From positions 1 through 64,000 of the forward strand of contig CALWUW010000015.1 of assembly GCA_944384815.1 (NCBI GenBank): 64,000 bases of DNA. Direction: 5' to 3'. Origin of the DNA: an uncultured Clostridia bacterium. GTDB lineage: Bacteria; Bacillota; Clostridia; Oscillospirales; Acutalibacteraceae. The position numbers and the translations under genes are program-made. Within the stretch, counting starts at the first letter, position 1; each line of letters starts with the position of its first letter. Below are positions 1-64,000 of this stretch, piece by piece. The notes under the pieces are model-generated. The model was not told the origin of the DNA. It made no database searches and worked only from the letters and a program-made list of their open reading frames with translations.

Positions 1-122
1 GCCGGGGGCATATTTCTTCCGAAGAGCGGCGCCGTCCGGCACCGCCAAAGGCGGTGGACAAGCCGGGGGATGCGAAGTATACGGAGTATACGCAGCACAC
101 TGTAAATCCCCGATGGTTCACC
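1..122. other. Window-edge stretch without a supported gene
   Basis: No frame gives a recognisable protein. The stretch contains a perfect short hairpin (ACCGCC / GGCGGT, about 41-55) and a short direct repeat GTATACG at about 77-95. It ends in a clear terminator, so it may be the 3' end of a gene or RNA that starts outside the window, but nothing here identifies it. Confidence 0.3.
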
Positions 123-156
123 AAAAATCCCGAATGCGACAGCGTTCGGGATTTTT
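123..156 (+). terminator. Rho-independent terminator
   Basis: Perfect 12-bp arms (AAAAATCCCGAA at 123-134, TTCGGGATTTTT at 145-156). The stem can extend inward to a GACA tetraloop. The flanking A and T tracts make it usable on both strands. A partial copy of the right arm (TTCGGGATTTTT) recurs at about 207-218 without a matching left arm. Confidence 0.8.
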
Positions 157-269
157 ACCTATTCCCTCTTCCCTATTCACTATTCCTTAACCAATCCCCC
201 TCCATTCGGGATTTTTGGAAAATAAGATGTAATAGGGAATAAGAAATAAGTGAGGAACGGGGTGCAACC

Positions 270-614
270 ATGGACAGTCCTCTTCTATCGAAGTCCAAAT
301 CCTTTGCTTTAGAAATTATTAAAGTATGCAATGAAATCAAGTCTTCCAAACGAGAAAGCGTCCTCACCAATCAGCTTATTCGCTCCGGAACCAGCATCGG
401 CGCCAATATCCGTGAGGCCTTCTATGGTCATGGACGTGCTGATTTCATCGCCAAACTTCAAATTGCTTTGAAAGAATGATCTGAGAGCGAATACTGGTTA
501 GAACTTCTCATTGAAAGCGGCTATTATAACGATTCTACCGTTCTGGAGCACTGCATTGAGATGAAAAAACTCTTAATTTCGTCTCTTAACACCGCAAAAA
601 GGAACACAAAGTAA
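270..614 (+). pseudogene. Four helix bundle protein (S23/TIGR02436-type), interrupted by in-frame TGA
   Basis: The first 69 codons match the small four-helix-bundle family often called 23S rRNA intervening sequence protein or bacteriophage-type four helix bundle protein; the motif RSGTSIGANIREA is diagnostic. Translation meets TGA at 477-479, but the same frame continues with the expected second half (SESEYWLELLIESGYYND and so on) to TAA at 612-614, giving the usual length of about 114 residues. One base change (TGA from TGC or TGT) would explain it. No SECIS-like structure was evident after the TGA, so I read it as a nonsense mutation. The function of the family is not established. The next gene is broken too. 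Confidence 0.8.
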
Positions 615-638
615 TTGTCTGTACTGTTTCGATGACCC

Positions 639-667
639 AAAAAGGACTGCGTAAGCAGTCCTTTTTT
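639..667 (+). terminator. Rho-independent terminator
   Basis: Perfect 12-bp stem (AAAAAGGACTGC / GCAGTCCTTTTT) with a GTAA tetraloop and a T tract, placed 25 bases after the stop of the four-helix-bundle pseudogene. Confidence 0.9.
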
Positions 668-883
668 CTTCGGCGATGAAACCGTTTTTCTTTTTTAAAT
701 GGGAAATTGACTACTTTTTTGACTACTTTATAAATCGAAAACGCTCCTCCTGAAATCGGTTTGTAATTTGAAATGTGAATGAGAGGAAAAAGGATAAATC
801 GGTTGCAAGAAATTCAATTGTAGAGTATATTAAAGCTGAGTTTTTTGATTAAAAAAGGAAGAGCGTAAATGGGGAGAAAACAT

Positions 884-2088
884 ATGAAAAAAGGAAAAAA
901 CACTTTTTTCAAAGAGCAGGTCAATTTGTTTTGTGCTTGCTTCTTGCGGTGAATTTGTTAGGAAGCGTTGGGTGTTCTCAAACCGAAGGGCTGCCGGAAA
1001 CTTCCCAACTGGAAAGCAGCCAGCAGGAGCAGGAAGAACAAGAAGAATCGGGAAAACAGCCCCCGGAAGTTCCTGAAGGTGTGCGGATTATTGATTTAGG
1101 GGAAGACTTGGAATATTTTCAGGAAGGTATGGAGGAGCTGGAAGAAGCGATAGAAAATATGGAACCCAGAGTTTATATGAAAAACTGTGCTCGGGTGGAT
1201 TGGTCCGATATGAATGTGAGGCACTTTTGGCTTTCCGGGATTCAGGACCAAATGAATGGATATGAAAGGGACGGAGAATATTTTTTTGAAGGGTATGTGT
1301 CCTTCACGTATAACTGCACGGCGGAGGAAATTCCGGAAATGCAGGCGGAAATTGATGAAACGGCAGAAGAAATCCTCTCTAAAATTCCGTCCGGCGCCGA
1401 TCAGTGGGAAGCCGCCAGGATCATTCACGATGAGCTTTGCAGAAGGGTAACCTACGATCAGTCCCTGGAAGGAGAACATATCCGGGATATTTATGGTGCA
1501 TTGGCGGAAGGTTCCGCTGTTTGCGTAGGATATGCCTATGCGTTTGATTATCTTATGGAAAAGGCTGTAAGCGATTCCTCCTGCAGCACTTTGGAAAGCG
1601 ATGACCGGACGCACGCCTGGAATCTTGTAAGGTTCCAGGAAGGGGACGATGATTATGCTTTGTTTTTGGATGTAACGTGGGACGATACGGATCTGTAGGA
1701 TAAAAACGGACAGGAGTATATCCTTCATGATTACTTTCTGACCACGCAGGAACAGATGGAAGCGTTAGGGAATTCCCATGAAATTGCGTACGATTGGGAG
1801 GTAAAAGACGGAACCAAATTCTTTTACCATGTCCATGAAGATTGTTACTTCACTTCCTATGATGAGAATCAAATCCTAGGGGCTTTTTCAAAGCAGATGC
1901 AGCAGGGAGAAAATATGCTGACAGTTCGGTTTGAAAAGGACGAGGATTATCAAAAAGCAAAAAATTGGCAGACAAACGATTGGAAGGACATGAATCGGAT
2001 CCTATCGGAGATCGGGTATTTCGGCGGTTATCGGTTTTGGGCAAATGATACCATGAAAACCGTTCATGTGGGCCTATATGATTCCTGA
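884..2088 (+). pseudogene. Transglutaminase-like lipoprotein, frameshifted and interrupted by TAG
   Basis: The body of the gene lies in one frame from about 886 to 2088. It has a lipoprotein-like leader ending VGCS, a Glu-rich linker, and a transglutaminase-like core with the Cys in SAVCVGYAYAF (about 1510-1545), His in DRTHAWNLV and Asp in FLDVTWDDTD, the expected catalytic order. Two lesions are visible. First, the only plausible start, ATG at 884 behind a purine-rich stretch, is one frame off; adding one A to its A6 run would restore a proper signal peptide reading MKKRKKHFFQR. Second, TAG at 1696-1698 splits the reading frame, which then continues in phase to 2088. An intact protein would be about 400 residues. 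Probably a decayed secreted or cell-wall-associated protein; sequencing error in the A run cannot be excluded. Confidence 0.75.
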
Positions 2089-2248
2089 TAGGAAAGTGAA
2101 GAATTCCTTTTAAAAATTGTGATACATTTCCAATAAAATGTGGATTTTTCACATAAAATTATGGAAATTTCTTTTACCGGGATTGCTTTTGGTATCAAAA
2201 TGAAATATGCTGAACATATCGTATTTTATTGGGAAAGGAAGATGGAAA

Positions 2249-3412
2249 ATGTCTTCATACGCAGATGTAGGTGCTTTGCTGGAACGCTATTCCCGGGAAA
2301 CAGTGGCTGGATGCGGCTGCGCTTTGGCTCAGGGAGGAGAAACCTTATACGAAACCTATACAGGTTTTGCCGATCGGGAAAACGAAAAACCTTTTGGCCC
2401 GGATACCGTTTGCCGTTTGTATTCTCTTACAAAGCTGATCACGGTCACCGCCGGAATGATCCTGTTTGAACGAGGGAAATTTCTGTTTACCGATCCTTTA
2501 GGGGAATATCTCCCCGGGTACGCTTCTCCAAATGTGGCCCATACCCGTATGGATGGGCGGGTATACGTGGAAAAAGCGAAGAAGCCTTTGCTGGTAAAGC
2601 ACGCCTTTGCCATGCAGTGCGGATTGCCCTATCCCGACGAAACCAGCCTTACCGGGCGCTCCATGCTGCAGGTGCGCAAGGAGCTGAAGGAGAAATACGG
2701 GAAATATGATCTGGATACGGAAATCAAGGCCATGGCTCAAGTCCCGCTGGCGTTTGAACCGGGAGATCATTTCCTCTACGGATTCGGGCATGAGCTGGTG
2801 GCGGGGCTGATCCAGGCGGTTACCGGAAAATCTGTGGGCCAATTTATGAAAGAGGAAATTTTTGAGCCCTTGGGAATGACCAGCACAGGGTACCGTCATT
2901 TTGGGGATACCAAGGAACGCATGGCTGTGGTCTACACCAAAACGCCAGAAGGGGTTTTGATCCCTTCGCCCAACCAGTTTGATGAAAACCATGCTCCGGA
3001 CGCTTTGTATGAAGGAGGCGGCGCGGGCCTGTTCTCCACCGTTCGGGATTACCTGCGGTTTACGCAGATGCTGGCCTGCGGAGGCGTTTACAAGGGAGAA
3101 AAGATCTTAGGCCGGAATACCATCAATCTGATGCGTCAGAACCAGCTTACGGCGGCGCAGCGGCAGGAAAATTTCTACGGTTGCTACCTGGACGGATACG
3201 GGTATGGCTTGGGCGTGCGGACCATGATCGACCCGGGATTCGGAACCAGCAATTCTCCTGTGGGTGAATTCGGATGGACAGGTGTGCTGGGAACATGGGC
3301 CTCCATCTATCCGGAGGAGCAATTCTCCGCGGTGTATATGCACCAGATGAACCCCAACGAGGAAGAATATCACCATCTTCGGGTACGGGCTGCCGTTTAT
3401 GGCACGCTGTGA
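2249..3412 (+). CDS. Serine hydrolase, class C beta-lactamase / PBP4* family
   Basis: A 387-residue soluble protein of the beta-lactamase-related serine hydrolase family (PF00144 type), which includes esterases, D-aminopeptidases and carboxypeptidases. Visible landmarks are the nucleophile motif S59-L-T-K62 (in CRLYSLTKL), Y177 in LYGFGHELV at the position of the second motif, and a C-terminal GWTG segment in place of KTG/HTG. No signal peptide or membrane segment is seen, so it is probably cytoplasmic and not a true resistance enzyme. I chose ATG 2249 because GGAAAGGAAG lies just upstream; an in-frame ATG at 2207 has no better site. It stands alone, ending before a bidirectional terminator. 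Its substrate cannot be told from sequence. Confidence 0.85.
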   Translation: MSSYADVGALLERYSRETVAGCGCALAQGGETLYETYTGFADRENEKPFGPDTVCRLYSLTKLITVTAGMILFERGKFLFTDPLGEYLPGYASPNVAHTRMDGRVYVEKAKKPLLVKHAFAMQCGLPYPDETSLTGRSMLQVRKELKEKYGKYDLDTEIKAMAQVPLAFEPGDHFLYGFGHELVAGLIQAVTGKSVGQFMKEEIFEPLGMTSTGYRHFGDTKERMAVVYTKTPEGVLIPSPNQFDENHAPDALYEGGGAGLFSTVRDYLRFTQMLACGGVYKGEKILGRNTINLMRQNQLTAAQRQENFYGCYLDGYGYGLGVRTMIDPGFGTSNSPVGEFGWTGVLGTWASIYPEEQFSAVYMHQMNPNEEEYHHLRVRAAVYGTL

Positions 3413-3484
3413 GAAAAGGTAAAGGAAAAATCTTTTTGCTTGGTACATAGCAGCGGACTAAGAATAGAAAAAATCAGTGTTATG

Positions 3485-3524
3485 AAAAAAGCTTCAGCCC
3501 GGGAAATACCGGGCTGAAGCTTTT
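3485..3524. terminator. Bidirectional terminator between convergent genes
   Basis: Long stem (AAAAGCTTCAGCCCGG / CCGGGCTGAAGCTTTT) with a 6-base loop, between the serine hydrolase and the chromate transporter genes, which converge here. It has A and T tracts on both sides. Confidence 0.85.
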
Positions 3525-3556
3525 GTAAAACGGCCGCTGTAATCCAATTGCCTGCT

Positions 3557-4135
3557 TTATACGCCGGCAAATCCAAATCCAATTCCCACAAGGCCGGAAG
3601 CAAGGATCCAGACAATGGGATGAAGCTTTTTGGTTTGCTTGATCCATCGGGTGAGGACCAGCAGGATAGCCGCCAGAACAACAGCTTTCCAATCCACCCA
3701 CTGGAACCAGGGCAGAGAAGGCTGTGATACATCCAGAAATGTGGAGAAAGCCACCGTCAGGCCGGAAACAGCAATCAATGCCACAGAAGCGGGGCGCAGG
3801 CAAATGAAGGTGGAATTGACAAAACGATTTTGCCGGAAAGATTGCAGGAATTTGGCAATCACAAGGATGACAATAATGGAAGGCGCGATCAGCCCCAAGG
3901 TGGCAATGATGGCTCCGGGGATGCCTGCGGTGGTGAATCCTACATACGTAGCCATATTTACACCGATGGGACCGGGAGTGGATTCTGAAACCGCCACCAT
4001 ATCCGCCAACTGGGCATGGGTGAACCAGCCGGTAGCATCCGCCATATCACTGAGGAAGGGAAGAGTAGCCAATCCGCCGCCTATGGCAAAAAGGCCGGTT
4101 TTAAAGAATTCCCAGAAAAGCTGTAAAAGGATCAT
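3557..4135 (-). CDS. Chromate transporter family protein, second half-size subunit
   Basis: A 192-residue membrane protein of the CHR family, short-chain type, where two half-size proteins replace one full-length ChrA. The N-terminus carries the family signature (FFKTGLFAIGGGLATLPFL and later SESTPGPIGVNMATYVG), followed by several hydrophobic spans. It starts at the ATG overlapping the stop of the upstream subunit (ATGA at 4132-4135), so the two are translationally coupled and presumably act as a heterodimer. CHR proteins export chromate or, in anaerobes without chromate exposure, may move another oxyanion; the true substrate here is unknown. Confidence 0.88.
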   Translation of the reverse strand: MILLQLFWEFFKTGLFAIGGGLATLPFLSDMADATGWFTHAQLADMVAVSESTPGPIGVNMATYVGFTTAGIPGAIIATLGLIAPSIIVILVIAKFLQSFRQNRFVNSTFICLRPASVALIAVSGLTVAFSTFLDVSQPSLPWFQWVDWKAVVLAAILLVLTRWIKQTKKLHPIVWILASGLVGIGFGFAGV

Positions 4136-4692
4136 TGAGATTTGGCACCTCCTTTGGGCATCTTATGCAGGGCTTCCAGAGTAACACCCAGGATTCCCGC
4201 AGCCAGGATAAACAAAATGGGAGAAAGATCCAGGAACATGGCCACGGCCAAAATCACAAGGAAAATACAAAGGGTAAGGATGTTTTTGATGGCGCCTTTC
4301 CAAAGCTTGCATACAGCGTTGAAGATCAGCACGCAGACGCATACGCGGATGCCTGCAAAAGCGTTCTGTACCGCCGGAACATCCGCAAAATTCAGGATCA
4401 GACCTGCCAGAATGCTGATAATTACCAGGGAAGGAAAAACAACGCCCAAGGTGGCAACAATGCCGCCCAAAACACCTTTCTTTTTGTGGCCGATAAAAGT
4501 AGCGGTGTTGACAGCAATGACTCCCGGAGTGCACTGCCCGATGGCAAAATAGTCCGTCAGTTCTTCTTCGGTGGCCCATTGGCGGTTGTCCACCAATTCT
4601 CTTTGTAAAATAGGAAGCATAGCGTAACCTCCGCCGAAGGTCATTACGCCGATTTTTGCAAAGATCAGAAACAGTTTGCAGTAAAACAGCAA
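4132..4692 (-). CDS. Chromate transporter family protein, first half-size subunit
   Basis: A membrane protein of about 186 residues, the partner of the following gene. It shows the same family signature (KIGVMTFGGGYAMLPIL, then CTPGVIAVNTATFIG). I place the start at TTG 4692 because AAGGAGG lies 8 bases upstream of it; the ATG at 4710 would put that ribosome binding site inside the coding region. It is transcribed divergently from a LysR regulator across a gap of about 140 bases, the usual arrangement for a transporter controlled by the neighbouring LysR protein. Confidence 0.87.
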   Translation of the reverse strand: MLFYCKLFLIFAKIGVMTFGGGYAMLPILQRELVDNRQWATEEELTDYFAIGQCTPGVIAVNTATFIGHKKKGVLGGIVATLGVVFPSLVIISILAGLILNFADVPAVQNAFAGIRVCVCVLIFNAVCKLWKGAIKNILTLCIFLVILAVAMFLDLSPILFILAAGILGVTLEALHKMPKGGAKSQ

Positions 4693-4830
4693 GTCTGATT
4701 CCTCCTTCATGATTTTTTTACAAATTTACCATTTGGAAGTATATCACATTTTCTTGCATATGCAAAAGATTTGTTTTATACTTCAGATATATATTTTTCC
4801 TATAGCGGGGAAGGAAAGGAAAGAAAGAAT

Positions 4831-5775
4831 ATGGATTTAAAGCGTCTCCAGTATTTTGTAACCGTAGCGGATAAGGGAAGCGTTTCCGCGGCTGCCAGAG
4901 AGCTTTTTATGTCACAACCGCCGCTTAGTATGCAAATTCAAGCGTTGGAAGAGGAAATGGGGATCCCTTTATTTGATAGAATGGGAAAAGGAATGAAGCT
5001 GACGGAAGCGGGAAAAACCCTTTACGATCGTGCCTGTACCCTTCTGGATCTCAGCCGCTCTTTGAAAAATGAGATACAGGATCTGCGTACCGGTACGGCC
5101 GGAACAATTCGTATGGGCATTGTATCCTCTTTATGCAATTCCTTTTTCTTTCAGTGGATCCGGAATTTTTGCGATCAGTATCAGAATGTTCGTCTGCAGC
5201 TCCATGAAGCCAATACGTATCAGCTTTTGGATATGGTACGGACCAATCAAGTGGAGCTGGCGTTTGTGCGGACGCCTTTTTCGGCGCCGGATCTGAAAAT
5301 TCGGCCGTTTTTTCAGGAAAGGATTTGCGCTGTGGGCCAGGCCTCCTTTTTTGAGGGAGTGGAAGGCCCCCAGCTTTCTTTGAAACAGCTCTCCAAAATG
5401 CCGCTGATGCTGTACCGACGGTGGGAAAAATTTCTCTATCAGACCTTTCAGGCAGCTGCCTTATCTCCCAGAGTGGTTTGTATCAATGACGATGCCCGCA
5501 CCACGTTGTGTTTGGCTGAAACCGGTTTAGGTGTAGGGATCGTTCCCCGCTCCATTCTTCATGGCTCCATGGAAGGTATGCGGTTCTTTCCTTTGGAGAA
5601 TCCGGCGCTTTCTTCCCAGGTTTGCGCTGTGTTTCGGGAAGATGTATATATGTCCCGGATTACTCGGAATTTTCTTCAGTTTATTCCCGGGGTGCTGCAG
5701 GATACGGCAGAAATGCAAGAAAAAACTCCCCCAAAGGAAGAAGACAGGACGGGAAAAAAGCCTGCTGTCCTTTAA
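4831..5775 (+). CDS. LysR family transcriptional regulator
   Basis: A 314-residue LysR-type regulator. It opens with a typical winged helix-turn-helix (MDLKRLQYFVTVADKGSVSAAARELFMSQPPLSMQIQALEEEMG) and continues with a substrate-binding-like effector domain from about residue 90. The start is ATG 4831 behind GGGGAAGGAAAGG; an in-frame TTG at 4771 lacks such a site. It is divergent from the chromate-type transporter pair, which it probably regulates in response to the transported ion or a related metabolite (inference from position only). The last about 20 codons overlap the left arm of its own terminator. Confidence 0.88.
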   Translation: MDLKRLQYFVTVADKGSVSAAARELFMSQPPLSMQIQALEEEMGIPLFDRMGKGMKLTEAGKTLYDRACTLLDLSRSLKNEIQDLRTGTAGTIRMGIVSSLCNSFFFQWIRNFCDQYQNVRLQLHEANTYQLLDMVRTNQVELAFVRTPFSAPDLKIRPFFQERICAVGQASFFEGVEGPQLSLKQLSKMPLMLYRRWEKFLYQTFQAAALSPRVVCINDDARTTLCLAETGLGVGIVPRSILHGSMEGMRFFPLENPALSSQVCAVFREDVYMSRITRNFLQFIPGVLQDTAEMQEKTPPKEEDRTGKKPAVL

Positions 5776-5802
5776 CCTTTGGCTAAAAGGAAGCAGGCTT
5801 TT
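5756..5802. terminator. Terminator overlapping the end of the LysR gene
   Basis: AAAAGCCTGCT (5756-5766) pairs with AGCAGGCTTTT (5792-5802), with additional TCCTTT/AAAGGA pairing inside the loop. It lies between the convergent LysR and lipoprotein genes and can serve both. Confidence 0.75.
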
Positions 5803-5833
5803 GATGCTGTGAGATGCAGAAACATAGATGAAG

Positions 5834-6394
5834 TCAGCGGAGCTGTACAGAAGCAAGAAAAGTTTCCCGAGCGCGGGAAAGCGCATTGGTTGTTTCTTGG
5901 CCGCAAAGCAAAGTTAAAAGAACAGTCCCGCTTTCCGTATCCACTAAATACTGCGTCACCAGGGAAGTCGCACCGCCTTTTACGATGGTGTACTCCATGG
6001 TATAGGAAGGGTGATCCTGAAATGTTCCTTTGACAAAGGAGGAAAAGGTGGCTTTGTTAAACCGGTGGGCATATTCGCTTTCGAAATCCTTCTGGGTATA
6101 GGATTCAAAATTAGGGTCCTTTTCATATTCCAAAACGGAAATCGTGCTTACATCGGTGGGATAGGTTTGGGGTGTTAAAATCACCATGGTTTCCTCCTCC
6201 CGGCAATTCCATCCTTCCGGAACAGCAAAGGAAAAATGCTGGCCCCAATAGGTTTTTCCGTCGGGAGAAAGGCCGGAAGTTTGTCCGGAAGAAGATGATA
6301 AGGAAAAGGAGCCCTCTGGGGGATCGGATTGGCAGGCCCAGGCACAGAAGGCCAGAGAAACCGCCAGTACACAGCTTAAAAATCGTTTAGCCAT
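5834..6394 (-). CDS. Putative lipoprotein, PsbP-like fold suspected
   Basis: A 186-residue protein with a lipoprotein signal peptide: positive N-terminus MAKR, hydrophobic core, and lipobox AWAC with Cys21. It would be anchored in the outer leaflet of the membrane. A Ser-rich linker (SFSLSSSSGQTSG) precedes a compact domain of about 140 residues rich in beta-strand-like segments. The pattern (WGQHFSFAVPEGWN near the start, LLCGQETTNALSRARETFLASVQ at the end) resembles small PsbP-like stress lipoproteins, but I cannot assign it firmly. Ribosome binding site GGAAGGAG precedes ATG. Function unknown. Confidence 0.75.
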   Translation of the reverse strand: MAKRFLSCVLAVSLAFCAWACQSDPPEGSFSLSSSSGQTSGLSPDGKTYWGQHFSFAVPEGWNCREEETMVILTPQTYPTDVSTISVLEYEKDPNFESYTQKDFESEYAHRFNKATFSSFVKGTFQDHPSYTMEYTIVKGGATSLVTQYLVDTESGTVLLTLLCGQETTNALSRARETFLASVQLR

Positions 6395-6536
6395 AAACAG
6401 TCTCCTTCCCTTACATTTTGATTTTCCCTATTATGAGGGACAAAAAAGGGAAAAGTAAAGGAAGAAAAATTACGGGAATCAAATTTCAAAGTTCTTGTTT
6501 TCTGCCAAAGAAAAACAGTAGAAAGAGCATTGGAAT

Positions 6537-6764
6537 TTATTCGCACCATTTTCGCCGCAGCAATTCTTTTTTCAGTTCTTCCTGAGATCCCTGGCAGTTT
6601 TTCAGAAGAAGAAGCTGCTCTTCCTCCGGAAGAGAAAGAAAATATTGCTGTGATTCCCCGTCCAGATTCACGCTTAAAGCAGCCGGATTCCATCTGGCAG
6701 GATAAGTGAGACTGGGGTTCTGAGACGTAAGAGACGGGTTTAGAAACGGATAGGAATATTCCAT
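6537..6764 (-). CDS. Small conserved-looking protein of unknown function
   Basis: A 75-residue soluble protein starting MEYSYPFLNP. The start at 6764 follows an excellent ribosome binding site, GGAAAGGAGG, which is the main support for this being a gene. The N-terminal third is proline- and aromatic-rich. The C-terminal half, with PEEEQLLLLKN and EELKKELLRRKW, is probably helical and charged. It may share a transcript with the lipoprotein gene downstream (about 140 bases apart). I do not recognise the family. Confidence 0.6.
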   Translation of the reverse strand: MEYSYPFLNPSLTSQNPSLTYPARWNPAALSVNLDGESQQYFLSLPEEEQLLLLKNCQGSQEELKKELLRRKWCE

Positions 6765-7069
6765 ACAAACGCCTCCTTTCCGGGAGAAATCTCCCCTTTT
6801 AGCATTGCCGGAAACAGCTCCCGCAAACAAGGGAAAAATCTCCTGAAAAGGAGACCCATTCCGGGAAGAATGGCTTCAGCGTTGCATTTAGGCAGGAAAG
6901 CGGGTATAATAAGGGAAATCGCAGGAAAAAAACGGAAGTTTGTTTTTTCAGCGCTAAAAAGCACAGGGATTGCGGATGGACCTGCTTTTCCGTGGCCGCT
7001 TCTGCCTGAAAAGCCGAAACGGAATACGGAAGCAAAAGAGCAACCCGGGGCAGGAATAGAGGTTTTGGT
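6765..7069. promoter_or_regulatory. Intergenic region with promoter for the flippase gene
   Basis: Three hundred bases between divergent genes. It contains a near-consensus promoter pointing right: TTGCAT at 6882-6887, 17-base spacer, TATAAT at 6905-6910. The resulting leader to the flippase start would be about 150 bases; no riboswitch was recognised in it. The left part carries inverted segments (for example GGGAAAAATCTCC and GGAGACCCATTCC) of unclear meaning. Confidence 0.6.
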
Positions 7070-8500
7070 TTGGACAAGTATAGAAAGCTGCTCTCCAATA
7101 CGCTGATCTTTGCCATCGGCACATTCAGCTCCAAGGCATTGGTTTTCTTGCTGATGCCCTTGTATACCCATGTTCTGACCACGGCGGAATACGGCGTCAC
7201 CAATACCATTGTGGACATGGGCAATCTTTTGATTCCTTTGATTACCCTGGGAATCATCAACGCCATTATTCGGTTTGGCTTGGAAAAAGAGACGCGGAAA
7301 AGCGATGTGTTTTCCACCGGCTTTGCTGTGATCCTGTTGGGCACGCTGCTGTTGCTTTGCCTTCAGCCTGTGCTTACGGATCTCTTAAGCCCCCTGATGG
7401 TGCTGATGGACATGGATCCCCAAAATATTTCCAGAAATTTACTTTTGCTGATTGCGTTTTCTTTTATGTCTGCCATGCGTTCTCTGTGCCACCAGTTTGT
7501 GCGGGCCCGGGGCATGGTGAAGCTTTTCGCGGTAAACGGAATTGTAAGCACGGCGCTGACTATCCTTTTCAATGTGCTGTATTTGGTTACGTTCCGCTGG
7601 GGCGTTATGGGCTATATTATGGCCATTATCACCGCGGATTTCTGCTCGGTGATCTTTTTGTTTGTCTGCGCGGATCTGCATAAATTCCTGCATTTCCGGG
7701 GCCTGAATCTTAAGGTTTCCAAAGCGATGCTTCGGTATGCTTTGCCGCTGATCCCCAACACGATTTTTTGGTGGGTCACCAATATTAGCGACCGTTTTAT
7801 GGTGGCAGGATTTTTAGGGCAGGATTTCAACGGCCTGTATGTGGCGGCCTATAAAATTCCCAGTGTGATCATTCTTTTGGCGGGGATTTTTTCTGATGCC
7901 TGGCAGATGAGCGCGTTTACGGAGAAAAAGGGACGGGATCGGTTCTTTACAAAAGTGTTCGTCACCTATTCTTCTTTCTTGTTTATGGCTGCCGCGGGGG
8001 TGATCCTCTTTGCTCGGGTGATCATCCGCGTCCTGGTTTCTAACGAATATTATCCCTGCTGGGAATATGTGCCCATTCTGGTGGTGGCCACAGTCTTTAC
8101 CTGTATGGTGGATTTTCTTGGCACCATTTATATGACGGAGAAAAAAAGTATGCATTCCATGCTGACAGCGGCTGTGGGAGCGGGAATCAACATTCTGCTG
8201 AATCTGCAGTGGATCCCGCTGTACGGCGTGAACGGAGCCGCCATGGCCACTTTGGCCAGCTACATGATGGTGTTTGTGATCCGTGCGGTGGATACCCGGC
8301 GGTATGTGCGGATTCGTTTCAGCTGGCTTCGGATCCTGGTGAATTTTGTGCTGGTCATGGGGGAAAGCCTGCTGATGATCCGGGAAGTTCCCCTTTGGCC
8401 GCTGTGGACGGCATTGGTGACTTTGCTGCTGTTGCTTTTGAATCTGAAATATGTTTTTTCCGGGCTGCAGCAGATCCTTCACCGGCGGCAGCAGCAGTGA
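7070..8500 (+). CDS. Polysaccharide flippase, Wzx/MOP superfamily
   Basis: A 476-residue integral membrane protein with about 12-14 hydrophobic segments. The N-terminus (NTLIFAIGTFSSKALVFLLMPLYTHVLTTAEYGVTNTI) is characteristic of lipid-linked oligosaccharide flippases of the MOP superfamily, which move undecaprenyl-linked repeat units across the cytoplasmic membrane. The start is TTG 7070 with AGAGG about 8 bases before it. It is followed closely by a HAD phosphatase gene, probably on one transcript. No glycosyltransferases lie next to it, so the polysaccharide it serves is not encoded here. Confidence 0.88.
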   Translation: MDKYRKLLSNTLIFAIGTFSSKALVFLLMPLYTHVLTTAEYGVTNTIVDMGNLLIPLITLGIINAIIRFGLEKETRKSDVFSTGFAVILLGTLLLLCLQPVLTDLLSPLMVLMDMDPQNISRNLLLLIAFSFMSAMRSLCHQFVRARGMVKLFAVNGIVSTALTILFNVLYLVTFRWGVMGYIMAIITADFCSVIFLFVCADLHKFLHFRGLNLKVSKAMLRYALPLIPNTIFWWVTNISDRFMVAGFLGQDFNGLYVAAYKIPSVIILLAGIFSDAWQMSAFTEKKGRDRFFTKVFVTYSSFLFMAAAGVILFARVIIRVLVSNEYYPCWEYVPILVVATVFTCMVDFLGTIYMTEKKSMHSMLTAAVGAGINILLNLQWIPLYGVNGAAMATLASYMMVFVIRAVDTRRYVRIRFSWLRILVNFVLVMGESLLMIREVPLWPLWTALVTLLLLLLNLKYVFSGLQQILHRRQQQ

Positions 8501-8529
8501 AGGCGTTTCAAGGACAAGGAGAAATGTAT

Positions 8530-9204
8530 ATGAAAAATATCCGGCTTTGTATTTTTGATTTGGATGGCACTTTGGCGGATACCCTTTGCTCCATTGCCTT
8601 TTTCGCCAATGAAGCCCTGCTTTTCTGCGGGCATAGGGGGATCCCTCTGCAGTCCTACCGGTATTTGGCGGGAAACGGAGCGGACGCCCTGATGCGGGGT
8701 ATGCTGAAAACCACCGCAGGGGACTATACCGAGGAAGATGTGCTTCAGCTGCGGGCGGTGTACGACAGGCTGTACGAAAGCGATCCCCTTCGGGAAACAA
8801 CGGCATTTCCGGGTATGACGGAGACGCTGGAAGCTTTGCGGGCAAAAGGCATTTTCTTAGCCATGCTTTCCAACAAACCCCATAAAGTGGCGCAGGCTGT
8901 AATGGAAAAACTGTATCCTCAGGGGCTCTTCGCCCGGTGCTACGGGCAAAGGGAAGGGCTGGCCAGAAAGCCGGCTCCGGACGGAGCCTTGTTGATTGCC
9001 CGGGAGCTGGGAGTTTTGCCTGAAGAATGCCTGTACATAGGGGACACGGATGTGGATATGAAAACCGGCCGGGCTGCCGGAATGCGGACGGTAGGTGTCC
9101 TTTGGGGATTCAGGGACCGGCAGGAACTGGAAGAAAACCACGCGGATTTTATCATTGCTCATCCGGAAGATTTGTTGGGGCTTGTGGAAGAACAAACCAA
9201 ATGA
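8530..9204 (+). CDS. HAD family hydrolase, phosphoglycolate phosphatase-like
   Basis: A 224-residue HAD-superfamily phosphatase of the Gph/PpaX group. The DxDGT motif is at D10-L-D12-G-T14, a helical cap follows (about 18-90), then motif II (LSNKPH) and motif IV (GDTDVDMKTGRAAGM). I chose ATG 8530 because GGAG sits 8 bases upstream; ATG 8524 would leave only 2 bases. The gene follows the flippase by under 30 bases. Such enzymes dephosphorylate small phosphorylated metabolites such as phosphoglycolate or pyrophosphate; the substrate is not resolved. Confidence 0.88.
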   Translation: MKNIRLCIFDLDGTLADTLCSIAFFANEALLFCGHRGIPLQSYRYLAGNGADALMRGMLKTTAGDYTEEDVLQLRAVYDRLYESDPLRETTAFPGMTETLEALRAKGIFLAMLSNKPHKVAQAVMEKLYPQGLFARCYGQREGLARKPAPDGALLIARELGVLPEECLYIGDTDVDMKTGRAAGMRTVGVLWGFRDRQELEENHADFIIAHPEDLLGLVEEQTK

Positions 9205-9269
9205 GGTATTTGGCTTCAACAAAAAGAAGACAGGAAAATCGATTTTAGATTTTATCAGAGAACATCGGC

Positions 9270-9303
9270 ATAGCCGGCGGGATTTCCCGCCGGCTATTTT
9301 TTT
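9270..9303 (+). terminator. Rho-independent terminator
   Basis: Stem ATAGCCGGCGGG / CCCGCCGGCTAT with a short ATTT-type loop, followed by seven T residues. Ends the flippase-HAD transcript. Confidence 0.92.
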
Positions 9304-9445
9304 GGAAAAAAAGCCGTGGATCCGTGGATACGTTTTAAAAATTTAAAATTTTTACGGAAAAGTTCAGGAAAGATCCAACGATTCTTTTTTTTCTGCCTTA
9401 AGGCCCCAAATGTCTTTCCCATATTCCAAAAAGAGACAGCGGGCT

Positions 9446-9479
9446 TTGACAAACCCGGACATCGGCCATCTTATATACT
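9446..9479 (+). promoter_or_regulatory. Probable Spo0A-activated promoter of spoIIE
   Basis: A consensus -35 TTGACA (9446-9451) and a good -10 TATACT (9474-9479) are separated by 22 bases instead of 17. The same anomalous spacing is known for the Bacillus subtilis spoIIE and spoIIG promoters, which use sigma-A with phosphorylated Spo0A. The -35 lies in TTTGACAAA, one mismatch from a Spo0A box (TTCGACA). Transcription would begin near 9486, after the ATG at 9483, which supports translation from 9555. Confidence 0.65.
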
Positions 9480-9554
9480 GATATGCAGAGAGATCGGAAA
9501 AAATACCGGTGCGGCGGATTTTTTCGTCGGATGCGTGATGATGAGGTGGAAATT

Positions 9555-11921
9555 ATGGCTTTTCATGCGGCAGCACAGCGAAAGACAGCCGAAAATGCAG
9601 GCTGGAAACAGGCGGCCTATCCGTTGGTGAAAGGAGCGGCCAGGCAAAGCCTCAGTTTTGCGGCGGGTCTGCTTTTTTCCAGGGGAATCGTATTTTCCCA
9701 ATGCGCTCCTTTCGGGGTGGCCGCTGTGGCGGCGGTTCCTCAGGATACTATGTTTCTGGGTATGTTGGGCGCGCTTTTTGGGTACCTTTTGCCGGGAGAG
9801 GGATGGATCCCTGCCCGCTATATGGTGGCGGTGCTTGCCGCCGTGGCTATTCGTTGGACGCTAAGTGATCTGATGCGCTTTCGGAACCATCCGGTATTCG
9901 CGCCGTTGGTTTCCCTGTTGCCGGTTTTGACCACAGGGCTGGCGGTGACAGGCGTCAGCGGCTCTTCCGCCAAAACCGTTTTGCTGACGGCAGCGGAGGC
10001 GATCTTTGCCGGGGGAAGTGCCTTTTTTATGGCCCGGACCTCCCTGCTGCTGGATCCGGAATCCCCGGCCGGCTGGGAGAGAAAAAAGGATGGAGCCTGG
10101 GTTTCCCAGGATGCGGCCTGTGTGATCCTGACGGTGGGCATTGCGCTGCTTTGCCTCTCCGGCTCCCGGGTGGGGGAGTTTTCTCCGGCGCACGTTCTGG
10201 CCATTGTTGGGGTGCTCCTTGCCGCGGCGTATGGAGGCCCGGCGGGAGGCAGCATCGCCGGGATTGCCACCGGCGTATGTTTTAGCCTGGCTACGTCGGG
10301 AGTCAGCTATCTTTCCGCCGGGTATGCCTTGGGCGGACTGACAGCGGGGCTGTTCAGCCCGGGAGGGCGATTGGCTTGCGCGGCGGCGTTTGTGATCGCC
10401 CACGGGACAGCGGCACTGCAGACTGGCAGCGTTTCTTTGGCACTGACGGGAATGTATGAGGTCACAGCCGCTACGGTTCTGTTTTTACTGATTCCGGAAA
10501 AAGCGGGGCAGGCGGCAATGGGCTTACTGCAGCCCCGAGAAAAACCATCCTATGCCTATTCTTTAGGAAAAGCCGCTGTAGGCCGGCTGGATCACGCCGC
10601 AAAAGCGTTGGAAGACGTTTCCAGGTGCGTTACGGAGGTTTCCGGAAAACTGGCGAAAGTAGATGCCTCGGACATTTCTTCCGTATATGACCGGATCGGG
10701 GAAAAAACCTGCCGCACCTGCGGAATACGGCAATTTTGCTGGGAGAAGGAAAAGGAAAGCACCATGGAAGCTCTGGGAGAGTTGACGCCTTTTCTTCGCC
10801 GCAGCGGGAAAGTGCTGCCGGAAAATTTTCCGGCGTTTTTTGCCGCCCGCTGTGCCCGACTGGAAGACGTCTGCCGGGCTGTAAACGAAAACTACGATGC
10901 CTTTTCTCTGCAAGAAGCTTCCGACCGTCGGGCTTCCCAGATCCGGGATTTGGTGGCGGATCAGTTTGTCACCGTCAGCAGCATTTTGGAACAAATTGCC
11001 GGAGATTTGGAAATGCAGGAACGGCTGGATCTCCAGGCGGCAGACCGGACGGAAGCGGTGCTGCGAAAAGCGGGGATACAGCCCTTGGAAACCGTTTGCC
11101 GGGTGGACGCATTGGGACGAATGTCAGTGGAGGGGAAAGTCTCTCGGTTGGAAAAAATCAATATTTCCAAAGCGGAGCTGGCACATCAGGTTTCAGCTGC
11201 TTGCCGCCGATCCTTTAGCCTTCCCGTTTTTCAGCCTGTGGGAGAAATTTGCTGGATTTCCTTTAAGGAACGCCCGCGCTTTCGCTTAAAAACCGGATCG
11301 GCTCAGCATAGTTTCGAAAACGGAACGTTTTGCGGAGACAGCCTGGAATTCTTTTTTGACGGAAAAGGATGTCAGTACGCCTTGATCAGTGACGGTATGG
11401 GCACAGGCGGAAGGGCGGCGGTGGATGGCGCCATGGCCAGCGGCATTGCTTCCCGGCTGCTTCAGGCGGGAATTTCTCCCGATGCGGCGCTGCGTATTGT
11501 GAATTCCGCACTGATGGTGAAATCGGGGGAAGAATCCTTGGCAACGCTGGATCTGTGTGCGGTGGATCTTTTTACGGGAAAAATAGAAATTTCCAAAGCG
11601 GGGGCGCCGGTTTCCTTTTTTCGAAAAGAGGGACGAGCTTTTTCTCTGGAAGCACCGTCTCTTCCGGCAGGAATTTTGCGGCAAGTGCGGTTTGCCAAAT
11701 TGACCCAGCAAATGGAAGGGGAGGACCTGGTGGTTTTGGTCAGCGACGGAGCTTTGGCCGGAGGGAGCCAGTGGATCCTGGAGGAATTGGAGAAGTGGCA
11801 GGGAGATTCCCCCCAAACCCTGGCGGACCGGCTTCTTACTTTAGCGGTAGAAAATCGAAAAGACGGGCGGGATGACGATATTACAGTAGCGGTATTGGAG
11901 CTGGAAGCCTGCCGGAAATAG
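9555..11921 (+). CDS. spoIIE: Stage II sporulation protein E, serine phosphatase
   Basis: A 788-residue protein. The first about 300 residues are strongly hydrophobic (roughly ten transmembrane spans). A central cytoplasmic region follows, with a Cys cluster (CRTCGIRQFCWE), then a C-terminal PP2C-type phosphatase with the metal-binding motifs ISDGMGTG (about 610), VSDGAL and GRDDDITVAV. In sporulating Firmicutes SpoIIE localises to the polar septum and dephosphorylates SpoIIAA to release sigma-F in the forespore. Start ATG 9555 follows GAGGTGG by 6 bases; an in-frame ATG at 9483 coincides with the predicted transcription start. Its presence is the clearest sign that the organism forms endospores. 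Confidence 0.95.
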   Translation: MAFHAAAQRKTAENAGWKQAAYPLVKGAARQSLSFAAGLLFSRGIVFSQCAPFGVAAVAAVPQDTMFLGMLGALFGYLLPGEGWIPARYMVAVLAAVAIRWTLSDLMRFRNHPVFAPLVSLLPVLTTGLAVTGVSGSSAKTVLLTAAEAIFAGGSAFFMARTSLLLDPESPAGWERKKDGAWVSQDAACVILTVGIALLCLSGSRVGEFSPAHVLAIVGVLLAAAYGGPAGGSIAGIATGVCFSLATSGVSYLSAGYALGGLTAGLFSPGGRLACAAAFVIAHGTAALQTGSVSLALTGMYEVTAATVLFLLIPEKAGQAAMGLLQPREKPSYAYSLGKAAVGRLDHAAKALEDVSRCVTEVSGKLAKVDASDISSVYDRIGEKTCRTCGIRQFCWEKEKESTMEALGELTPFLRRSGKVLPENFPAFFAARCARLEDVCRAVNENYDAFSLQEASDRRASQIRDLVADQFVTVSSILEQIAGDLEMQERLDLQAADRTEAVLRKAGIQPLETVCRVDALGRMSVEGKVSRLEKINISKAELAHQVSAACRRSFSLPVFQPVGEICWISFKERPRFRLKTGSAQHSFENGTFCGDSLEFFFDGKGCQYALISDGMGTGGRAAVDGAMASGIASRLLQAGISPDAALRIVNSALMVKSGEESLATLDLCAVDLFTGKIEISKAGAPVSFFRKEGRAFSLEAPSLPAGILRQVRFAKLTQQMEGEDLVVLVSDGALAGGSQWILEELEKWQGDSPQTLADRLLTLAVENRKDGRDDDITVAVLELEACRK

Positions 11922-11932
11922 AAACGGGCATA

Positions 11933-11981
11933 AAAAGGCCTGCTTTTCTTTTGGATTTCCAAAAAGAAAAGCAGGCCTTTA
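11933..11981. terminator. Bidirectional terminator
   Basis: Long imperfect stem (AAAGGCCTGCTTTTCTTTT against AAAAGAAAAGCAGGCCTTT) between the convergent spoIIE and DUF378 genes. Confidence 0.88.
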
Positions 11982-12007
11982 TAGAATCGCTCGGAAGTGC
12001 TTTCCCG

Positions 12008-12214
12008 TCAGGTATCCTGGGTTACGGCAGTATCCCGGAAGAACAGGGAAATACACCACAGAGCCGCCAAAGCCACCAGGGTATATACGATCCGGCTTCC
12101 CAAAGCGTCCTGGCCGCCAAACAATGCGGCAACCAAGTCGTACTGGAAAATGCCGATGGCACCCCAGTTGATGCCGCCGATAATTACCAGCAGCAGGGCA
12201 AGTTTATCCAGCAT
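12008..12214 (-). CDS. DUF378 (YuzA-like) small membrane protein
   Basis: A 68-residue protein with two hydrophobic segments and the family signature LALLLVIIGGINWGAIGIFQYDLVAALFGG. Members are small inner-membrane proteins of unknown function found in many bacteria. I place the start at ATG 12214 (MLDKLALL), with GGAAAGGAAGG upstream; longer in-frame starts lack a site. It sits between spoIIE and the ilv operon and is transcribed away from the latter. Confidence 0.85.
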   Translation of the reverse strand: MLDKLALLLVIIGGINWGAIGIFQYDLVAALFGGQDALGSRIVYTLVALAALWCISLFFRDTAVTQDT

Positions 12215-12348
12215 AATGAACCTTCCTTTCCTTGCGCCTTCCAAAGCGCAAGGTTAGTATGTGAGAAATTTAAAAAACTATGCGGTTTTTTCAGAAACGG
12301 ATTTGCTGATTTTGGGAAATGCAAAGAAATGTTTTTCTGCGGAAACTC

Positions 12349-12377
12349 TTGACAGCCTTTTTTTACTATAGTATATT
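12349..12377 (+). promoter_or_regulatory. Promoter of the T-box ilv operon
   Basis: TTGACA (12349-12354), 17-base spacer, TATATT (12372-12377). It places transcription start near 12384, giving a leader of about 350 bases before ilvB that contains the T-box. Confidence 0.8.
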
Positions 12378-12383
12378 TATAAA

Positions 12384-12680
12384 AAAGGTGCCGAAAAATT
12401 TTCGGTAAAATATGGAAATGTGTTGATGGGGACGGATGGCGGAGCGGCCGTTTCAGAGAGCTGCCGGTTGGTGCAAGGCAGTGCGGTGTCCGCAGGAAAT
12501 CACCCCGGAGCATGCGGCTGAACAGCCTTCCGGTTTTCGGATATGCCCAGTAAGCTTCGCACGGATCCCCTCCGTTAAAAGGGAGCGCATTGTTTGATGC
12601 GAAAAGCGGCCGGTTTTCCGGCAAGTAGAGTGGTACCGCGAGCAGTAGCCCGTCTCTTCGGAGGCGGGTTTTTATTTTTT
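12384..12680 (+). ncRNA. T-box leader, isoleucine specifier proposed
   Basis: The leader carries the conserved T-box core at 12624-12640 (GTGGTACCGCG preceded by AGTAGA), which pairs with the acceptor end of uncharged tRNA. It is followed by a terminator hairpin at 12647-12680 (AGCCCGTCTC-TTCG-GAGGCGGG and a T tract). Upstream lies a typical stem I with the AGAGAG and GGTTGGTGCAAGGC segments (about 12453-12485), and a specifier loop reading GAA-ATC-ACC with ATC at 12499-12501, an isoleucine codon. Uncharged tRNA-Ile should therefore promote read-through into ilvB. This fits the Ile-pathway genes that follow. The specifier assignment is by eye. Confidence 0.88.
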
Positions 12681-12734
12681 GGCGCCCGGTGCAGAGCGTG
12701 CCTGCGCCCTTTGGGCAGAATTGGAGGAATGATC

Positions 12735-14405
12735 ATGCAGCTGACAGGAGCACAGATTGTAATGGAATGCCTGCTGGAGCAGGGAGTGGATACGGTATTC
12801 GGGTATCCGGGAGGCGCTGTACTGAATATTTATGATGCGTTGTATGAATATCGGGACCGTATTCGCCATATCCGCACGGCCCATGAGCAGGGCGCTGCCC
12901 ACGCGGCGGACGGATATGCTCGGGCTACCGGGAAAACCGGCGTCTGCATTGCCACCTCCGGCCCCGGGGCAACCAATCTGGTTACCGGTATCGCCACCGC
13001 GTACATGGACAGCGTGCCCATGGTTGCCATTACCGGCAACGTCAACCTGAATCTTTTAGGGCTGGACAGCTTCCAGGAAGTGGATATTACCGGTATTACC
13101 ATGCCCATTACCAAGCATAATTTCATTGTGAAGGACGTCAATCACTTGGCGGAGATTCTTCGGGAAGCCTTTCAAATCGCCCAAAGCGGAAGAAAAGGCC
13201 CGGTGCTGGTGGATATTCCCAAGGACGTGACCGCTCACACCTGTTCTTTTGAACCCTGTGTACCCCCGGCTCCGGAAAAAGCCACCATGCCGCCGGAAGA
13301 AAAATTTGTTCAGGCGGTGGAACTGCTTTCCCACGCCCAGAAGCCGTTTATCTACTGTGGAGGCGGCGTGATCGCTTCGGAGGCCTCCCCGATCCTGAAA
13401 GAATTTGTGGAAAAGATGGACGCTCCGGTGTCTTGCTCTCTGATGTGTCAGGGAGGATTTGACCAGGAAAGCCCCCGGTATATGGGAATGCTGGGAATGC
13501 ACGGAACCAATACTTCCGCCCTGGCCATTCAGAACTGCGACCTGTTTATTGCTGTGGGCACCCGGTTTTCCGATCGTGTGCTGTGCAACGCAGGGCTTTT
13601 TGCCCGCCATTGCCCCATTCTTCAAATTGATATTGACGCGGCGGAGTTCAATAAAAATATCGAAGTGCAGCTGAAGATCCGAGGGGACGCCCAGCGGATC
13701 CTGGAAGAGATCTGCCGCCGGTTGGAGCCCCAGGAGCATAAAGAATGGATGGAACAGATCCAAAGCTGGAAAGCGGAGTTCCCCCTGATGCAGAAAGGGG
13801 AAAAGGAAGAGGATGTGCTTCCGCAGGAGGTTTTGGAGACCCTTTGCCGCCTTACCGGCGGAGAAGCCCTGATCACCACCGACGTAGGGCAACATCAGAT
13901 GTGGGCCGCTCAGTATTACACCTATAAACACCCCCGGCAGTTTATTTCTTCCGGTGGGCTGGGCACCATGGGCTTTGGTTTGGGAGCGGCTATGGGAGCT
14001 CAGATCGCCTGCCCGGAAAAACAAGTGATCAATATAGCGGGAGACGGAAGCTTCCATATGAACTGCAATGAGCTTTCCACCGTTTCTTCCTATGGAATAC
14101 CGGTGATCGAGCTGGTGATGAACAATTCCGTTCTGGGAATGGTCCGGCAGTGGCAGAAGCTATTTTACGGCTGGCGTTTTTCTCAGACGGATGTGGAAGG
14201 CGTCACGGATTTCTGCAAACTGGCGGAAGCCTTTGGAGTGAAAGCGCTGCGGATCCTTCGCCGGGAAGAGATCGAGCCTGTGCTGAAGGAAGCGCTGGCC
14301 TGGAGAGGGCCTGTGCTGATCGACTGCCGCATCAGCAAGGATCTGAATGTGCTGCCTATGGTTCCGGCGGGAGCTTCTGTTGAGGAACCGATTCTGGAAA
14401 TGTGA
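12735..14405 (+). CDS. ilvB: Acetolactate synthase, large catalytic subunit
   Basis: A 556-residue thiamine diphosphate enzyme that condenses pyruvate with pyruvate or 2-oxobutyrate, the first common step of valine, leucine and isoleucine synthesis. It has the N-terminal pyrimidine-binding domain with the catalytic Glu region (HEQGAAHAADGYARATGK), a central domain, and the C-terminal diphosphate-binding motif GDGSF...MNN at about 436-463. Start ATG 12735 lies 7 bases after GGAGG; the ATG at 12729 is too close to it. First gene of the operon behind the T-box, overlapping in stop/start region with ilvN. Confidence 0.95.
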   Translation: MQLTGAQIVMECLLEQGVDTVFGYPGGAVLNIYDALYEYRDRIRHIRTAHEQGAAHAADGYARATGKTGVCIATSGPGATNLVTGIATAYMDSVPMVAITGNVNLNLLGLDSFQEVDITGITMPITKHNFIVKDVNHLAEILREAFQIAQSGRKGPVLVDIPKDVTAHTCSFEPCVPPAPEKATMPPEEKFVQAVELLSHAQKPFIYCGGGVIASEASPILKEFVEKMDAPVSCSLMCQGGFDQESPRYMGMLGMHGTNTSALAIQNCDLFIAVGTRFSDRVLCNAGLFARHCPILQIDIDAAEFNKNIEVQLKIRGDAQRILEEICRRLEPQEHKEWMEQIQSWKAEFPLMQKGEKEEDVLPQEVLETLCRLTGGEALITTDVGQHQMWAAQYYTYKHPRQFISSGGLGTMGFGLGAAMGAQIACPEKQVINIAGDGSFHMNCNELSTVSSYGIPVIELVMNNSVLGMVRQWQKLFYGWRFSQTDVEGVTDFCKLAEAFGVKALRILRREEIEPVLKEALAWRGPVLIDCRISKDLNVLPMVPAGASVEEPILEM

Positions 14406-14416
14406 GGTGGAAAGGA

Positions 14417-14905
14417 ATGGAAAACGCCAAGGAAAAAGAATATATCCTTTCGGTTTTGGCCAGAAACCGCTCCGGTGTTCTGCTGCGGATCGCCGGGCTG
14501 TTCAGCCGGAGATGCTACAATATTTTGAGCATCGTGGCTGCGGAAACAGAGAATTCTCAGTATTCCCGGATCCTGATCGTGGTTTCCGGGGATGACCGGA
14601 TCGTCCGGCAGGTGGATAAACAGCTGAACAAGCTGGTGGATATTGAGCAGGTGGATGTTCTGCCCCGGGAAGGCGCCGTGGTGCGGGAACATATTTTGCT
14701 GAAAGTGGAGCGTACGCTGCAGAACAGTGAAAGACTCATCGAGATCGCCAATGTGTTCCGGGCCAACATTCTGAACGTGGAAAAAGATTCCATGATCCTG
14801 GAGCTGACGGGAGATGCAGCCACCATCAATTCCTTTATTGAAATGTGCAATCCTTATCATGTGCTGAAGATCCTTCGCACAGGTGCTATGGCCATGATGA
14901 AATAA
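14417..14905 (+). CDS. ilvN: Acetolactate synthase, small regulatory subunit
   Basis: A 162-residue regulatory subunit. The N-terminal ACT domain begins YILSVLARNRSGVLLRIAGLFSRRCYNI, followed by the C-terminal ALS_ss domain ending in HVLKILRTGAMAMM. It binds IlvB, raises its activity and confers feedback inhibition, classically by valine. I prefer ATG 14417 with AGGTGGAAAGG before it over the GTG at 14402 that overlaps the ilvB stop. Length and order match ilvBN/ilvBH operons. Confidence 0.94.
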   Translation: MENAKEKEYILSVLARNRSGVLLRIAGLFSRRCYNILSIVAAETENSQYSRILIVVSGDDRIVRQVDKQLNKLVDIEQVDVLPREGAVVREHILLKVERTLQNSERLIEIANVFRANILNVEKDSMILELTGDAATINSFIEMCNPYHVLKILRTGAMAMMK

Positions 14906-14958
14906 GCGTTGCTTCTTTTGGCGCAGTTTTAAATTTTAAATAGAAGGGAAGTCTTGCT

Positions 14959-16170
14959 ATGCTGACGTTGGACAAAATTTATCATGCGGCTTTTGTGCTG
15001 CGGGAAGTGATCCGTGAAACGGACCTGATCCCCGCTCCCAAAATCAATCCGGAAGCCCAGGTGTATCTGAAAACCGAGAACCTGCAGGTAACAGGCTCCT
15101 TTAAAGTGCGAGGAGCGTATTACAAAATGTCCCTTCTCTCTCCGGAGGAAAAAGAGAAGGGAGTCATTGCCTGTTCGGCGGGAAACCATGCCCAGGGTGT
15201 GGCGCTGGCAGCGCAGAAAAGCCATATCCCCGCCACCATTTGCATTCCGGACGGCGCACCTATCTCCAAAGTGGAGAATACAAAAAGCTACGGAGCCAAG
15301 GTGGAGCTGGTGAAAGGGGTATACGACGACGCCTATGCCCGGGCCTGCCAGCTGCAAAAGGAAACCGGCCTGACCTTTATCCATCCTTTTAACGATCCTG
15401 ATGTGATCGCAGGGCAGGGAACCATTGGTCTGGAACTTTTGGACCAGCTGCCGGATGTGGAAGCCGTGATCGTCCCGGTAGGCGGCGGCGGATTGATTTC
15501 CGGCGTGGCCTATGCCATTAAATCGTTGAATCCCACCTGTAAAGTGTATGGCGTGCAGGCAGCGGGGGCTCCCAGTATGCAGCGTTCCATAAAGGAAGGC
15601 AAGCCTACGGAGCTTTCCGGCGTGTCCACTTTTGCCGACGGAATTGCCGTAAAATGTCCCGGCGATCTGACATATGAGATGGTGAGCCAGTATGTGGATG
15701 AAGTGGTCACCGTCACGGATGACGAAGTGGCTACAGCGGTTCTGGCTTTGATCGAGCAGCAGAAGCTGATTGCCGAAGGGGCCGGCGCCGTGGCTGTAGC
15801 GGCGGCTATGTTCAATAAGGTGGATATTAAAGGGAAAAAAGTGATCTGCCTGGTGTCCGGCGGCAATATCGACGTGACCATTCTTTCCCGGGTATTGAAC
15901 CGCGGGCTTCTTAAATCCGGAAGAGTGGCGGATATGACCATCGAGCTGGCAGATAAGCCCGGCCAGTTAAAGGAGATCGCCACCATTGTGGCGGATCACG
16001 GCGGAAATGTGATCCATGTCCGCCATGACCACGGCGGCACGGATACGGACATCAACGGCTGTTATCTCAGCCTGCAGATGGAAACCCGAAACCATGCCCA
16101 TATTGAAGAGATCCGCAACGCCATTGCGGCGAAAGGATATACCATAATCAGCACCAGTCGGATTATGTAA
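14959..16170 (+). CDS. ilvA: Threonine ammonia-lyase (threonine deaminase)
   Basis: A 403-residue PLP enzyme converting threonine to 2-oxobutyrate and ammonia, the committed step toward isoleucine. Lys49 in TGSFKVRGAYYK is the Schiff-base lysine, the PLP phosphate loop VGGGGLISG lies at about 173-181, and a C-terminal ACT-like domain (from SGRVADMTIELADKPGQLKE) suggests allosteric control. The length fits the shorter biosynthetic/catabolic TdcB-like class with one ACT domain. Its place behind a T-box with an Ile specifier and ilvBN argues for the biosynthetic role. Confidence 0.93.
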   Translation: MLTLDKIYHAAFVLREVIRETDLIPAPKINPEAQVYLKTENLQVTGSFKVRGAYYKMSLLSPEEKEKGVIACSAGNHAQGVALAAQKSHIPATICIPDGAPISKVENTKSYGAKVELVKGVYDDAYARACQLQKETGLTFIHPFNDPDVIAGQGTIGLELLDQLPDVEAVIVPVGGGGLISGVAYAIKSLNPTCKVYGVQAAGAPSMQRSIKEGKPTELSGVSTFADGIAVKCPGDLTYEMVSQYVDEVVTVTDDEVATAVLALIEQQKLIAEGAGAVAVAAAMFNKVDIKGKKVICLVSGGNIDVTILSRVLNRGLLKSGRVADMTIELADKPGQLKEIATIVADHGGNVIHVRHDHGGTDTDINGCYLSLQMETRNHAHIEEIRNAIAAKGYTIISTSRIM

Positions 16171-16194
16171 AAAATCAGAAAAGGAGATCTGCAT

Positions 16195-16572
16195 ATGAAA
16201 ACCATTTATACGGAAAAGGCGCCTGCCGCCATCGGTCCTTATTCTCAGGCTATTGAGGCCAACGGCTTTGTATTTGCCAGCGGCCAGGTGCCGATCATCC
16301 CGGCTACGGGAGAGATCGCCCAGGGAGATATTACCGTGCAGGCCACCCAGGTGATGAAAAACATCGCGGCCATTCTGGAAGCTGCGGGAACCTCTTTTGA
16401 CAAAGTGGTAAAAACCACTTGTTTCCTGGCGGATATGAACGACTTTGCCGCGTTCAATGCGGTATATGCTGAGTATTTTACCAGCAAGCCGGCTCGTTCC
16501 TGTGTGGCGGTGAAAACCCTGCCCAAGAACGTTCTCTGTGAAGTAGAAATCCTGGCTCTGGCCAAGGAATAA
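16195..16572 (+). CDS. ridA: RidA family 2-iminobutanoate/2-iminopropanoate deaminase
   Basis: A 125-residue YjgF/RidA protein with the family sequence [25 protein letters not shown] at the N-terminus and the conserved Arg and Glu near the C-terminus ([28 protein letters not shown]). RidA hydrolyses reactive enamine/imine intermediates released by PLP dehydratases such as IlvA, preventing damage to other PLP enzymes. Placement directly after ilvA (24-base gap) makes this functional pairing explicit. Last gene of the T-box operon, ending at a strong terminator. Confidence 0.94.
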
Positions 16573-16616
16573 GTCTAAAAGAGATCCTGTTAAAACTGGA
16601 TTTTTAAAATCCATCG

Positions 16617-16655
16617 GCGCCCCCGTTTTCCGCAAAGGAAAACGGGGGCGCTTTT
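16617..16655 (+). terminator. Terminator of the ilv operon
   Basis: GCGCCCCCG...CGGGGGCGC with additional TTTTCC/GGAAAA pairing and a TTTT tail. Confidence 0.9.
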
Positions 16656-16806
16656 CATAAGCAGAAAATCCGGAACCTCACAAAAGATAGAAATATCTTT
16701 CTTAAAAGATTATAAGAAAGAATTTTTGTGACCCGCCTGTGGCCTTGCCGGTGTATAACAGAAACAGAAGATTTACTTGACGCAAATCCGATGAATAGGA
16801 GGAAGC

Positions 16807-19611
16807 GTGTCTGCTTTGGCAGCTGACCGTTTTTCCGCCGGAGTGATTTCTCCGGAAGCGAATCTCCAGACGGAGCTTTCTCTGGTTCCTTCTTTTGAGG
16901 ACGTTTTGGCGGCGGCAGGTACGCCGACGGCATCCGGAGAAGGCTGGGCCTGGTTCCAGGAAAGCAAGACCCTTTTTGTCACGGAAGATACCGGGGATTT
17001 TGGAAACGAGCAGGAAAGGCCCTGGGACGCATACAAAAAGCAGGCGGAAACTTTGTATTGCGCCGGCGCAGCGGGGCGGTACGCGTTTCAGAATTTTTCC
17101 GTTTTAAAAACGGCGGTGGTGTATGGCAGCGTGGCAGGTGATGCGTTTTCCACCGCTTCCGCTTTGACCGATGTAACCATTTCGGGAGCGGAAATCATTG
17201 AGACGGATGCGTTTATTTCCTGCAATGCGCTGAAAAATGTTGCCGCCGAGGATTGCGGTGTTATTAAGCGCCAGGCTTTTAACGGAAAATCCCTTCAGAA
17301 ATTGACCATTAACGGATATGACTCCATTGAGAACTCTGCCTTCCAATACAATAGCACATCCCCTGTGGGAACGCTGGAGGTGGACATCACCGGAACGGGA
17401 ACCATCAGCGGCAGCGTGTTTTACGGCCGTACGCTGGGAGATGTAATCATCCGGGGCGGCAGCCTGGGATTCTATGAGGAAACCTATCAGGGAAACGTGT
17501 ACGCGTATCCTACCTTCTGTGATGCCTATTGGGGCCCGGATAAAACCTTGACCCTGGAAGGAGTGGAGGTCCCTGGGGAAAGCTTTAAGTGGAGCAATGC
17601 GCCGGATCATTTTGTAGCTAGGGACTGCTCCATTGGCATGGATGTTTTTGCCGATGCCAGCTATATGCCTTTTACGGTTGCGCTGGAAGATTGTACGGTG
17701 GAAGCGGGGGCGTTCCATTGCTATAACGGCAGCGATTTGCAATCGGTTTCCATTACAGGGGGATCTGTAGGATCCATGGCTTTCTCGGACAGCACTTTCC
17801 TGAAGACCCTGAAGCTGGAAAACGTAACCAGCATTGATAAATTTGCCTTTATGAACAGCGGCTTGGAAGAAGTGACCCTGCATGGCGACGGGCTCACCGT
17901 GGGGAACGCGGCTTTCTCCTACAGCGAAAATTTGCGCACAGTTATCGTTGACGGAAACATCAGCGTGGAGCAGAGAGCTTTTGTAGGCTGCCCGGTGGAA
18001 ACGCTGGAATTCCGCAATTGTACCAAGATCGACGGAGCTTTCGGAGAATCGGTTCAGGACACCACGAAAGTCATTCTGCCGGATACTTTGGAAAGCATCA
18101 GCAAATCCGCCTTTACCAACTGCAAAAACTTTACGGGAACCCTGGATCTTACCGGTGTAAAATCCATTGGCGCCCATGCGTTTACCGGCTGCACCAATCT
18201 TACGGAAATCCTGGTGGATGACGATGCCCAGCTGGCCTATAGCGACATTTATCCTCAAACCATCGAGAATTGGGAAGAAAGAGTTCGGGCTATTCTGGAA
18301 GGCAAATTCCTTTTGGAAGCAGCTGATACCATTGAAGCCATTGCCGCCGACGGCTGGACTTCCGCCAAAACCGGTAAAGAAAACGGTACGAACTATGGAG
18401 ATACTCAGCTGACCAAGGAAGCAAAATGGGCTGACGAAGAAGAGACTATCGCCGATGTGCAGATCAAAGCCTATTACACGGCGCAGAAACAGATGGACTT
18501 CGTCTTTGTGCTGGATTGCACCAATTCCATGTCCGTAGTGGGAAGCCCCTTAGAGGACCAGTATGCCAAGTTTTACGATATGCAGTCCAAGCTGCAGGAC
18601 GTGACCACGGAACTGCTTTCTTCCGGAGACGCCTATGATTGCAGGGTTGCCTTTACCGGTTATGGGCAGAAGGCCGGATCCCAGCAGTTTACTTCCGGCA
18701 CCTTCTTTGGAAAAGAACAGCTGGCAGAAGCCACTGCCTTCATTTCCGGCATTCCCAACTATAAATCCCTCACCAATATTTCTCTGGGTCTGGATGAAGC
18801 GTTGAAATTGGTTCAGGCCAATAAAGCGGAAGGCCGTTCCACTGCGGTCATCCTGATCTCCGACGGCACTCCCAATAAAAACGGTTCCTTTACCGGCTTT
18901 GAGGACGGCTATTACGGATACCAGGAAGCCCAGGCAATCCGGGAAGAAGGAGCGGAAATTTACGGTGTGCTCCATGCTATGAGCAGAGGCACCGTGGATG
19001 AAAGAGCCCAAGAGGTTATGAATACCATTTGCGGCGATTCCGGAAAATGCTTTATTTCCTACGATACAGAAGGCTTTGGCCAGGCTGTTAACGATGCTAT
19101 CGTGGCAGTTTACGGAGAATATGTGTTGACGGATGTGGTGGATCCTGCCTTTACGCTGGATCCGGAGACCATCCAGGCTTCCGCAGGAGAAGTGACCGTC
19201 AGCCAGGATGGAAACGGAAACACAGTGCTCACCTGGAAGATCTCCGGTATGCCCTTTACCCTGCACACTCTGACGTTCCAGGAGACCCTGAAAATGGTGG
19301 ACGGTTCTTATCCGTACGGCTTGTTCGACACCAATGAAGGGGACGCCGTGCTGACGGAAAGCGGCGATCCTGTAAATACAGTTCCCACTCCGCAGCTTCC
19401 CAGAGAAGGAACGGAAGAAATTCCCGATGAGTCCACCCCGTCCACACCGCCTTCTTCGGGAACAGAGGAAATCCCGGATGAATCCACGCCTTCCGCACCG
19501 CCTACCGGAGAAGGAGCAAGCCCTCTCTGGATGCTGGCAGGAACAGCCTTCCTGACCCTTTTAGCAGGTACGGCAGCGGTATGCAGACGGAAAAAGAGCT
19601 GCCAGGAATGA
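16807..19611 (+). CDS. Surface protein with BspA-type repeats and VWA domain; signal peptide core missing
   Basis: A 934-residue protein. Residues about 70-490 look like degenerate LRR_5/BspA-type repeats (units such as SGAEIIETDAFISCNALKNV and NVTSIDKFAFMNSGLEEVTL). A von Willebrand A domain follows at about 562-775 with the metal site D-C-T-N-S in VFVLDCTNSMS. Next come a repeated Pro/Ser/Thr/Glu linker (EEIPDESTPS twice), a PPTGE-like motif, one hydrophobic span and a basic RRKK tail, the layout of a cell-wall-anchored adhesin. The GTG start at 16807 has AGGAGG only 4 bases away, and the protein begins SALAAD, which looks like the end of a signal peptide (ALA cleavage site) without its hydrophobic core. 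An ATG at 16791 (MNRRKR) lies in another frame. Probably a deletion has removed the leader. Confidence 0.8.
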   Translation: MSALAADRFSAGVISPEANLQTELSLVPSFEDVLAAAGTPTASGEGWAWFQESKTLFVTEDTGDFGNEQERPWDAYKKQAETLYCAGAAGRYAFQNFSVLKTAVVYGSVAGDAFSTASALTDVTISGAEIIETDAFISCNALKNVAAEDCGVIKRQAFNGKSLQKLTINGYDSIENSAFQYNSTSPVGTLEVDITGTGTISGSVFYGRTLGDVIIRGGSLGFYEETYQGNVYAYPTFCDAYWGPDKTLTLEGVEVPGESFKWSNAPDHFVARDCSIGMDVFADASYMPFTVALEDCTVEAGAFHCYNGSDLQSVSITGGSVGSMAFSDSTFLKTLKLENVTSIDKFAFMNSGLEEVTLHGDGLTVGNAAFSYSENLRTVIVDGNISVEQRAFVGCPVETLEFRNCTKIDGAFGESVQDTTKVILPDTLESISKSAFTNCKNFTGTLDLTGVKSIGAHAFTGCTNLTEILVDDDAQLAYSDIYPQTIENWEERVRAILEGKFLLEAADTIEAIAADGWTSAKTGKENGTNYGDTQLTKEAKWADEEETIADVQIKAYYTAQKQMDFVFVLDCTNSMSVVGSPLEDQYAKFYDMQSKLQDVTTELLSSGDAYDCRVAFTGYGQKAGSQQFTSGTFFGKEQLAEATAFISGIPNYKSLTNISLGLDEALKLVQANKAEGRSTAVILISDGTPNKNGSFTGFEDGYYGYQEAQAIREEGAEIYGVLHAMSRGTVDERAQEVMNTICGDSGKCFISYDTEGFGQAVNDAIVAVYGEYVLTDVVDPAFTLDPETIQASAGEVTVSQDGNGNTVLTWKISGMPFTLHTLTFQETLKMVDGSYPYGLFDTNEGDAVLTESGDPVNTVPTPQLPREGTEEIPDESTPSTPPSSGTEEIPDESTPSAPPTGEGASPLWMLAGTAFLTLLAGTAAVCRRKKSCQE

Positions 19612-19655
19612 TCCTGAATTTTCACCTCGAAAAAGAATAAGAAGCAGAAAATGAT

Positions 19656-19686
19656 AAAACCGCCGGAGAAAATTCCGGCGGTTTTA
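19656..19686. terminator. Bidirectional terminator
   Basis: AAAACCGCCGGA / TCCGGCGGTTTT with a short loop between the convergent surface protein and DUF6512 genes. Confidence 0.88.
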
Positions 19687-19737
19687 CTTTTGGATGGCTC
19701 CCAATAGAGATGAAGATGAAAAGGGTTTCTGATTTTC

Positions 19738-20286
19738 TTATAGTTTGATCCCATACATACCGGTAAGAGGATCCTGAAACAAAGCGATTTTGGGAGGATA
19801 GAACGTGAAGATAACAAAAAGGGCGGCAATCAGCAGCAAAAGGATCAGATAGATGCGGCTGTTTTCCTGGGAATCTTCGGAAGGAGATGCCAGGGCTTTG
19901 CTGCGTTTGCGAAAAAAGTATCCCCAACAGCCGGCAGTTCCCAGGAAAAACAGACCAATGTCCACAGGGGTAACGGTAAATCCTAAAATTCCGCTGTACG
20001 TATAAAACGGAACCACGATCAAGGCCATACCCAGCAAAATGGACTGGGCAGCAAATTTCCAAGGATATGGGTGCTGATGCCGGGTGAGAATCCATTCTCC
20101 TACGCAGAACAGGAACGCCGGCCAGAACAGCAGCTTTAAATGTTCCCAGACGCTTTCGTTTACGGCGCCTAAAACCGCCCAGAACCACCCGCCAAACCAT
20201 TCATAGACAAAATGCAGCAAAACGCCTGCCACAGCAGTAAAAAGAAATCCCCAGAGACAGTTTCTTCGTATGTTTTTTTGTTCCAT
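19738..20286 (-). CDS. DUF6512-like integral membrane protein
   Basis: A 182-residue protein with about five hydrophobic segments, starting MEQKNIRRNCLWGFLFTAVAGVLLHFVYEW. The WFWAVLGAVNESVWEHLKLLFWP segment is typical of the DUF6512 family of small membrane proteins found across Firmicutes. No catalytic motif is evident and the function is unknown. Start ATG 20286 follows GAAGGAGGG. It is divergent from the GH95-type gene. Confidence 0.75.
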   Translation of the reverse strand: MEQKNIRRNCLWGFLFTAVAGVLLHFVYEWFGGWFWAVLGAVNESVWEHLKLLFWPAFLFCVGEWILTRHQHPYPWKFAAQSILLGMALIVVPFYTYSGILGFTVTPVDIGLFFLGTAGCWGYFFRKRSKALASPSEDSQENSRIYLILLLLIAALFVIFTFYPPKIALFQDPLTGMYGIKL

Positions 20287-20406
20287 AGAATCCCTCCTTC
20301 TAGAAAAGAATATGCAGAAAATCGGGAAACATACGCAGGCAGTCAATTTTTTGGGAAAGCAGCAAATTTTAGATATAGAAATACCACCGGAACGAGCAAT
20401 AGGACA

Positions 20407-20435
20407 TTGACAACTTCTTTGGCTTTTTTTATAAT
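20407..20435 (+). promoter_or_regulatory. Consensus promoter of the GH95-type gene
   Basis: TTGACA (20407-20412), exactly 17 bases, TATAAT (20430-20435): a perfect sigma-A consensus. Leader of about 60 bases to the start at 20500. Confidence 0.85.
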
Positions 20436-20499
20436 ACAGCCAGAATCAGGAAATCTTCTCCGAATCGCGGGGAAGTTCCTGAAAAATGGAGGAGTTTAT

Positions 20500-22779
20500 A
20501 TGGAAAAACAAGGAAAGAACACGGCTTGGTCCGTGGAAAAAGGCTATTACAGCCGGAGAATCGCTCCCAGCTGGGAAGAAGCGATGCTTTGCGGTAATGG
20601 TGAAACAGGCGCCTTGGTGATGGGAAATCCTTTGGATGAGAAGATCATTTTTTCCCATGAGAAGCTTTTTGTACCCATCCATCCCAAACTGCCCCCTGTA
20701 AACACAGGGGCGCATATGGAAGAGATCCGCGAAATGCTGCGCCGGGGCGAGTATCAGAAGGCGGCGGACTTTGTGGTGGAACTTTCTCATCAGGAAGGCT
20801 ATGGCGCCAAACGGTGGACGGATCCGCTGCTTCCCGCAGCCAGTCTTCATGTGAAAACGGAAGCCGGCAGCTGGGAAGACTATGAAAAACGGCTGAGCTT
20901 TGAAACCGGACTTTCTACGGTTTCCTTTTTGGCGGACGGCCGCCAGGTAAAGCGGGAGTTTTTTGTTTCCCGGAAGGACGGCTTCTGCTTCCTGAAGATT
21001 TCTTCGGAAGCTCCTGTGAACGTTTCCGTATCCCTGGAAAAATTCCGGGAGGATATTCCGGAGGGGTACTGGCATCTGTATGACGAAGAAACGGCCATGA
21101 CAGCGCCCGAGTATTCTTTCCTGGGCACATCCCTTTCGTATTCCAGAACCTTCACGCTGAACGGAGAAGGATACCGCTGCCTTCTGGATGTACAGGCAAA
21201 GGATGGAACGATCTCTTCCATGGAAACAGGGTTCCGCGGGGAAAACACCACGGAATTTTACGCAGTGCTTTCTCTGCGGCCGGGAAAAGCGGAAAAAGAA
21301 GACCTTGAGGAATTCCGGAAAACACTGGAACAGCTTCCTGCTTCTTTTGAGCAGCGGCTGCAGCGGCACGTGGAGATCCACGAGAAATTGTTCAACCGGG
21401 TCTCCCTGGAGCTGGACGGAGGCGAGGAAAGGGCGGTCCCTGCTGAAGAGCTTTGGGAAACGGCTCGTTCCGGTCAGGTGCCCAATGCCTTCTTTGAGAA
21501 GATCTTCTACGCCGGACGCTACGCGATTTTGTGTTCCAGCGGCGATTGGCCGCCTACTTTGCAGGGCATCTGGACGGGAACCATGCAGACTCCATGGTCT
21601 TCGGACTATACCCAGAACGGCAATGTGCAGACCGCCATTGCCGGGATGCTTTCCGGCGCTTTCCCGGAAGGGATGAAAAGCTATTTCCGCTACCTGGAAT
21701 GGATGCTTCCGGATATGCGGGAAAATGCCCGGCGGATGTTTGGATGCCGGGGCATTCATTTGGCGTCCCGAACCAGCACCCACGGCCTGAATAACCATTT
21801 TGACGCCACCTGGTGCATGACATTCTGGACGGCCGGAGCGGCCTGGGCCTGCCGGTTCTTCTATGATTACTGGCTTTATACAGGGAATCGGGATTTCTTC
21901 CTGCAGCACGCTCTCCCCTTTATGAAGGAAACCGTGCTGTTTTATGAAGATTTTCTCCAGGAGGGAGAGGATGGTTTTTATGTATTTTCTCCTTCCTATT
22001 CTCCGGAAAACAACCCCCTGAACGTGGATTCACAAGCCTGCGTGAATGCTACCATGGATTTGGCTGTGGCGCGGGAAGTGCTGAACAATTTGATCCATGG
22101 CTGCACCACATTGGGCGTAGAGTCGGAGTCGGTAAAGAAATGGAAAGAAATGCTGAAAAAGATTCCGCCCTATCTTATCAATTCCGACGGAGCCCTGAAA
22201 GAATGGGCACTGGATTCTTTGGAGGATCGCTACGATCATCGTCATGCGTCCCACCTTTATCCTTTGTTTTACGGAGTGGCCAAGGAGTTCAGGGAAGATC
22301 CCCGGCTGTTTGAGGCCTGCCGGAAAGCATATGAAATCAAAATGGAACGGAAAAAACAGGAAGCCGGTGTTATGGCTTTTGGTTCCGTGCAGGCCGGTAT
22401 GGCTGCCAGCCACCTGGGGGATGCTGAAACGGCGGAAACTTTGCTTACGGCTATGGCTTCCAATAACTACTATCCTACATTTGCCTCTTCCCACGACATG
22501 GGCCCCAGCCTTTTCAATGTGGACATCAGCGGCGGTGTGCCGGCTTTGATGATGGAGTGTTTGGCCCAATGTGAGGAAGTGGTCTCTTCAGAAGAAAAGA
22601 TTGTTTCCTATAAGATTTTGCTTTTGCCCAGTCTCCCGTCTTCCTGGCCCAAGGGTGAGATTCGCGGTATGCGGCTGCGGGGCGGCTTTATTCTGCATCT
22701 TTGTTGGGAGGACGGGAAAGTGGTTTCCTATGACATTCAAAATCCTCTGAATCAACCGTACACCGTGGAAACCCGCTGA
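20500..22779 (+). CDS. Glycoside hydrolase family 95-type protein
   Basis: A 759-residue protein of the GH95 type (alpha-L-fucosidase/alpha-L-galactosidase family). It has an N-terminal beta-rich domain (AMLCGNGETGALVMGNP, FSHEKLFVPIHPKLPPVNTG) followed by an (alpha/alpha)6 barrel. Landmarks include GIWTGTMQTPWSSDYTQNGNVQ, FSPSYSPENNP and YDHRHASHLYPL. No signal peptide is present, so it should act on imported oligosaccharides in the cytoplasm. GH95 enzymes invert configuration at 1,2-linked fucose or related sugars, as on host mucin or plant xyloglucan; specificity cannot be read from sequence. Start ATG 20500 follows TGGAGGAG. No transporter genes lie beside it. Confidence 0.85.
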   Translation: MEKQGKNTAWSVEKGYYSRRIAPSWEEAMLCGNGETGALVMGNPLDEKIIFSHEKLFVPIHPKLPPVNTGAHMEEIREMLRRGEYQKAADFVVELSHQEGYGAKRWTDPLLPAASLHVKTEAGSWEDYEKRLSFETGLSTVSFLADGRQVKREFFVSRKDGFCFLKISSEAPVNVSVSLEKFREDIPEGYWHLYDEETAMTAPEYSFLGTSLSYSRTFTLNGEGYRCLLDVQAKDGTISSMETGFRGENTTEFYAVLSLRPGKAEKEDLEEFRKTLEQLPASFEQRLQRHVEIHEKLFNRVSLELDGGEERAVPAEELWETARSGQVPNAFFEKIFYAGRYAILCSSGDWPPTLQGIWTGTMQTPWSSDYTQNGNVQTAIAGMLSGAFPEGMKSYFRYLEWMLPDMRENARRMFGCRGIHLASRTSTHGLNNHFDATWCMTFWTAGAAWACRFFYDYWLYTGNRDFFLQHALPFMKETVLFYEDFLQEGEDGFYVFSPSYSPENNPLNVDSQACVNATMDLAVAREVLNNLIHGCTTLGVESESVKKWKEMLKKIPPYLINSDGALKEWALDSLEDRYDHRHASHLYPLFYGVAKEFREDPRLFEACRKAYEIKMERKKQEAGVMAFGSVQAGMAASHLGDAETAETLLTAMASNNYYPTFASSHDMGPSLFNVDISGGVPALMMECLAQCEEVVSSEEKIVSYKILLLPSLPSSWPKGEIRGMRLRGGFILHLCWEDGKVVSYDIQNPLNQPYTVETR

Positions 22780-22809
22780 TTTTCCCGGTATTTTGCGGGA
22801 TGTATAAGA

Positions 22810-22847
22810 TAAAGCCGGGTTTTCCGCAGGGAAATCCCGGCTTTTTT
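22810..22847 (+). terminator. Rho-independent terminator
   Basis: AAAGCCGGG / CCCGGCTTTTTT with additional imperfect pairing in the loop, after the GH95-type gene. Confidence 0.8.
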
Positions 22848-22898
22848 AGCAAAACAAAAGGAAACAATGGACATATCTTTTTTATGGAGGTGTATCTA

Positions 22899-23693
22899 TT
22901 GAAAATTTGCTGCTTAATAGAAAATACAACGAAAGATCCCCGCTTTGTAACCGAGCATGGGTTGAGCCTGTATATTGAAGCGCTGGGACATCGAATTTTA
23001 TTTGACATGGGCCAGTCCGGAAACTTTATTGGAAATGCGGAGAAGATGGGGATTGATCTGGAAAAGGTGGATATCGCAGTTCTTTCTCACGGGCATTATG
23101 ACCACGGCGGCGGGCTGCGGCAGTTTTTACGGATCAATACGCAGGCCATGGTGTATGTCAGTCGGTTTGCTTTTGGGGCACATTATTCCTACTCCCGAAA
23201 AAATATCGGGCTGGACCCTTCCTTGCAAAGAGAGAAACGATTGGTCTTTGTGGGGGATACCTATTCTTTGGGAGAAGGGATGGAATTGACCAGTTGTGCC
23301 GGATATCCCCAAGTTTCTCCCATACATGATTCCGGCATGATTGTGCTTTTGGGAAAAATGGAAAGCCCGGAATCCTTCCGCCACGAGCAGTATTTGGTGT
23401 TGGAAGAAAAGGGAAAACGGGTGGTATTCACCGGCTGCTCCCACAAAGGGGTTTTGAATATTGCCTCGTGGCTTTCTCCGGATGTATTGGTGGGAGGATT
23501 TCACTTTAAGGATATACACCCGGAAGGCAGTGGGCGGAGCATTTTGGAAAATGCCGCCAACCGGCTTTCTGTACGGAACTGTCAATATTACACCTGCCAT
23601 TGCACGGGGGAAAAGGCCTATGCTTTTCTGAAAGAAAGGATGGGAGATCAGCTTCATTCCCTTTCCACGGGAGAAACCGTGGTTTTGGAATAA
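22899..23693 (+). CDS. MBL fold metallo-hydrolase (COG1237-like)
   Basis: A 264-residue metallo-beta-lactamase-fold hydrolase. The metal-binding signature is SHGHYDHGGG (about 64-73); later ligands fit FTGCSHKG and CHCTG near the C-terminus. The overall pattern, including the Phe-rich HGLSLYIE start, matches the COG1237 group annotated as dihydropteroate-related or methanopterin-precursor synthases, whose bacterial role is uncertain. The start is TTG 22899, 6-8 bases after TGGAGGTG. A weak hairpin (GGGAA/TTCCC followed by TTTT, 23719-23738) may end the transcript. Confidence 0.85.
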   Translation: MKICCLIENTTKDPRFVTEHGLSLYIEALGHRILFDMGQSGNFIGNAEKMGIDLEKVDIAVLSHGHYDHGGGLRQFLRINTQAMVYVSRFAFGAHYSYSRKNIGLDPSLQREKRLVFVGDTYSLGEGMELTSCAGYPQVSPIHDSGMIVLLGKMESPESFRHEQYLVLEEKGKRVVFTGCSHKGVLNIASWLSPDVLVGGFHFKDIHPEGSGRSILENAANRLSVRNCQYYTCHCTGEKAYAFLKERMGDQLHSLSTGETVVLE

Positions 23694-23773
23694 CTTTTGC
23701 CTGCGATCATATTCCATGCATGGGAAAACCGTTCCCGTTTTATGAATCAATCACTTGGGTTTCGGTTTCCATC

Positions 23774-23802
23774 TTGCTCAAAGTCGTAAAAAAGAGTACA
23801 AT
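23774..23802 (+). promoter_or_regulatory. Promoter of the yitT-like gene
   Basis: TTGCTC (23774-23779), 17-base spacer, TACAAT (23797-23802), about 65 bases before the start codon. Confidence 0.6.
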
Positions 23803-23868
23803 AGAAAGCACGGAATAACCGAAAGAGATTTCGGAAGGAAAACACAGAAAGTAAAGGAGCAAGCAAAA

Positions 23869-24735
23869 ATGAAGAAAAAAGAAACCGTCAAAGATTTTCT
23901 GGTGATTACAGCAGGAACGGTGATTGTAAGCGCCGCGGTGTTCTTTTTTCTGATTCCCAGCTGTGTGCCGGTGGGAAGCATTTCCAGCCTGGCCATGGTT
24001 TTGGGCACGGTTCTTCCGCTGAAGATCTCCGTGATCACTTTTTTGCTGAATGTAGGGCTTCTGCTTCTGGGCTTCCTGTTTATCGGCCGGGAATTCGGAG
24101 CGAAAACCGTGTATACCTCTATTTTGATGCCGGTGGTTCTGGCCGGATTTGAGTGGCTGTTTCCCGGATATACCTCCGTGATGAAAGATCCCTTTTTGGA
24201 TATGATTTGCTACCTGTTTTTGGTGAGCATAGGGCTTGCTTTGCTGTTCAACCGGAACGCTTCTTCCGGCGGATTGGATATTGTAGCCATGTTTCTCAAC
24301 AAATACCTGCATATGGAATTAGGAAAGGCTATGTCCGTAGCGGGTATGTGCGTAGCTCTTTCAGCCGTGTTTGTGTACGATGCCAAAACCGTGGTGCTCA
24401 GCGTACTGGGAACGTATTTAAACGGCCTTGTGCTGGATCATTTTATTTTTGGAACCAACGTGAAAAAACGGGTCTGCATCCTTTCCCAAAAGGAGCAGGA
24501 GATTCGGGAGTTTATTTTGGAATCCCTGCACAGCGGAGCCACTATCTACGAGGCTTTGGGAGCTTACGACAATGCGCCTCATCGGGAGATCATTACCATT
24601 GTGGATAAAAATGAATATAAGCAGCTGATGAGCTTTTTGCGGAAAACCGATCGCAGCGCCTTTGTGACGGTTTATACCGTAAACGATGTGTTTTACCGTT
24701 CTAAAATCGCCGGAGCAAAGGACCGGCAGCTGTAA
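23869..24735 (+). CDS. YitT family membrane protein (DUF161 + DUF2179)
   Basis: A 288-residue protein with five or six transmembrane segments (DUF161/YitT_membrane, with NRNASSGGLDIVA) and a C-terminal cytoplasmic DUF2179 domain from about 205 to the end (SGATIYEALGAYDNAPHREIITIVDKNEYKQL). The function of YitT proteins is not established; transport of small molecules has been suggested. Start ATG 23869 with AAAGGAG; upstream in-frame codons lack a site. Monocistronic between a promoter and a strong terminator. Confidence 0.9.
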   Translation: MKKKETVKDFLVITAGTVIVSAAVFFFLIPSCVPVGSISSLAMVLGTVLPLKISVITFLLNVGLLLLGFLFIGREFGAKTVYTSILMPVVLAGFEWLFPGYTSVMKDPFLDMICYLFLVSIGLALLFNRNASSGGLDIVAMFLNKYLHMELGKAMSVAGMCVALSAVFVYDAKTVVLSVLGTYLNGLVLDHFIFGTNVKKRVCILSQKEQEIREFILESLHSGATIYEALGAYDNAPHREIITIVDKNEYKQLMSFLRKTDRSAFVTVYTVNDVFYRSKIAGAKDRQL

Positions 24736-24747
24736 TGCTTTGCGTGT

Positions 24748-24793
24748 AAAAATCCCGGGTTCTTCTTTTGAAGAACCCGGGATTTCTTTTTTA
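24748..24793. terminator. Bidirectional terminator
   Basis: AAAAATCCCGGGTTCTTC / GAAGAACCCGGGATTTCTTTTT, an 18-bp near-perfect stem with a TTTT loop. It serves the yitT-like gene and the convergent bile salt hydrolase gene, whose stop overlaps its edge. Confidence 0.92.
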
Positions 24794-25762
24794 AGTCTGC
24801 CAATGGATTTGCGGGGATTGAAGCAGGGAGAAGATTTTCGGGGTGTTTCCGTCTTTTCCGGCCTTTTCCATGGAAACCGCGCTAATTTGGCTGTTTTCAT
24901 AGGTGCGGTAGTAATAGATGCCCTTTTCCATATGGATGCAGCAGGAATAGGTGGTCATATCGCACTGGTTTTCCGGCGTACGCACGGTCCCTCGGATCAT
25001 GGATACGCCTTCCAGAATATGAAAGAATTGAGAAATACATTGGTTTTCCCCCTGGCATTGGGAGTTCCACTTATAAAATACAGCCCGTACATACCGGGAT
25101 GCCGGGGAAGCGTCTCCGGGAAGCCCTATGCTTCCCATGCCCTGCCCGAAGGGACTCAGGGAAAGAGCGCCCAAACGGTTTTCCGGGTAGGCGGAAGTAA
25201 GATTCAGATATTGCCGCAAATTTTCCTGATGGAAGGGAAAGGGCGGGTTGTTGGTGAGAACGCCTGCCGGGTCCGGATAGATATGCAGGCCGTCCCGGGT
25301 CTGCTCAATGACCAGCGCCTGACGGGCATCCGCCAAATGCCAGTGCAAAGGCGCCACCGGCAGTCCCGGCCGAAAAGGTGTGTCCACAAGCAGGACATTT
25401 TCCAGGATATTCCGGGCTTCTTCCACTGTGGCGCATTCTCCCAAAATGCGGGGAATAAGCTCATAGGGAGCCAGATTTTCTTTAGAGGGGGATGGGCAAG
25501 AGGCATACCAGGCGTTCCCGGGGAAATTCAGCCCAGCCATATACAGTCCTGCCTCGTTGGCGGCTTCTGCGTATAACGGGCAGCCGCCGTCCATGTGGGC
25601 CATGCCGATCATAGCGAAATGCCGGGGTATGGAGGGGCGGTGGTGAAAAGAAAATTCATATTCCCGGGGCGTAACAGCGATTTCCTCTCCGAAGGTATAT
25701 TCCAGATCCAGATTGCGGCCGCAATAAAAACCGTCTTTTTGAAAAGTGAGGCTTGTACACAT
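24791..25762 (-). CDS. bsh: Bile salt hydrolase (choloylglycine hydrolase)
   Basis: A 323-residue N-terminal nucleophile hydrolase that cleaves the amide bond of glycine- or taurine-conjugated bile acids. After Met removal Cys2 (MCTSLTF) is the nucleophile. The other active-site residues are in place: Arg16 and Asp19 (CGRNLDLEY), Asn79 (AGLNFPG), Asn171 (VLTNNPPF) and Arg226 (ASRYVRAVF). The C-terminal part closely follows the Clostridium perfringens enzyme (FFHILEG, CCIHMEKGIYYYRTYEN), favouring BSH over penicillin V acylase. The start must be the ATG at 25762 to expose Cys2, although the ribosome binding site there is weak. It lies 133 bases behind the ArsR-type regulator gene and may share its transcript. 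Cytoplasmic. Confidence 0.92.
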   Translation of the reverse strand: MCTSLTFQKDGFYCGRNLDLEYTFGEEIAVTPREYEFSFHHRPSIPRHFAMIGMAHMDGGCPLYAEAANEAGLYMAGLNFPGNAWYASCPSPSKENLAPYELIPRILGECATVEEARNILENVLLVDTPFRPGLPVAPLHWHLADARQALVIEQTRDGLHIYPDPAGVLTNNPPFPFHQENLRQYLNLTSAYPENRLGALSLSPFGQGMGSIGLPGDASPASRYVRAVFYKWNSQCQGENQCISQFFHILEGVSMIRGTVRTPENQCDMTTYSCCIHMEKGIYYYRTYENSQISAVSMEKAGKDGNTPKIFSLLQSPQIHWQT

Positions 25763-25895
25763 ATGAAGCACCGATAGCTTTTCTGAAAAAGCTCCTTTCT
25801 TCAAATATAACACCAGGTAAGGATTAAAGGCGTGAACCCGTTGCGATATAAAAATTTCGGAAAATTCTTTACAAGTTTTGCCGGAATATTGCTTT

Positions 25896-26858
25896 TTATT
25901 CGATAAAAGATTTGAGAATAATATCGTGGCTATAAGCGCCGAATTGCCGGCCGAAAATAGTAAATCCTCCGGAATAGGGTGCATCCGGCTTTACGCCTAC
26001 GCGAAACCGGAAAAAAGGATGGCTGCCTACCATTTCCTCAAAGGAAAGAGAGGAGGTCTTTTTCTGGTTGACGTAGCAGCCTTCTGCGTCGATCCGCAGG
26101 GAGACCCGAAAACCGTGGATGGGAAGGGAGCGCCACCAGCTGGGAGTGTACGTAGCTTTTTCCGGGTCTTTCCCTACCGGGATCAGCACACTTCCGGCTT
26201 CTTTTTGATTGATCCAAAAGGTGATATGGGAAAGGTCGTCCGTGATCTGTTCCCGGGTGCGGTAAGGGGGAATCACCAGGTTTTTATGGTCTTTGATATT
26301 GTGCTGCGCAGAGATTTCCAGCTCCAGCTCCAAAGCCGTAACTTTTTTATCCGCAAATAAAGCATCCACAGGGATCTTATATTCCACGTATCCGAAGGAA
26401 GTCCATACAATGCAGGCTTCTACCCGCTGAGGATCGCAGAAAACCGCCGGATCGTCCCATTTTTTAATGATACTGTTCTGAGAAGCCAGCCCGCAAGGGG
26501 ACCAAGCCTCAAAATCAAAATAGTTTCCCACAGGGATACGGGTTTCATAGTATGTGGATTCTCCCGTACTGGATTTTCCCGGATCAAAGTTAAAAATCAG
26601 CCGGTCATAGACTTTGTGGCAAATGCGCTGATTTCCAATGGAACCGGAAAGGTACTGGCTCTTAATAAATCCGGCTTCTTCCAAAATGTTTACATGGGTA
26701 AGGACAGCTGTTTTGGAAAGATTCAGCCGTTTGGCCAAAGCCTGCACATTCATATCCTGATCCGAAAGCAAATTGAGAATTTTCAGCCTGGCGTCATTGG
26801 ATAGAGCTTTGACCACCGGTGCTACGGTAAGCCCTTCAATATAAAGATCGTTAGACAT
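25896..26858 (-). CDS. ArsR/HTH-type regulator with large C-terminal domain
   Basis: A 320-residue protein. The first about 90 residues are a winged helix-turn-helix of the ArsR type (VVKALSNDARLKILNLLSDQDMNVQALAKRLNLSKTAVLTHVNILEEAGFIKSQ). The remaining about 230 residues have no metal-binding Cys pairs and look like a beta-rich ligand-binding domain (RIPVGNYFDFEAWSPCG, WTSFGYVEYKIP, TFWINQKEAGSVLIPVGKDP). Regulators of this shape occur beside arabinofuranosidase genes in Clostridia. It is divergent from the UroD-GH51 operon, and tandem 20-bp repeats lie between, so I infer it controls that operon and perhaps the bsh gene behind it in response to a sugar. Confidence 0.82.
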   Translation of the reverse strand: MSNDLYIEGLTVAPVVKALSNDARLKILNLLSDQDMNVQALAKRLNLSKTAVLTHVNILEEAGFIKSQYLSGSIGNQRICHKVYDRLIFNFDPGKSSTGESTYYETRIPVGNYFDFEAWSPCGLASQNSIIKKWDDPAVFCDPQRVEACIVWTSFGYVEYKIPVDALFADKKVTALELELEISAQHNIKDHKNLVIPPYRTREQITDDLSHITFWINQKEAGSVLIPVGKDPEKATYTPSWWRSLPIHGFRVSLRIDAEGCYVNQKKTSSLSFEEMVGSHPFFRFRVGVKPDAPYSGGFTIFGRQFGAYSHDIILKSFIE

Positions 26859-26986
26859 GAATGATAAGAACCTCTTTTCCTGAATAATCCATAAAGTATA
26901 AAAGTATACGTGCGTTTATCAGCTCTATACTACCGCAAAAGTTCTGCGGAAGCAAGAGATTTCCCAAAGGCTTTCTATAGCGGACA

Positions 26987-27026
26987 TTGGGAAAAAAATA
27001 ATAAATTTGGGAAAAAAGTAACAAAT
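26987..27026. promoter_or_regulatory. Tandem 20-bp direct repeat, candidate operator
   Basis: Two abutting 20-base units, each beginning TTGGGAAAAAA and ending AAAT, with two mismatches between them, at 26987-27006 and 27007-27026. An inverted half (TTTCCCAAA) occurs at about 26960-26968. The pair ends 33 bases before the -35 of the UroD-GH51 promoter, a position suited to control of that promoter, and the divergent gene encodes the regulator. Confidence 0.6.
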
Positions 27027-27059
27027 TAAAAAATTATAACCAGAATTTGTGGAAAATTA

Positions 27060-27088
27060 TTGACATTTCAGTGCATAAAATTTAATAT
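27060..27088 (+). promoter_or_regulatory. Promoter of the UroD-GH51 operon
   Basis: TTGACA (27060-27065), 17-base spacer, TAATAT (27083-27088), 67 bases before the start codon at 27155, in an AT-rich gap of about 300 bases. Confidence 0.8.
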
Positions 27089-27154
27089 TGAACTATAAAA
27101 TACGACTGCGTTCTAAATTGTTAAATGAATTTTATGGAAATAGGGGGAAATACA

Positions 27155-28291
27155 ATGGAGTTTAAGCCGGATTGGGAACAGGCAAAAGAACGGTTCCTTC
27201 AGTTTTGGAACAACGAGAACGAGGAAAGGGCGCTTTTGGCTGTAACAGCCCCCAATCGATTCTTTGACCGTCAAAAGTATTATGAAACCTACGATGTAGA
27301 ACGTTTTGACGATACCGATGCGGAGTCCATCCGCCACTGGTGGTGCGATACGGAAGAAAATGTTCGCCGCAACGAATACCTGTTTTCCACCACCTTTTTT
27401 GGAGGAGAGGCGCTGCCCATAGCCTTTACCAACTGGGGCGCCATGGCGATGTGCTCTTTTTACGGGTGTCAGCCGGTGTTCAATAAAAAAAGCGTCTGGT
27501 ACCATAAAGTCATTGAGGATTGGTCCCAGTGGAAATGGCAGCGGCAGGATAACGAATATCTGAAAGCCACGTTTGATATTACCCGGGCGTTTGCGGAAAA
27601 CGGAGTGGGCCGCTATTTTGCCGGTATGCCGGAACTGGGAAGCGCCGGGGACCTTCTTTCCCTTATGCGTGGCATGGATGATCTCTGCCTGGATGTATAC
27701 GATGAGCCGGAGGCTTTCCATCAGGCAGTGGATTTTCTCACCCGGGAATTTTTGGACCTGCAGGATCAGCTTTGGCCCATTTTGACGCCTACATCCGATG
27801 GAGGCAGCACGCTGCCCTGGATGAGCCTTTGGATGCCTGGGCGGGGCGGAAACCAGCTGGCCTGTGATTTTTCTTGGGTAATTTCCAATGAAACATTTCG
27901 GGAGTTTTTCTTTAAGGAACTGCAGGCAGAAGGCCGTTGGAACGATTATGCCACATACCATCTGGATGGCCCCCAGTGTATGAAAACCCATTTGGACAGT
28001 TTGCTGACCTTGCCGGAGATCAAGGCCATTGAATGGACCCCCGGTGCCGGATGTCCTCCTGCCAGCACGCCGGAATATCTGCCCCGCTACCGGCAGATTT
28101 TGGAATCCGGGAAGAAACTGGTTTTGGTGGCGGATCCGGAAGAAATTGATTTTCTCACAGCGAACCTTCCGCCTCAGGGGGTATTTATTAAAACCACCGC
28201 TGCCTCGGAAGAGGACGCCAAAGCGCTGCTGAAGATTGCGGAACGCAACGCAGCCAACTGGAGGAAAGAGCATAAGGGAGGAACGCTATGA
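27155..28291 (+). CDS. UroD-superfamily protein, putative corrinoid-type methyltransferase
   Basis: A 378-residue soluble protein of the uroporphyrinogen decarboxylase/MtaA superfamily by its TIM-barrel-like pattern (FAGMPELGSAGDLLSLMRG, DEPEAFHQAVDFLTREF, YHLDGPQCMKTHLD). It is not a haem-pathway HemE. The usual His-x-Cys zinc pair is here His-Leu-Asp (YHLDG), and no Cys is clear at the last ligand position, so metal use is doubtful. Start ATG 27155 with AGGGGGAAA. Its stop overlaps the start of the GH51 gene (ATGA), so both proteins are made together. A role in demethylating a sugar or glycoside is inference from that coupling. Confidence 0.72.
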   Translation: MEFKPDWEQAKERFLQFWNNENEERALLAVTAPNRFFDRQKYYETYDVERFDDTDAESIRHWWCDTEENVRRNEYLFSTTFFGGEALPIAFTNWGAMAMCSFYGCQPVFNKKSVWYHKVIEDWSQWKWQRQDNEYLKATFDITRAFAENGVGRYFAGMPELGSAGDLLSLMRGMDDLCLDVYDEPEAFHQAVDFLTREFLDLQDQLWPILTPTSDGGSTLPWMSLWMPGRGGNQLACDFSWVISNETFREFFFKELQAEGRWNDYATYHLDGPQCMKTHLDSLLTLPEIKAIEWTPGAGCPPASTPEYLPRYRQILESGKKLVLVADPEEIDFLTANLPPQGVFIKTTAASEEDAKALLKIAERNAANWRKEHKGGTL

Positions 28292-29799
28292 AAGCGAAAG
28301 CCGTTTTCAGCAAGGATTTTGCCATAGGGGAAGCAGGAGCCAGACTGTATGGTTCTTTTTTGGAGCATGGAGGCCGTGCGGTATATGGCGGCGTGTATGA
28401 GCCGGACCACCCCAACGCCGATTCCCAGGGCCTTCGCCGGGACGTAATGGATTTGGTAAAGGAGCTGCAGGTTTCCGCCGTGCGGTATCCCGGAGGAAAT
28501 TTTGTCTCGGCCTATGATTGGCGGGACAGTATCGGCCCCAAAGAAAAGCGCCCCGTTCGTACGGAGCTGGCCTGGCTTTCTCTGGAAACCAATCAGTTTG
28601 GCCTGGATGAGTTTATGGACTGGTGCAAAAAAACCGGCACAGAGCCTATGATCACGGTGAACCTGGCCACCCGCGGCATTCAGGAAGCCCGGGATATTGT
28701 GGAGTATTGCAATTTTCCGGCGGAAACGGATTTAAGCCGGGAACGGGAGAAAAACGGCCATAAGGAACCTTATGGGGTGAAATTATGGTGTCTGGGCAAT
28801 GAGATGGACGGCGAATGGCAGATGGGCCAGAAAACTGCCGAGGACTATGGTGAGATCGCCAAGCAGGCAGCAAAGGCCATGCGGGCGGTGGATCCGGATA
28901 TAGAGCTGGTGGCTTGCTATAACACCTGCCTGGGGATGGAGAACCATACGGATTGGGGAGACCGGGTGTTGGAGCGCTGCTACGACTATATTGATTATAT
29001 TTCTCTGCATAAATATTGCGCCAACGAGGAGAAAAATACAGGGGATTTTCTGGCGTCCACCCTGGATATGGAAAAATACATAGAGGCGGCCATCGCTTCC
29101 TGTGACCGTGCCAAAGCCCTGGCCCATAGCCAGAAGACGCTGTATCTGAGCTTTGATGAATGGAATGTCTGGTATCATTCCCTGGAACAGGACGCCCACC
29201 GGGAGAAATGGCTGAAAGGCCCGGCGGTGCTGGAAGATATTTATAATGTGGAAGACGCCGTGGTGGTGGGGCTGAACCTGATCCTGCTGCTTCGTCATGC
29301 GGATCGGGTGCGCATCGGCTGTTTGGCCCAGCTGGTGAACGTGATTGCGCCTATTTTTACCCGAAACGGCGGCGAGGCGATCCGTCAGACCATTTTCTAT
29401 CCCTTCCTGCAGGCTTCCCGTTACGGCAGAGGAACCGTACTCCGGGGGATTTTGGAGAGTCCTTCCTATGAATCCCGGTATGGCCAAACGAATTATTTGG
29501 ACGCCACGGCCGTATATAACGAAGAGAAAGAAGAGCTTACCGTTTTTGCCGTAAACCGCAGCCAGGAGGAAGAAATGGAGCTGGAATGCAGCCTGCGGGA
29601 TTTTGCTTTCCTGGAGCTTGTGGAGCATTTGGGGCTTCATCATCCGAATCGCTATGCGGAAAATACATTGGAGCATCCGGATACCTGTCTCCCCATTTCG
29701 GAAACGGGAACTTCCCTGGAGGAAGGCGTCCTGCGGGCAAAGCTGGCGCCGCTTTCCTGGAATGTGATCCGGATTCGTGTGCCTTCGGAGAAAAAGTAA
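28288..29799 (+). CDS. Alpha-L-arabinofuranosidase, GH51
   Basis: A 503-residue intracellular GH51 enzyme with a (beta/alpha)8 barrel and a C-terminal beta domain. The catalytic acid/base is Glu172 in CLGNEMDG and the nucleophile Glu291 in SFDEWNVWY. The N-terminal LYGSFLEHGGRAVYGGVYEPDH and RYPGGNFVSAYDW motifs are standard for the family. It releases terminal arabinofuranose from imported arabinoxylan or arabinan oligosaccharides. Length is normal and no signal peptide is present. It is translationally coupled to the UroD-like gene before it and followed after 85 bases by another UroD-like gene, an unusual setting for a glycosidase. Confidence 0.93.
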   Translation: MKAKAVFSKDFAIGEAGARLYGSFLEHGGRAVYGGVYEPDHPNADSQGLRRDVMDLVKELQVSAVRYPGGNFVSAYDWRDSIGPKEKRPVRTELAWLSLETNQFGLDEFMDWCKKTGTEPMITVNLATRGIQEARDIVEYCNFPAETDLSREREKNGHKEPYGVKLWCLGNEMDGEWQMGQKTAEDYGEIAKQAAKAMRAVDPDIELVACYNTCLGMENHTDWGDRVLERCYDYIDYISLHKYCANEEKNTGDFLASTLDMEKYIEAAIASCDRAKALAHSQKTLYLSFDEWNVWYHSLEQDAHREKWLKGPAVLEDIYNVEDAVVVGLNLILLLRHADRVRIGCLAQLVNVIAPIFTRNGGEAIRQTIFYPFLQASRYGRGTVLRGILESPSYESRYGQTNYLDATAVYNEEKEELTVFAVNRSQEEEMELECSLRDFAFLELVEHLGLHHPNRYAENTLEHPDTCLPISETGTSLEEGVLRAKLAPLSWNVIRIRVPSEKK

Positions 29800-29883
29800 T
29801 AAACACAGAGCGGAACAGGAAGATTCCTCCAAGGCGAGGCTTCCCGTATTGGCTCATAGTTTCAGAAGAAAGGAGCAGCGGAA

Positions 29884-30900
29884 ATGACACCCAGAGAACT
29901 TGTGATACAGGCCCTGGAACATAAAGAGACGCCCATTCTTCCCTACCATATGGAGTTTACGGCGCAGGCGCTGGAAAATCTGATCCGGTATACAGGGGAT
30001 CCTCACATTGAGGAAAAAATGGGAAGCTGCCTTTATTATTGGCAGTATTGGGGATGGCCTACGGAGGTTCCCGGAAAGCCCGGCGTGTTTCGGGACGATT
30101 TCGGCGTGGAATGGGATCGAAACGGAGCGGATAAAGACATTGGTCTGCCTTTGGAATATCAGATCGAGGATCTGGAGGACTGCGACTATGTGTTCCCAAC
30201 GGTGGACGAAGCCCGGCTGCGGGCGCAGTATGAGAAAATGATGCGGGAAAAGGGCGACCGTTTTTGCATGGCCGGCTTTGGGTTTGTTATGTTTGAGCGG
30301 TTATGGAGCCTGATGTCCATGGAGAATGCGTTGGTGAGCATGGTGGCCTGTCCGGAAGAGCTGGAAGCCTTTCTGGATCGCATTTGCGATTATTTCTCCC
30401 ATTTGGTGGACATTGCTTTGGAATATGATTTTGACGGTATTTATTTCGGAGATGACTGGGGCCAGCAAAAAGGCCTGATCATGGGCCCCCAGCACTGGCG
30501 CCGGTTTATTCGGCCCCGGATGGAAAGATTATATGCCAAAGTGAAGAAAGCCGGGCTGTATGTGATACAGCATTCCTGCGGGGACTGCAGTGAAATTTTG
30601 CCGGATCTGGTAGAGATGGGCCTGGATTGTTACCAGACGTTCCAGCCGGAAATTTACGATATCAGCCGCATCAAAAAAGAATACGGGGATCGTTTGTCTT
30701 TCTGGGGAGGAATTTCCACCCAGCGCTGCCTGCCTTATGCCACGCCGGAGGAAGTCAAGAAAGAAGCCCGGCGCATTGCGGATATCCTTGGGCCGGGAGG
30801 CGGCTATATCTGGGCGCCTACCCACGCCATCGCTTTCGATGTGCCGCCGGAAAACTGTCTGGCGCTGGCTCAGGTGTTTCAGGAGCAAGATCCTAAATAA
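29884..30900 (+). CDS. UroD-superfamily protein, MtaA/CmuA-like
   Basis: A 338-residue protein of the MtaA/UroD superfamily. It starts MTPRELVIQALEHKETPILPYHMEF, close to the MtaA-type opening. His230-Ser-Cys232 (QHSCGDCSEILP) forms the expected zinc pair; the last ligand position reads APTHAIAF, offering His instead of Cys. FGDDWGQQKGLIMGPQHWRRFIRPR is typical of the family. In methylotrophic metabolism such enzymes move methyl groups between a corrinoid protein and a thiol acceptor, or act directly on methylated substrates. It is third in the transcript with the GH51 gene and ends at a terminator shared with a convergent paralogue. Confidence 0.8.
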   Translation: MTPRELVIQALEHKETPILPYHMEFTAQALENLIRYTGDPHIEEKMGSCLYYWQYWGWPTEVPGKPGVFRDDFGVEWDRNGADKDIGLPLEYQIEDLEDCDYVFPTVDEARLRAQYEKMMREKGDRFCMAGFGFVMFERLWSLMSMENALVSMVACPEELEAFLDRICDYFSHLVDIALEYDFDGIYFGDDWGQQKGLIMGPQHWRRFIRPRMERLYAKVKKAGLYVIQHSCGDCSEILPDLVEMGLDCYQTFQPEIYDISRIKKEYGDRLSFWGGISTQRCLPYATPEEVKKEARRIADILGPGGGYIWAPTHAIAFDVPPENCLALAQVFQEQDPK

Positions 30901-30932
30901 AAAACCGCACCCGGGCTTCCGGGTGCGGTTTC
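30899..30932. terminator. Bidirectional terminator
   Basis: AAAACCGCACCCGG / CCGGGTGCGGTTT between two convergent UroD-like genes. Confidence 0.88.
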
Positions 30933-30941
30933 TCAAAATCG

Positions 30942-32045
30942 TCAGCGATTGCGAATATACGCGGAGATGCTTTTGAATTTTTCCAAAGATACTCCGGGCG
31001 GGCAGCTGTCGCTGTTAGCCAGGATAAAGGCGGTGCCGTCCAAAGTGTCACACAGATCCTGGGTTTGCCGCAGCAGTTCTTCTTCCGGGGCGTTCAGGAA
31101 TACCGTAGGCTCCACACCCCCGATGAGAGCAATGTTGCTGGGAAGAAGGGGGCGGGCTTCCTGGAGGGAAATATTCCCTGTGGGGGGCGGAGAGATGGAC
31201 TCGATGCAGTCGATCTTGGATGTGGCAAAGGTGGGCAGCAAATTCCGCAAATGCCCGCAGGCATGGTGAATGAAACGCTTTCCGCCGGCGTGGAGAATGT
31301 CGCACCAACGGTTGATTTCCGGCATAATGTATTCCGCAAACTGGAAGGGGGAGGTGTTTGTGGTGGAAGAGTCTTCCCAGGAGATCACAAACTCCGCCTT
31401 GGAGGCTGCGGCGATTTCCGCCGCCCGGATGGAAACGGTTTTCATGGCGTGTAAGGTTTCCAGCACCGTGTCCTCATAATCCGCCATGGCATAGGCCAGA
31501 TTTTCTACACCCACCCAGTTTTCCAGCAAAGACTGGAAAGAAGATTTTCCACAAGGCGGAAGGAGGGGAACCAGCAGGGCTTCCTCCCCATATTGCTGGG
31601 AAAGTGTATCAAAAGCCGTGTAATTCGGTTCTAAAACCGTATGCTCCATAATATAGGTAAGGGTTTTGAAATCCTCTTCTTCCTTTAAGGGATGCCCCAC
31701 CAAAAACCAGGAGTTGCTTGCCGGGGTGTAGCGATATACGCTTTCCAGGGTTCCCACAGGCGTTTCCTGGAACACGGTTTGCAAATCGCCGCTGGCGGTG
31801 CTGCGGGTCTGGCAGTTCTGAACGGACTTAGAATACAGGACCAGATCCTGCGCGCCTTCCTGGGACCAGGGATGGTGGCCCCGGATCAGAGGATCGGCTC
31901 CAATGGATTTTAAAAATTCCACTTCTCCCATTTTCTGCAGGGAGGGGCTTTGTGCGTCCCACCAATAGGCCAAAAAAGGTGACCAGGGGATTCGCGGAAC
32001 AGGTTCGCCTTTTAAAGCGGCTGTCAGCAGTTCTTTTGCAGTCAT
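30942..32045 (-). CDS. UroD-superfamily protein with complete zinc-site ligands
   Basis: A 367-residue MtaA/UroD-type protein. Among the five paralogues in this window it alone keeps the full MtaA-like ligand set: His261 and Cys263 in HHACGH and Cys348 in NSDSCPPG, as needed to bind zinc and activate a thiol methyl acceptor. I place the start at ATG 32045 (MTAKELLTAALKG) because GGAGG lies 8 bases upstream; ATG 32051 is too close. Divergent from the AraC regulator at 32159, across about 110 bases. Candidate for the methyl-accepting (second) methyltransferase of the corrinoid pathway, by motif only. Confidence 0.8.
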   Translation of the reverse strand: MTAKELLTAALKGEPVPRIPWSPFLAYWWDAQSPSLQKMGEVEFLKSIGADPLIRGHHPWSQEGAQDLVLYSKSVQNCQTRSTASGDLQTVFQETPVGTLESVYRYTPASNSWFLVGHPLKEEEDFKTLTYIMEHTVLEPNYTAFDTLSQQYGEEALLVPLLPPCGKSSFQSLLENWVGVENLAYAMADYEDTVLETLHAMKTVSIRAAEIAAASKAEFVISWEDSSTTNTSPFQFAEYIMPEINRWCDILHAGGKRFIHHACGHLRNLLPTFATSKIDCIESISPPPTGNISLQEARPLLPSNIALIGGVEPTVFLNAPEEELLRQTQDLCDTLDGTAFILANSDSCPPGVSLEKFKSISAYIRNR

Positions 32046-32158
32046 ACGCATTTCCTCCGTATCGCTTTTCCGGAATGTGTTCGGCAGAGAAAACCCTTTC
32101 CGGAAAGTGGTTTCTATCTTCAGTATAGATTGGTTTTAAAGGAATGTAAATTCAGATT

Positions 32159-33130
32159 ATGAAGAACTATAACACAAAATTAAACAATTTCCTTTCTCCT
32201 ACTCAAGAGGTAGTAGAAATCCCCCTGACCATGCCACCTCGGGTGACTATGCTGGGGCATACCATTTGCCGTAAGGATTGGAGTTTGGAGCCAAGAGTCC
32301 TGGGAGAATATGAGCTTCTGGTGGTTACGGAAGGAGAATGCTTCTTCACCGTAGACGAACAGGAGATTTTATTGAAGAAAAAAGAATATGTTCTGCTTCC
32401 TCCCGGAGTGAAGCACAGCGCCCGGTTGACCCAGGAAAAAAGCGGATGCCAGTTTTACTATGTGCATTTTTCTGCCAAATCCGGTTCCTGCTGGAGCACG
32501 GAGGATTTCTGCCTGCAAGCTTCCGCCATTCGTTTGGCGAAAGCTTCCGGAGAAGATTTTTATGTGATTTCCGGCCGTTTTTTCCGCAGTGCGGCTCTTT
32601 TGAAAAAAGGCAGTATCGGGGAAGAATATCCGGAAGTTACGGCTTGCTTTGAGCGGGCCATTCTGGAAAGGAACCGTCCTTTTATCAACACAGGAACCAT
32701 GCTGGAATGTTACGTAAGCCAGGTTTTGTGCTTTTTGACCCGGAGCACGTTTAAGGTCCTTCAGATGGATTGCGTCTGGGAATCACGAGGAGAACTGCCT
32801 GCTGTGATCCAGGAAGCGCTGGAATACATCCACGAAAATCTTTCCGCAGGGCTAACGGTGCAGACTTTGAGCAGCTTTCTGCATATTTCGCCCCAGCATT
32901 TGATCCGGATGTTCCGAAAATATGTAGGAACCACGCCCGGGCAATATATTAACCTGCTGGTAGTGGAAAAAAGCAAGGAATACCTCCGGGATACCAACCG
33001 TACCATCAAAGAGATCTCTTATTTGCTGGGAGTGGATAACCCTCATTATTTCAGTTATCTGTTTAAAAAGATTGAAGGCATTCAGCCGGCGGAATACCGC
33101 CGGATTCACGACAGTCTGCCCAATACCTGA
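32159..33130 (+). CDS. AraC family regulator with N-terminal cupin-like domain
   Basis: A 323-residue regulator. The N-terminal about 130 residues form a cupin-like sensor (GECFFTVDEQEILLKKKEYVLLPPGVKH). Two helix-turn-helix units follow at the C-terminus from about 215 (LEYIHENLSAGLTVQTLSSFLHISPQHLIRMFRKYVGTTPGQYI, then RTIKEISYLLGVDNPHYFSYLFKK). This layout is typical of sugar- or substrate-sensing activators. It stands between the two UroD-like blocks, divergent from the UroD-like gene at 30942-32045, and probably regulates one or both. Confidence 0.87.
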   Translation: MKNYNTKLNNFLSPTQEVVEIPLTMPPRVTMLGHTICRKDWSLEPRVLGEYELLVVTEGECFFTVDEQEILLKKKEYVLLPPGVKHSARLTQEKSGCQFYYVHFSAKSGSCWSTEDFCLQASAIRLAKASGEDFYVISGRFFRSAALLKKGSIGEEYPEVTACFERAILERNRPFINTGTMLECYVSQVLCFLTRSTFKVLQMDCVWESRGELPAVIQEALEYIHENLSAGLTVQTLSSFLHISPQHLIRMFRKYVGTTPGQYINLLVVEKSKEYLRDTNRTIKEISYLLGVDNPHYFSYLFKKIEGIQPAEYRRIHDSLPNT

Positions 33131-33149
33131 TGGTATTGGGCAGATCGTT

Positions 33150-34403
33150 TTATGTTTTTAATTTTTCCCGGAAAGAGCGGGGGTTTTCTCCCGTGATGCG
33201 TTTAAATACTTTGGTAAAATAGCTCTGGTCCTCATAGCCTACCAGCTGAGAAATTTCAGCTAGGGAAAGCTCTGGGTGGCGAAGAAGCTCCTGAGCCTTT
33301 CCGATACGTACCTGATTCAGGTATTGGTTGAAGGTCACGCCAGTTTCCTGCTTGAAAATACGGCTGAGATAGGGCGGGGAAAGATAGACCATGGCAGCGG
33401 TGCTTTCCAAAGTGATATGGCTTCCGTATTGGCTTCCGATATGCTGCACACAGCGGTGGATAATGTTGGCGTGTTTGGCATCCAAAAAGGAGAAGGCATT
33501 TTCCATAAACTGATTGATCACATCCGAAAGCCAGACACACATGGCATCCAGGGACTGAAATTTCTGGATGGTGACAAAATTCTGCCGGTTTTGCGCCAAG
33601 ATGCGGGAGCGGTCCGTGCCGTTTTCCGCTGTCACTCGGGAAATCAGCACCAAAAGCTCGTAGATCCGGCTTTTGATCAGCTCCAGATTTCCCCCTTCCG
33701 CAAACAAAATGGCGCCTAGCAGTTCATTCAGCAGACGTTGGGCCGTTTCCTTGTCCCCTCTGAAAATGCTTCGAAGCAAAGCTTCTTCGGTTTCAAAGGG
33801 GTATTCCGGAGCGGCATTTTCCCCTTTCAGCTCCAGGATATAGGAAGTGATCTGCCCCTGAATCTTCTCCGACCGTTCCGCGTGGAGCAGACGATTTTCT
33901 GCGGATACATTGTTCATAAACCCAACGGACATAAATAAAAGCATGGATAAGGAATTCACCTTTTCCGGAGAGATAAAGGGCACGTCCTCCAAAATTTGCC
34001 GGGCTTTTTCCAGGGCTTCTCCGGAAAGGTGAAAATTTTCTGTTAGCTCACAGTCTGTAAAATCCTGCTTTTCCACCATAATGAAAGGGCCCGCGGTAAT
34101 TTTGGCAGCGCTGCCTTTGTCCCCTAAAATAGGAGAAACAAAGCAGGTAAGGCCCATAGGGCAGAAATAAATATATTGGCCTCCGAAACGTTCCGCTTCC
34201 CACATGCCGTAAATATGAGCATTGACACATTTTTCCCGGGGAAACTGCACAGCGGAGCACATTTTACAGCTTTCGCAGCCATAGCCGTATTCTGCCAGAA
34301 TGGTTCCTTCCTTATCCGAAACCGTGCAGCCAAGGCCGGTGGAAGTGGAAAAAGCCTGGGCGCATTCGCAGGCTAGTTTTTTATCAAAGGTTTCCGATTT
34401 CAA
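33150..34403 (-). CDS. PocR-AraC family regulator
   Basis: A 417-residue protein with an N-terminal PocR ligand-binding domain (FSTSTGLGCTVSDKEGTIL, with the clustered cysteines CESCKMC and REKC) and a C-terminal AraC helix-turn-helix pair from about 310 (IIHRCVQHIGSQYGSHITLESTAAMVYLSPPYLSRIFKQ). PocR domains sense small organic molecules and are known from propanediol utilisation and from regulators beside corrinoid methyltransferase genes. The start is TTG 34403, 7 bases after GGAGG. It faces the corrinoid protein operon across about 195 bases and is the natural candidate for its activator. Confidence 0.88.
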   Translation of the reverse strand: MKSETFDKKLACECAQAFSTSTGLGCTVSDKEGTILAEYGYGCESCKMCSAVQFPREKCVNAHIYGMWEAERFGGQYIYFCPMGLTCFVSPILGDKGSAAKITAGPFIMVEKQDFTDCELTENFHLSGEALEKARQILEDVPFISPEKVNSLSMLLFMSVGFMNNVSAENRLLHAERSEKIQGQITSYILELKGENAAPEYPFETEEALLRSIFRGDKETAQRLLNELLGAILFAEGGNLELIKSRIYELLVLISRVTAENGTDRSRILAQNRQNFVTIQKFQSLDAMCVWLSDVINQFMENAFSFLDAKHANIIHRCVQHIGSQYGSHITLESTAAMVYLSPPYLSRIFKQETGVTFNQYLNQVRIGKAQELLRHPELSLAEISQLVGYEDQSYFTKVFKRITGENPRSFREKLKT

Positions 34404-34462
34404 AATTTCGCCTCCGTTTTCTGCCGAAAGGATTTGTTATGCTTTATTATGGTATGAACAGG

Positions 34463-34499
34463 TTTGGTATGTCAAGAATAAGGATAAATAAATACCAAA
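34463..34499. promoter_or_regulatory. Inverted repeat between PocR regulator and corrinoid operon
   Basis: Perfect 8-base arms TTTGGTAT (34463-34470) and ATACCAAA (34492-34499), 21 bases apart, with a further GGTATG copy at about 34451. The spacing puts the arms about three helical turns apart (29 bases centre to centre). Plausible binding site for the PocR-AraC protein; no promoter of good quality was evident nearby, as expected for activator-dependent transcription. Confidence 0.45.
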
Positions 34500-34598
34500 A
34501 GTGTTCGTTTAGTACAAGATAAAAGAAAAGAATTTTCGTATAGTAAAGGAGAAATAAACCGCCGGCGTCGGACGGAAAAATAAAGGAGAGGTTTTGTT

Positions 34599-35240
34599 AT
34601 GAGTATTCTTACTGACATTTCTGAGAACCTGCAGCGTGGAAAAGCGAAAGTTGTAAAGGAACTGGTGCAGCAGGCTATTGATGAGGGAATCCCTGTAAAA
34701 CAGATTCTGGACGAAGGCCTTCTGGATGGCATGAACGTGATCGGCGAAAAATTCAAGAACAACGAAGTGTTTGTTCCGGAAGTTTTGGTGGCGGCCAGAG
34801 CCATGAACATGGGTGCCACGCTTTTGAAGCCCCTGCTGGCGGAAGCCGGCGTAGAGGCCACCGGCAAGGTGTGTATCGGTACGGTTAAGGGAGACCTGCA
34901 TGACATCGGAAAGAATCTGGTAAAGATGATGATGGAAGGTAAGGGCCTGGAAGTTGTGGATTTGGGAACGGACGTGGATCCCGAGACCTATGTGCGCACC
35001 GCTAAGGAGCAGAATTGCCAGATCATCTGCTGCTCCGCTCTGTTGACCACCACCATGGGCGTTATGGGCGAAGTGGTAAAGAAAGCGGAAGAAGAAGGCA
35101 TTCGGGATAAGGTTCGCATCATGGTAGGCGGCGCGCCGGTAACGGATGCATTCTGCCAGCAGATCGGTGCGGATAAATATACCCCCGATGCGGCCAGCGC
35201 GGCGGACGCAGCGGTAGAACTTTGCAAATCTTTGGCATAA
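34599..35240 (+). CDS. Corrinoid protein of a methyltransferase system (MtbC/MtgC-like)
   Basis: A 213-residue cobalamin-binding methyl carrier. The N-terminal helical cap (residues about 1-88, EGLLDGMNVIGEKFKNNEVFVPEVLVAARAM) precedes a Rossmann-like B12 domain with D99-L-H101-D-I-G104, where His101 is the lower axial ligand, and the later SALLTTTMGVMGEVV and GGAPVTDAF motifs. It accepts a methyl group on Co(I) from the substrate methyltransferase and hands it to the second methyltransferase. Strong ribosome binding site AAGGAGAGG. First gene of the module and followed 13 bases later by the UroD-thioredoxin-like fusion. Confidence 0.94.
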   Translation: MSILTDISENLQRGKAKVVKELVQQAIDEGIPVKQILDEGLLDGMNVIGEKFKNNEVFVPEVLVAARAMNMGATLLKPLLAEAGVEATGKVCIGTVKGDLHDIGKNLVKMMMEGKGLEVVDLGTDVDPETYVRTAKEQNCQIICCSALLTTTMGVMGEVVKKAEEEGIRDKVRIMVGGAPVTDAFCQQIGADKYTPDAASAADAAVELCKSLA

Positions 35241-35253
35241 CGGCGGGGGAAGT

Positions 35254-36612
35254 ATGACGGGAAAAGAACTGATTTTTAAAACTCTTCGCCATGAGGCGAC
35301 ACCGCGGGCTCCCTGGGTGCCCTTTGCAGGTGTCCACGCCGGTCTGCTTACCGGAGCGGATGCCACCCAGGTTCTTACCGACGAGGAAGAGCTGGTAAAA
35401 GCTCTGCTGGAAGTCAACCGGCTTTATAAGCCCGACGGGCAGCCGGTGGTATTCGATCTGCAGCTGGAAGCGGAGATCCTGGGCTGCGACCTGGTTTGGG
35501 CCAAGGATTGCCCGCCCAGCGTTTCCACCCATCCCCTGGCGGAAACCATGACGGTTCCCTGCCGCTGCAAATTGCCTACAGCGGAAAAAGGCCGTATGCC
35601 TATGGTACTTTCCGCCATGCGGCGGATGAAGGAAGCTGTGGGAGAGACCACCGCCCTTTACGGCTTGCTTTGCGGTCCCTTTACTCTGGCCAGTCATCTC
35701 CGCGGCAATGATATTTTCATGGATATGTTTGACGATGAGGACTACGTGAAGGATCTTCTGGCCTTCTGTACGGACTGCGCCAAGCGTATGAGCGATCTCT
35801 ACCTGGAAGCCGGTATGGACGTGGTGGCTGTGGTGGATCCTTTGGTGAGCCAGATCTCCGCGGATCATTTTGAGGAATTCCTTTCGGAGCCGTATACGGA
35901 AATTTTCCGGTATCTGCGGGAAGAAAAGAAGGCGTTCTCTTCCTTCTTTGTATGCGGAAACGCCACCCGGAATATCGAAGTGATGTGCAAAACCGCTCCG
36001 GATTCCATTTCCGTGGATGAAAACGTGGACATCCTGGAAGCCAAAAAGATCTGCGACCAGTACAATGCAGCCATCGGCGGAAATATTCCCCTTACGTCCA
36101 TTATGCTGCACGGAACCCAGCAGGACAATATGAAGTATGTGGTGGATCTTTTGGAGCAGCTTCCGGAATACCGGAACTTTATTGTGGCCCCGGGCTGTGA
36201 TATGCCCTACGCGGTTCCTGTGGAAAATGCTATCGGCGCCGCTCAGGCTGTCCTGGAAACGGAATCCGTCCGGCATATGGTGGAAAACTATGTTTCCCAG
36301 CAGGAGGATGTGGACGTACAGCTTCCGGATTATCAGAACCTACAGAAGCCCCTGGTGGAGGTTTGTACGCTGGACAGCGCCACCTGCGCGGCCTGCACCT
36401 ATATGATGGGCGCGGCCAACGCGGTAAAAGAAGTGTTTGGCGACCGGATCGACATGGTGGAGTATAAATTTACGGAAAAAGAGAACATTGCCCGCTTTAA
36501 GAAGATGGGTGTCAAAAGTTTGCCCTCCATTTATGTGAACGGCGTGCTGTGTTTCTCGTCCATTATTCCTAGCCGGGATGAGCTGGTGGAAGAAATCCAG
36601 AAAGTACTGTAA
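35254..36612 (+). CDS. UroD/MtaA-type protein fused to thioredoxin-like domain
   Basis: A 452-residue two-domain protein. Residues 1 to about 345 form an MtaA/CmuA-type barrel (LLCGPFTLASHLRGND, VVDPLVSQISADHFEEFLSEPY). The zinc pair is Phe-Val-Cys234 rather than His-x-Cys, with Cys315 in APGCDMP. Residues about 368-452 look like a thioredoxin-fold domain: C378-A-A-C381, then GVKSLPSIYVNG with the expected cis-proline. Encoded 13 bases after the corrinoid protein, so it should be a direct methyl-transfer partner. The added redox-type domain might deliver or regenerate a thiol, or hold the corrinoid reduced; this is inference. Ends before a terminator-like hairpin. Confidence 0.85.
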   Translation: MTGKELIFKTLRHEATPRAPWVPFAGVHAGLLTGADATQVLTDEEELVKALLEVNRLYKPDGQPVVFDLQLEAEILGCDLVWAKDCPPSVSTHPLAETMTVPCRCKLPTAEKGRMPMVLSAMRRMKEAVGETTALYGLLCGPFTLASHLRGNDIFMDMFDDEDYVKDLLAFCTDCAKRMSDLYLEAGMDVVAVVDPLVSQISADHFEEFLSEPYTEIFRYLREEKKAFSSFFVCGNATRNIEVMCKTAPDSISVDENVDILEAKKICDQYNAAIGGNIPLTSIMLHGTQQDNMKYVVDLLEQLPEYRNFIVAPGCDMPYAVPVENAIGAAQAVLETESVRHMVENYVSQQEDVDVQLPDYQNLQKPLVEVCTLDSATCAACTYMMGAANAVKEVFGDRIDMVEYKFTEKENIARFKKMGVKSLPSIYVNGVLCFSSIIPSRDELVEEIQKVL

Positions 36613-36653
36613 CGGATAGAGCATATAGGCTATAGGCTATAGGATATAGGTTC
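36613..36653. repeat. Short degenerate repeat tract
   Basis: Three to four copies of an ATAGGCT/ATAGGAT-type unit (period about 8) directly after the stop of the UroD-thioredoxin-like gene. Resembles other repeat-like tails in this window in position but not in sequence. Confidence 0.6.
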
Positions 36654-36715
36654 AGGCGGCCGTAGGGCGTGTTTGCTTCTGAAAAGAAGGTAGAACGGCT
36701 GCGGCCGCCTTTTTT
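36654..36715 (+). terminator. Terminator-like hairpin inside the corrinoid module
   Basis: AGGCGGCCG (36654-36662) pairs with CGGCCGCCT (36702-36710), followed by TTTTT. The loop is long (about 40 bases) and holds a small inner hairpin. It separates the corrinoid protein pair from the GTPase-radical SAM-activator genes, so the latter may be expressed at a lower level by read-through. Confidence 0.7.
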
Positions 36716-36739
36716 AGGGATGGAGAAAGGGGAAATGTC

Positions 36740-37639
36740 ATGATCCCCCTGTATTTGATCACAGGCTTTTTGGGCGCTGGGAAAACCACCCTGATGAAAA
36801 ACTTGATCCGGCTGTTTTCTTCCGGGACGGTTCATCTGATTATCAATGAATTTGGCAGGGAAGGGGTGGACGGCGCCCTTTTGCGGGACCGCGGCGCTAC
36901 TTTGTCCGAAATCAATAACGGCTCGGTATTCTGCGCCTGCCGGCTGGAAACCTTTGAGCAGGAGCTGGAGCGCTCTGCGGATCTGGGCCCGGATGTGATC
37001 CTGGTGGAGACCAGCGGCCTTTCGGATCCTACGCAGATCCTCAGCGTGGCGCACCGGCATCCCCGCCTGGAATACCAGGGAAGCATTTGCGTGGCGGATA
37101 CCTCCCGGCTGACCAAAACCCTGGCCTGCGCCCAGGCCTGTTCCAGGCAGCTGGAAGTTTCGGAGCTGATCCTTCTTAATAAGGCGGATCTGGTTTCGCC
37201 CCAGCGGCTGGAAGCAGCCCGGGAACAGATCCTGGCCATTCAGCCCCACGCCCGGATCTATATCACCCAGTTCGGGGCCATTGAAAAGCAGTGGCTGGAC
37301 GGCTTGCATCCCATAGAGAAGGAGCCGGGAGATTCTTCCATGGATATTACCCTTCAGAAGGCCTGGGTGCAGCTGCAGCCAAATTTAACGGAAGCAAAGC
37401 TTTTGGCGCTTTTGGAGCGTTTGGTCACCGGATCGGACCGAATCAAAGGCTTTGTGGGGCTTAAGGAAAAAAATGTTCTGGTGGACTGCACCGGAGAGGC
37501 TGTGCGTCTTCTCCCTTGGGACGGGGAGGCGGAAAACCGGTTGATGCTGCTGGCCGGAAAGGGGATGCCCCTGCGGAAAACCATTTTAGATGCAAAAAAG
37601 CAAGATGAGGAATGGATTGCAAAGGTGGAATGGGGATGA
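36740..37639 (+). CDS. CobW/G3E family GTP-binding protein
   Basis: A 299-residue P-loop GTPase of the G3E family. The Walker A is GFLGAGKTT at about 8-16, the family Cys motif reads FCAC (SVFCACRLE), and the base-recognition motif appears as LLNKADL. G3E proteins (CobW, UreG, HypB, MeaB relatives) act as metal or cofactor chaperones. Within this operon it may load or protect the corrinoid or a metal (zinc or cobalt). Its stop overlaps the start of the radical SAM gene (ATGA at 37636-37639), so it is translationally coupled to it. Confidence 0.87.
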   Translation: MIPLYLITGFLGAGKTTLMKNLIRLFSSGTVHLIINEFGREGVDGALLRDRGATLSEINNGSVFCACRLETFEQELERSADLGPDVILVETSGLSDPTQILSVAHRHPRLEYQGSICVADTSRLTKTLACAQACSRQLEVSELILLNKADLVSPQRLEAAREQILAIQPHARIYITQFGAIEKQWLDGLHPIEKEPGDSSMDITLQKAWVQLQPNLTEAKLLALLERLVTGSDRIKGFVGLKEKNVLVDCTGEAVRLLPWDGEAENRLMLLAGKGMPLRKTILDAKKQDEEWIAKVEWG

Positions 37640-38616
37640 AGAAAATGTGGGAGGAAAGCCTCCTTCAGGGAGAGCTCAGCCGGGTAAAGGCACTGGAATT
37701 GCTGGAGCTGCCTACGGAAGGCCCGGAATTTGAAGCGCTGCTGCAAGCGGCGGATACATATTCTCGAAACACATTTCAGGGAAAGGGAAAAATTTTCGCC
37801 CAGATCGGGCTGGATTGGCAGCCCTGCAGCGGAGGCTGTCAGTTTTGCAGCTTAGCGGCTGCCTGCGGAAATCAGGAGGGTCCCTTTTATCGGGACCCGG
37901 AAGAAACAGCGGCTTTAGCCGGCCGGCTGGCCCGTTCCGGCGGGGAGGATATTTTTCTGATGACTACGGCGGATTATCCCCGGGAGCAATTTCTTTCCAT
38001 AATAGCCGCCGTCCGGAAAGCGATTCCGGAAGGGACCCGTCTGGTAGCCAATACAGGGGATTTTGACCTTGCCTACGCCCGGCGGCTGAAAGAGGCGGGA
38101 TGCACAGGCGCCTACCACATTTGCCGTCTTCGGGAAGGGGTGGACACCGCTATTCCTCTCCAGCGGCGGATGCAGACCCTGGAAGCCATACGGGATGCCG
38201 GGTTGGAACTGTATTACTGTGTGGAGCCTATCGGGCCGGAGCATACCAACGAGGAATTGGTGGAGGAAATGCTGCGAATTCGGGATTTCCCTGTGGGAGT
38301 TATGGCCGTGATGAAGCGGGTGGCTGTGCCGGGAACGAAATTGGCGGCAAATGGAGAGATTCCTTCCCAAAAATTGGCCCAGATCTGCGCTGTGGCCACA
38401 TTGCTTTGCCGCCCTGAGCGTGCTATGGGTGTTCATGAGCCGGATCGTCTTTGCCTGAGATCCGGCGCCAATCAGATTTACGGGGAATACGGCGTGAATC
38501 CCCGGGATACGGAAAGGAACACCGAAGAAAACAGAGGCTATTCTCTGGAAAAAGCCCAAAAACTTTTGGAAGAGACCGGATGGTCCTGCCAAAAAGGAGG
38601 AGTTTGCAATGATTGA
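37636..38616 (+). CDS. Radical SAM protein, BioB/HydE-like
   Basis: A 326-residue radical SAM enzyme. The iron-sulfur site is C64-x3-C68-x2-C71 (PCSGGCQFCSLA), followed by barrel segments (GGEDIFLMTTADYPREQFLS, ELYYCVEPIGPEHTNEELVEEM) and a C-terminal part resembling biotin synthase/HydE (VAVPGTKLAANGEIPSQKLAQICAVATLLC). I use ATG 37636 since AGGTGG lies 7 bases before it and it overlaps the GTPase stop. Its reaction is unknown. Genes of this type are not part of classic methyltransferase systems, so its tight coupling here deserves attention. Confidence 0.87.
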   Translation: MKKMWEESLLQGELSRVKALELLELPTEGPEFEALLQAADTYSRNTFQGKGKIFAQIGLDWQPCSGGCQFCSLAAACGNQEGPFYRDPEETAALAGRLARSGGEDIFLMTTADYPREQFLSIIAAVRKAIPEGTRLVANTGDFDLAYARRLKEAGCTGAYHICRLREGVDTAIPLQRRMQTLEAIRDAGLELYYCVEPIGPEHTNEELVEEMLRIRDFPVGVMAVMKRVAVPGTKLAANGEIPSQKLAQICAVATLLCRPERAMGVHEPDRLCLRSGANQIYGEYGVNPRDTERNTEENRGYSLEKAQKLLEETGWSCQKGGVCND

Positions 38617-39163
38617 AGATCGTTTGACAGAGCTTACGAAACAAATTGAGGAAATGGGAGCCAACCATGCCGGATGGATTCCGGTGGAAAAAATTACCTT
38701 TGACCCCTATTTCCGCGAAATGTGCAAAGCCAATGCCTGTGGGAATTACGGCAAATGCTGGATGTGCCCCCCGGATGTGGGTGATATCCATGAGCTGATT
38801 CAAGAAGCCAAGCAGTTTCAGTATGCTATTGTCTATCAAACCATCGGCACATTGGAGGATAGTTACGATTTTGAGGGAATGATGGAGGCCGGAGGCCGTC
38901 ATAACCAGCTGGCCCGCAAGATTTTTGACGCGTTTTCCCAGATGCCTTTTTCTCGGAAACTGCATTTGGGAGCGGGAGGATGCCGGGTTTGCCCGGTATG
39001 CGCCAAGCGGGAAAATAAACCCTGCCGCCATCCGGAACTGGCCATGGCTTCTTTGGAGACCTACGGCGTGAACGTTTCGGAGTTGGCCGCGTCCTGCGGG
39101 ATGAAATACATCAATGGCCCGGATACGGTGACGTATTTCGGAGCTGTGCTTTTGACGGAGTGA
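38609..39163 (+). CDS. DUF2284 cysteine-rich metal-binding protein
   Basis: A 184-residue soluble protein with two cysteine clusters: residues about 33-50 (MCKANACGNYGKCWMCPP) and about 125-147 (GGCRVCPVCAKRENKPCRHP). This matches DUF2284, predicted metal-binding proteins often found beside corrinoid methyltransferases and radical SAM enzymes. The clusters could hold iron-sulfur centres. The start overlaps the radical SAM gene's end by 8 bases, showing translational coupling. Function unknown; electron transfer to the corrinoid activator is one possibility. Confidence 0.86.
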   Translation: MIEDRLTELTKQIEEMGANHAGWIPVEKITFDPYFREMCKANACGNYGKCWMCPPDVGDIHELIQEAKQFQYAIVYQTIGTLEDSYDFEGMMEAGGRHNQLARKIFDAFSQMPFSRKLHLGAGGCRVCPVCAKRENKPCRHPELAMASLETYGVNVSELAASCGMKYINGPDTVTYFGAVLLTE

Positions 39164-39167
39164 GACC

Positions 39168-40667
39168 ATGGCCAGATTAACCATAGGAGAAACCACCTTC
39201 CAGGTTCCGGAAGGAATATTGCTTTCCCAGGCGCTGTATGGGAAAAGCGCTTTGGAGATGCCTTGCGCCGGCCAGGGACGCTGCGGTAAATGCCGGGTTC
39301 GGGTGCAGGGAGAATTGACCCCTCCGGGAGAGGAAGAGAAAAAGCATCTTTCCCGGAAAGAGCTGGAATCCGGCATCCGCTTGGCGTGCCAGACCCGGAT
39401 CCTGGGAGATTGCCGGGTGGAATCCCGAAAAGATTCCGCTTCCCAGATCCAGGGGTCCGGCCAGGAGCGGCCGGTGGAGGGAACGCCGCTGTTTTCCCGT
39501 TACGGCGCGGCGGTGGATGTGGGCACCACCACGTTGGCTGCCCGGCTGTATGGCAAAGAAGGTATGCTGGCCCAGGCGTCTGCCTTAAACCGGCAGAACC
39601 GGATGGGGGCGGACGTGATCTCCCGGATCGAAAAATCCCTGGCCGGTTATGCCGGAGAGCTGGCGGATTCCATCCGGCAGGATATTTCCGCTTTGCTGAA
39701 GGAAATGGCCGCAGAAGCAGGCATTTTGCCGGAAGAGATAGACGCTGTGGTGATCACCGGAAATACAGCCATGCTGTACTTTTTAACGGAAAGCTGCCCG
39801 GAGCCTTTTTCCCACGCGCCCTTTCAGGCGGACCGGCTGTTTGGAGAGACGGTTTCCGGAGAGGATCTGGAGCTGCCCTGCCCAAAGGCCAGGGTGTATC
39901 TTCCTCCCTGCATCTCTGCGTTTGTAGGCGCGGATATTACCACCGCTTTGCTTTCCAGCGGGCTTTGCAGCGGAGAAGACACAAAGCTTCTGGTGGATAT
40001 TGGCACAAACGGCGAAATGGCTCTATGGCATAAGGGGGAGCTGTTTTGCTGCTCCACAGCGGCCGGCCCTGCCTTTGAAGGCGCAGGGCTTTCCATGGGC
40101 ATGGGAGGCCGGGAAGGAGCCGTGGACCATGTGTCCCTTTCTCAGCAGGAACCGGGGGGAATGAAAGCCCACGTGATCGGTGACGGGGAGCCTATAGGAA
40201 TCTGCGGCAGCGGCGTAATTGATGCGGTGGCCTGCCTTTTGGAGCTGGAACGGCTGGATGAAACCGGATATATGGAAGAGGAGCGGGAGGAGATCCTTCC
40301 TCCTGTGGGGCTGACGCAAAAAGACGTCCGCATGATCCAGCTGGCTAAAAGCGCCATTTGCGCTGGGTTGGAAACGCTGATGGAAACTCGGCAGCTTTCT
40401 CCGGAGCAAATAGGTGAGCTTTGCATCGCCGGGGGATTTGGAAGCTATCTGAATGTGGAGAACGCAGGCAGGATCGGGCTGATCCCGGAAAAATTGGTGC
40501 CGCGAGTCCACGTAGTAGGCAACGCGGCTCTTGCCGGCGCCTGCCGTTTGCTTCTTTCCCGGGAGGAAATGGAAATTTGCCGGGACATCGCCCGCCAGGC
40601 CCATACGGTGGAGCTATCCTCCAATCCTCTTTTTATGGAGAAATACACGGAGGGAATGTTCTTCTAA
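39168..40667 (+). CDS. Corrinoid reductive activator (RACo-like ferredoxin-ASKHA protein)
   Basis: A 499-residue protein. The N-terminal about 85 residues are a 2Fe-2S ferredoxin domain (C33-x5-C39-x2-C42 and a last Cys in RLACQT). A linker and an ASKHA ATPase-like domain of the DUF4445/RACo family follow (AAVDVGTTTLAARLY near 112, VDIGTNGEMALW, GICGSGVIDAVACLL, IAGGFGSYLN). Such proteins use ATP to reduce inactive Co(II) corrinoid to Co(I) so that methyl transfer can resume. Starts 4 bases after the DUF2284 gene. Its presence makes the corrinoid module functionally self-contained. Confidence 0.92.
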   Translation: MARLTIGETTFQVPEGILLSQALYGKSALEMPCAGQGRCGKCRVRVQGELTPPGEEEKKHLSRKELESGIRLACQTRILGDCRVESRKDSASQIQGSGQERPVEGTPLFSRYGAAVDVGTTTLAARLYGKEGMLAQASALNRQNRMGADVISRIEKSLAGYAGELADSIRQDISALLKEMAAEAGILPEEIDAVVITGNTAMLYFLTESCPEPFSHAPFQADRLFGETVSGEDLELPCPKARVYLPPCISAFVGADITTALLSSGLCSGEDTKLLVDIGTNGEMALWHKGELFCCSTAAGPAFEGAGLSMGMGGREGAVDHVSLSQQEPGGMKAHVIGDGEPIGICGSGVIDAVACLLELERLDETGYMEEEREEILPPVGLTQKDVRMIQLAKSAICAGLETLMETRQLSPEQIGELCIAGGFGSYLNVENAGRIGLIPEKLVPRVHVVGNAALAGACRLLLSREEMEICRDIARQAHTVELSSNPLFMEKYTEGMFF

Positions 40668-40786
40668 GGGTAAAAGAGCAGAAAAGCGAAAGAGCAAAAA
40701 GAGGATGCCTCTGATTCAGGCGTTTTGATCCGGTTAGAATAAACTGTGAAGAGAAAAAATTTGCGCTTTTGGGAGGAGGTCTGCAG

Positions 40787-42031
40787 GTGAAAGACAGAGA
40801 GATTTTGCGGGAACTGATCTGCCGGTACGCGGAAGCGGCCAACGCTCCCCGTAATCGGGAAGCTATGGAGGTAGGGCGGAATGTTAACGATCTGAAATCC
40901 AGCCGGCCGGCGGTTTTATTGGGAGAAATTCCCTGGCATGAGTTAAATGAAAACGGAGAGCTTACACTGCAGTGTCAGGATCCGTACTGGCACCCTTTGG
41001 AAGAAATGCTCCGGCGGACATTGTTCCAGAACCGGTATTTCCCCGGGGATATGATGATCGCACCCTATCTCTGGGTGGATAAGAAGATCCATTCCACGGG
41101 GATTGGCGTGGAGATCCAGGAAGAAATCCGGGTAACGGACCAGAAAAACGGGATCGTTTCTCATAAATACCAGAATCTGATCCAGAGAGAAGAAGATCTG
41201 GAAAAGCTTCACCCGCCGGTGATCTCCTATGACGAAGCAGGTACCATGGAGGATTTTTACCGCCTGGCGGATTTGGCGGCGGATCTGCTGCCGGTGAAGA
41301 TTCGGGGCGCCGCCACCGGCTACGGCTTGGGTTGCACCAACTGGGATACCATTTCCCAGCTGATGGATATTGACACCATGCTGCTGCGGATGCTGGATGA
41401 ACCGGAGCTGATGCACGCGCTGGTCCAGAAGCTGACGGATCTTTTCCTTTCAGAAATGCGGCAGTATGAAGAAATGAACCTTTTGGACGGGGATGCTCTG
41501 TATATCCATGAAACCCCGGCTTTGTCCCAGGATCTGGCCAGTGAACCCATGGACCGGCAGCACGTGAAACTGAAAAACGTGTGGGGAAGAGGGCTGGCAC
41601 AGATTCTCTCCACGGTTTCCCCGGCGATGCACCAGGAGTTTGACATTGCTTATATGAAAAAGGCCATGGAGCCTTTCGGCTTGGTATACTATGGCTGCTG
41701 CGAGCCTTTGGACCGTAAGATCAAGATCCTGGAAGAGATCCCTCATTTGCGGAAGATCTCCATTTCTCCCTGGGCGGACGTAAATGTGGCGGCGGAAGTT
41801 ATAGGAAACCGCTATGTGGCTTCGGTCAAACCTAATCCGGCTTTTGTGGCAGGGCCCAATCCGGATTTTGATGTGATCCGCAAAGATCTGGAAAACAGCA
41901 TCCGTGCCTGCCGGAAAAACAATACGCCCTTTGAACTGGTGCTGAAAGATATCAGCACCGTTAGTTATCGTCCGGATACGTTGGTAAAATGGGAGCAGCT
42001 GGCCATGAGCCTTGCGAAAAACATGGATTAA
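40787..42031 (+). CDS. Large UroD-superfamily protein, divergent
   Basis: A 414-residue protein of the UroD/cobalamin-independent methionine synthase-like group. Barrel segments include KIRGAATGYGLGCTNWDTISQLMD, MDIDTMLLRMLDEPELMHALVQKL and YYGCCEPLDRKIKILEEIPHLRKISISPWADV. The usual His-x-Cys is replaced by YGCC and no late Cys ligand is seen; a long N-terminal extension of about 90 residues is specific to this type. The start is GTG 40787, 7 bases after GGGAGGAGG. It is the last gene of the corrinoid module and a candidate for the substrate-specific first methyltransferase, by elimination. Confidence 0.78.
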   Translation: MKDREILRELICRYAEAANAPRNREAMEVGRNVNDLKSSRPAVLLGEIPWHELNENGELTLQCQDPYWHPLEEMLRRTLFQNRYFPGDMMIAPYLWVDKKIHSTGIGVEIQEEIRVTDQKNGIVSHKYQNLIQREEDLEKLHPPVISYDEAGTMEDFYRLADLAADLLPVKIRGAATGYGLGCTNWDTISQLMDIDTMLLRMLDEPELMHALVQKLTDLFLSEMRQYEEMNLLDGDALYIHETPALSQDLASEPMDRQHVKLKNVWGRGLAQILSTVSPAMHQEFDIAYMKKAMEPFGLVYYGCCEPLDRKIKILEEIPHLRKISISPWADVNVAAEVIGNRYVASVKPNPAFVAGPNPDFDVIRKDLENSIRACRKNNTPFELVLKDISTVSYRPDTLVKWEQLAMSLAKNMD

Positions 42032-42132
42032 CAGGTGAGAGCCCTGTTGGCGGAAAGATGAAAAACCATAGTGTAACAGCGTAACGGCGTAACAATGTAT
42101 AAGAAAAGCCAGTGGTGAAAAGTAAATATCCG
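42032..42132. repeat. Degenerate GTAAC-type tract after the last UroD-like gene
   Basis: Contains GTGTAACAGCGTAACGGCGTAAC-like sequence in which a GTAAC unit recurs about every 9 bases (42069-42093). Similar GTAAC repeats occur at 60761-60786. No gene is seen. Confidence 0.5.
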
Positions 42133-42175
42133 GGGCCGGTTCTTTTGTTTTTAACAGAAGAACCGGCCCTTTTTC
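42133..42175 (+). terminator. Terminator of the corrinoid module
   Basis: GGGCCGGTTCTT / AAGAACCGGCCCTTTTT, a strong stem with a T tract, about 100 bases after the last UroD-like gene. Confidence 0.9.
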
Positions 42176-42220
42176 TGTATATGTAAGATTTGTAAAATAC
42201 GGAAAACACAGAAAAAACAC

Positions 42221-42275
42221 TTTACACAGGTTTAACATTGGCCGGATTTTAGATTTAACACAAAAACCGTATACT
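42221..42275 (+). promoter_or_regulatory. Pho-box-like repeats and -10 of the pst operon
   Basis: TTTACA (42221), TTAACA (42232) and TTAACA (42255) match the TT(T/A)ACA half-sites bound by PhoP/PhoB-type regulators of Firmicutes; the first two are exactly 11 bases apart, one helical turn. A good -10, TATACT, lies at 42270-42275 without a consensus -35 at 17 bases, as expected for activator-dependent transcription. The regulator pair is encoded at the end of the same gene group. Confidence 0.75.
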
Positions 42276-42320
42276 CACTACAGAACAAAAGAAAACGAGA
42301 TGTAAAGGAGTTATCACATT

Positions 42321-43205
42321 ATGAAAAAAGTATTGGCTGTGCTTTTGGCTGGCTTGATGCTGTGCGGCGCAGTAGCCTGCAGCAACAACGGAGGAACCTC
42401 TTCCGCAGCGTCCGGCACCACTTCTTCCGGAAGCTCTTCTCAGGCAGAGGAATCCAAGAATGAAGAAATCAGCGGCATTGTAAAGACCGGCGGTTCCACT
42501 TCCGTAGAAAAGGTAATGAACGCTTTGATCTATCAGTTCCAGGGGAACAACCAGGGCGTAACCGTGAACTACGAAATGAACGGTTCCGGAGACGGAATCC
42601 AGGGCGTAATCGACGGCAAGTATGAGATCGGCCATTCCAGCCGTGATCTGAAGGACGAAGAGAAAGAGGCCGGCTTGGTAGGAACTCCCTACGCAGTGGA
42701 CGGCATCGCAGTTGTTATCCATCCGGACAACACCGTAGAAAACCTGACTCAGGAGCAGATCCTGAAGATTTACACCGGCGAGATCACCAACTGGAGCGAA
42801 GTAGGCGGCGCCGATGCTCCCATTACGGTTATCACCCGTGAGCCCGGCTCCGGCACCCGCAGCGCTTTCACCGAGATCGTAGGCATTGAAGAGATCGTTT
42901 CCACCGCTTCCGAGTGCAAAGACACCGGCGCTGTTCAGACGGCGGTTTCCCAGAACGCCAACGCCATCGGCTATATGTCCTTCTCCGATCTGGACGAAGA
43001 AATGGTGAAGGCTGTGAAGTATGAAGGCGTAGCTATCAGCACTGAAGCTCTGAAAGACAGCAGCTACAAACTCCAGCGTTCCTTCCTGCTGGTAACCAAA
43101 GAGGACGCGGAACTCTCCGCTGCGGCTCAGGCGTTTATCGACTTCATCCTCAGCGACGAAGGTCAGCAGCTGGTTGCGGATAACGCCCTGGTAACCGTGA
43201 AATAA
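42321..43205 (+). CDS. pstS: Phosphate-binding lipoprotein of the Pst transporter
   Basis: A 294-residue lipoprotein. The signal peptide MKKVLAVLLAGLMLCGAVACS has Cys20 as the lipid anchor, followed by a Ser-rich linker and a periplasmic-binding-type fold. Phosphate-contact segments include TGGSTSVEKVM, the GSGDGI loop (YEMNGSGDGIQGV), SSRDLKDEE and REPGSGTRSAF. It captures inorganic phosphate outside the membrane and delivers it to PstCA. First gene of the pst operon; ribosome binding site AAAGGAG. A hairpin (43248-43281) after it may stabilise or separate its mRNA. Confidence 0.96.
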   Translation: MKKVLAVLLAGLMLCGAVACSNNGGTSSAASGTTSSGSSSQAEESKNEEISGIVKTGGSTSVEKVMNALIYQFQGNNQGVTVNYEMNGSGDGIQGVIDGKYEIGHSSRDLKDEEKEAGLVGTPYAVDGIAVVIHPDNTVENLTQEQILKIYTGEITNWSEVGGADAPITVITREPGSGTRSAFTEIVGIEEIVSTASECKDTGAVQTAVSQNANAIGYMSFSDLDEEMVKAVKYEGVAISTEALKDSSYKLQRSFLLVTKEDAELSAAAQAFIDFILSDEGQQLVADNALVTVK

Positions 43206-43247
43206 GGATCCTTTCTGAAACTTTCCCATGACATAAACGGAAACTCG

Positions 43248-43281
43248 GGCATGCAGCGCTTGTCCGGGTTTTCCGCATGCC
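43248..43281 (+). other. Intercistronic hairpin after pstS
   Basis: GGCATGC / GCATGCC with a 20-base loop, in the 163-base gap between pstS and pstC, without a proper T tract. Such hairpins commonly protect the abundant binding-protein mRNA in transporter operons; partial termination is the alternative. Confidence 0.5.
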
Positions 43282-43368
43282 GGGAACTTTTGCAGGAAAC
43301 ATAGGGCCGGGCTCTTCTGCGGCGTCTGCAAAGAGACAGAGTCCGGCGATAGAAAGGTGGAAAACATA

Positions 43369-44286
43369 GTGCGGACAACGGGAAATTCCCAAACTTCCTC
43401 CGTGCACGGAAAAGCCCATACCAAGGCCATGGCTGAACGAATCATGGGTATGATCTTTTTTGTCTGCGGATTGATCGCTGTGATCAGCGTAATTTTTATC
43501 TCCCTGTATATGCTTTTATCCGGCGGCCCGGCGATTTTCAAAATCGGCCCGGCGGAGTTCCTTTTGGGAACCGATTGGGATCCTGAAAATGAAGTGTTTG
43601 GGATCCTTCCTATGATTCTGGCCTCTGTTGTGGCAACATTGGCGGCAGTGCTGATCGCGGTTCCCATCGGCGTGCTCACGGCTGTGTTCCTTTCCCATAT
43701 TGCCCAGAAACGTCTGGCGGGAATCGTTCGTCCTATGGTGGACTTGCTTTCCGGAATCCCCTCGGTGGTGTACGGCCTTTTGGGAGCCATTTTGATCGTG
43801 CCCCTGATTTTCCGGCTGCAGGAAAGCCTGTCCATGCCTACAGGAGGATGTCTGCTGTCCGCCATTATCGTGTTGGTGATCATGATCCTTCCCACCATTA
43901 TCAGCGTCAGTGAAACCGCTTTGCGGGCAGTTCCCGCTTCTTATTACGAAGCGTCCATGGGATTGGGAGCTTCCAAGATCCAGAGCATTTTCCGGGCAGT
44001 GCTTCCGGCGGCCAGAAGCGGCATCGTAGCCGGAATGGTGCTGGGAACCGGGCGCGCCATCGGCGAGACCATGGCGGTGATGATGGTAGCAGGAAACGCG
44101 GTAATCATGCCGGAACTTTTGAAACCGGTGCGGCTGCTTACAGTCAGCATTCCTTTTGAATGGGCCTATTCCAGCGGCATTCACAGAGAAGCTCTGTTTG
44201 GAGTAGGATTGGTTCTGTTTGTGTTTATTATGATTATCAACTTTACCTTAAATGGGATCCTGAAAAAAGGAGGGAAAGCGGAATGA
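43369..44286 (+). CDS. pstC: Phosphate ABC transporter permease PstC
   Basis: A 305-residue permease with six hydrophobic spans and the ABC-permease EAA-like loop (YYEASMGLGASKIQSIFRAVLPAARSGIVAG). VLGTGRAIGETMAVMMVAG is the PstC/PstA signature. The start is GTG 43369, 8 bases after AAGGTGG; an earlier GTG at 43357 overlaps that site. It overlaps pstA by 4 bases. Forms the membrane channel with PstA. Confidence 0.94.
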   Translation: MRTTGNSQTSSVHGKAHTKAMAERIMGMIFFVCGLIAVISVIFISLYMLLSGGPAIFKIGPAEFLLGTDWDPENEVFGILPMILASVVATLAAVLIAVPIGVLTAVFLSHIAQKRLAGIVRPMVDLLSGIPSVVYGLLGAILIVPLIFRLQESLSMPTGGCLLSAIIVLVIMILPTIISVSETALRAVPASYYEASMGLGASKIQSIFRAVLPAARSGIVAGMVLGTGRAIGETMAVMMVAGNAVIMPELLKPVRLLTVSIPFEWAYSSGIHREALFGVGLVLFVFIMIINFTLNGILKKGGKAE

Positions 44287-45179
44287 AGACAGCCAAAACA
44301 GAAGGTTCGTCCGGGTCTCTGATGAAAAAACGTCGTCGTCCCGGAGATATGATTTTGTATGCCTTGATTTACTTTTTCTCCGCGGCCATTCTTTGCATGG
44401 TTCTCTACTTTGTGGGATACATTTTATGGGAAGGTCTGCCTATGCTGACGCCGCAATTTCTCACATCGGCGCCCAACCCCATTGAACATACGGAGGGAAT
44501 TCTTCCTGCGTTGATCAATACTTCTTACATCATTCTTCTTTCTTTGCTGATCTCCGTGCCCATTGGCGTGGGAGGAGCGGTTTATCTCAATGAGTACGCG
44601 AAAAACAAGCGGCTGATCCGTGTGATCGAGTTTACAACGGAGACCCTGGCCGGAATTCCTTCCATTATTTTCGGTGTTTTCGGTTACGTGTTTTTCTGCA
44701 CGGCGCTGAATCTGAAGGTTTCCCTGGTTTCCGGCGCATTGACCCTGACGCTGATGGTGCTTCCCACTATTATCCGAACCATGCAGGAAGCGCTGAAGGC
44801 GGTCCCCAAAAGTTACCGGGAAGGCGCCGCGGGCTTGGGCGCCGCTAAATGGTATACCATCCGCACTATTCTTCTTCCCGCATCCCTGCCCGGTTTGGTT
44901 ACTTCCGTGATCCTGGCGGTGGGGCGTATTGTGGGAGAATCCGCTGCTTTGATCCTTGTGGCGGGAGGCGCCGCCATTTATATGCCCCGGGGAAATCTGT
45001 TTGAACAGCTGATGAGCTCCGGCGGCACTTTGTCTGTGGAACTTTACCGGTATTCCTACTCCCAGGGAAAAAACGACGTGGGATTTGGGATCGCCGCCGT
45101 ATTGATGCTGATCGTTTTGCTGCTGAATTTAGTGACCCGCTATATCAGCCGCCGGCTGGAAAAAAAGTATCAGAAATAG
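44283..45179 (+). CDS. pstA: Phosphate ABC transporter permease PstA
   Basis: A 298-residue permease. A basic N-terminus (KKRRRPGD) precedes about six hydrophobic spans, with the conserved coupling loop [31 protein letters not shown] and [19 protein letters not shown]. It starts at the ATG overlapping the pstC stop (ATGA). Partner of PstC in the inner membrane. Confidence 0.94.
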
Positions 45180-45189
45180 GAGAGAGAAT

Positions 45190-45945
45190 ATGGAAAGTAA
45201 ATTATATTCCCGGGATCTGCATTTGTATTACGGGGACAATCACGCGCTGAAAGGAATCAGCCTGGACATAAAGGAAAATCAGATCACCGCCTTTATCGGA
45301 CCCAGCGGATGCGGAAAATCCACCTTTTTAAAGACTCTGAACCGTATGAATGATCTGGTGCCCAATGTAAAAATTTCCGGCCAGGTGATTTTGGACGGTG
45401 AGGACATTTACGCCAAGGAAGTGGACGTGACGCTTTTGCGGAAAAAGGTGGGCATGGTTTTCCAAAGCCCCAATCCCTTCCCTATGAGCATTTACGATAA
45501 TATCGCTTACGGCCCCCGGCTTCACGGGATCCGCAAACGTGTGCAGCTGGATGAGATCGTGGAAAAAAGCCTGAAGGGAGCGGCCATCTGGGATGAAGTG
45601 AAAGATCGGCTGAAGAAGTCGGCTTTGGGGCTTTCCGGCGGCCAGCAGCAGCGGCTTTGCATCGCCCGGGCTTTGGCTGTGGAGCCGGAGATCCTTTTGA
45701 TGGATGAACCCACTTCTGCGCTGGATCCTATTTCCACCATGAAGATTGAGGAACTGATGGCGGAGCTGAAAGAAAAGTATACCGTGGCTATTGTGACCCA
45801 CAATATGCAGCAGGCCGCCCGTATTTCCGATTATACCGCCTTTTTCCTGGTAGGAGAGATGGTGGAATTCGGCAAGACGGACCAGATGTTCTCCATGCCC
45901 AAGGATAAGCGCACGGAAGATTATATTACCGGGAGGTTCGGATAA
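45190..45945 (+). CDS. pstB: Phosphate ABC transporter ATP-binding protein PstB
   Basis: A 251-residue ABC ATPase. Walker A is GPSGCGKST at about 37-45, the signature motif [16 protein letters not shown], Walker [14 protein letters not shown], and the switch His in [18 protein letters not shown]. The [14 protein letters not shown] segment after Walker A is typical of PstB. It hydrolyses ATP to drive phosphate import. Its TAA overlaps the phoU start by one base. Confidence 0.96.
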
Positions 45946-46607
45946 TGAGAAATCGCTTTGATGAACAGCTGGAGCAGCTGCATGTGGAAATCATAAAAAT
46001 GGGTGCTCTTTGCGAGACGGCCATCTCTGCGGCAGCCCAGTGCCTGCAAAAAGAGGAAAAGGAGCTTCAGCGCCAGGTGTTTTCCACTGACGCGGAGATC
46101 GACGAAAAGGAAAAGGAGATCGAATCCCTTTGCCTGCGGCTTTTGCTGCATCAGCAGCCGGTTGCCGGGGATCTGCGGCGCATTTCCGCCGCCATGAAAA
46201 TGATCTCCGATATGGAGCGAATCGGCGATCAGGCGGCGGACATTGCGGAACTGGCGCCGTATATCGTGCAGAAAAATCTCAGCGGACGGGTGAAGATCGT
46301 GGACATGGCCCGGGCGGCTGTGGGAATGGTTACGGACAGCGTGGAAGCTTTCGTCCGTTCCGATCTGGCTCTGGCGGAAAAGGTGATCGAAGAGGATGAC
46401 GCCGTGGATGCCTTGTTTGACCAGATAAAGGAAGAGATCATAGAGCAGATCCGCCGGCAGGACGTGGACGCAAAGGTATCCATGGATCTTCTGATGGCGG
46501 CCAAGTATCTGGAGCGGATCGGGGATCACGCAGTGAATGTGGCGGAATGGGTGCAGTATTCCATCACCGGCGTGCATAAAAGCAATGAACATCATCCGGA
46601 TTTGTGA
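45945..46607 (+). CDS. phoU: Phosphate signalling complex protein PhoU
   Basis: A 220-residue all-helical protein made of two PhoU repeats; conserved acidic, metal-binding segments are MKMISDMERIGDQAADIAE and MAAKYLERIGDHAVNVAEW. PhoU links the Pst transporter to the PhoR kinase and keeps the phosphate regulon off when phosphate is plentiful. It is encoded between the transporter and the two-component pair it connects. Confidence 0.95.
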   Translation: MRNRFDEQLEQLHVEIIKMGALCETAISAAAQCLQKEEKELQRQVFSTDAEIDEKEKEIESLCLRLLLHQQPVAGDLRRISAAMKMISDMERIGDQAADIAELAPYIVQKNLSGRVKIVDMARAAVGMVTDSVEAFVRSDLALAEKVIEEDDAVDALFDQIKEEIIEQIRRQDVDAKVSMDLLMAAKYLERIGDHAVNVAEWVQYSITGVHKSNEHHPDL

Positions 46608-46643
46608 TACAATACAGGAAAAGAAAAAAATGAGGTGAATGCC

Positions 46644-47336
46644 ATGGGGCGCCGAATCTACCTGGTGGAAGACGACGGAAGCATCCGGGAATTGGTGACA
46701 TATACATTAAACAGCCAGGGAATGGAAGCGGAAGGATTCGCCCAGCCTTCCGCCTTTTGGGAAGCAATGAAAAAAGAAAAACCCGCTCTGGTTCTTCTGG
46801 ACATTATGCTGCCGGAGGAAGATGGGCTGAGCATTTTAAAACGGCTTCGGTCGGATCCGGGAACCCAGAAACTTCCTGTGATCCTGCTGACGGCCAAAGG
46901 AAGCGAGTACGATACGGTTTTGGGTCTGGACAGCGGCGCGGACGATTATATTCCCAAGCCTTTCCGCATGATGGAGCTGCTTTCCCGAATCCGGGCGCTT
47001 TTGCGACGGACGGAGGAATCTCCCTTGCTGGAATACCGCTTAGGGGATTTGTATGTCTGCCCGGCGCAGCATATCGTAAAAGTAAACGGAGAAACCGTTA
47101 CGCTGACTTTGAAGGAATTTGAGCTGCTTTGTCTCTTTTTATCGGATCCGGAAACGGTTTTTACCCGCTCTCAGCTTCTGGACCGCATTTGGGGCTATTC
47201 CTTCGGAGGAGAAAGCCGTACGGTGGATGTGCATATCCGTACACTGCGGCAAAAATTAGGTGCGGCCGGAGACGCCATTGAGACCGTGCGGGGCATTGGC
47301 TATAAATTGAGAAGAACAGAGAGGGAAGGCGCATGA
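46644..47336 (+). CDS. Response regulator, PhoB/PhoP-type (OmpR family)
   Basis: A 230-residue response regulator. The receiver domain has the acidic pair near residue 10, phosphoacceptor Asp53 (LVLLDIMLPEEDG) and Lys in IPKPFRMMELL. The winged-helix output domain starts at about 130 (LTLKEFELLCLF, SRTVDVHIRTLRQKLG). Directly after phoU and overlapping the kinase gene, it is the phosphate-regulon regulator by context, equivalent to phoP/phoB. I chose ATG 46644, six bases after GAGGTG, over the GTG at 46635, which would consume that site. The TT(T/A)ACA repeats before pstS are its likely targets. Confidence 0.92.
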   Translation: MGRRIYLVEDDGSIRELVTYTLNSQGMEAEGFAQPSAFWEAMKKEKPALVLLDIMLPEEDGLSILKRLRSDPGTQKLPVILLTAKGSEYDTVLGLDSGADDYIPKPFRMMELLSRIRALLRRTEESPLLEYRLGDLYVCPAQHIVKVNGETVTLTLKEFELLCLFLSDPETVFTRSQLLDRIWGYSFGGESRTVDVHIRTLRQKLGAAGDAIETVRGIGYKLRRTEREGA

Positions 47337-48997
47337 CAAAACGGATTTTTTCCGCCATTGTAGGCGTGAGCGCGTTGGTGGTTGCGCTGGGCATGGCTCT
47401 GGTGGTGGGCGTGTTATACGGCCATTTCAGCGGTCAGCTGGAAAAGGAGCTGGAGAAAGAAGCCAGATACCTGGCTGTGGCCGTGGAAAACGGCGGAGCC
47501 GAAGTTTTGGAGGCTTTAACCGGGCAGCAGGAACGCATTACCCTGATCCAGGAAGATGGGACCGTGCTGTATGATAACCGGGCTTCTGTAGGTTCTATGG
47601 AAAATCACAAGGACCGGAAGGAATTTCAGGATGCTTTAAAATACGGATCCGGAAAGGATTCCCGGCAGTCCGATACCTTGTCGGAGCAAACGGTTTATTA
47701 TGCGCTGCGGCTGAAGGATAACACCGTTCTTCGGGTTTCCAGCACACAGTATAGCGTGCTCTCTATTTTGTACGGTTTGCTGCAGCCTATTGCCTGCGTG
47801 ATTGTAGTGCTGTTGGTGGTGGCGGGGCTGGTGGCTTCCAAAGCCTCTAAAAAGATCGTGGAGCCTATCAACCGCATGGATTTGGATCATCCGGAAACCA
47901 CGGAGGCATATGATGAAGTGGCTCCCCTTCTCACCAAGATCCTTCATCAGAAACGCACCATCCGGGAGCAGCTTTTGGAAGCCAAAAGGCGGCAGGAACA
48001 GTTTGCTTTGATCACGGAAAATATGGAAGAAGGCCTTTTGGTAATCGACTCCAAAACGGAATTGCTTTCCTGCAATTCCAGCGCCCTGCGGCTTCTGGGG
48101 GGCAAGCGCTTGCCGGACCCCCAAAGTGTCCTGGCGCTGAATCGCAGCGAACCATTCCGAAAAGCGGTGGAAACTGTGCTTCAGGGCAATCACGAGATCC
48201 TTTCCATTCCCCTGGGAGGAAAGGTTTGCCGGCTGATCGTTAATCCCGTCTTCCGGGAAAAGGAAGTTACGGGAGCTGTTCTTCTTCTTTTGGACATCAC
48301 CGAGAAAACCTGCCGGGAAGATCTGCGCAGGGAGTTTACGGCCAATGTTTCCCATGAGCTGAAAACGCCGCTGACTTCTATCTCCGGCTTTGCGGAGATC
48401 CTTCGTGACGGTTTGGTGAAAACCCAGGATGTGGAGCGCATTGGAGACCGGATCTTTACGGAAGCGCAGCGTCTGATTACCCTAGTGAACGACGTGATCA
48501 AAATTTCCCAACTGGATGAAGGCTGCATTCCCTATGAAAAGGAAACGGTGAATTTGTACCGGATGGGCCAGGAAATTTTGGAACGCCTGCAAAGTGAAGC
48601 GGAAAAAGCGGATGTAACGCTGCATTTGGAAGGCGGCCAGGCGGAGCTGGTCAGCGTGCCCTCTATTTTGGAGGAGATTCTCTTTAATCTGTGCGATAAT
48701 GCCGTCAAGTATAACCGGCCGGGCGGAAGCGTGACCCTGAGCGTAAAAGAAACGGAAAAAGGCACGGAAGTGTTGGTTACGGATACGGGGATCGGAATTC
48801 CGGCTTCCCAGCGGGACCGGATCTTTGAGCGGTTTTACCGGGTGGATAAAAGCCACTCCAAGGAGATCGGCGGTACAGGATTGGGACTGTCCATCGTTAA
48901 ACATGGAGCGGCCTACCTGGGGGCGGAGATCTCTCTGGAAAGCGTGGAAGGCTCCGGCAGCACATTCCGGTTGTTCTGGCCGGATACGGCGGAATAA
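47333..48997 (+). CDS. phoR: Sensor histidine kinase PhoR
   Basis: A 554-residue membrane kinase. It has an N-terminal transmembrane helix (about 8-30), an extracellular domain of about 110 residues, a second helix (SILYGLLQPIACVIVVLLVVAGLVA), a linker, a PAS-like domain (about 220-325), the phosphoacceptor His341 in ANVSHELKTPLTS, and an ATPase domain with the N, G1 and G2 boxes (NLCDNAVKYN, DTGIGIP, GTGLGLSIVKHGA). The order matches PhoR-type kinases. It starts at the ATG overlapping the regulator stop (ATGA), so kinase and regulator are coupled. Probably senses phosphate status through PhoU/Pst. Confidence 0.93.
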   Translation: MTKRIFSAIVGVSALVVALGMALVVGVLYGHFSGQLEKELEKEARYLAVAVENGGAEVLEALTGQQERITLIQEDGTVLYDNRASVGSMENHKDRKEFQDALKYGSGKDSRQSDTLSEQTVYYALRLKDNTVLRVSSTQYSVLSILYGLLQPIACVIVVLLVVAGLVASKASKKIVEPINRMDLDHPETTEAYDEVAPLLTKILHQKRTIREQLLEAKRRQEQFALITENMEEGLLVIDSKTELLSCNSSALRLLGGKRLPDPQSVLALNRSEPFRKAVETVLQGNHEILSIPLGGKVCRLIVNPVFREKEVTGAVLLLLDITEKTCREDLRREFTANVSHELKTPLTSISGFAEILRDGLVKTQDVERIGDRIFTEAQRLITLVNDVIKISQLDEGCIPYEKETVNLYRMGQEILERLQSEAEKADVTLHLEGGQAELVSVPSILEEILFNLCDNAVKYNRPGGSVTLSVKETEKGTEVLVTDTGIGIPASQRDRIFERFYRVDKSHSKEIGGTGLGLSIVKHGAAYLGAEISLESVEGSGSTFRLFWPDTAE

Positions 48998-49027
48998 AGA
49001 AGAAAGTAAAAGGCAAAACAAAGAGCA

Positions 49028-49079
49028 AGATCCCTCTCTATGGAAAGTGGGTTTCCTTAGAGAGGGATCTATTTTTTTT
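49028..49079 (+). terminator. Terminator after phoR
   Basis: AGATCCCTCTCTA / TAGAGAGGGATCT with a 17-base loop that can pair further, followed by seven or eight T residues. Confidence 0.88.
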
Positions 49080-49515
49080 AGAAAAGTATCTGTGGAAAAT
49101 CGGAAGGAAGCGTAGGAGAGCGTAGAAAGACAGCCTTTTAGGAAAGCTTTAGGAAAGCAGGAAATGGTAAAAGCTTGCGGGAAGAGGGGAGAGAGGGACT
49201 GCACAACTGCGGAATTTTAAAGAGGTTCCTAATGAAAAGCACTGCCATGAATGATAAATGACAAGTGATACGTGACAAGTGATAAGCAGGAAGCAAAAAA
49301 GGCAAGCAGAAAATCAGTAAAGTGATAAGCAGAAAAGCGACAAAGCCGTAAAACAGTAAAACAGTAAGACAGTCAGCGGTAGCGGCAAATAAGCAGGCAT
49401 CACCCCAGGCAAACCGTAAACCGCAAGCGGCACACATCTCAAATGGTAAGGCGGGCGCAAGCCGAATCAGGTTGAAAAAGAAGCACGCTTACCGCATACC
49501 TACACACGGGGAACT
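49080..49515. repeat. Long intergenic tract of degenerate short-period repeats
   Basis: No gene is supported here. The stretch is made of related A-rich words: AGGAAAGC and GGAAGCG units (49100-49165), an AAGTGATA/ACGTGACA series (about 49250-49285), AAGCAGAAAA and AAAACAGTAAGACAGT units (49300-49375), then a part rich in AAACCGTAAACCGCAAGCGG. The units are 8-12 bases, imperfect and not separated by unique spacers, so this is not a CRISPR array. Confidence 0.65.
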
Positions 49516-49516
49516 A

Positions 49517-49558
49517 AGAAAAAACAGCCTGTATTCGCTATAAAGCGGATACAGGCTG
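49517..49558 (-). terminator. Terminator of the antiporter gene
   Basis: On the minus strand CAGCCTGTATCCGCT / AGCGAATACAGGCTG is followed by six T residues, about 70 bases past the stop at 49629. Confidence 0.85.
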
Positions 49559-49628
49559 AACGTTTAGGAAAAATGGCGCTCTCTCATCGAAGAACGTCAG
49601 AAGATACAGAAAAGAAAACCTAACAGAT

Positions 49629-50858
49629 TTACGCTTGAGCACTTTCCGGCGTCAGGACCTCAGGGGCTTTCGTGTCCGGCGTATCGCTGGGCGTTTCGCC
49701 CCGATAGAGGATCTTCAGCAGAATAGGCGTGGCAATGGAGGAAACCATGATCAGCAGGATCACAGAGGTAAAGTACACCGGATCCATCATTCCCACAGCC
49801 AAACCTTTCTGAGAAACGATCAAAGCCACTTCGCCTCGGGTCATCATTCCTATGCCGACCTTCAGGGAATCCTTATTGCTGAACCGGCAGAGTTTCGCCA
49901 CCAGTCCGCAGCCAATGATCTTGCCCACCAGGGCCACCAGAATAAAGCAAAGAGAAAACAGCAGGATCTCCGGCGTCAGGCCGTCAATGGTGGTTTTCAG
50001 ACCAATGCTGGCAAAAAACACTGGGCCGAACAGCATGTAAGAGCTGACATCCATCTTTCTGGCAATGTATTTGGAATCCTGCACGCTGCACAGGATAATA
50101 CCGGCCAGATAAGCACCGGTGATATCGGCAATGCCGAAAAATTTCTCCGCCATATAGGAGAGCAGGAAGCAAAGAGCCAGCCCATAGATGGGGGTACGGC
50201 GATGATGAGGATACCGGTTGCTCATAAATTTGAAGAAGAAGTAGAATACAATGCCCAGTACCGCGCTAATCACAAAGAACAGAAGGGTGTTGACGATTAC
50301 CATTCCAGGCTGAGAATCGGGGTTCTTAAAGCCGATTACAAAGGTCAGCACGATAATGCCGATAACATCGTCTATAATGGCCGCGCTGACAATGGTGGTT
50401 CCCACTTTTCCTTTCAGATGCCCCAATTCCCGAAGGGATTGTACCGTGATGCTTACGGAGGTAGCGGTCATAATGGTGCCGATAAAGACAGCGCGGTAAA
50501 ATCCGTCCGTTCCCACGGCATCCCAGCCGTAAAAGCAGCCGTAAAGCACAGATCCCATAACCAGAGGGAGAAACACACCGGCACAGGCAACCAAAAACGC
50601 GATGGGTCCCGTTTTCAGAAGATCCCGAATGTCCGTTTCCAAACCGGCCAGGAACATTAGGAGCACCACGCCGATCTCCGCCATGCGGGTCAAAAAGTCA
50701 TTTTGTGCCACCAAGCCCAAGACGCTGGGGCCGATGATCAAGCCGGCAATGATCTCTCCTACCACTTGGGGAGCGTGAAGTTTTCCTGCCAGCAGGCCAA
50801 AGCATTTGGCGGCAACGATAATGATCGCCAAATCCTTGAAAATTTCAATTGTTTCCAT
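49629..50858 (-). CDS. Cation:proton antiporter, CPA2 family
   Basis: A 409-residue integral membrane protein with about 12 spans, typical of CPA2 (KefB/NapA-like) Na+(K+)/H+ antiporters. Family segments are VVGEIIAGLIIGPSVLGLV at the N-terminus, MFLAGLETDI, and ISAAIIDDVIGIIVL with the paired Asp residues that carry ions and protons. No C-terminal TrkA-N regulatory domain is present, only a short hydrophilic tail. It exchanges monovalent cations for protons. Divergent from a Crp-family regulator gene with a palindrome between them. Confidence 0.92.
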   Translation of the reverse strand: METIEIFKDLAIIIVAAKCFGLLAGKLHAPQVVGEIIAGLIIGPSVLGLVAQNDFLTRMAEIGVVLLMFLAGLETDIRDLLKTGPIAFLVACAGVFLPLVMGSVLYGCFYGWDAVGTDGFYRAVFIGTIMTATSVSITVQSLRELGHLKGKVGTTIVSAAIIDDVIGIIVLTFVIGFKNPDSQPGMVIVNTLLFFVISAVLGIVFYFFFKFMSNRYPHHRRTPIYGLALCFLLSYMAEKFFGIADITGAYLAGIILCSVQDSKYIARKMDVSSYMLFGPVFFASIGLKTTIDGLTPEILLFSLCFILVALVGKIIGCGLVAKLCRFSNKDSLKVGIGMMTRGEVALIVSQKGLAVGMMDPVYFTSVILLIMVSSIATPILLKILYRGETPSDTPDTKAPEVLTPESAQA

Positions 50859-50929
50859 AATCGTAATCCCTGCCTCTGTCTACATCATTTATTTCTAGGC
50901 TAGTGTATCACCCGGCGGCCATAAAAAAA

Positions 50930-50943
50930 GTTGCCATGGCAAC
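50930..50943. promoter_or_regulatory. 14-bp palindrome in antiporter/Crp-family gap
   Basis: GTTGCCATGGCAAC is a perfect palindrome, 15 bases before a TATAAT (50959-50964) that would serve the Crp-family gene. It overlaps the -35 zone of that promoter, and lies about 75 bases from the antiporter start. A plausible operator for the regulator encoded next to it. Confidence 0.55.
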
Positions 50944-51017
50944 AATCGTGTGCTATGCTATAATAAATATTTGTAAAAGGATCCTTTGAATTTTTAGATA
51001 TTTTGCGGAGGCAGTAT

Positions 51018-51671
51018 ATGTGGACCCACAGATTGTTTGCCGGAATCCCAGAAAAAGATGTTTCTTCTTTGCTGCTGCAAATGGAGGCGTACACCCGAAG
51101 TTTTCGAAAAGGGGAGTACATTGTTTTGCAGGGGACCCCTGTTCATACATTGGGCCTGTTGCTTTCCGGAAGAGCGTTTATGGAGAAAGAAGATTTTCTG
51201 GGAAAAATCTATCTGTATTCCGAAGTCAGCCGTGAAGACCCTTGGGGAGTGAGCCTTTTATATCCGGCCCCCGGGGGCAGTGAATTCAGCTGCCGGGCCA
51301 TTACCCCCTGCACGTTTTTGTTTATTCCGTATCCCCGCTTTACGGTGTCCACAAAAGAAGGAAGTGCGTGGGGGGCGGTTTTGCTGCAAAATTTTGTTAA
51401 GGTGGCCATGCTCCAGAACCATATTTTACTGGAAAAATTAAACCTGCTTTCCCGCCGTTCCCTGCGGGAGAGAATTTATCTGTATTTTTACAAATTGGCT
51501 AAGACACAATCCGGAGAAGGGGTGGCTTCGCCTTTGAACCGCACGGAGCTGGCGGAATTTCTCTGTGTCAATCGGAGCGCGTTATCCCGGGAATTGTTTC
51601 GGATGCAGGAGGAAGGAATTTTGCGGATCCAGAGGAATGTGTATTTTATTCGATTTCCCTGGGCCCCATGA
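51018..51671 (+). CDS. Crp/Fnr family transcriptional regulator
   Basis: A 217-residue regulator. A cyclic-nucleotide-binding-like beta-roll (LFAGIPEKDVSSLLLQMEAYTRSFRKGEYIVLQGTPVHTLGLLLSGRAFMEKED) precedes a C-terminal winged helix-turn-helix (LNRTELAEFLCVNRSALSRELFRMQEEGILRI). The ligand-binding Arg/Ser set of true cAMP receptors is not evident and there is no Fnr-type Cys cluster, so the signal is unknown. Start ATG 51018, with GGAGG 7 bases upstream. It probably controls itself and the divergent antiporter; the NhaC antiporter downstream may also respond. Confidence 0.88.
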   Translation: MWTHRLFAGIPEKDVSSLLLQMEAYTRSFRKGEYIVLQGTPVHTLGLLLSGRAFMEKEDFLGKIYLYSEVSREDPWGVSLLYPAPGGSEFSCRAITPCTFLFIPYPRFTVSTKEGSAWGAVLLQNFVKVAMLQNHILLEKLNLLSRRSLRERIYLYFYKLAKTQSGEGVASPLNRTELAEFLCVNRSALSRELFRMQEEGILRIQRNVYFIRFPWAP

Positions 51672-51800
51672 CAGGGCCGGCGCCTTTTTTCAAAGAAACA
51701 GGATTCCAGGGGAAATAACTGTTCTTTTTCGTTTTTTCTGGTATACTGTAGAAAACCGTTGCGGACAAGGTGGGGAAATTTTGCTTGAGGAGGGACCAAT

Positions 51801-53174
51801 ATGGAAAAAATAAGCCGGGAAGGGAAAGAAGCCGGGCAGGCGTCTTCCGGTAAGCTCTCAGGGCTTTTGCCCGTGGGCGTCTTTTTACTTTTATTTTTAG
51901 GCGGCGGCGTGTGGCTGAAAGATTTTTACGCCATGCCGGCAGTAGCGGCGTTTTTAGTGGCGCTGATGGTGGCTTTTCTGCAAAACAGAAAGCTGCCGTT
52001 TTCCCAAAAGATGGAAGCGGCAACCCGAAGCATGGGGGATGAAAATGTCATGGTAATGTGCCTGATTTTTGTGCTGGCCGGCGCTTTTTCCGGAGCGGCC
52101 CAGGCTGCCGGGGGTGTTACCAGCACGGTGAATTTCGGGCTTTCTGTTCTTCCGCCCCAGGTAGCGGTGGCGGGGCTCTTTGTCATTGGCTGCTTTATTT
52201 CCACCGCCATGGGAACTTCCGTGGGAACCATTGCCGCATTGACGCCCATCGCGGTGGAGCTGAGCCAAAAAACAGGGATCCCGGGGGCAATGTGTGTAGG
52301 AGCCGTGGTTTGCGGAGCCATGTTCGGCGATAACCTTTCCGTGATCTCCGATACCACCATTGCAGCCACCAGAACCCAAGGCTGCGATATGAAGGATAAA
52401 TTTAGGGAAAACATCCGTATTGTTTGGCCGGCGGCAGTGGTTACATTGGTGTTGTTCCTGGTTTTGGCCAACCATTCTCAGTATGCCGTCCAAGGCGATC
52501 TGGATTACAATTTGATCCAGGTGGTGCCGTATCTGGTGGTGCTGGTGGGCGCCATGAGTGGTTTGAATGTATTTTTTGTGCTGGGATTAGGGACGGTGCT
52601 TTCTTTGGCAGCCGGTCTTATCACCCAGTCTATCCGCCCGGAAGACTTGTTTTCCGTAATGGCCAAAGGAGCGGATGGTTCCGGAGGCATTATGGGGATG
52701 TACGATATTACGGTGATCTCTATTTTGGTTGCCGGTATTATCGGGCTTGTGAAACTCAACGGAGGAATGGATTGGATCCTGCATGCCATTGGGAAGCGGA
52801 TCAAAAGCCCCAGAGGCGCTCAGCTGGGCATTGCTTTGCTGAGTTCGCTGATGGACATTTCCACGGCCAATAACACGGTGGCCATTGTTATGGCAGGCCC
52901 TATCGCCAAGGATATTTCCCAGCAGTATGGGGTCCCCGCCAAACGGACGGCGTCTCTATTGGATATTTTCACTTCCGTGTGGCAAGGGATCCTGCCTTAC
53001 GGAGCCCAAATCTTGTATGCTTGCGCAGGGGCAAGCGCTTTGGGATTGACCCCTTATCAGCTTCTTCCCTTTTTGTTTTATCCCGTGCTGATGGGTCTTG
53101 TTTCTCTGCTGTGGATCTTTTTCGGAAGCGGTAAGCGCAGCGGATTTCCGGAAAAAGCCGGAAGAAAATTTTAA
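51801..53174 (+). CDS. Na+/H+ antiporter NhaC family
   Basis: A 457-residue membrane protein with about 11-12 spans of the NhaC/ArsB-IT-type superfamily. Family motifs include STAMGTSVGTIAALTPIAVEL, GAVVCGAMFGDNLSVISDTTIAATRTQGCDMKDKF and the late GILPYGAQIL. It exports sodium in exchange for protons. A putative TATACT -10 lies at about 51749. Start ATG 51801 with GAGGAGGG. It is the second antiporter within 2 kb, pointing to a locus for sodium/pH homeostasis under the Crp-family regulator. Confidence 0.92.
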   Translation: MEKISREGKEAGQASSGKLSGLLPVGVFLLLFLGGGVWLKDFYAMPAVAAFLVALMVAFLQNRKLPFSQKMEAATRSMGDENVMVMCLIFVLAGAFSGAAQAAGGVTSTVNFGLSVLPPQVAVAGLFVIGCFISTAMGTSVGTIAALTPIAVELSQKTGIPGAMCVGAVVCGAMFGDNLSVISDTTIAATRTQGCDMKDKFRENIRIVWPAAVVTLVLFLVLANHSQYAVQGDLDYNLIQVVPYLVVLVGAMSGLNVFFVLGLGTVLSLAAGLITQSIRPEDLFSVMAKGADGSGGIMGMYDITVISILVAGIIGLVKLNGGMDWILHAIGKRIKSPRGAQLGIALLSSLMDISTANNTVAIVMAGPIAKDISQQYGVPAKRTASLLDIFTSVWQGILPYGAQILYACAGASALGLTPYQLLPFLFYPVLMGLVSLLWIFFGSGKRSGFPEKAGRKF

Positions 53175-53315
53175 GCAGGGAGAAGCGCCTGGTTTTGGAC
53201 GGACCGTATAAAAGCGCCCTTGGCAGGAAAAGTATATTTTCACAGGAGGCGCCGGATTTGCGCCGGTATGTTTTGAATAAGGAAATAAGGAGATAAAAAT
53301 ATCCGGTAAAAGCAG

Positions 53316-53366
53316 AAAAAGCCCAGGGATCGGAAGGTTTTTCCTTCCGATCCCCGGGCTTTTTTA
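53316..53366. terminator. Strong bidirectional terminator
   Basis: AAAAAGCCC-GGGATCGGAAGG / CCTTCCGATCCC-GGGCTTTTTT, a 20-bp stem with one mismatch, between the convergent NhaC and glycosyltransferase genes. The rest of the 284-base gap shows nothing recognisable. Confidence 0.95.
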
Positions 53367-53458
53367 AGACGAAATGTGCTTTATGAAAATACCTGGGCCC
53401 ATAAAATACCCACAACACCCAGGTGCATTTTTGAGATTTTCAGGCGATTTCAGAACTT

Positions 53459-54604
53459 TTACAGTTCAGGCGTATCCGCTTGGTTCGGCGCTTCCCGGAG
53501 AAGCCTCCGAATGGTTTCCAGAATGTTCCGACAGGAGGCGGAACGATCAAAGGCGCGGCAGTTTTCCGCCATTTCCCGAAGCTTTTCCGGATTGGTCAGT
53601 AGGGGGCGGATTTGGGCGGCACAATCCTGGGATGATTTTAGCGGAATGGCCATGCCGTGGCGGATCAGGAAATTGGCGTTGTCTTCCTCCTGCCCGGGAA
53701 TGGCGTCAAATACAGCCATGGGGATCCCGGCGGCCAGCGCTTCCGAAACCGTAAGCCCGCCGGGCTTGGTGATCAAAAGGTCGCTCATATGCATAAAGTC
53801 AGCCACACGGTCTGTAAAATAGAAAAGCCGGGTATCCTTGGGGCTTCCTTTGATTTCTTTTTGGAAAGCGTCATAAAGCTTTTGGTTTCGCCCGGTGATC
53901 ACGACGATTTGGAAGTTTTCGGGGATCTGCACCAGCTGGCGGTAGATCCCTAAAATATTGTTGACGCCGAAGCTGCCGGCCATAAACAGAACGGTGGGAA
54001 GATGGGGCGTGAAGTTAAATTCCCGAAGAAGGGAGGGCTTGTCACCTGGCGCAAAAAAAGCTTCTCCTACGGGAATGCCGAAAGGAAAGATCTTTTCTTC
54101 CGGGGCTCCCATTTCTACCATAGGCGCAGTCATATCCCCGTTGGCTGTGATGTAGGCGTCCACATTGGGAGCGATCCAGGCTTTATGAGGACCGTAGTCC
54201 GTCATGAGACAAAGCAAAGGGGTTTTTAGGACCCCTTTCTCTTTCAGCACGGACAGCATCTCCGTGGCAAAGGGATGGGTGGAAAGCACGGCATCCGGCT
54301 GTTCCTCTTCCAGGGTTTTCAGAAGCTTCTTGCTGAACTGCCGTGTAAGGCCGGACATCATATTGAACATGGGGGTCTTACGGTTGGTACGGGTGTAAAG
54401 AAAACCAAAAAGGCCGGGGGTATGCCGGACCATAAAGTAATATCCGTCACAGCATACGGTGTCCACAAAGCCGTTGATAAGCTTTAACGTATCGATAACC
54501 GTTACCTGATCCTCCGGAGAAGATTGGTGAATGTATTGCTCTAAAGTGTGAGCGGCCCGCATATGTCCGCCGCCGGTGGCTGCGGAAAAAATAACCAGTT
54601 TCAT
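53459..54604 (-). CDS. MGDG synthase-type glycosyltransferase (UgtP-like)
   Basis: A 381-residue GT-B glycosyltransferase of the monogalactosyldiacylglycerol synthase/processive diacylglycerol glucosyltransferase type (GT28-like). The N-terminus is MKLVIFSAATGGGHMRAAHTLEQYI, and the C-terminal nucleotide-sugar site is MHMSDLLITKPGGLTVSEALAAGIPM. It transfers hexose from a UDP-sugar to diacylglycerol, making glycolipid for the membrane or lipoteichoic acid anchor. Start ATG 54604 with GCAGGAGGTG; a longer in-frame version from 54706 has no site. Monocistronic. Confidence 0.9.
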   Translation of the reverse strand: MKLVIFSAATGGGHMRAAHTLEQYIHQSSPEDQVTVIDTLKLINGFVDTVCCDGYYFMVRHTPGLFGFLYTRTNRKTPMFNMMSGLTRQFSKKLLKTLEEEQPDAVLSTHPFATEMLSVLKEKGVLKTPLLCLMTDYGPHKAWIAPNVDAYITANGDMTAPMVEMGAPEEKIFPFGIPVGEAFFAPGDKPSLLREFNFTPHLPTVLFMAGSFGVNNILGIYRQLVQIPENFQIVVITGRNQKLYDAFQKEIKGSPKDTRLFYFTDRVADFMHMSDLLITKPGGLTVSEALAAGIPMAVFDAIPGQEEDNANFLIRHGMAIPLKSSQDCAAQIRPLLTNPEKLREMAENCRAFDRSASCRNILETIRRLLREAPNQADTPEL

Positions 54605-54850
54605 CTTTGGCACCTCCTGCCTTGCGGCTGTGCAAAAATAGAGGGAAACCCCATTTCCGGTGAAGCGTCGGGATTTCTTTGGAGTTATTATAGCATAAGT
54701 GCGCAAAATGGTAAATTCATAAATAGAATATTATAAACCTGTAACTTTACTTTATAAAGAAAAAAGGATATGATGTACACGGAAAATGCGTTTTCTGTAT
54801 GGTGTGACGCGATATGGAAAATAGTATAGAAAAAGGATGGAGGTAGGGAC

Positions 54851-56539
54851 ATGGCAAAATACAGACCGTCGAGCCAAGAATTTGAAAACATTTCATCCAA
54901 CTCTGGAAAAAACCGGAAAAAAACCGTCTGGATTGCTGTGATTTCTGCGGTTGTAATCATTGCTTTAGCGGTAACGGCTTATTTTGTGGTGCGCTCTGTG
55001 CAGGAAGCGGAAATTCGAAATGCCCATGAGCAAGAAATAGCGGCCTTGCTGGACACGGATACGTTTTATAAAGGAATTCGCATTAACGGGCAGGACGTAG
55101 GCGGCAAAACCCTGGAAGAAGTCCGGGAAAGCCTTGTAAAAGAGTATGAGGAAGAAGTCCGGGATTTTTGCCGGTTGGAGCTTACCTACGGAGAGAAAAC
55201 CTGGAGTTTTGATGCCCAGGAACTGGGGATTTCTTTCACTTCCGAAAAGGTTTTGGAAGAGGCTATGGCTTACGGGCGGGAAGGAGACCGTGAGGAACGG
55301 TACAGAACCGTCATTGCCCTGCAGGAAGCCCCTGTGGAATTTGAGATCAGCTATACCCTAGGAGAAAATATTTTGACACAAAAAGTTGCGGAGATCGCCA
55401 AAGAGCTGGACACGGAAATGAAAAATGCCCAGGTGGAAGGGTTTAACGCAGAAACAAAAGCCTTCCAGGTTTCGGAAGGAACCCCCGGCATCACCGTGCA
55501 GCAAGAGGCTTTGCTGGCAACAATCCAAAAGGATCTGCAGGAAAAGAAACCGGCCGTGGAAGAAATTCCTGTAAAAGAAATTCCCGTGGAAGTTACGGCA
55601 GAAGAACTGCGGCCCAATCTGAAGCAGATCGGGTATTATGAAACGGTGGCTACCGCGGCATACAATTCCCGCTTTAACATGGGAAGAGCTTTGGATACGT
55701 TTAACGGAACCGTGGTGCAGCCCGGAGAAGTTTGTTCGTATCTGGGCGTTATTGGCCCCTGCGGCAAGGCGGAAGGATATCTTCCGGCCAATGCGATCTT
55801 GAACGGCCGTTTCGTGGCTTCTTACGGCGGCGGAATCTGCCAGTCCTCCACCACGGTATACGGCGCCATCCTTCGGGCAGGCATAGAAATTGTGGAGCGG
55901 AGCAATCACAGCATTCCGTCTACCTATTGCCCGCTGGGTCAGGATTCCACGATCAGCTATCCCACAACGGACCTGAAATTCCGGAATCATACCGAATATC
56001 CCATGTACTTCCTGTCCGGCATGAAAGGAAATGTATGCTGGGTGGCGGTGTATGGCTGGCAGGATCCTTCTTACGATACCATTAAGGTTTATTCCAAAAC
56101 CACGGAAGTTCTCCCTGCCAGAAACACAAAGAGCTACGCTGTGGATAACACACTGAAAAAAGGCCAGGTGCGCTTGGATTCCAACGGAAGAACCGGATAC
56201 CGGGCCAGCGCATGGAGAGTATATTTTAAGGACGGCCAGGAAGTAAAGCGGGAAAATTTGCCCTCTTCTTACTATCCGGCCAGCGGAGCCTACTATTCCT
56301 ACGGCCCCGGTACAAAGTTGGATGAAAACGGAGTGCCTATTGTAGAGAGCGGTTCTTCCTCTTCTTCCTCTTCGTCTTCGTCGTCTTCTTCCTCCTCTTC
56401 GTCCTCTTCTTCGTCTCAGCCTTCTTCTTCGCAGCCGGAGTCTTCCCAGTCTTCCACTCCGGAATCTTCCAGCCCAGAAATTTCCTCTGAAATTTCTTCA
56501 GAAATTTCAGAAAACCCCTCCACAACAGAAGAAAATTGA
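54851..56539 (+). CDS. VanW family protein with serine-rich tail
   Basis: A 562-residue membrane-anchored protein. A cytoplasmic N-terminus precedes one transmembrane helix (about 25-48) and a peptidoglycan-binding-like region of the PG_binding_4 type (about 70-230, with KGIRINGQDVGGKTLEEV). The VanW domain follows at about 265-410 (FNMGRALDTFNGTVVQPGEVCSYL, SYGGGICQSSTTVYGA, SNHSIPSTY), then a G5-like linker. The last about 65 residues are almost pure Ser with Pro/Glu, encoded by mixed TCN codons (about 56350-56530). Start ATG 54851 follows GGAGG. VanW proteins occur in glycopeptide resistance clusters but most, as here, are general cell-wall proteins of unknown role. Confidence 0.92.
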   Translation: MAKYRPSSQEFENISSNSGKNRKKTVWIAVISAVVIIALAVTAYFVVRSVQEAEIRNAHEQEIAALLDTDTFYKGIRINGQDVGGKTLEEVRESLVKEYEEEVRDFCRLELTYGEKTWSFDAQELGISFTSEKVLEEAMAYGREGDREERYRTVIALQEAPVEFEISYTLGENILTQKVAEIAKELDTEMKNAQVEGFNAETKAFQVSEGTPGITVQQEALLATIQKDLQEKKPAVEEIPVKEIPVEVTAEELRPNLKQIGYYETVATAAYNSRFNMGRALDTFNGTVVQPGEVCSYLGVIGPCGKAEGYLPANAILNGRFVASYGGGICQSSTTVYGAILRAGIEIVERSNHSIPSTYCPLGQDSTISYPTTDLKFRNHTEYPMYFLSGMKGNVCWVAVYGWQDPSYDTIKVYSKTTEVLPARNTKSYAVDNTLKKGQVRLDSNGRTGYRASAWRVYFKDGQEVKRENLPSSYYPASGAYYSYGPGTKLDENGVPIVESGSSSSSSSSSSSSSSSSSSSSSQPSSSQPESSQSSTPESSSPEISSEISSEISENPSTTEEN

Positions 56540-56578
56540 TGTATACTGTATCTGATAATACGATACAAGAAACCATTT

Positions 56579-56606
56579 GCCGCGGAGTTCCGAAAGGGGC
56601 CCGCGG
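56579..56606 (+). other. GC-rich hairpin in the leader of the glycosyltransferase gene
   Basis: GCCGCGG / CCGCGGC around a 14-base loop in the 117-base gap between the VanW and glycosyltransferase genes. No T tract follows, so it is not a normal terminator. Confidence 0.45.
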
Positions 56607-56656
56607 CGTTGGAGCATAGTTGAAAATAGACTGTGCTTTAGAAAGGACTTCTGAGA

Positions 56657-57640
56657 ATGGAAAAAACTCCCAAGATTAGTGTGATTATTCCCGTGTATAA
56701 CGTGGAAAAATATTTGGGCAAATGCCTTTCATCCCTGATGGAACAGACTTTCCGGGACTTTGAGGTAATTGCCGTAAACGATGGTTCCACCGACGGGAGC
56801 TTGGAGATTTTGCGGCGGTTCGAGGCGGAATACAGCAATCTTGTGGTTTTGGATCAGAAAAACGGCGGCGTTTCCAGTGCCAGAAACAAGGCAATGGAGC
56901 AAGCCAGAGGAGAATATCTCTGCTTTGTGGACAGCGATGATTTTGTGGCGCCTTCCTATTTGCAGAGGCTGTATGAGCTTTGTACGGAAAATCAGGCGGA
57001 TATTGCCTGCTGTTCGTATTACTTCCGGTTTGTGGAATGGGATTTTCTGATCCAGTATCCTTTCCGCTGCAAAGGAGTATATACCAGAAAGCAAGCCATT
57101 AAACGGCTCCTTCACGACTGTTCCCTGCAAAGTTTGCTTTGGAATAAGATTTATAAGCGCTCTTTGTTTGTGGAAAGCGGCGTGCAGTTTCCCAAAATGT
57201 GCTTTGAAGACCTGGCAGTTTTAAATCGGGTATTTGCGTGTGCGGATCGAGTTGCTATTACCAACGAGCCTTTGTATTATTACAATAAGCATAAGGCCAG
57301 CACGTTGGCGACTATGAACGCGAAAAAAGTAAATGACTTCCTCCGTTCCATTGCCATGGTTCGAACTTCTCTGGAAGAAAGCGGAGAGTTCAAAACCTAT
57401 CGCCGCAGTTATTGGTTTTTAGCGCAGAAAACGTTCACCTGTTGCCGGTCGTATCTTTACAGGATGCATCGGGAACATAAAACAACCAAGGGGCTGCTTC
57501 GCAATTTGAAAGCATTGGCAAAAGGAATTGAGTATTGTGCAGGGGATTCCTTCCGGCCGGTGCATTACAGCCATGAATTCCCGGATTTTGTTCGGGAGCC
57601 TGGTTCCCCGGAACTTCTGGAGGAAGATTATATCCGCTAG
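56657..57640 (+). CDS. Glycosyltransferase family 2
   Basis: A 327-residue GT-A enzyme of GT2. It opens with PKISVIIPVYNVEKYLGKCLSSLMEQTFRDFEVIAVNDGSTDGS, carries the D-x-D motif as FVDSDD (about 93-98), and continues with a helical C-terminal part without membrane spans. GT2 enzymes add sugars from nucleotide donors to lipid-linked or surface polysaccharides. Followed 14 bases later by the flippase-like LPG synthase-type gene, so they form a transcript probably concerned with envelope glycolipid or glycan. Confidence 0.92.
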   Translation: MEKTPKISVIIPVYNVEKYLGKCLSSLMEQTFRDFEVIAVNDGSTDGSLEILRRFEAEYSNLVVLDQKNGGVSSARNKAMEQARGEYLCFVDSDDFVAPSYLQRLYELCTENQADIACCSYYFRFVEWDFLIQYPFRCKGVYTRKQAIKRLLHDCSLQSLLWNKIYKRSLFVESGVQFPKMCFEDLAVLNRVFACADRVAITNEPLYYYNKHKASTLATMNAKKVNDFLRSIAMVRTSLEESGEFKTYRRSYWFLAQKTFTCCRSYLYRMHREHKTTKGLLRNLKALAKGIEYCAGDSFRPVHYSHEFPDFVREPGSPELLEEDYIR

Positions 57641-57654
57641 GAGCTGTTGTTTGT

Positions 57655-58734
57655 ATGAAATTTGGCCGGAGCAAATCCGTATTTTTTCAGGCGGCGCTGT
57701 TTGCCGTCACCGTGGGAATGCTGGTTTACTTTTGTGTTTCCGGCAACAATTTAATGCTGCTTTTGAAAAGTCTGCCCGGTTTGAGCCTGCTTTGGCTGCT
57801 GGGCAGTCTGTTTTGTACAGCGGGAAGCTGGATGGTGGAGACCCGCATTTTGCAATTGTTGCTTCGCTCAGCGGGGAAGGATCCCTGTTCGTTTTGGAAG
57901 ACGTTTCAAGCGGTGATGACCGGGCTGTATTTCGGCGCTGTGACGCCGTTTGCGGTGGCCGGGCAGCCTATGCAGTTTTTGGCGCTGACCCGTCAGGGGG
58001 TCCCTTCCGGACGAGCTGTTTCCGCTTTGGCGCAGAAATTTCTGGTCTATCAAACTACGTTAGTAGTTCTTTCCGCAGGGATACTGCTGCTGGAAGGCGG
58101 TTTTTTCAGCGAAAATATTCCGGGGATCTTTACGCTGGCCTGCGTGGCGTTTGCTTACCAATCCGCAGCCATTGTGCTTTTGTTCTTTTTTACCCACAAC
58201 CGGAAAGTCACCACTGGATTGATCCACTGGTTTTTGCGGGTGCTTACCAAAATTCGTTTGGTTCGTTCCCCGGAAAAGGTGGAAGAAACGGTGAACCGGC
58301 AGCTGGAGTTTTATTTGGAAGCCAACCGGACCATGCACAAGGACCACAAAACCAGCTTCCAGGTTTACGGATGGACGGTTTTGCAGCAGCTTCTGGTGTT
58401 TTCGGTTCCGTTTTTTCTCTATAAGGCTTTTTCCCATCCGGGATTTCCCGTGGTGGACATGATTTCTTCTCAGTGTGTGGTGACCATGCTCTCCGCCTGT
58501 ACGCCTTTGCCCGGTGCGGCGGGAGCGGCGGAAGGAAGCTTTTTGGGTGTGTTCCGATTGTTTTTCCAGGAAGATGTTTTGCAGCAGGCTATGCTGCTTT
58601 GGAGATTGATCACGTATTATTCCTGCATTGTTGTAGGTGTGTTTTTTGCCGGTTCCTTGCGGAAAAAAGATCAAAAGGGAAGAAAAGCTGCTTTGCCCGG
58701 CCAAAGCGAGCCCTTTTCGGGAGGTAGTGTATGA
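57655..58734 (+). CDS. Lysylphosphatidylglycerol synthase transmembrane-type protein (UPF0104)
   Basis: A 359-residue membrane protein with about eight spans, matching the flippase part of MprF (UPF0104/YbhN). Landmarks are FKTFQAVMTGLYFGAVTPFAVAGQPMQFLALTRQGVPSGRAVSALAQKFLVYQ and TPLPGAAGAAEGSFLGVF. It lacks the aminoacyl-transferase domain of full MprF, so it should only flip lipids. Its neighbour glycosyltransferase suggests a glycolipid cargo. Its stop overlaps the NAD synthetase start (ATGA at 58731-58734). Confidence 0.9.
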   Translation: MKFGRSKSVFFQAALFAVTVGMLVYFCVSGNNLMLLLKSLPGLSLLWLLGSLFCTAGSWMVETRILQLLLRSAGKDPCSFWKTFQAVMTGLYFGAVTPFAVAGQPMQFLALTRQGVPSGRAVSALAQKFLVYQTTLVVLSAGILLLEGGFFSENIPGIFTLACVAFAYQSAAIVLLFFFTHNRKVTTGLIHWFLRVLTKIRLVRSPEKVEETVNRQLEFYLEANRTMHKDHKTSFQVYGWTVLQQLLVFSVPFFLYKAFSHPGFPVVDMISSQCVVTMLSACTPLPGAAGAAEGSFLGVFRLFFQEDVLQQAMLLWRLITYYSCIVVGVFFAGSLRKKDQKGRKAALPGQSEPFSGGSV

Positions 58735-60659
58735 AAGACGGATTTATTCGATGCGCTTGCACGTCCCCGGTTATACGGCCGGGGGATTGTCAGGGAAACC
58801 GGGAGTCCATTGGGCAGGCTCTGCGCCAGACGGCCCAGGCAGGGGCCAGTGTAGTGGTGTTTCCGGAGCTTTGTCTTACCGGCTATACCTGCGGAGATCT
58901 GTTCCGGGGAGAAACGCTGCTTAAAGGAGCGGAAAGGGCGCTGGAGCAGCTGATCCGGGATACGGCGGAGCTGCCGGTGCTGGCGGCTGTAGGTGTTCCT
59001 GTGGCGGCGGGAGGCCAGCTCTATAACTGCGCGGCGGTTTTTTGCCGGGGAGAGCTTCTGGGCCTGGCGGCAAAAACATATTTGCCCAACTATAATGAGT
59101 TTTACGAGGCCCGTCATTTTTCTCCCGCTCCGGATACAGAGTTGGAAGTGACGTTTTGCGGGAAAACGGTTCCCTTGGGGAACGATTTGCTGTTTTGTTG
59201 CACCACCATTCCGGATTGTGCGGTGGGTGTGGAGATCTGCGAGGATCTTTGGACCATGGTTCCCCCGGGAACCAACCTGGCTGCCGCAGGGGCGACTCTT
59301 CTTTTGAATCTTTCCGCCAGCGATGAAGTGGTAGGAAAAGCGGAATATCGCCGGCAGCTGGTGGCCATGCAGTCTGCCCGGCTGCTGTGCGGATATGTGT
59401 ATGCCGATGCCGGCCGGGGAGAATCCACTACGGATCTGGTGTTTTCCGGTCATGACCTGATTGCGGAAAACGGCACGGTGCTGGGCGAGATCCCGGCCTT
59501 TTCCACGGCTCCTTTTTTAACGGCGGACGTGGACCTGCAGCGTATGCAGCTGGAACGCAGAAGGACCAACACATGGAAATCCGGAGGAAAAGCCCGGAAG
59601 ATCTACTTTGCTTTGCCGGAAGAAGCGGAGGAAAAGAAGCAGTTGCAGCGCCAGATTTCCCCGCTGCCCTTTGTCCCTCAGGAAAAGGAAAACCTGGCGG
59701 GACGCTGCCGGCAGATCCTGACGATCCAGGCGCAGGGATTAGGCACCCGGCTGAAACATACGGGTTGCAAAAATGTGGTCATCGGGGTTTCCGGCGGGTT
59801 GGATTCCACCTTGGCGCTGTTGGTGGCTGCCCGGGCCTTTGCCGAGGAAGGGCTTTCCCCGGAAGGAATCCTGGCGGTGTCCATGCCCGGGTTCGGGACC
59901 ACGTCCCGAACCAAAAGCAACGCCCAGCGCCTTTCGGAGCTTTTGGGCGCCTGCTTCCGGGAGATCCCCATTGGCGCCGCGGTGGAGCAGCATTTCCGGG
60001 ATATCGGCCATGACCCCCAGGTGCAGGATGTGACCTATGAAAACGCCCAGGCTCGGGAACGCACCCAAATTTTGATGGATCTGGCAAACCAGACAGGCAG
60101 CATGGTAGTGGGAACCGGAGATCTTTCTGAGCTGGCCTTGGGATGGGCTACCTATAACGGAGACCATATGAGTATGTATGGCGTCAACAGCTCCATTCCC
60201 AAAACGCTGGTGCGCCATTTGGTGCGGTATGTGGCCCAGGAGACCGGCGGCGAATTGGGGAACGTGCTGGAAGATATTTTGGATACGCCGGTGAGCCCGG
60301 AGCTTCTTCCTCCGGTGAACGGTGAAATTTCCCAGAAAACCGAGGATATTGTGGGGCCCTATGAGCTTCACGACTTTTTCCTCTATTATCTGCTGCGCTT
60401 TGGATTTGGACCGGGCAAGATTTTCCGGTTGGCGGAAAAGGCCTTTGCGGGACAGTACGACTCCCAGGTGATCGGAAAATGGCTGGAAACTTTCTTCCGG
60501 CGTTTCTTTGCCCAGCAGTTTAAGCGCTCCTGCCTGCCGGACGGCCCGAAAGTGGGAAGCGTGACTCTTTCTCCCCGTGGAGATTGGCGGATGCCCAGCG
60601 ACGCCAGCGCGGCGCTGTGGATGGAAGAAATCCGGGAGCTGAAGCAGCAGAAGGGATAA
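58731..60659 (+). CDS. nadE: Glutamine-dependent NAD+ synthetase
   Basis: A 642-residue two-domain enzyme. The N-terminal nitrilase-type glutaminase (about 1-280) has Glu in VFPELCLTGY, Lys in AKTYLPNYNEFYE and nucleophile Cys170 in VEICEDLW. The C-terminal synthetase has the PP-loop S354-G-G-L-D-S-T and later GTGDLSELALGWATYNGDHM. It makes NAD+ from nicotinic acid adenine dinucleotide using glutamine-derived ammonia channelled between domains. The long form is usual in Clostridia. Translationally coupled to an unrelated membrane protein gene upstream. Confidence 0.95.
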   Translation: MKDGFIRCACTSPVIRPGDCQGNRESIGQALRQTAQAGASVVVFPELCLTGYTCGDLFRGETLLKGAERALEQLIRDTAELPVLAAVGVPVAAGGQLYNCAAVFCRGELLGLAAKTYLPNYNEFYEARHFSPAPDTELEVTFCGKTVPLGNDLLFCCTTIPDCAVGVEICEDLWTMVPPGTNLAAAGATLLLNLSASDEVVGKAEYRRQLVAMQSARLLCGYVYADAGRGESTTDLVFSGHDLIAENGTVLGEIPAFSTAPFLTADVDLQRMQLERRRTNTWKSGGKARKIYFALPEEAEEKKQLQRQISPLPFVPQEKENLAGRCRQILTIQAQGLGTRLKHTGCKNVVIGVSGGLDSTLALLVAARAFAEEGLSPEGILAVSMPGFGTTSRTKSNAQRLSELLGACFREIPIGAAVEQHFRDIGHDPQVQDVTYENAQARERTQILMDLANQTGSMVVGTGDLSELALGWATYNGDHMSMYGVNSSIPKTLVRHLVRYVAQETGGELGNVLEDILDTPVSPELLPPVNGEISQKTEDIVGPYELHDFFLYYLLRFGFGPGKIFRLAEKAFAGQYDSQVIGKWLETFFRRFFAQQFKRSCLPDGPKVGSVTLSPRGDWRMPSDASAALWMEEIRELKQQKG

Positions 60660-60842
60660 AGTGGAGGCCGTATGCCCAAAGGCAGCGGCTGAAAGTGAGC
60701 GGCTGCGCCTGAACATCCCGCAGCACAGGAACACGGAGCACAGGAGCACCGCAACACTGCCACACCGTAACACTGTAACAGTAACATAGGGGCGCAGAGC
60801 CAAAGGAATACAGGAAATTCCTTCCGACTTCTAAAAAAGATA
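60660..60842. repeat. Degenerate repeat tract after nadE
   Basis: Imperfect AGCACAGGAACACGG/AGCACAGGAGCACCG units (about 60720-60752) run into ACACTG-CCACACCGTAACACTGTAACAGTAAC (60753-60786), in which GTAAC recurs. No gene is seen. Confidence 0.6.
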
Positions 60843-60871
60843 TTGACATATGTCGGAAACTGGTGCATACT
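60843..60871 (+). promoter_or_regulatory. Promoter of the DUF134-NifX-like operon
   Basis: TTGACA (60843-60848), 17-base spacer, CATACT (60866-60871), 36 bases before the start at 60907. Confidence 0.8.
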
Positions 60872-60894
60872 TATTACGGACATATGTGGGAAAC
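60846..60894 (+). promoter_or_regulatory. 15-bp direct repeats over the promoter, candidate autoregulatory operator
   Basis: ACATATGTCGGAAAC at 60846-60860 and ACATATGTGGGAAAC at 60880-60894 differ by one base and lie 34 bases apart. One overlaps the -35/spacer, the other the start of the transcript, the expected place for a repressor. The first gene downstream encodes a helix-turn-helix DUF134 protein. Confidence 0.6.
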
Positions 60895-60906
60895 GAGGTG
60901 ACGCAT

Positions 60907-61293
60907 ATGCCAAGGCCTCTTAAAAAGCGATATGTTTGCCATATGCCTGCAAACCAAAGTTTTTTCCCTGGGGAACCCCGGGAAGCGGAATGCGTTCGTT
61001 TGGCGGTGGACGAATATGAAACCGTGCGGCTTTTGGACCTGGAGGAATATACCCAGGAGGAATGCGCCCAGCAGATGGGCGTTTCCAGGACTACGGTCCA
61101 GGGAATGTACGATTCGGCCCGCCGAAAAATAGCGGACGCTTTGGTCAACGGGAAAAAGCTGGAGATCGCCGGGGGCGAATATGTGGTGTGCAATCGCTTC
61201 GGAAAACATTGCCCAGGAGGCTGCCAGAAGCATTGCGGGAAACATTCGGCACATTTGGCATATTTTCAGGAAGCGGAGGAATCGGAGAAATGA
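60907..61293 (+). CDS. DUF134 family DNA-binding protein
   Basis: A 128-residue protein with MPRPLKKRYVCHMP at the N-terminus, a sigma-70 region 4-like helix-turn-helix (VDEYETVRLLDLEEYTQEECAQQMGVSRTTVQGMYDSARRKIADAL) and a Cys/His-rich end (RFGKHCPGGCQKHCGKH) likely to bind a metal. DUF134 proteins are predicted regulators that regularly precede NifX/NifB-type iron-molybdenum-cofactor-like proteins. Start ATG 60907 with GAGGTGACG. It overlaps the next gene by 4 bases (ATGA). Confidence 0.9.
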   Translation: MPRPLKKRYVCHMPANQSFFPGEPREAECVRLAVDEYETVRLLDLEEYTQEECAQQMGVSRTTVQGMYDSARRKIADALVNGKKLEIAGGEYVVCNRFGKHCPGGCQKHCGKHSAHLAYFQEAEESEK

Positions 61294-61709
61294 AAATAGC
61301 GGTAACGTATGAAAGCGGGCGTATTTTTCAGCATTTCGGCCATACCCAGCAGTTTAAGATCTATGAAGTGACAGAGGGAGAGATCCGCAGCGAAGCTTTG
61401 GTGGACGCGGCCGGAAGCGGGCACGGCGCCTTGGCAGGCTTTTTGGCGGCCCAGGGTGTGGACACGCTGATTTGCGGCGGCATTGGCGGCGGAGCCCAGC
61501 AGGCTTTGGCCCAGGCCGGGATTCAGGTTTATGGCGGAGCTTCCGGTGAAACGGAGAAAGCGGTAAAAGATTTGCTGGAAGGCAAACTGGTTTATGATCC
61601 TTTTGTGCGCTGCCAGCATCATGAGCATGCCCATGGAGAGGGCGGGCACAGCTGCGGAGATCATGGCTGCGGCCAGCATACCTGCGGGGATCATTCCTGC
61701 CATAACTAA
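61290..61709 (+). CDS. NifB/NifX-family (dinitrogenase iron-molybdenum cofactor-type) protein
   Basis: A 139-residue protein. Residues 1 to about 105 are the NifX/NafY-like domain (MKIAVTYESGRIFQHFGHTQQFKIYEV, DTLICGGIGGGAQQALAQAGIQVYGGASG). The C-terminal about 30 residues are a His/Cys/Gly tail (HHEHAHGEGGHSCGDHGCG and onward), suited to metal binding. No nitrogenase genes are present in this window, so the protein probably handles iron-sulfur or another metal cofactor unrelated to nitrogen fixation. Translationally coupled to the DUF134 regulator. Confidence 0.9.
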   Translation: MKIAVTYESGRIFQHFGHTQQFKIYEVTEGEIRSEALVDAAGSGHGALAGFLAAQGVDTLICGGIGGGAQQALAQAGIQVYGGASGETEKAVKDLLEGKLVYDPFVRCQHHEHAHGEGGHSCGDHGCGQHTCGDHSCHN

Positions 61710-61736
61710 GGCAAAAAGCCTGAAAGTTTTTGCCCA

Positions 61737-61773
61737 TAAAAAGCCGGCAGACACAAAGTCTGCCGGCTTTTTT
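61737..61773 (+). terminator. Rho-independent terminator
   Basis: AAAAAGCCGGCAGAC / GTCTGCCGGCTTTTTT with an ACAAA loop. Confidence 0.93.
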
Positions 61774-61931
61774 CATGGAAAAATGAAACCATTGCAAAAC
61801 AGACGGACGACGGATTTCTCCAAAATTAAATTGCGGATTTTTTGAGAGATGTGGTATACTGGGGAAGATTTTGAAAAGCATCGAAAAAGTGGCGGGCCTT
61901 TTCTAAGGAATACAAGAAAGCAGGCGAAAAC

Positions 61932-63065
61932 ATGAACGAAAAGGAAGTATCGGAGATCCGGCGGCGGTTTCGTCCGGAGAAAAGCAATATTCGGGAAATT
62001 CGGGGCTGCTATGTGAACCAGCAGCGGGAGATCGTTTCCCGGTTTACCCAGTCTTTGGCGATCACTCCCCGGGAAGAAGCGGAAAATCTTTTGGCGCTTT
62101 TAAAGAAGACCTTATCCGGAACATTAGGGAAAAATCTTCTGGATCTTTCCTTTCAGACGTCCCAGGTGGTGGACAGCCCGGAACACCGGCTGCTGATGGC
62201 GCTGCGGGATTCTTCCCTGAAAGACGAGGACGCTGTGGAGACTCTGTTTCAGCAGATGGCGGAGTCCCTTTCCATGGAGGGGGAATACCTGATCCTGCTG
62301 GCGCAGGACACCTATGATGTGTTTTACCGTTCCAAGGATGGAGAGCGGCAGGAGGATGCTTCTTCGGAAGTGTTTTCCTATTTTCTGTGCAGCGTGTGCC
62401 CGGTAAAGACTACCAAGCCTGCGCTGAGCTTTGATATTCCCCAAAGCCTGTTTCATAACCGCAGTGTGGATTGGCTGGTGGCTCCTCCGGAAGTGGGATT
62501 TTTGTTCCCGGCTTTTGATGACCGCTGTGCCAATCTTTACGGCACTTTGTACTATACCCGGAACACAGGGGAAAATCATCCGGAGCTGATCCGCAGTCTG
62601 TTTCATTTGGAGCCTCCCATGCCGGCGCAGACTCAGCGGGAGACCTTCCAGTCAGTTTTGGCGGAAAGTTTGGGAGAAGACTGCAGCTATCAGGTGGTGG
62701 AAAGCGTCCACGGGCAGATCTGCCAGCTGATGGAGGAACATAAGGAAAGCAAAAATCCGGAACCGCTTACGTTCTCCAAGGAAACGGTCCGCACAGTGCT
62801 GGAATCCTGCGGGGTCCCCCAGGAACAGGCGGAAGTCTTTGAGGAAGCTTACACCCGTGAATTCGGTGAGGACACTCAGATATCTCCGGGGAATCTGGTG
62901 GATAGGAAACAGTTCCAGGTGCGCACGCCGGATGTGACCATTCAGGTGAATCCTCAGCGAAGGGATCTGCTGGAGACCCGTATCCTGGATGGTGTGCGGT
63001 ATATTTTGATCCGCGCCGAGGAAGGCGTGGAGGTCAATGGCGTATCTGTCCGGATCCAGGAATGA
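61932..63065 (+). CDS. DUF4317 family protein
   Basis: A 377-residue soluble protein starting MNEKEVSEIRRRFRPEKSNIREIRGCYVNQQREIVSRFTQSL, which is diagnostic of DUF4317, a family common in Clostridia and of unknown function. No signal peptide, membrane segment or known catalytic motif is seen. The middle contains DTYDVFYRSKDGERQ and a CSVCPVK motif. Ribosome binding site is weak (AAGCAGGCG). Monocistronic between two gaps of about 200 bases. Confidence 0.88.
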   Translation: MNEKEVSEIRRRFRPEKSNIREIRGCYVNQQREIVSRFTQSLAITPREEAENLLALLKKTLSGTLGKNLLDLSFQTSQVVDSPEHRLLMALRDSSLKDEDAVETLFQQMAESLSMEGEYLILLAQDTYDVFYRSKDGERQEDASSEVFSYFLCSVCPVKTTKPALSFDIPQSLFHNRSVDWLVAPPEVGFLFPAFDDRCANLYGTLYYTRNTGENHPELIRSLFHLEPPMPAQTQRETFQSVLAESLGEDCSYQVVESVHGQICQLMEEHKESKNPEPLTFSKETVRTVLESCGVPQEQAEVFEEAYTREFGEDTQISPGNLVDRKQFQVRTPDVTIQVNPQRRDLLETRILDGVRYILIRAEEGVEVNGVSVRIQE

Positions 63066-63266
63066 TCGCTTTCCCCTTGGGCCGCTGGGAGAATGCGTCT
63101 GAGAGCTTCAGAAAATTGTAAGATTTTCCTTCTTTTATCTCTTTAAGAATGACGAAAAATAGGGTAAAGTACGGTTAGATTCCGAAAAAGAAAACGAAAA
63201 AGATTACTTTTTGTATTTTTGTAGAATGATTATACGAAAAGTTTGTAGATTAAAGAGGAAAATCCT

Positions 63267-64000
63267 ATGGAAAAGAAGAAAAATGGAAAAAGAGAAACCA
63301 TGACACAAACGATGTCCCAAACAATGACGCCGGGAAGGATCCTTTGCCTGGTTCTGGGGATCTGCGGAGTTTTGTGGTTTTTGCCGCCCTTTGTCTGCGG
63401 CGTCTATAATATAGGCGGAAGTTTGGGAATGGCGATATCCGTAAGTTTTTTGGCCGGAAGCCTGCTTTTACCTTTGTTTGCCCCAGCCTGGAGCGAAACC
63501 GGGAAAAAATGGTGCAGAAGGATTTTTTACGGCGGGGTCTGCCTGGGCGGGGGATGGGTGCTTTTTTTATCCGGCTGCATGATTTCCGGCACCTTGCAGT
63601 CCCTGCCTCCGGAAGAGCCTCACACGGTGGTGATTTTAGGAAGCAAGGTCAATGGGACGGTTCCCAGCGCGGACCTGCAGCAGAGGATCCAAACAGCGGA
63701 AGCGTACTTGAAAGCTCACCCGGAGGTAAAGGCGGTGGCCAGCGGCGGAAAGGGCCAGGGGGAAGAGATCTCCGAAGCCAAAGCGATCCAAACCGCTTTG
63801 GTGGCTTCCGGTATTTCACCGGATCGGATTTTCCTGGAAGAACGATCTTCTTCCACCTGGGAAAATTTGCAGTATACCAAAGAAATTCTGGAAGAAGAAG
63901 GCTTAAGCCAGACGGTAGTGCTGGTGACGGATGAGTATCATCAGTTTCGGGCACAGCAAATGGCCAGGCAGCAGGGGCTGACGGCCTTTGGAGTATGCGC
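63267..64000 (+). CDS. YdcF/SanA-like membrane protein (DUF218), cut by the window end
   Basis: At least 244 residues are visible; the gene runs past the window edge. The N-terminus is hydrophilic with repeated MTQTMSQTMTP, followed by three hydrophobic segments and a DUF218 domain: VVILGSKVNGTVPSADLQQRI, VKAVASGGKGQGEEISEAKAI, DRIFLEERSSSTWENLQYTKEIL, VVLVTDEYHQFRAQQMARQQG. DUF218 proteins (YdcF, SanA, ElyC) are membrane proteins linked to envelope integrity, with no proven enzymatic activity in most cases. Start ATG 63267 with AAAGAGG. Confidence 0.88.
   Translation, partial: MEKKKNGKRETMTQTMSQTMTPGRILCLVLGICGVLWFLPPFVCGVYNIGGSLGMAISVSFLAGSLLLPLFAPAWSETGKKWCRRIFYGGVCLGGGWVLFLSGCMISGTLQSLPPEEPHTVVILGSKVNGTVPSADLQQRIQTAEAYLKAHPEVKAVASGGKGQGEEISEAKAIQTALVASGISPDRIFLEERSSSTWENLQYTKEILEEEGLSQTVVLVTDEYHQFRAQQMARQQGLTAFGVC

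Follow-up and report, generated by a model that had tools for sequence, protein, structure and literature searches.

Which enzymes move methyl groups to and from the corrinoid protein of a gene cluster that holds neither an MtaB-type nor an MttB-type methyltransferase? The cluster lies in a 64,000-nucleotide stretch of DNA from an uncultured Clostridia bacterium, hereafter called the window. According to the original prediction, it is a seven-gene unit on one strand in which a UroD-fold protein, most likely that encoded at 40787-42031, acts on a new substrate. The parts list stood: all seven open reading frames are present at the coordinates given below, on the forward strand, and Pfam and NCBIfam searches support the families named for them. 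The features relevant to the argument, with the short names used in this text, are as follows:

29884..30900, + strand: UA, URO-D family, MtaA-like, with HxC; the third ligand position aligns to His (Pfam/NCBIfam)
30942..32051, − strand: UB, candidate methyltransferase of the URO-D family, HxC...C apparent in its sequence (Pfam/NCBIfam)
32159..33130, + strand: flanking AraC-type regulator (domain scan)
33150..34403, − strand: divergent upstream PocR-domain/AraC regulator (Pfam/NCBIfam; neighbourhood survey)
34599..35240, + strand: COR, stand-alone methyltransferase corrinoid protein (Pfam/NCBIfam; apparent GDLHDIG motif)
35254..36612, + strand: UTX, fusion of an MtaA-fold domain and a thioredoxin (Pfam/NCBIfam, URO-D plus thioredoxin)
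36740..37639, + strand: G3E GTPase of the CobW family, partner of UTX (Pfam/NCBIfam; neighbourhood counts)
37612..38616, + strand: BioB-like radical SAM protein, UTX-associated (Pfam/NCBIfam; putative CxxxCxxC)
38609..39163, + strand: Cys-rich DUF2284 protein (Pfam/NCBIfam)
39168..40667, + strand: RACo-type reductive activator of COR with an N-terminal 2Fe-2S domain (Pfam/NCBIfam)
40787..42031, + strand: DUR, divergent UroD-fold protein, candidate substrate methyltransferase (structure model)
42132..42170, + strand: intrinsic terminator-like hairpin of 18 pairs, 3' of DUR and before the next gene, at 42321

The seven genes from COR to DUR are likely to form one transcription unit, as DUR has a GTG start preceded by GGAGG after a gap of 119 bases, and the 18-pair hairpin follows its stop codon. 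Domain search found both the RACo ASKHA domains and the 2Fe-2S domain in the activator, and the DUF2284 protein may possibly be an Fe-S protein. Elsewhere in the window, a T-box leader is found at 12414-12660 (Rfam RF00230, 104.4 bits), at the start of an open reading frame listed at 12594-14405, and a GH95-type glycosidase gene at 20212-22779. UA directly follows an alpha-L-arabinofuranosidase-type gene (28288-29799), and a sugar context is therefore possible for UA.

The methyltransferases available to COR were sought in the whole host genome, an assembly of 2.0 Mb in 37 contigs that is 92.6% complete, so that every absence is provisional. Profile searches gave no match to MttB or to MtaB. 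The claim that such enzymes are lacking was thus upheld, and a homologue hidden elsewhere in the genome, which the original prediction had named beforehand as refuting evidence, was looked for and rejected. In this respect the cluster differs from MttB/MtgB and MtaB systems. Pterin-binding proteins (PF00809, the domain of MetH, AcsE and FolP) were also absent from the host genome, whereas 13 of 14 control genomes were positive; the MetE domain PF01717 was absent too, and present in 10 of the 14 controls. Neither a methionine synthase nor a dihydropteroate synthase of known type was seen, and COR is the sole B12-binding_2 protein (PF02607) found. The genome does contain eight URO-D matches plus two DUR-type proteins, DUR itself and another on contig C34. 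In the absence of MttB, MtaB, PF00809 and PF01717 matches, UroD-fold proteins are the only candidate methyltransferases seen for COR. Since no PF00809 protein was found, there is no known folate methyltransferase, a folate-accepting second methyltransferase was rejected, and the methyl acceptor is probably not folate.

The lack of MtaB and MttB is not evidence for a new substrate, because first methyltransferases of the UroD superfamily (MtvB, OdmB, VdmB, CdmB and MtoB) are a known class in the text of PMC13222342. As described there, these systems resemble the role proposed for DUR in combining a UroD-fold substrate enzyme, a corrinoid protein and an activase. The Cdm system, however, hands its methyl group to folate through CdmA (PMC13222342), and the host genome has no PF00809 protein. 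The mec cassette for dichloromethane, as presented in PMC9768040, shares with the window an MtaA/CmuA-family methyltransferase, corrinoid components and a PocR domain in its sensor; its gene set is different, the sensor is a two-component histidine kinase, and a folate-based route has been proposed for it (PMC9768040). Judged by its genes, the window cluster is a variant form of corrinoid (vitamin B12) methyl transfer based on UroD-fold enzymes, and it probably shuttles methyl groups between small molecules.

At the centre of this variant stands UTX, a putative methyltransferase that has received little study. Its MtaA-fold domain (residues ~1-340) is followed by a thioredoxin domain (~370-452) with the motif CAAC. 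F232 occupies the position of the zinc-binding His of MtaA, while C234 and C315 are kept; UTX thus carries a predicted MtaA fold but not the HxC...C zinc ligands. Against TIGR01463 it scores 147.4 bits, under the curated cut-off of 235.4. Hence it differs from the soluble methylcobalamin:coenzyme M methyltransferases MtaA and MtbA in the replaced His, the fused thioredoxin and a score below the NCBIfam cut-offs. A tblastn search (E 1e-3 or better) returned at least 561 candidate stretches, of which the best 80 were examined; cultivable strains among the sources include Butyricicoccus pullicaecorum DSM 23266 and Caldicoprobacter oshimai DSM 21659. Together with the window protein, 81 of 81 had Phe at the zinc-His position and retained both Cys residues and CxAC, a count that covers the nearest part of the family (at least 61% identity). 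One relative outside it, with 44% identity, also showed Phe-x-Cys. On these sequences the UTX family is widespread and not unique to the window. Searches of article texts in the open PubMed Central subset turned up no description of UroD-thioredoxin proteins paired with a G3E GTPase.

Gene neighbourhoods were compared in three surveys: 80 contig loci plus the window, 40 regions round DUR copies, and 40 regions round COR or UTX of related genomes. When the loci were re-sorted by content, 85 contained UTX (the 81 made up of the best 80 of at least 561 plus the window, and four from relatives), 40 contained COR and no UTX, and 36 contained DUR only; the two comparison sets include in some cases several loci per genome. 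Relatives of the G3E GTPase occurred at 77 of the 85 UTX loci, and at none of the 40 COR loci or the 36 DUR-only loci. Radical SAM relatives followed the same distribution (18/85, 0/40 and 0/36), and at 11 UTX loci they were present with COR absent. Two of the four loci from relatives, L222 and L225, have contigs as long as those of L085 and L097 and are probably the same DNA, which would bring the figures to 75/83 for the GTPase and 18/83 for the radical SAM protein. The remaining genes were distributed otherwise: COR, RACo, DUF2284 and PocR were found at 42, 39, 18 and 40 of the UTX loci, and RACo, DUF2284 and PocR at 18, 16 and 19 of the 40 COR loci that lack UTX. DUF2284 adjoins RACo in 13/17, 2/7 and 8/14 cases in the three neighbourhood sets, the link being weaker outside UTX loci. 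In two genomes (G137 and G197), the contigs that carry UTX and its GTPase are not those that carry COR, so UTX need not act within the gene order of the window operon. Our reading of these patterns is that a common corrinoid core has been joined to a UTX-GTPase-radical SAM set.

Other families were seen in the same surveys. A small-protein family was present at 14 of the 81 UTX loci drawn from the best 80 of at least 561 plus the window (for instance L098:4673-4966), directly upstream of UTX in seven, and one scanned member was PadR-like. In the regions L220:3198-6198 and L232:4519-7517, a DUF1638 protein (relatives in L057, L064, L081, L108, L111 and L120) and a hydantoinase-A-like protein of ~679 amino acids (relatives in L070, L094 and L114) recur near COR or UTX. 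Multiple distinct URO-D family genes adjoin a single corrinoid protein gene in L221:5347-12942, L223 and L233.

The seven-gene order itself was not conserved. The order PocR-COR-UTX-G3E-radical SAM-DUF2284-RACo is found in L051 (Candidatus Anaerofilum) and L052 (Gemmiger sp. An120), both of which carry everything except DUR. A relative of DUR was detected at only 7 of the 81 UTX loci (best 80 of at least 561 plus the window), and the idea that DUR always belongs to the module was consequently rejected.

What, then, is DUR? The protein had no Pfam or NCBIfam match at 1e-3. The structural part of the original prediction held in that its predicted model resembles UroD and MtaA, though profile search found no solved relative. 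All 20 aligned sequences share its YGCC motif. Of the genomes in which the family was found, 26 of 26 have a stand-alone COR, against 55 of 148 in the background (p ~6e-14, kinship ignored). Two marginal rows, G115 (4.6e-5) and a second G122 fragment, were left out of this count; G115 also has a stand-alone COR, and keeping it gives 27/27. DUR also lies among the genes clustered with COR in four further genomes (L172, L174, L179 and L194). In the last three it is accompanied by an MtaA-like second enzyme whose sequence retains HNC and a later Cys (for L174 and L179, NCBIfam searches were made as well), and in L172 no second MtaA-like enzyme was seen before the contig end. Conversely, 36 of the 40 regions round DUR copies have no COR. 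For DUR copies that lie away from COR clusters, a substrate signature was sought in 125 of the 130 neighbours listed; mixed families were found and nothing decisive, with six AraC-type, four URO-D and three GFO/IDH/MocA members. Residue matching between DUR and UTX by profile alignment was discarded (probability 49.5, motifs not lining up), and equating YGC of DUR with HxC, and Asp388 with the third Cys, had strand order alone as its basis and was not used as evidence.

The UroD-like model, the 26/26 co-occurrence and the position in four COR clusters make a substrate-side or other methyltransferase role reasonable for DUR, and a substrate methyltransferase plausible. Because L051 and L052 have the same operon apart from DUR, and because most DUR regions lack COR, DUR may instead be accessory. 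The flanking UA and UB are equal candidates for the substrate enzyme. Hence the assignment of 40787-42031 as the substrate enzyme survives in part, as one candidate among several. A new substrate is unproven, and no substrate could be named. The original prediction overstated novelty, and missed both the flanking UroD candidates and the inconstancy of DUR.

From the gene content, the predicted folds, the lost ligand, the co-occurrence and the lack of other methyltransferases among the genome matches, we infer a working scheme, including each catalytic step, its direction, the acceptor, the maturation and the UroD enzyme that takes the substrate. RACo would reduce COR to Co(I), repairing Co(II), with the DUF2284 protein as a possible electron-transfer partner. 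DUR or a flanking UroD enzyme would pass a methyl group from the donor to COR, and UTX, with its MtaA fold, would take that group off methyl-COR and give it to an acceptor, most likely a thiol rather than folate. Its thioredoxin domain would hold either this acceptor or the cysteines of the active site in the reduced state, and the dedicated G3E GTPase, sometimes with the radical SAM protein, may mature or metallate the altered site. We lean towards this view of the operon as a UroD-type corrinoid methyl-transfer system in which methyl groups pass from COR through UTX to a probable thiol. The lack in UTX of the zinc His, a hallmark of the thiol methyltransferases with this fold, counts against the thiol. 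A bolder extension is tentative and, in our estimate, rather improbable: that UTX represents a widespread class of MtaA-fold methyltransferases without the canonical His-Cys-Cys zinc site, in which the active site is assembled or charged by its own G3E GTPase (in part of the family also by the BioB-like radical SAM protein) and recharged by the protein's own thioredoxin domain, and methyl groups move between the corrinoid protein and a thiol, free of folate.

The opposite direction of transfer is the alternative that survives best, and we regard it as possible though unlikely. UTX itself would strip the methyl group from a methylated sulfur or selenium compound and load it on COR; the methylated product would come from UB or another enzyme with HxC...C, and DUR would be accessory. 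The core order without DUR in L051 and L052 fits this account, as does the pairing of UTX with its GTPase even at loci without COR. There is also a precedent, as the main text of PMC10418091 (Kountz and Balskus) proposes that mlp clusters demethylate methyl-selenium compounds via MtaA-like proteins, with selenide salvage proposed for most of them. Type 1 mlp clusters resemble the window in that MtaA-like UroD proteins, a corrinoid protein and a Ram/RACE activase are clustered with no folate methyltransferase, and in occurring in anaerobes, most genera being Firmicutes (PMC10418091). The likeness has limits. The mlp zinc site is described as His-Cys-Cys except in several Mlp1 proteins (PMC10418091); UTX has Phe-Cys-Cys in all 81 proteins (best 80 of at least 561 plus the window) and a thioredoxin domain, UB appears to keep HxC...C, and the window adds the G3E GTPase, the radical SAM protein and DUR. 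PMC10418091 has no mention of CobW, radical SAM or DUF in its main text, and its one use of the word thioredoxin is in the title of a reference. Selenocysteine machinery is reported there for 87% of species, a trait of Type 1 mlp clusters that is not strictly defining; in the host genome the best match to selD, the only selenium gene searched, reached 31.7 bits against a cut-off of 125. For lack of a selD match above the cut-off, selenide salvage is kept only as a rival to transfer from COR to a thiol.

It is distinctly less likely that the module feeds methionine synthesis, scavenged methyl groups passing through COR to homocysteine in place of MetH and MetE. Neither MetH (no PF00809, no second PF02607) nor PF01717 was seen in the host genome, and two genomes of the same genus, in which no UTX, DUR or stand-alone COR was found, do have a MetH-like match. 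Among 198 related genomes, and within the matches listed, MetH-like matches are rarer with a stand-alone COR (27/66) than without (96/132; Fisher p 2e-5, kinship and completeness ignored, all matches in the latter genomes being scored as MetH-like); a MetE-type domain occurs in 15 of the 198. A stand-alone homocysteine S-methyltransferase (PF02574) is divergent from COR at L220:8759-9601, UTX being present in the same genome, and Core-MetE is a precedent for transfer from methylcobalamin to homocysteine in the text of PMC7005905. However, MetH-like matches were listed for three of six UTX genomes (one of the six unscored), and a relative of the L220 enzyme was present in only 1 of 241 records. 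Plain methionine auxotrophy explains the absences. A link between stand-alone COR systems and methionine is thus weakly suggested, auxotrophy being the simpler reading.

Ordinary acetogen-type O-demethylation (MtvB/OdmB/VdmB), in which DUR would be a remote first methyltransferase and a folate methyltransferase would have been missed, has the same set of parts from a known class (UroD-superfamily methyltransferase, corrinoid protein and activase; PMC13222342) and a PocR domain in the mec sensor (PMC9768040) in its favour, but is very unlikely given that no PF00809 protein was found in the host genome and that 12 proteins of at least 280 amino acids labelled MtaA-like lie in the 40 COR or UTX regions; three proteins of this type have methylcobalamin:CoM models as their best match, below cut-off.

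In the anaerobes examined, UroD-fold proteins recur round corrinoid proteins, mostly with no role assigned. For such systems we propose a division between a shared core (COR, DUF2284, RACo and PocR) and exchangeable UroD enzymes. Among the latter, the UTX family has lost the zinc His (81/81, best 80 of at least 561 plus the window) and goes together with a GTPase and a thioredoxin domain; its altered metal site makes it worth testing.
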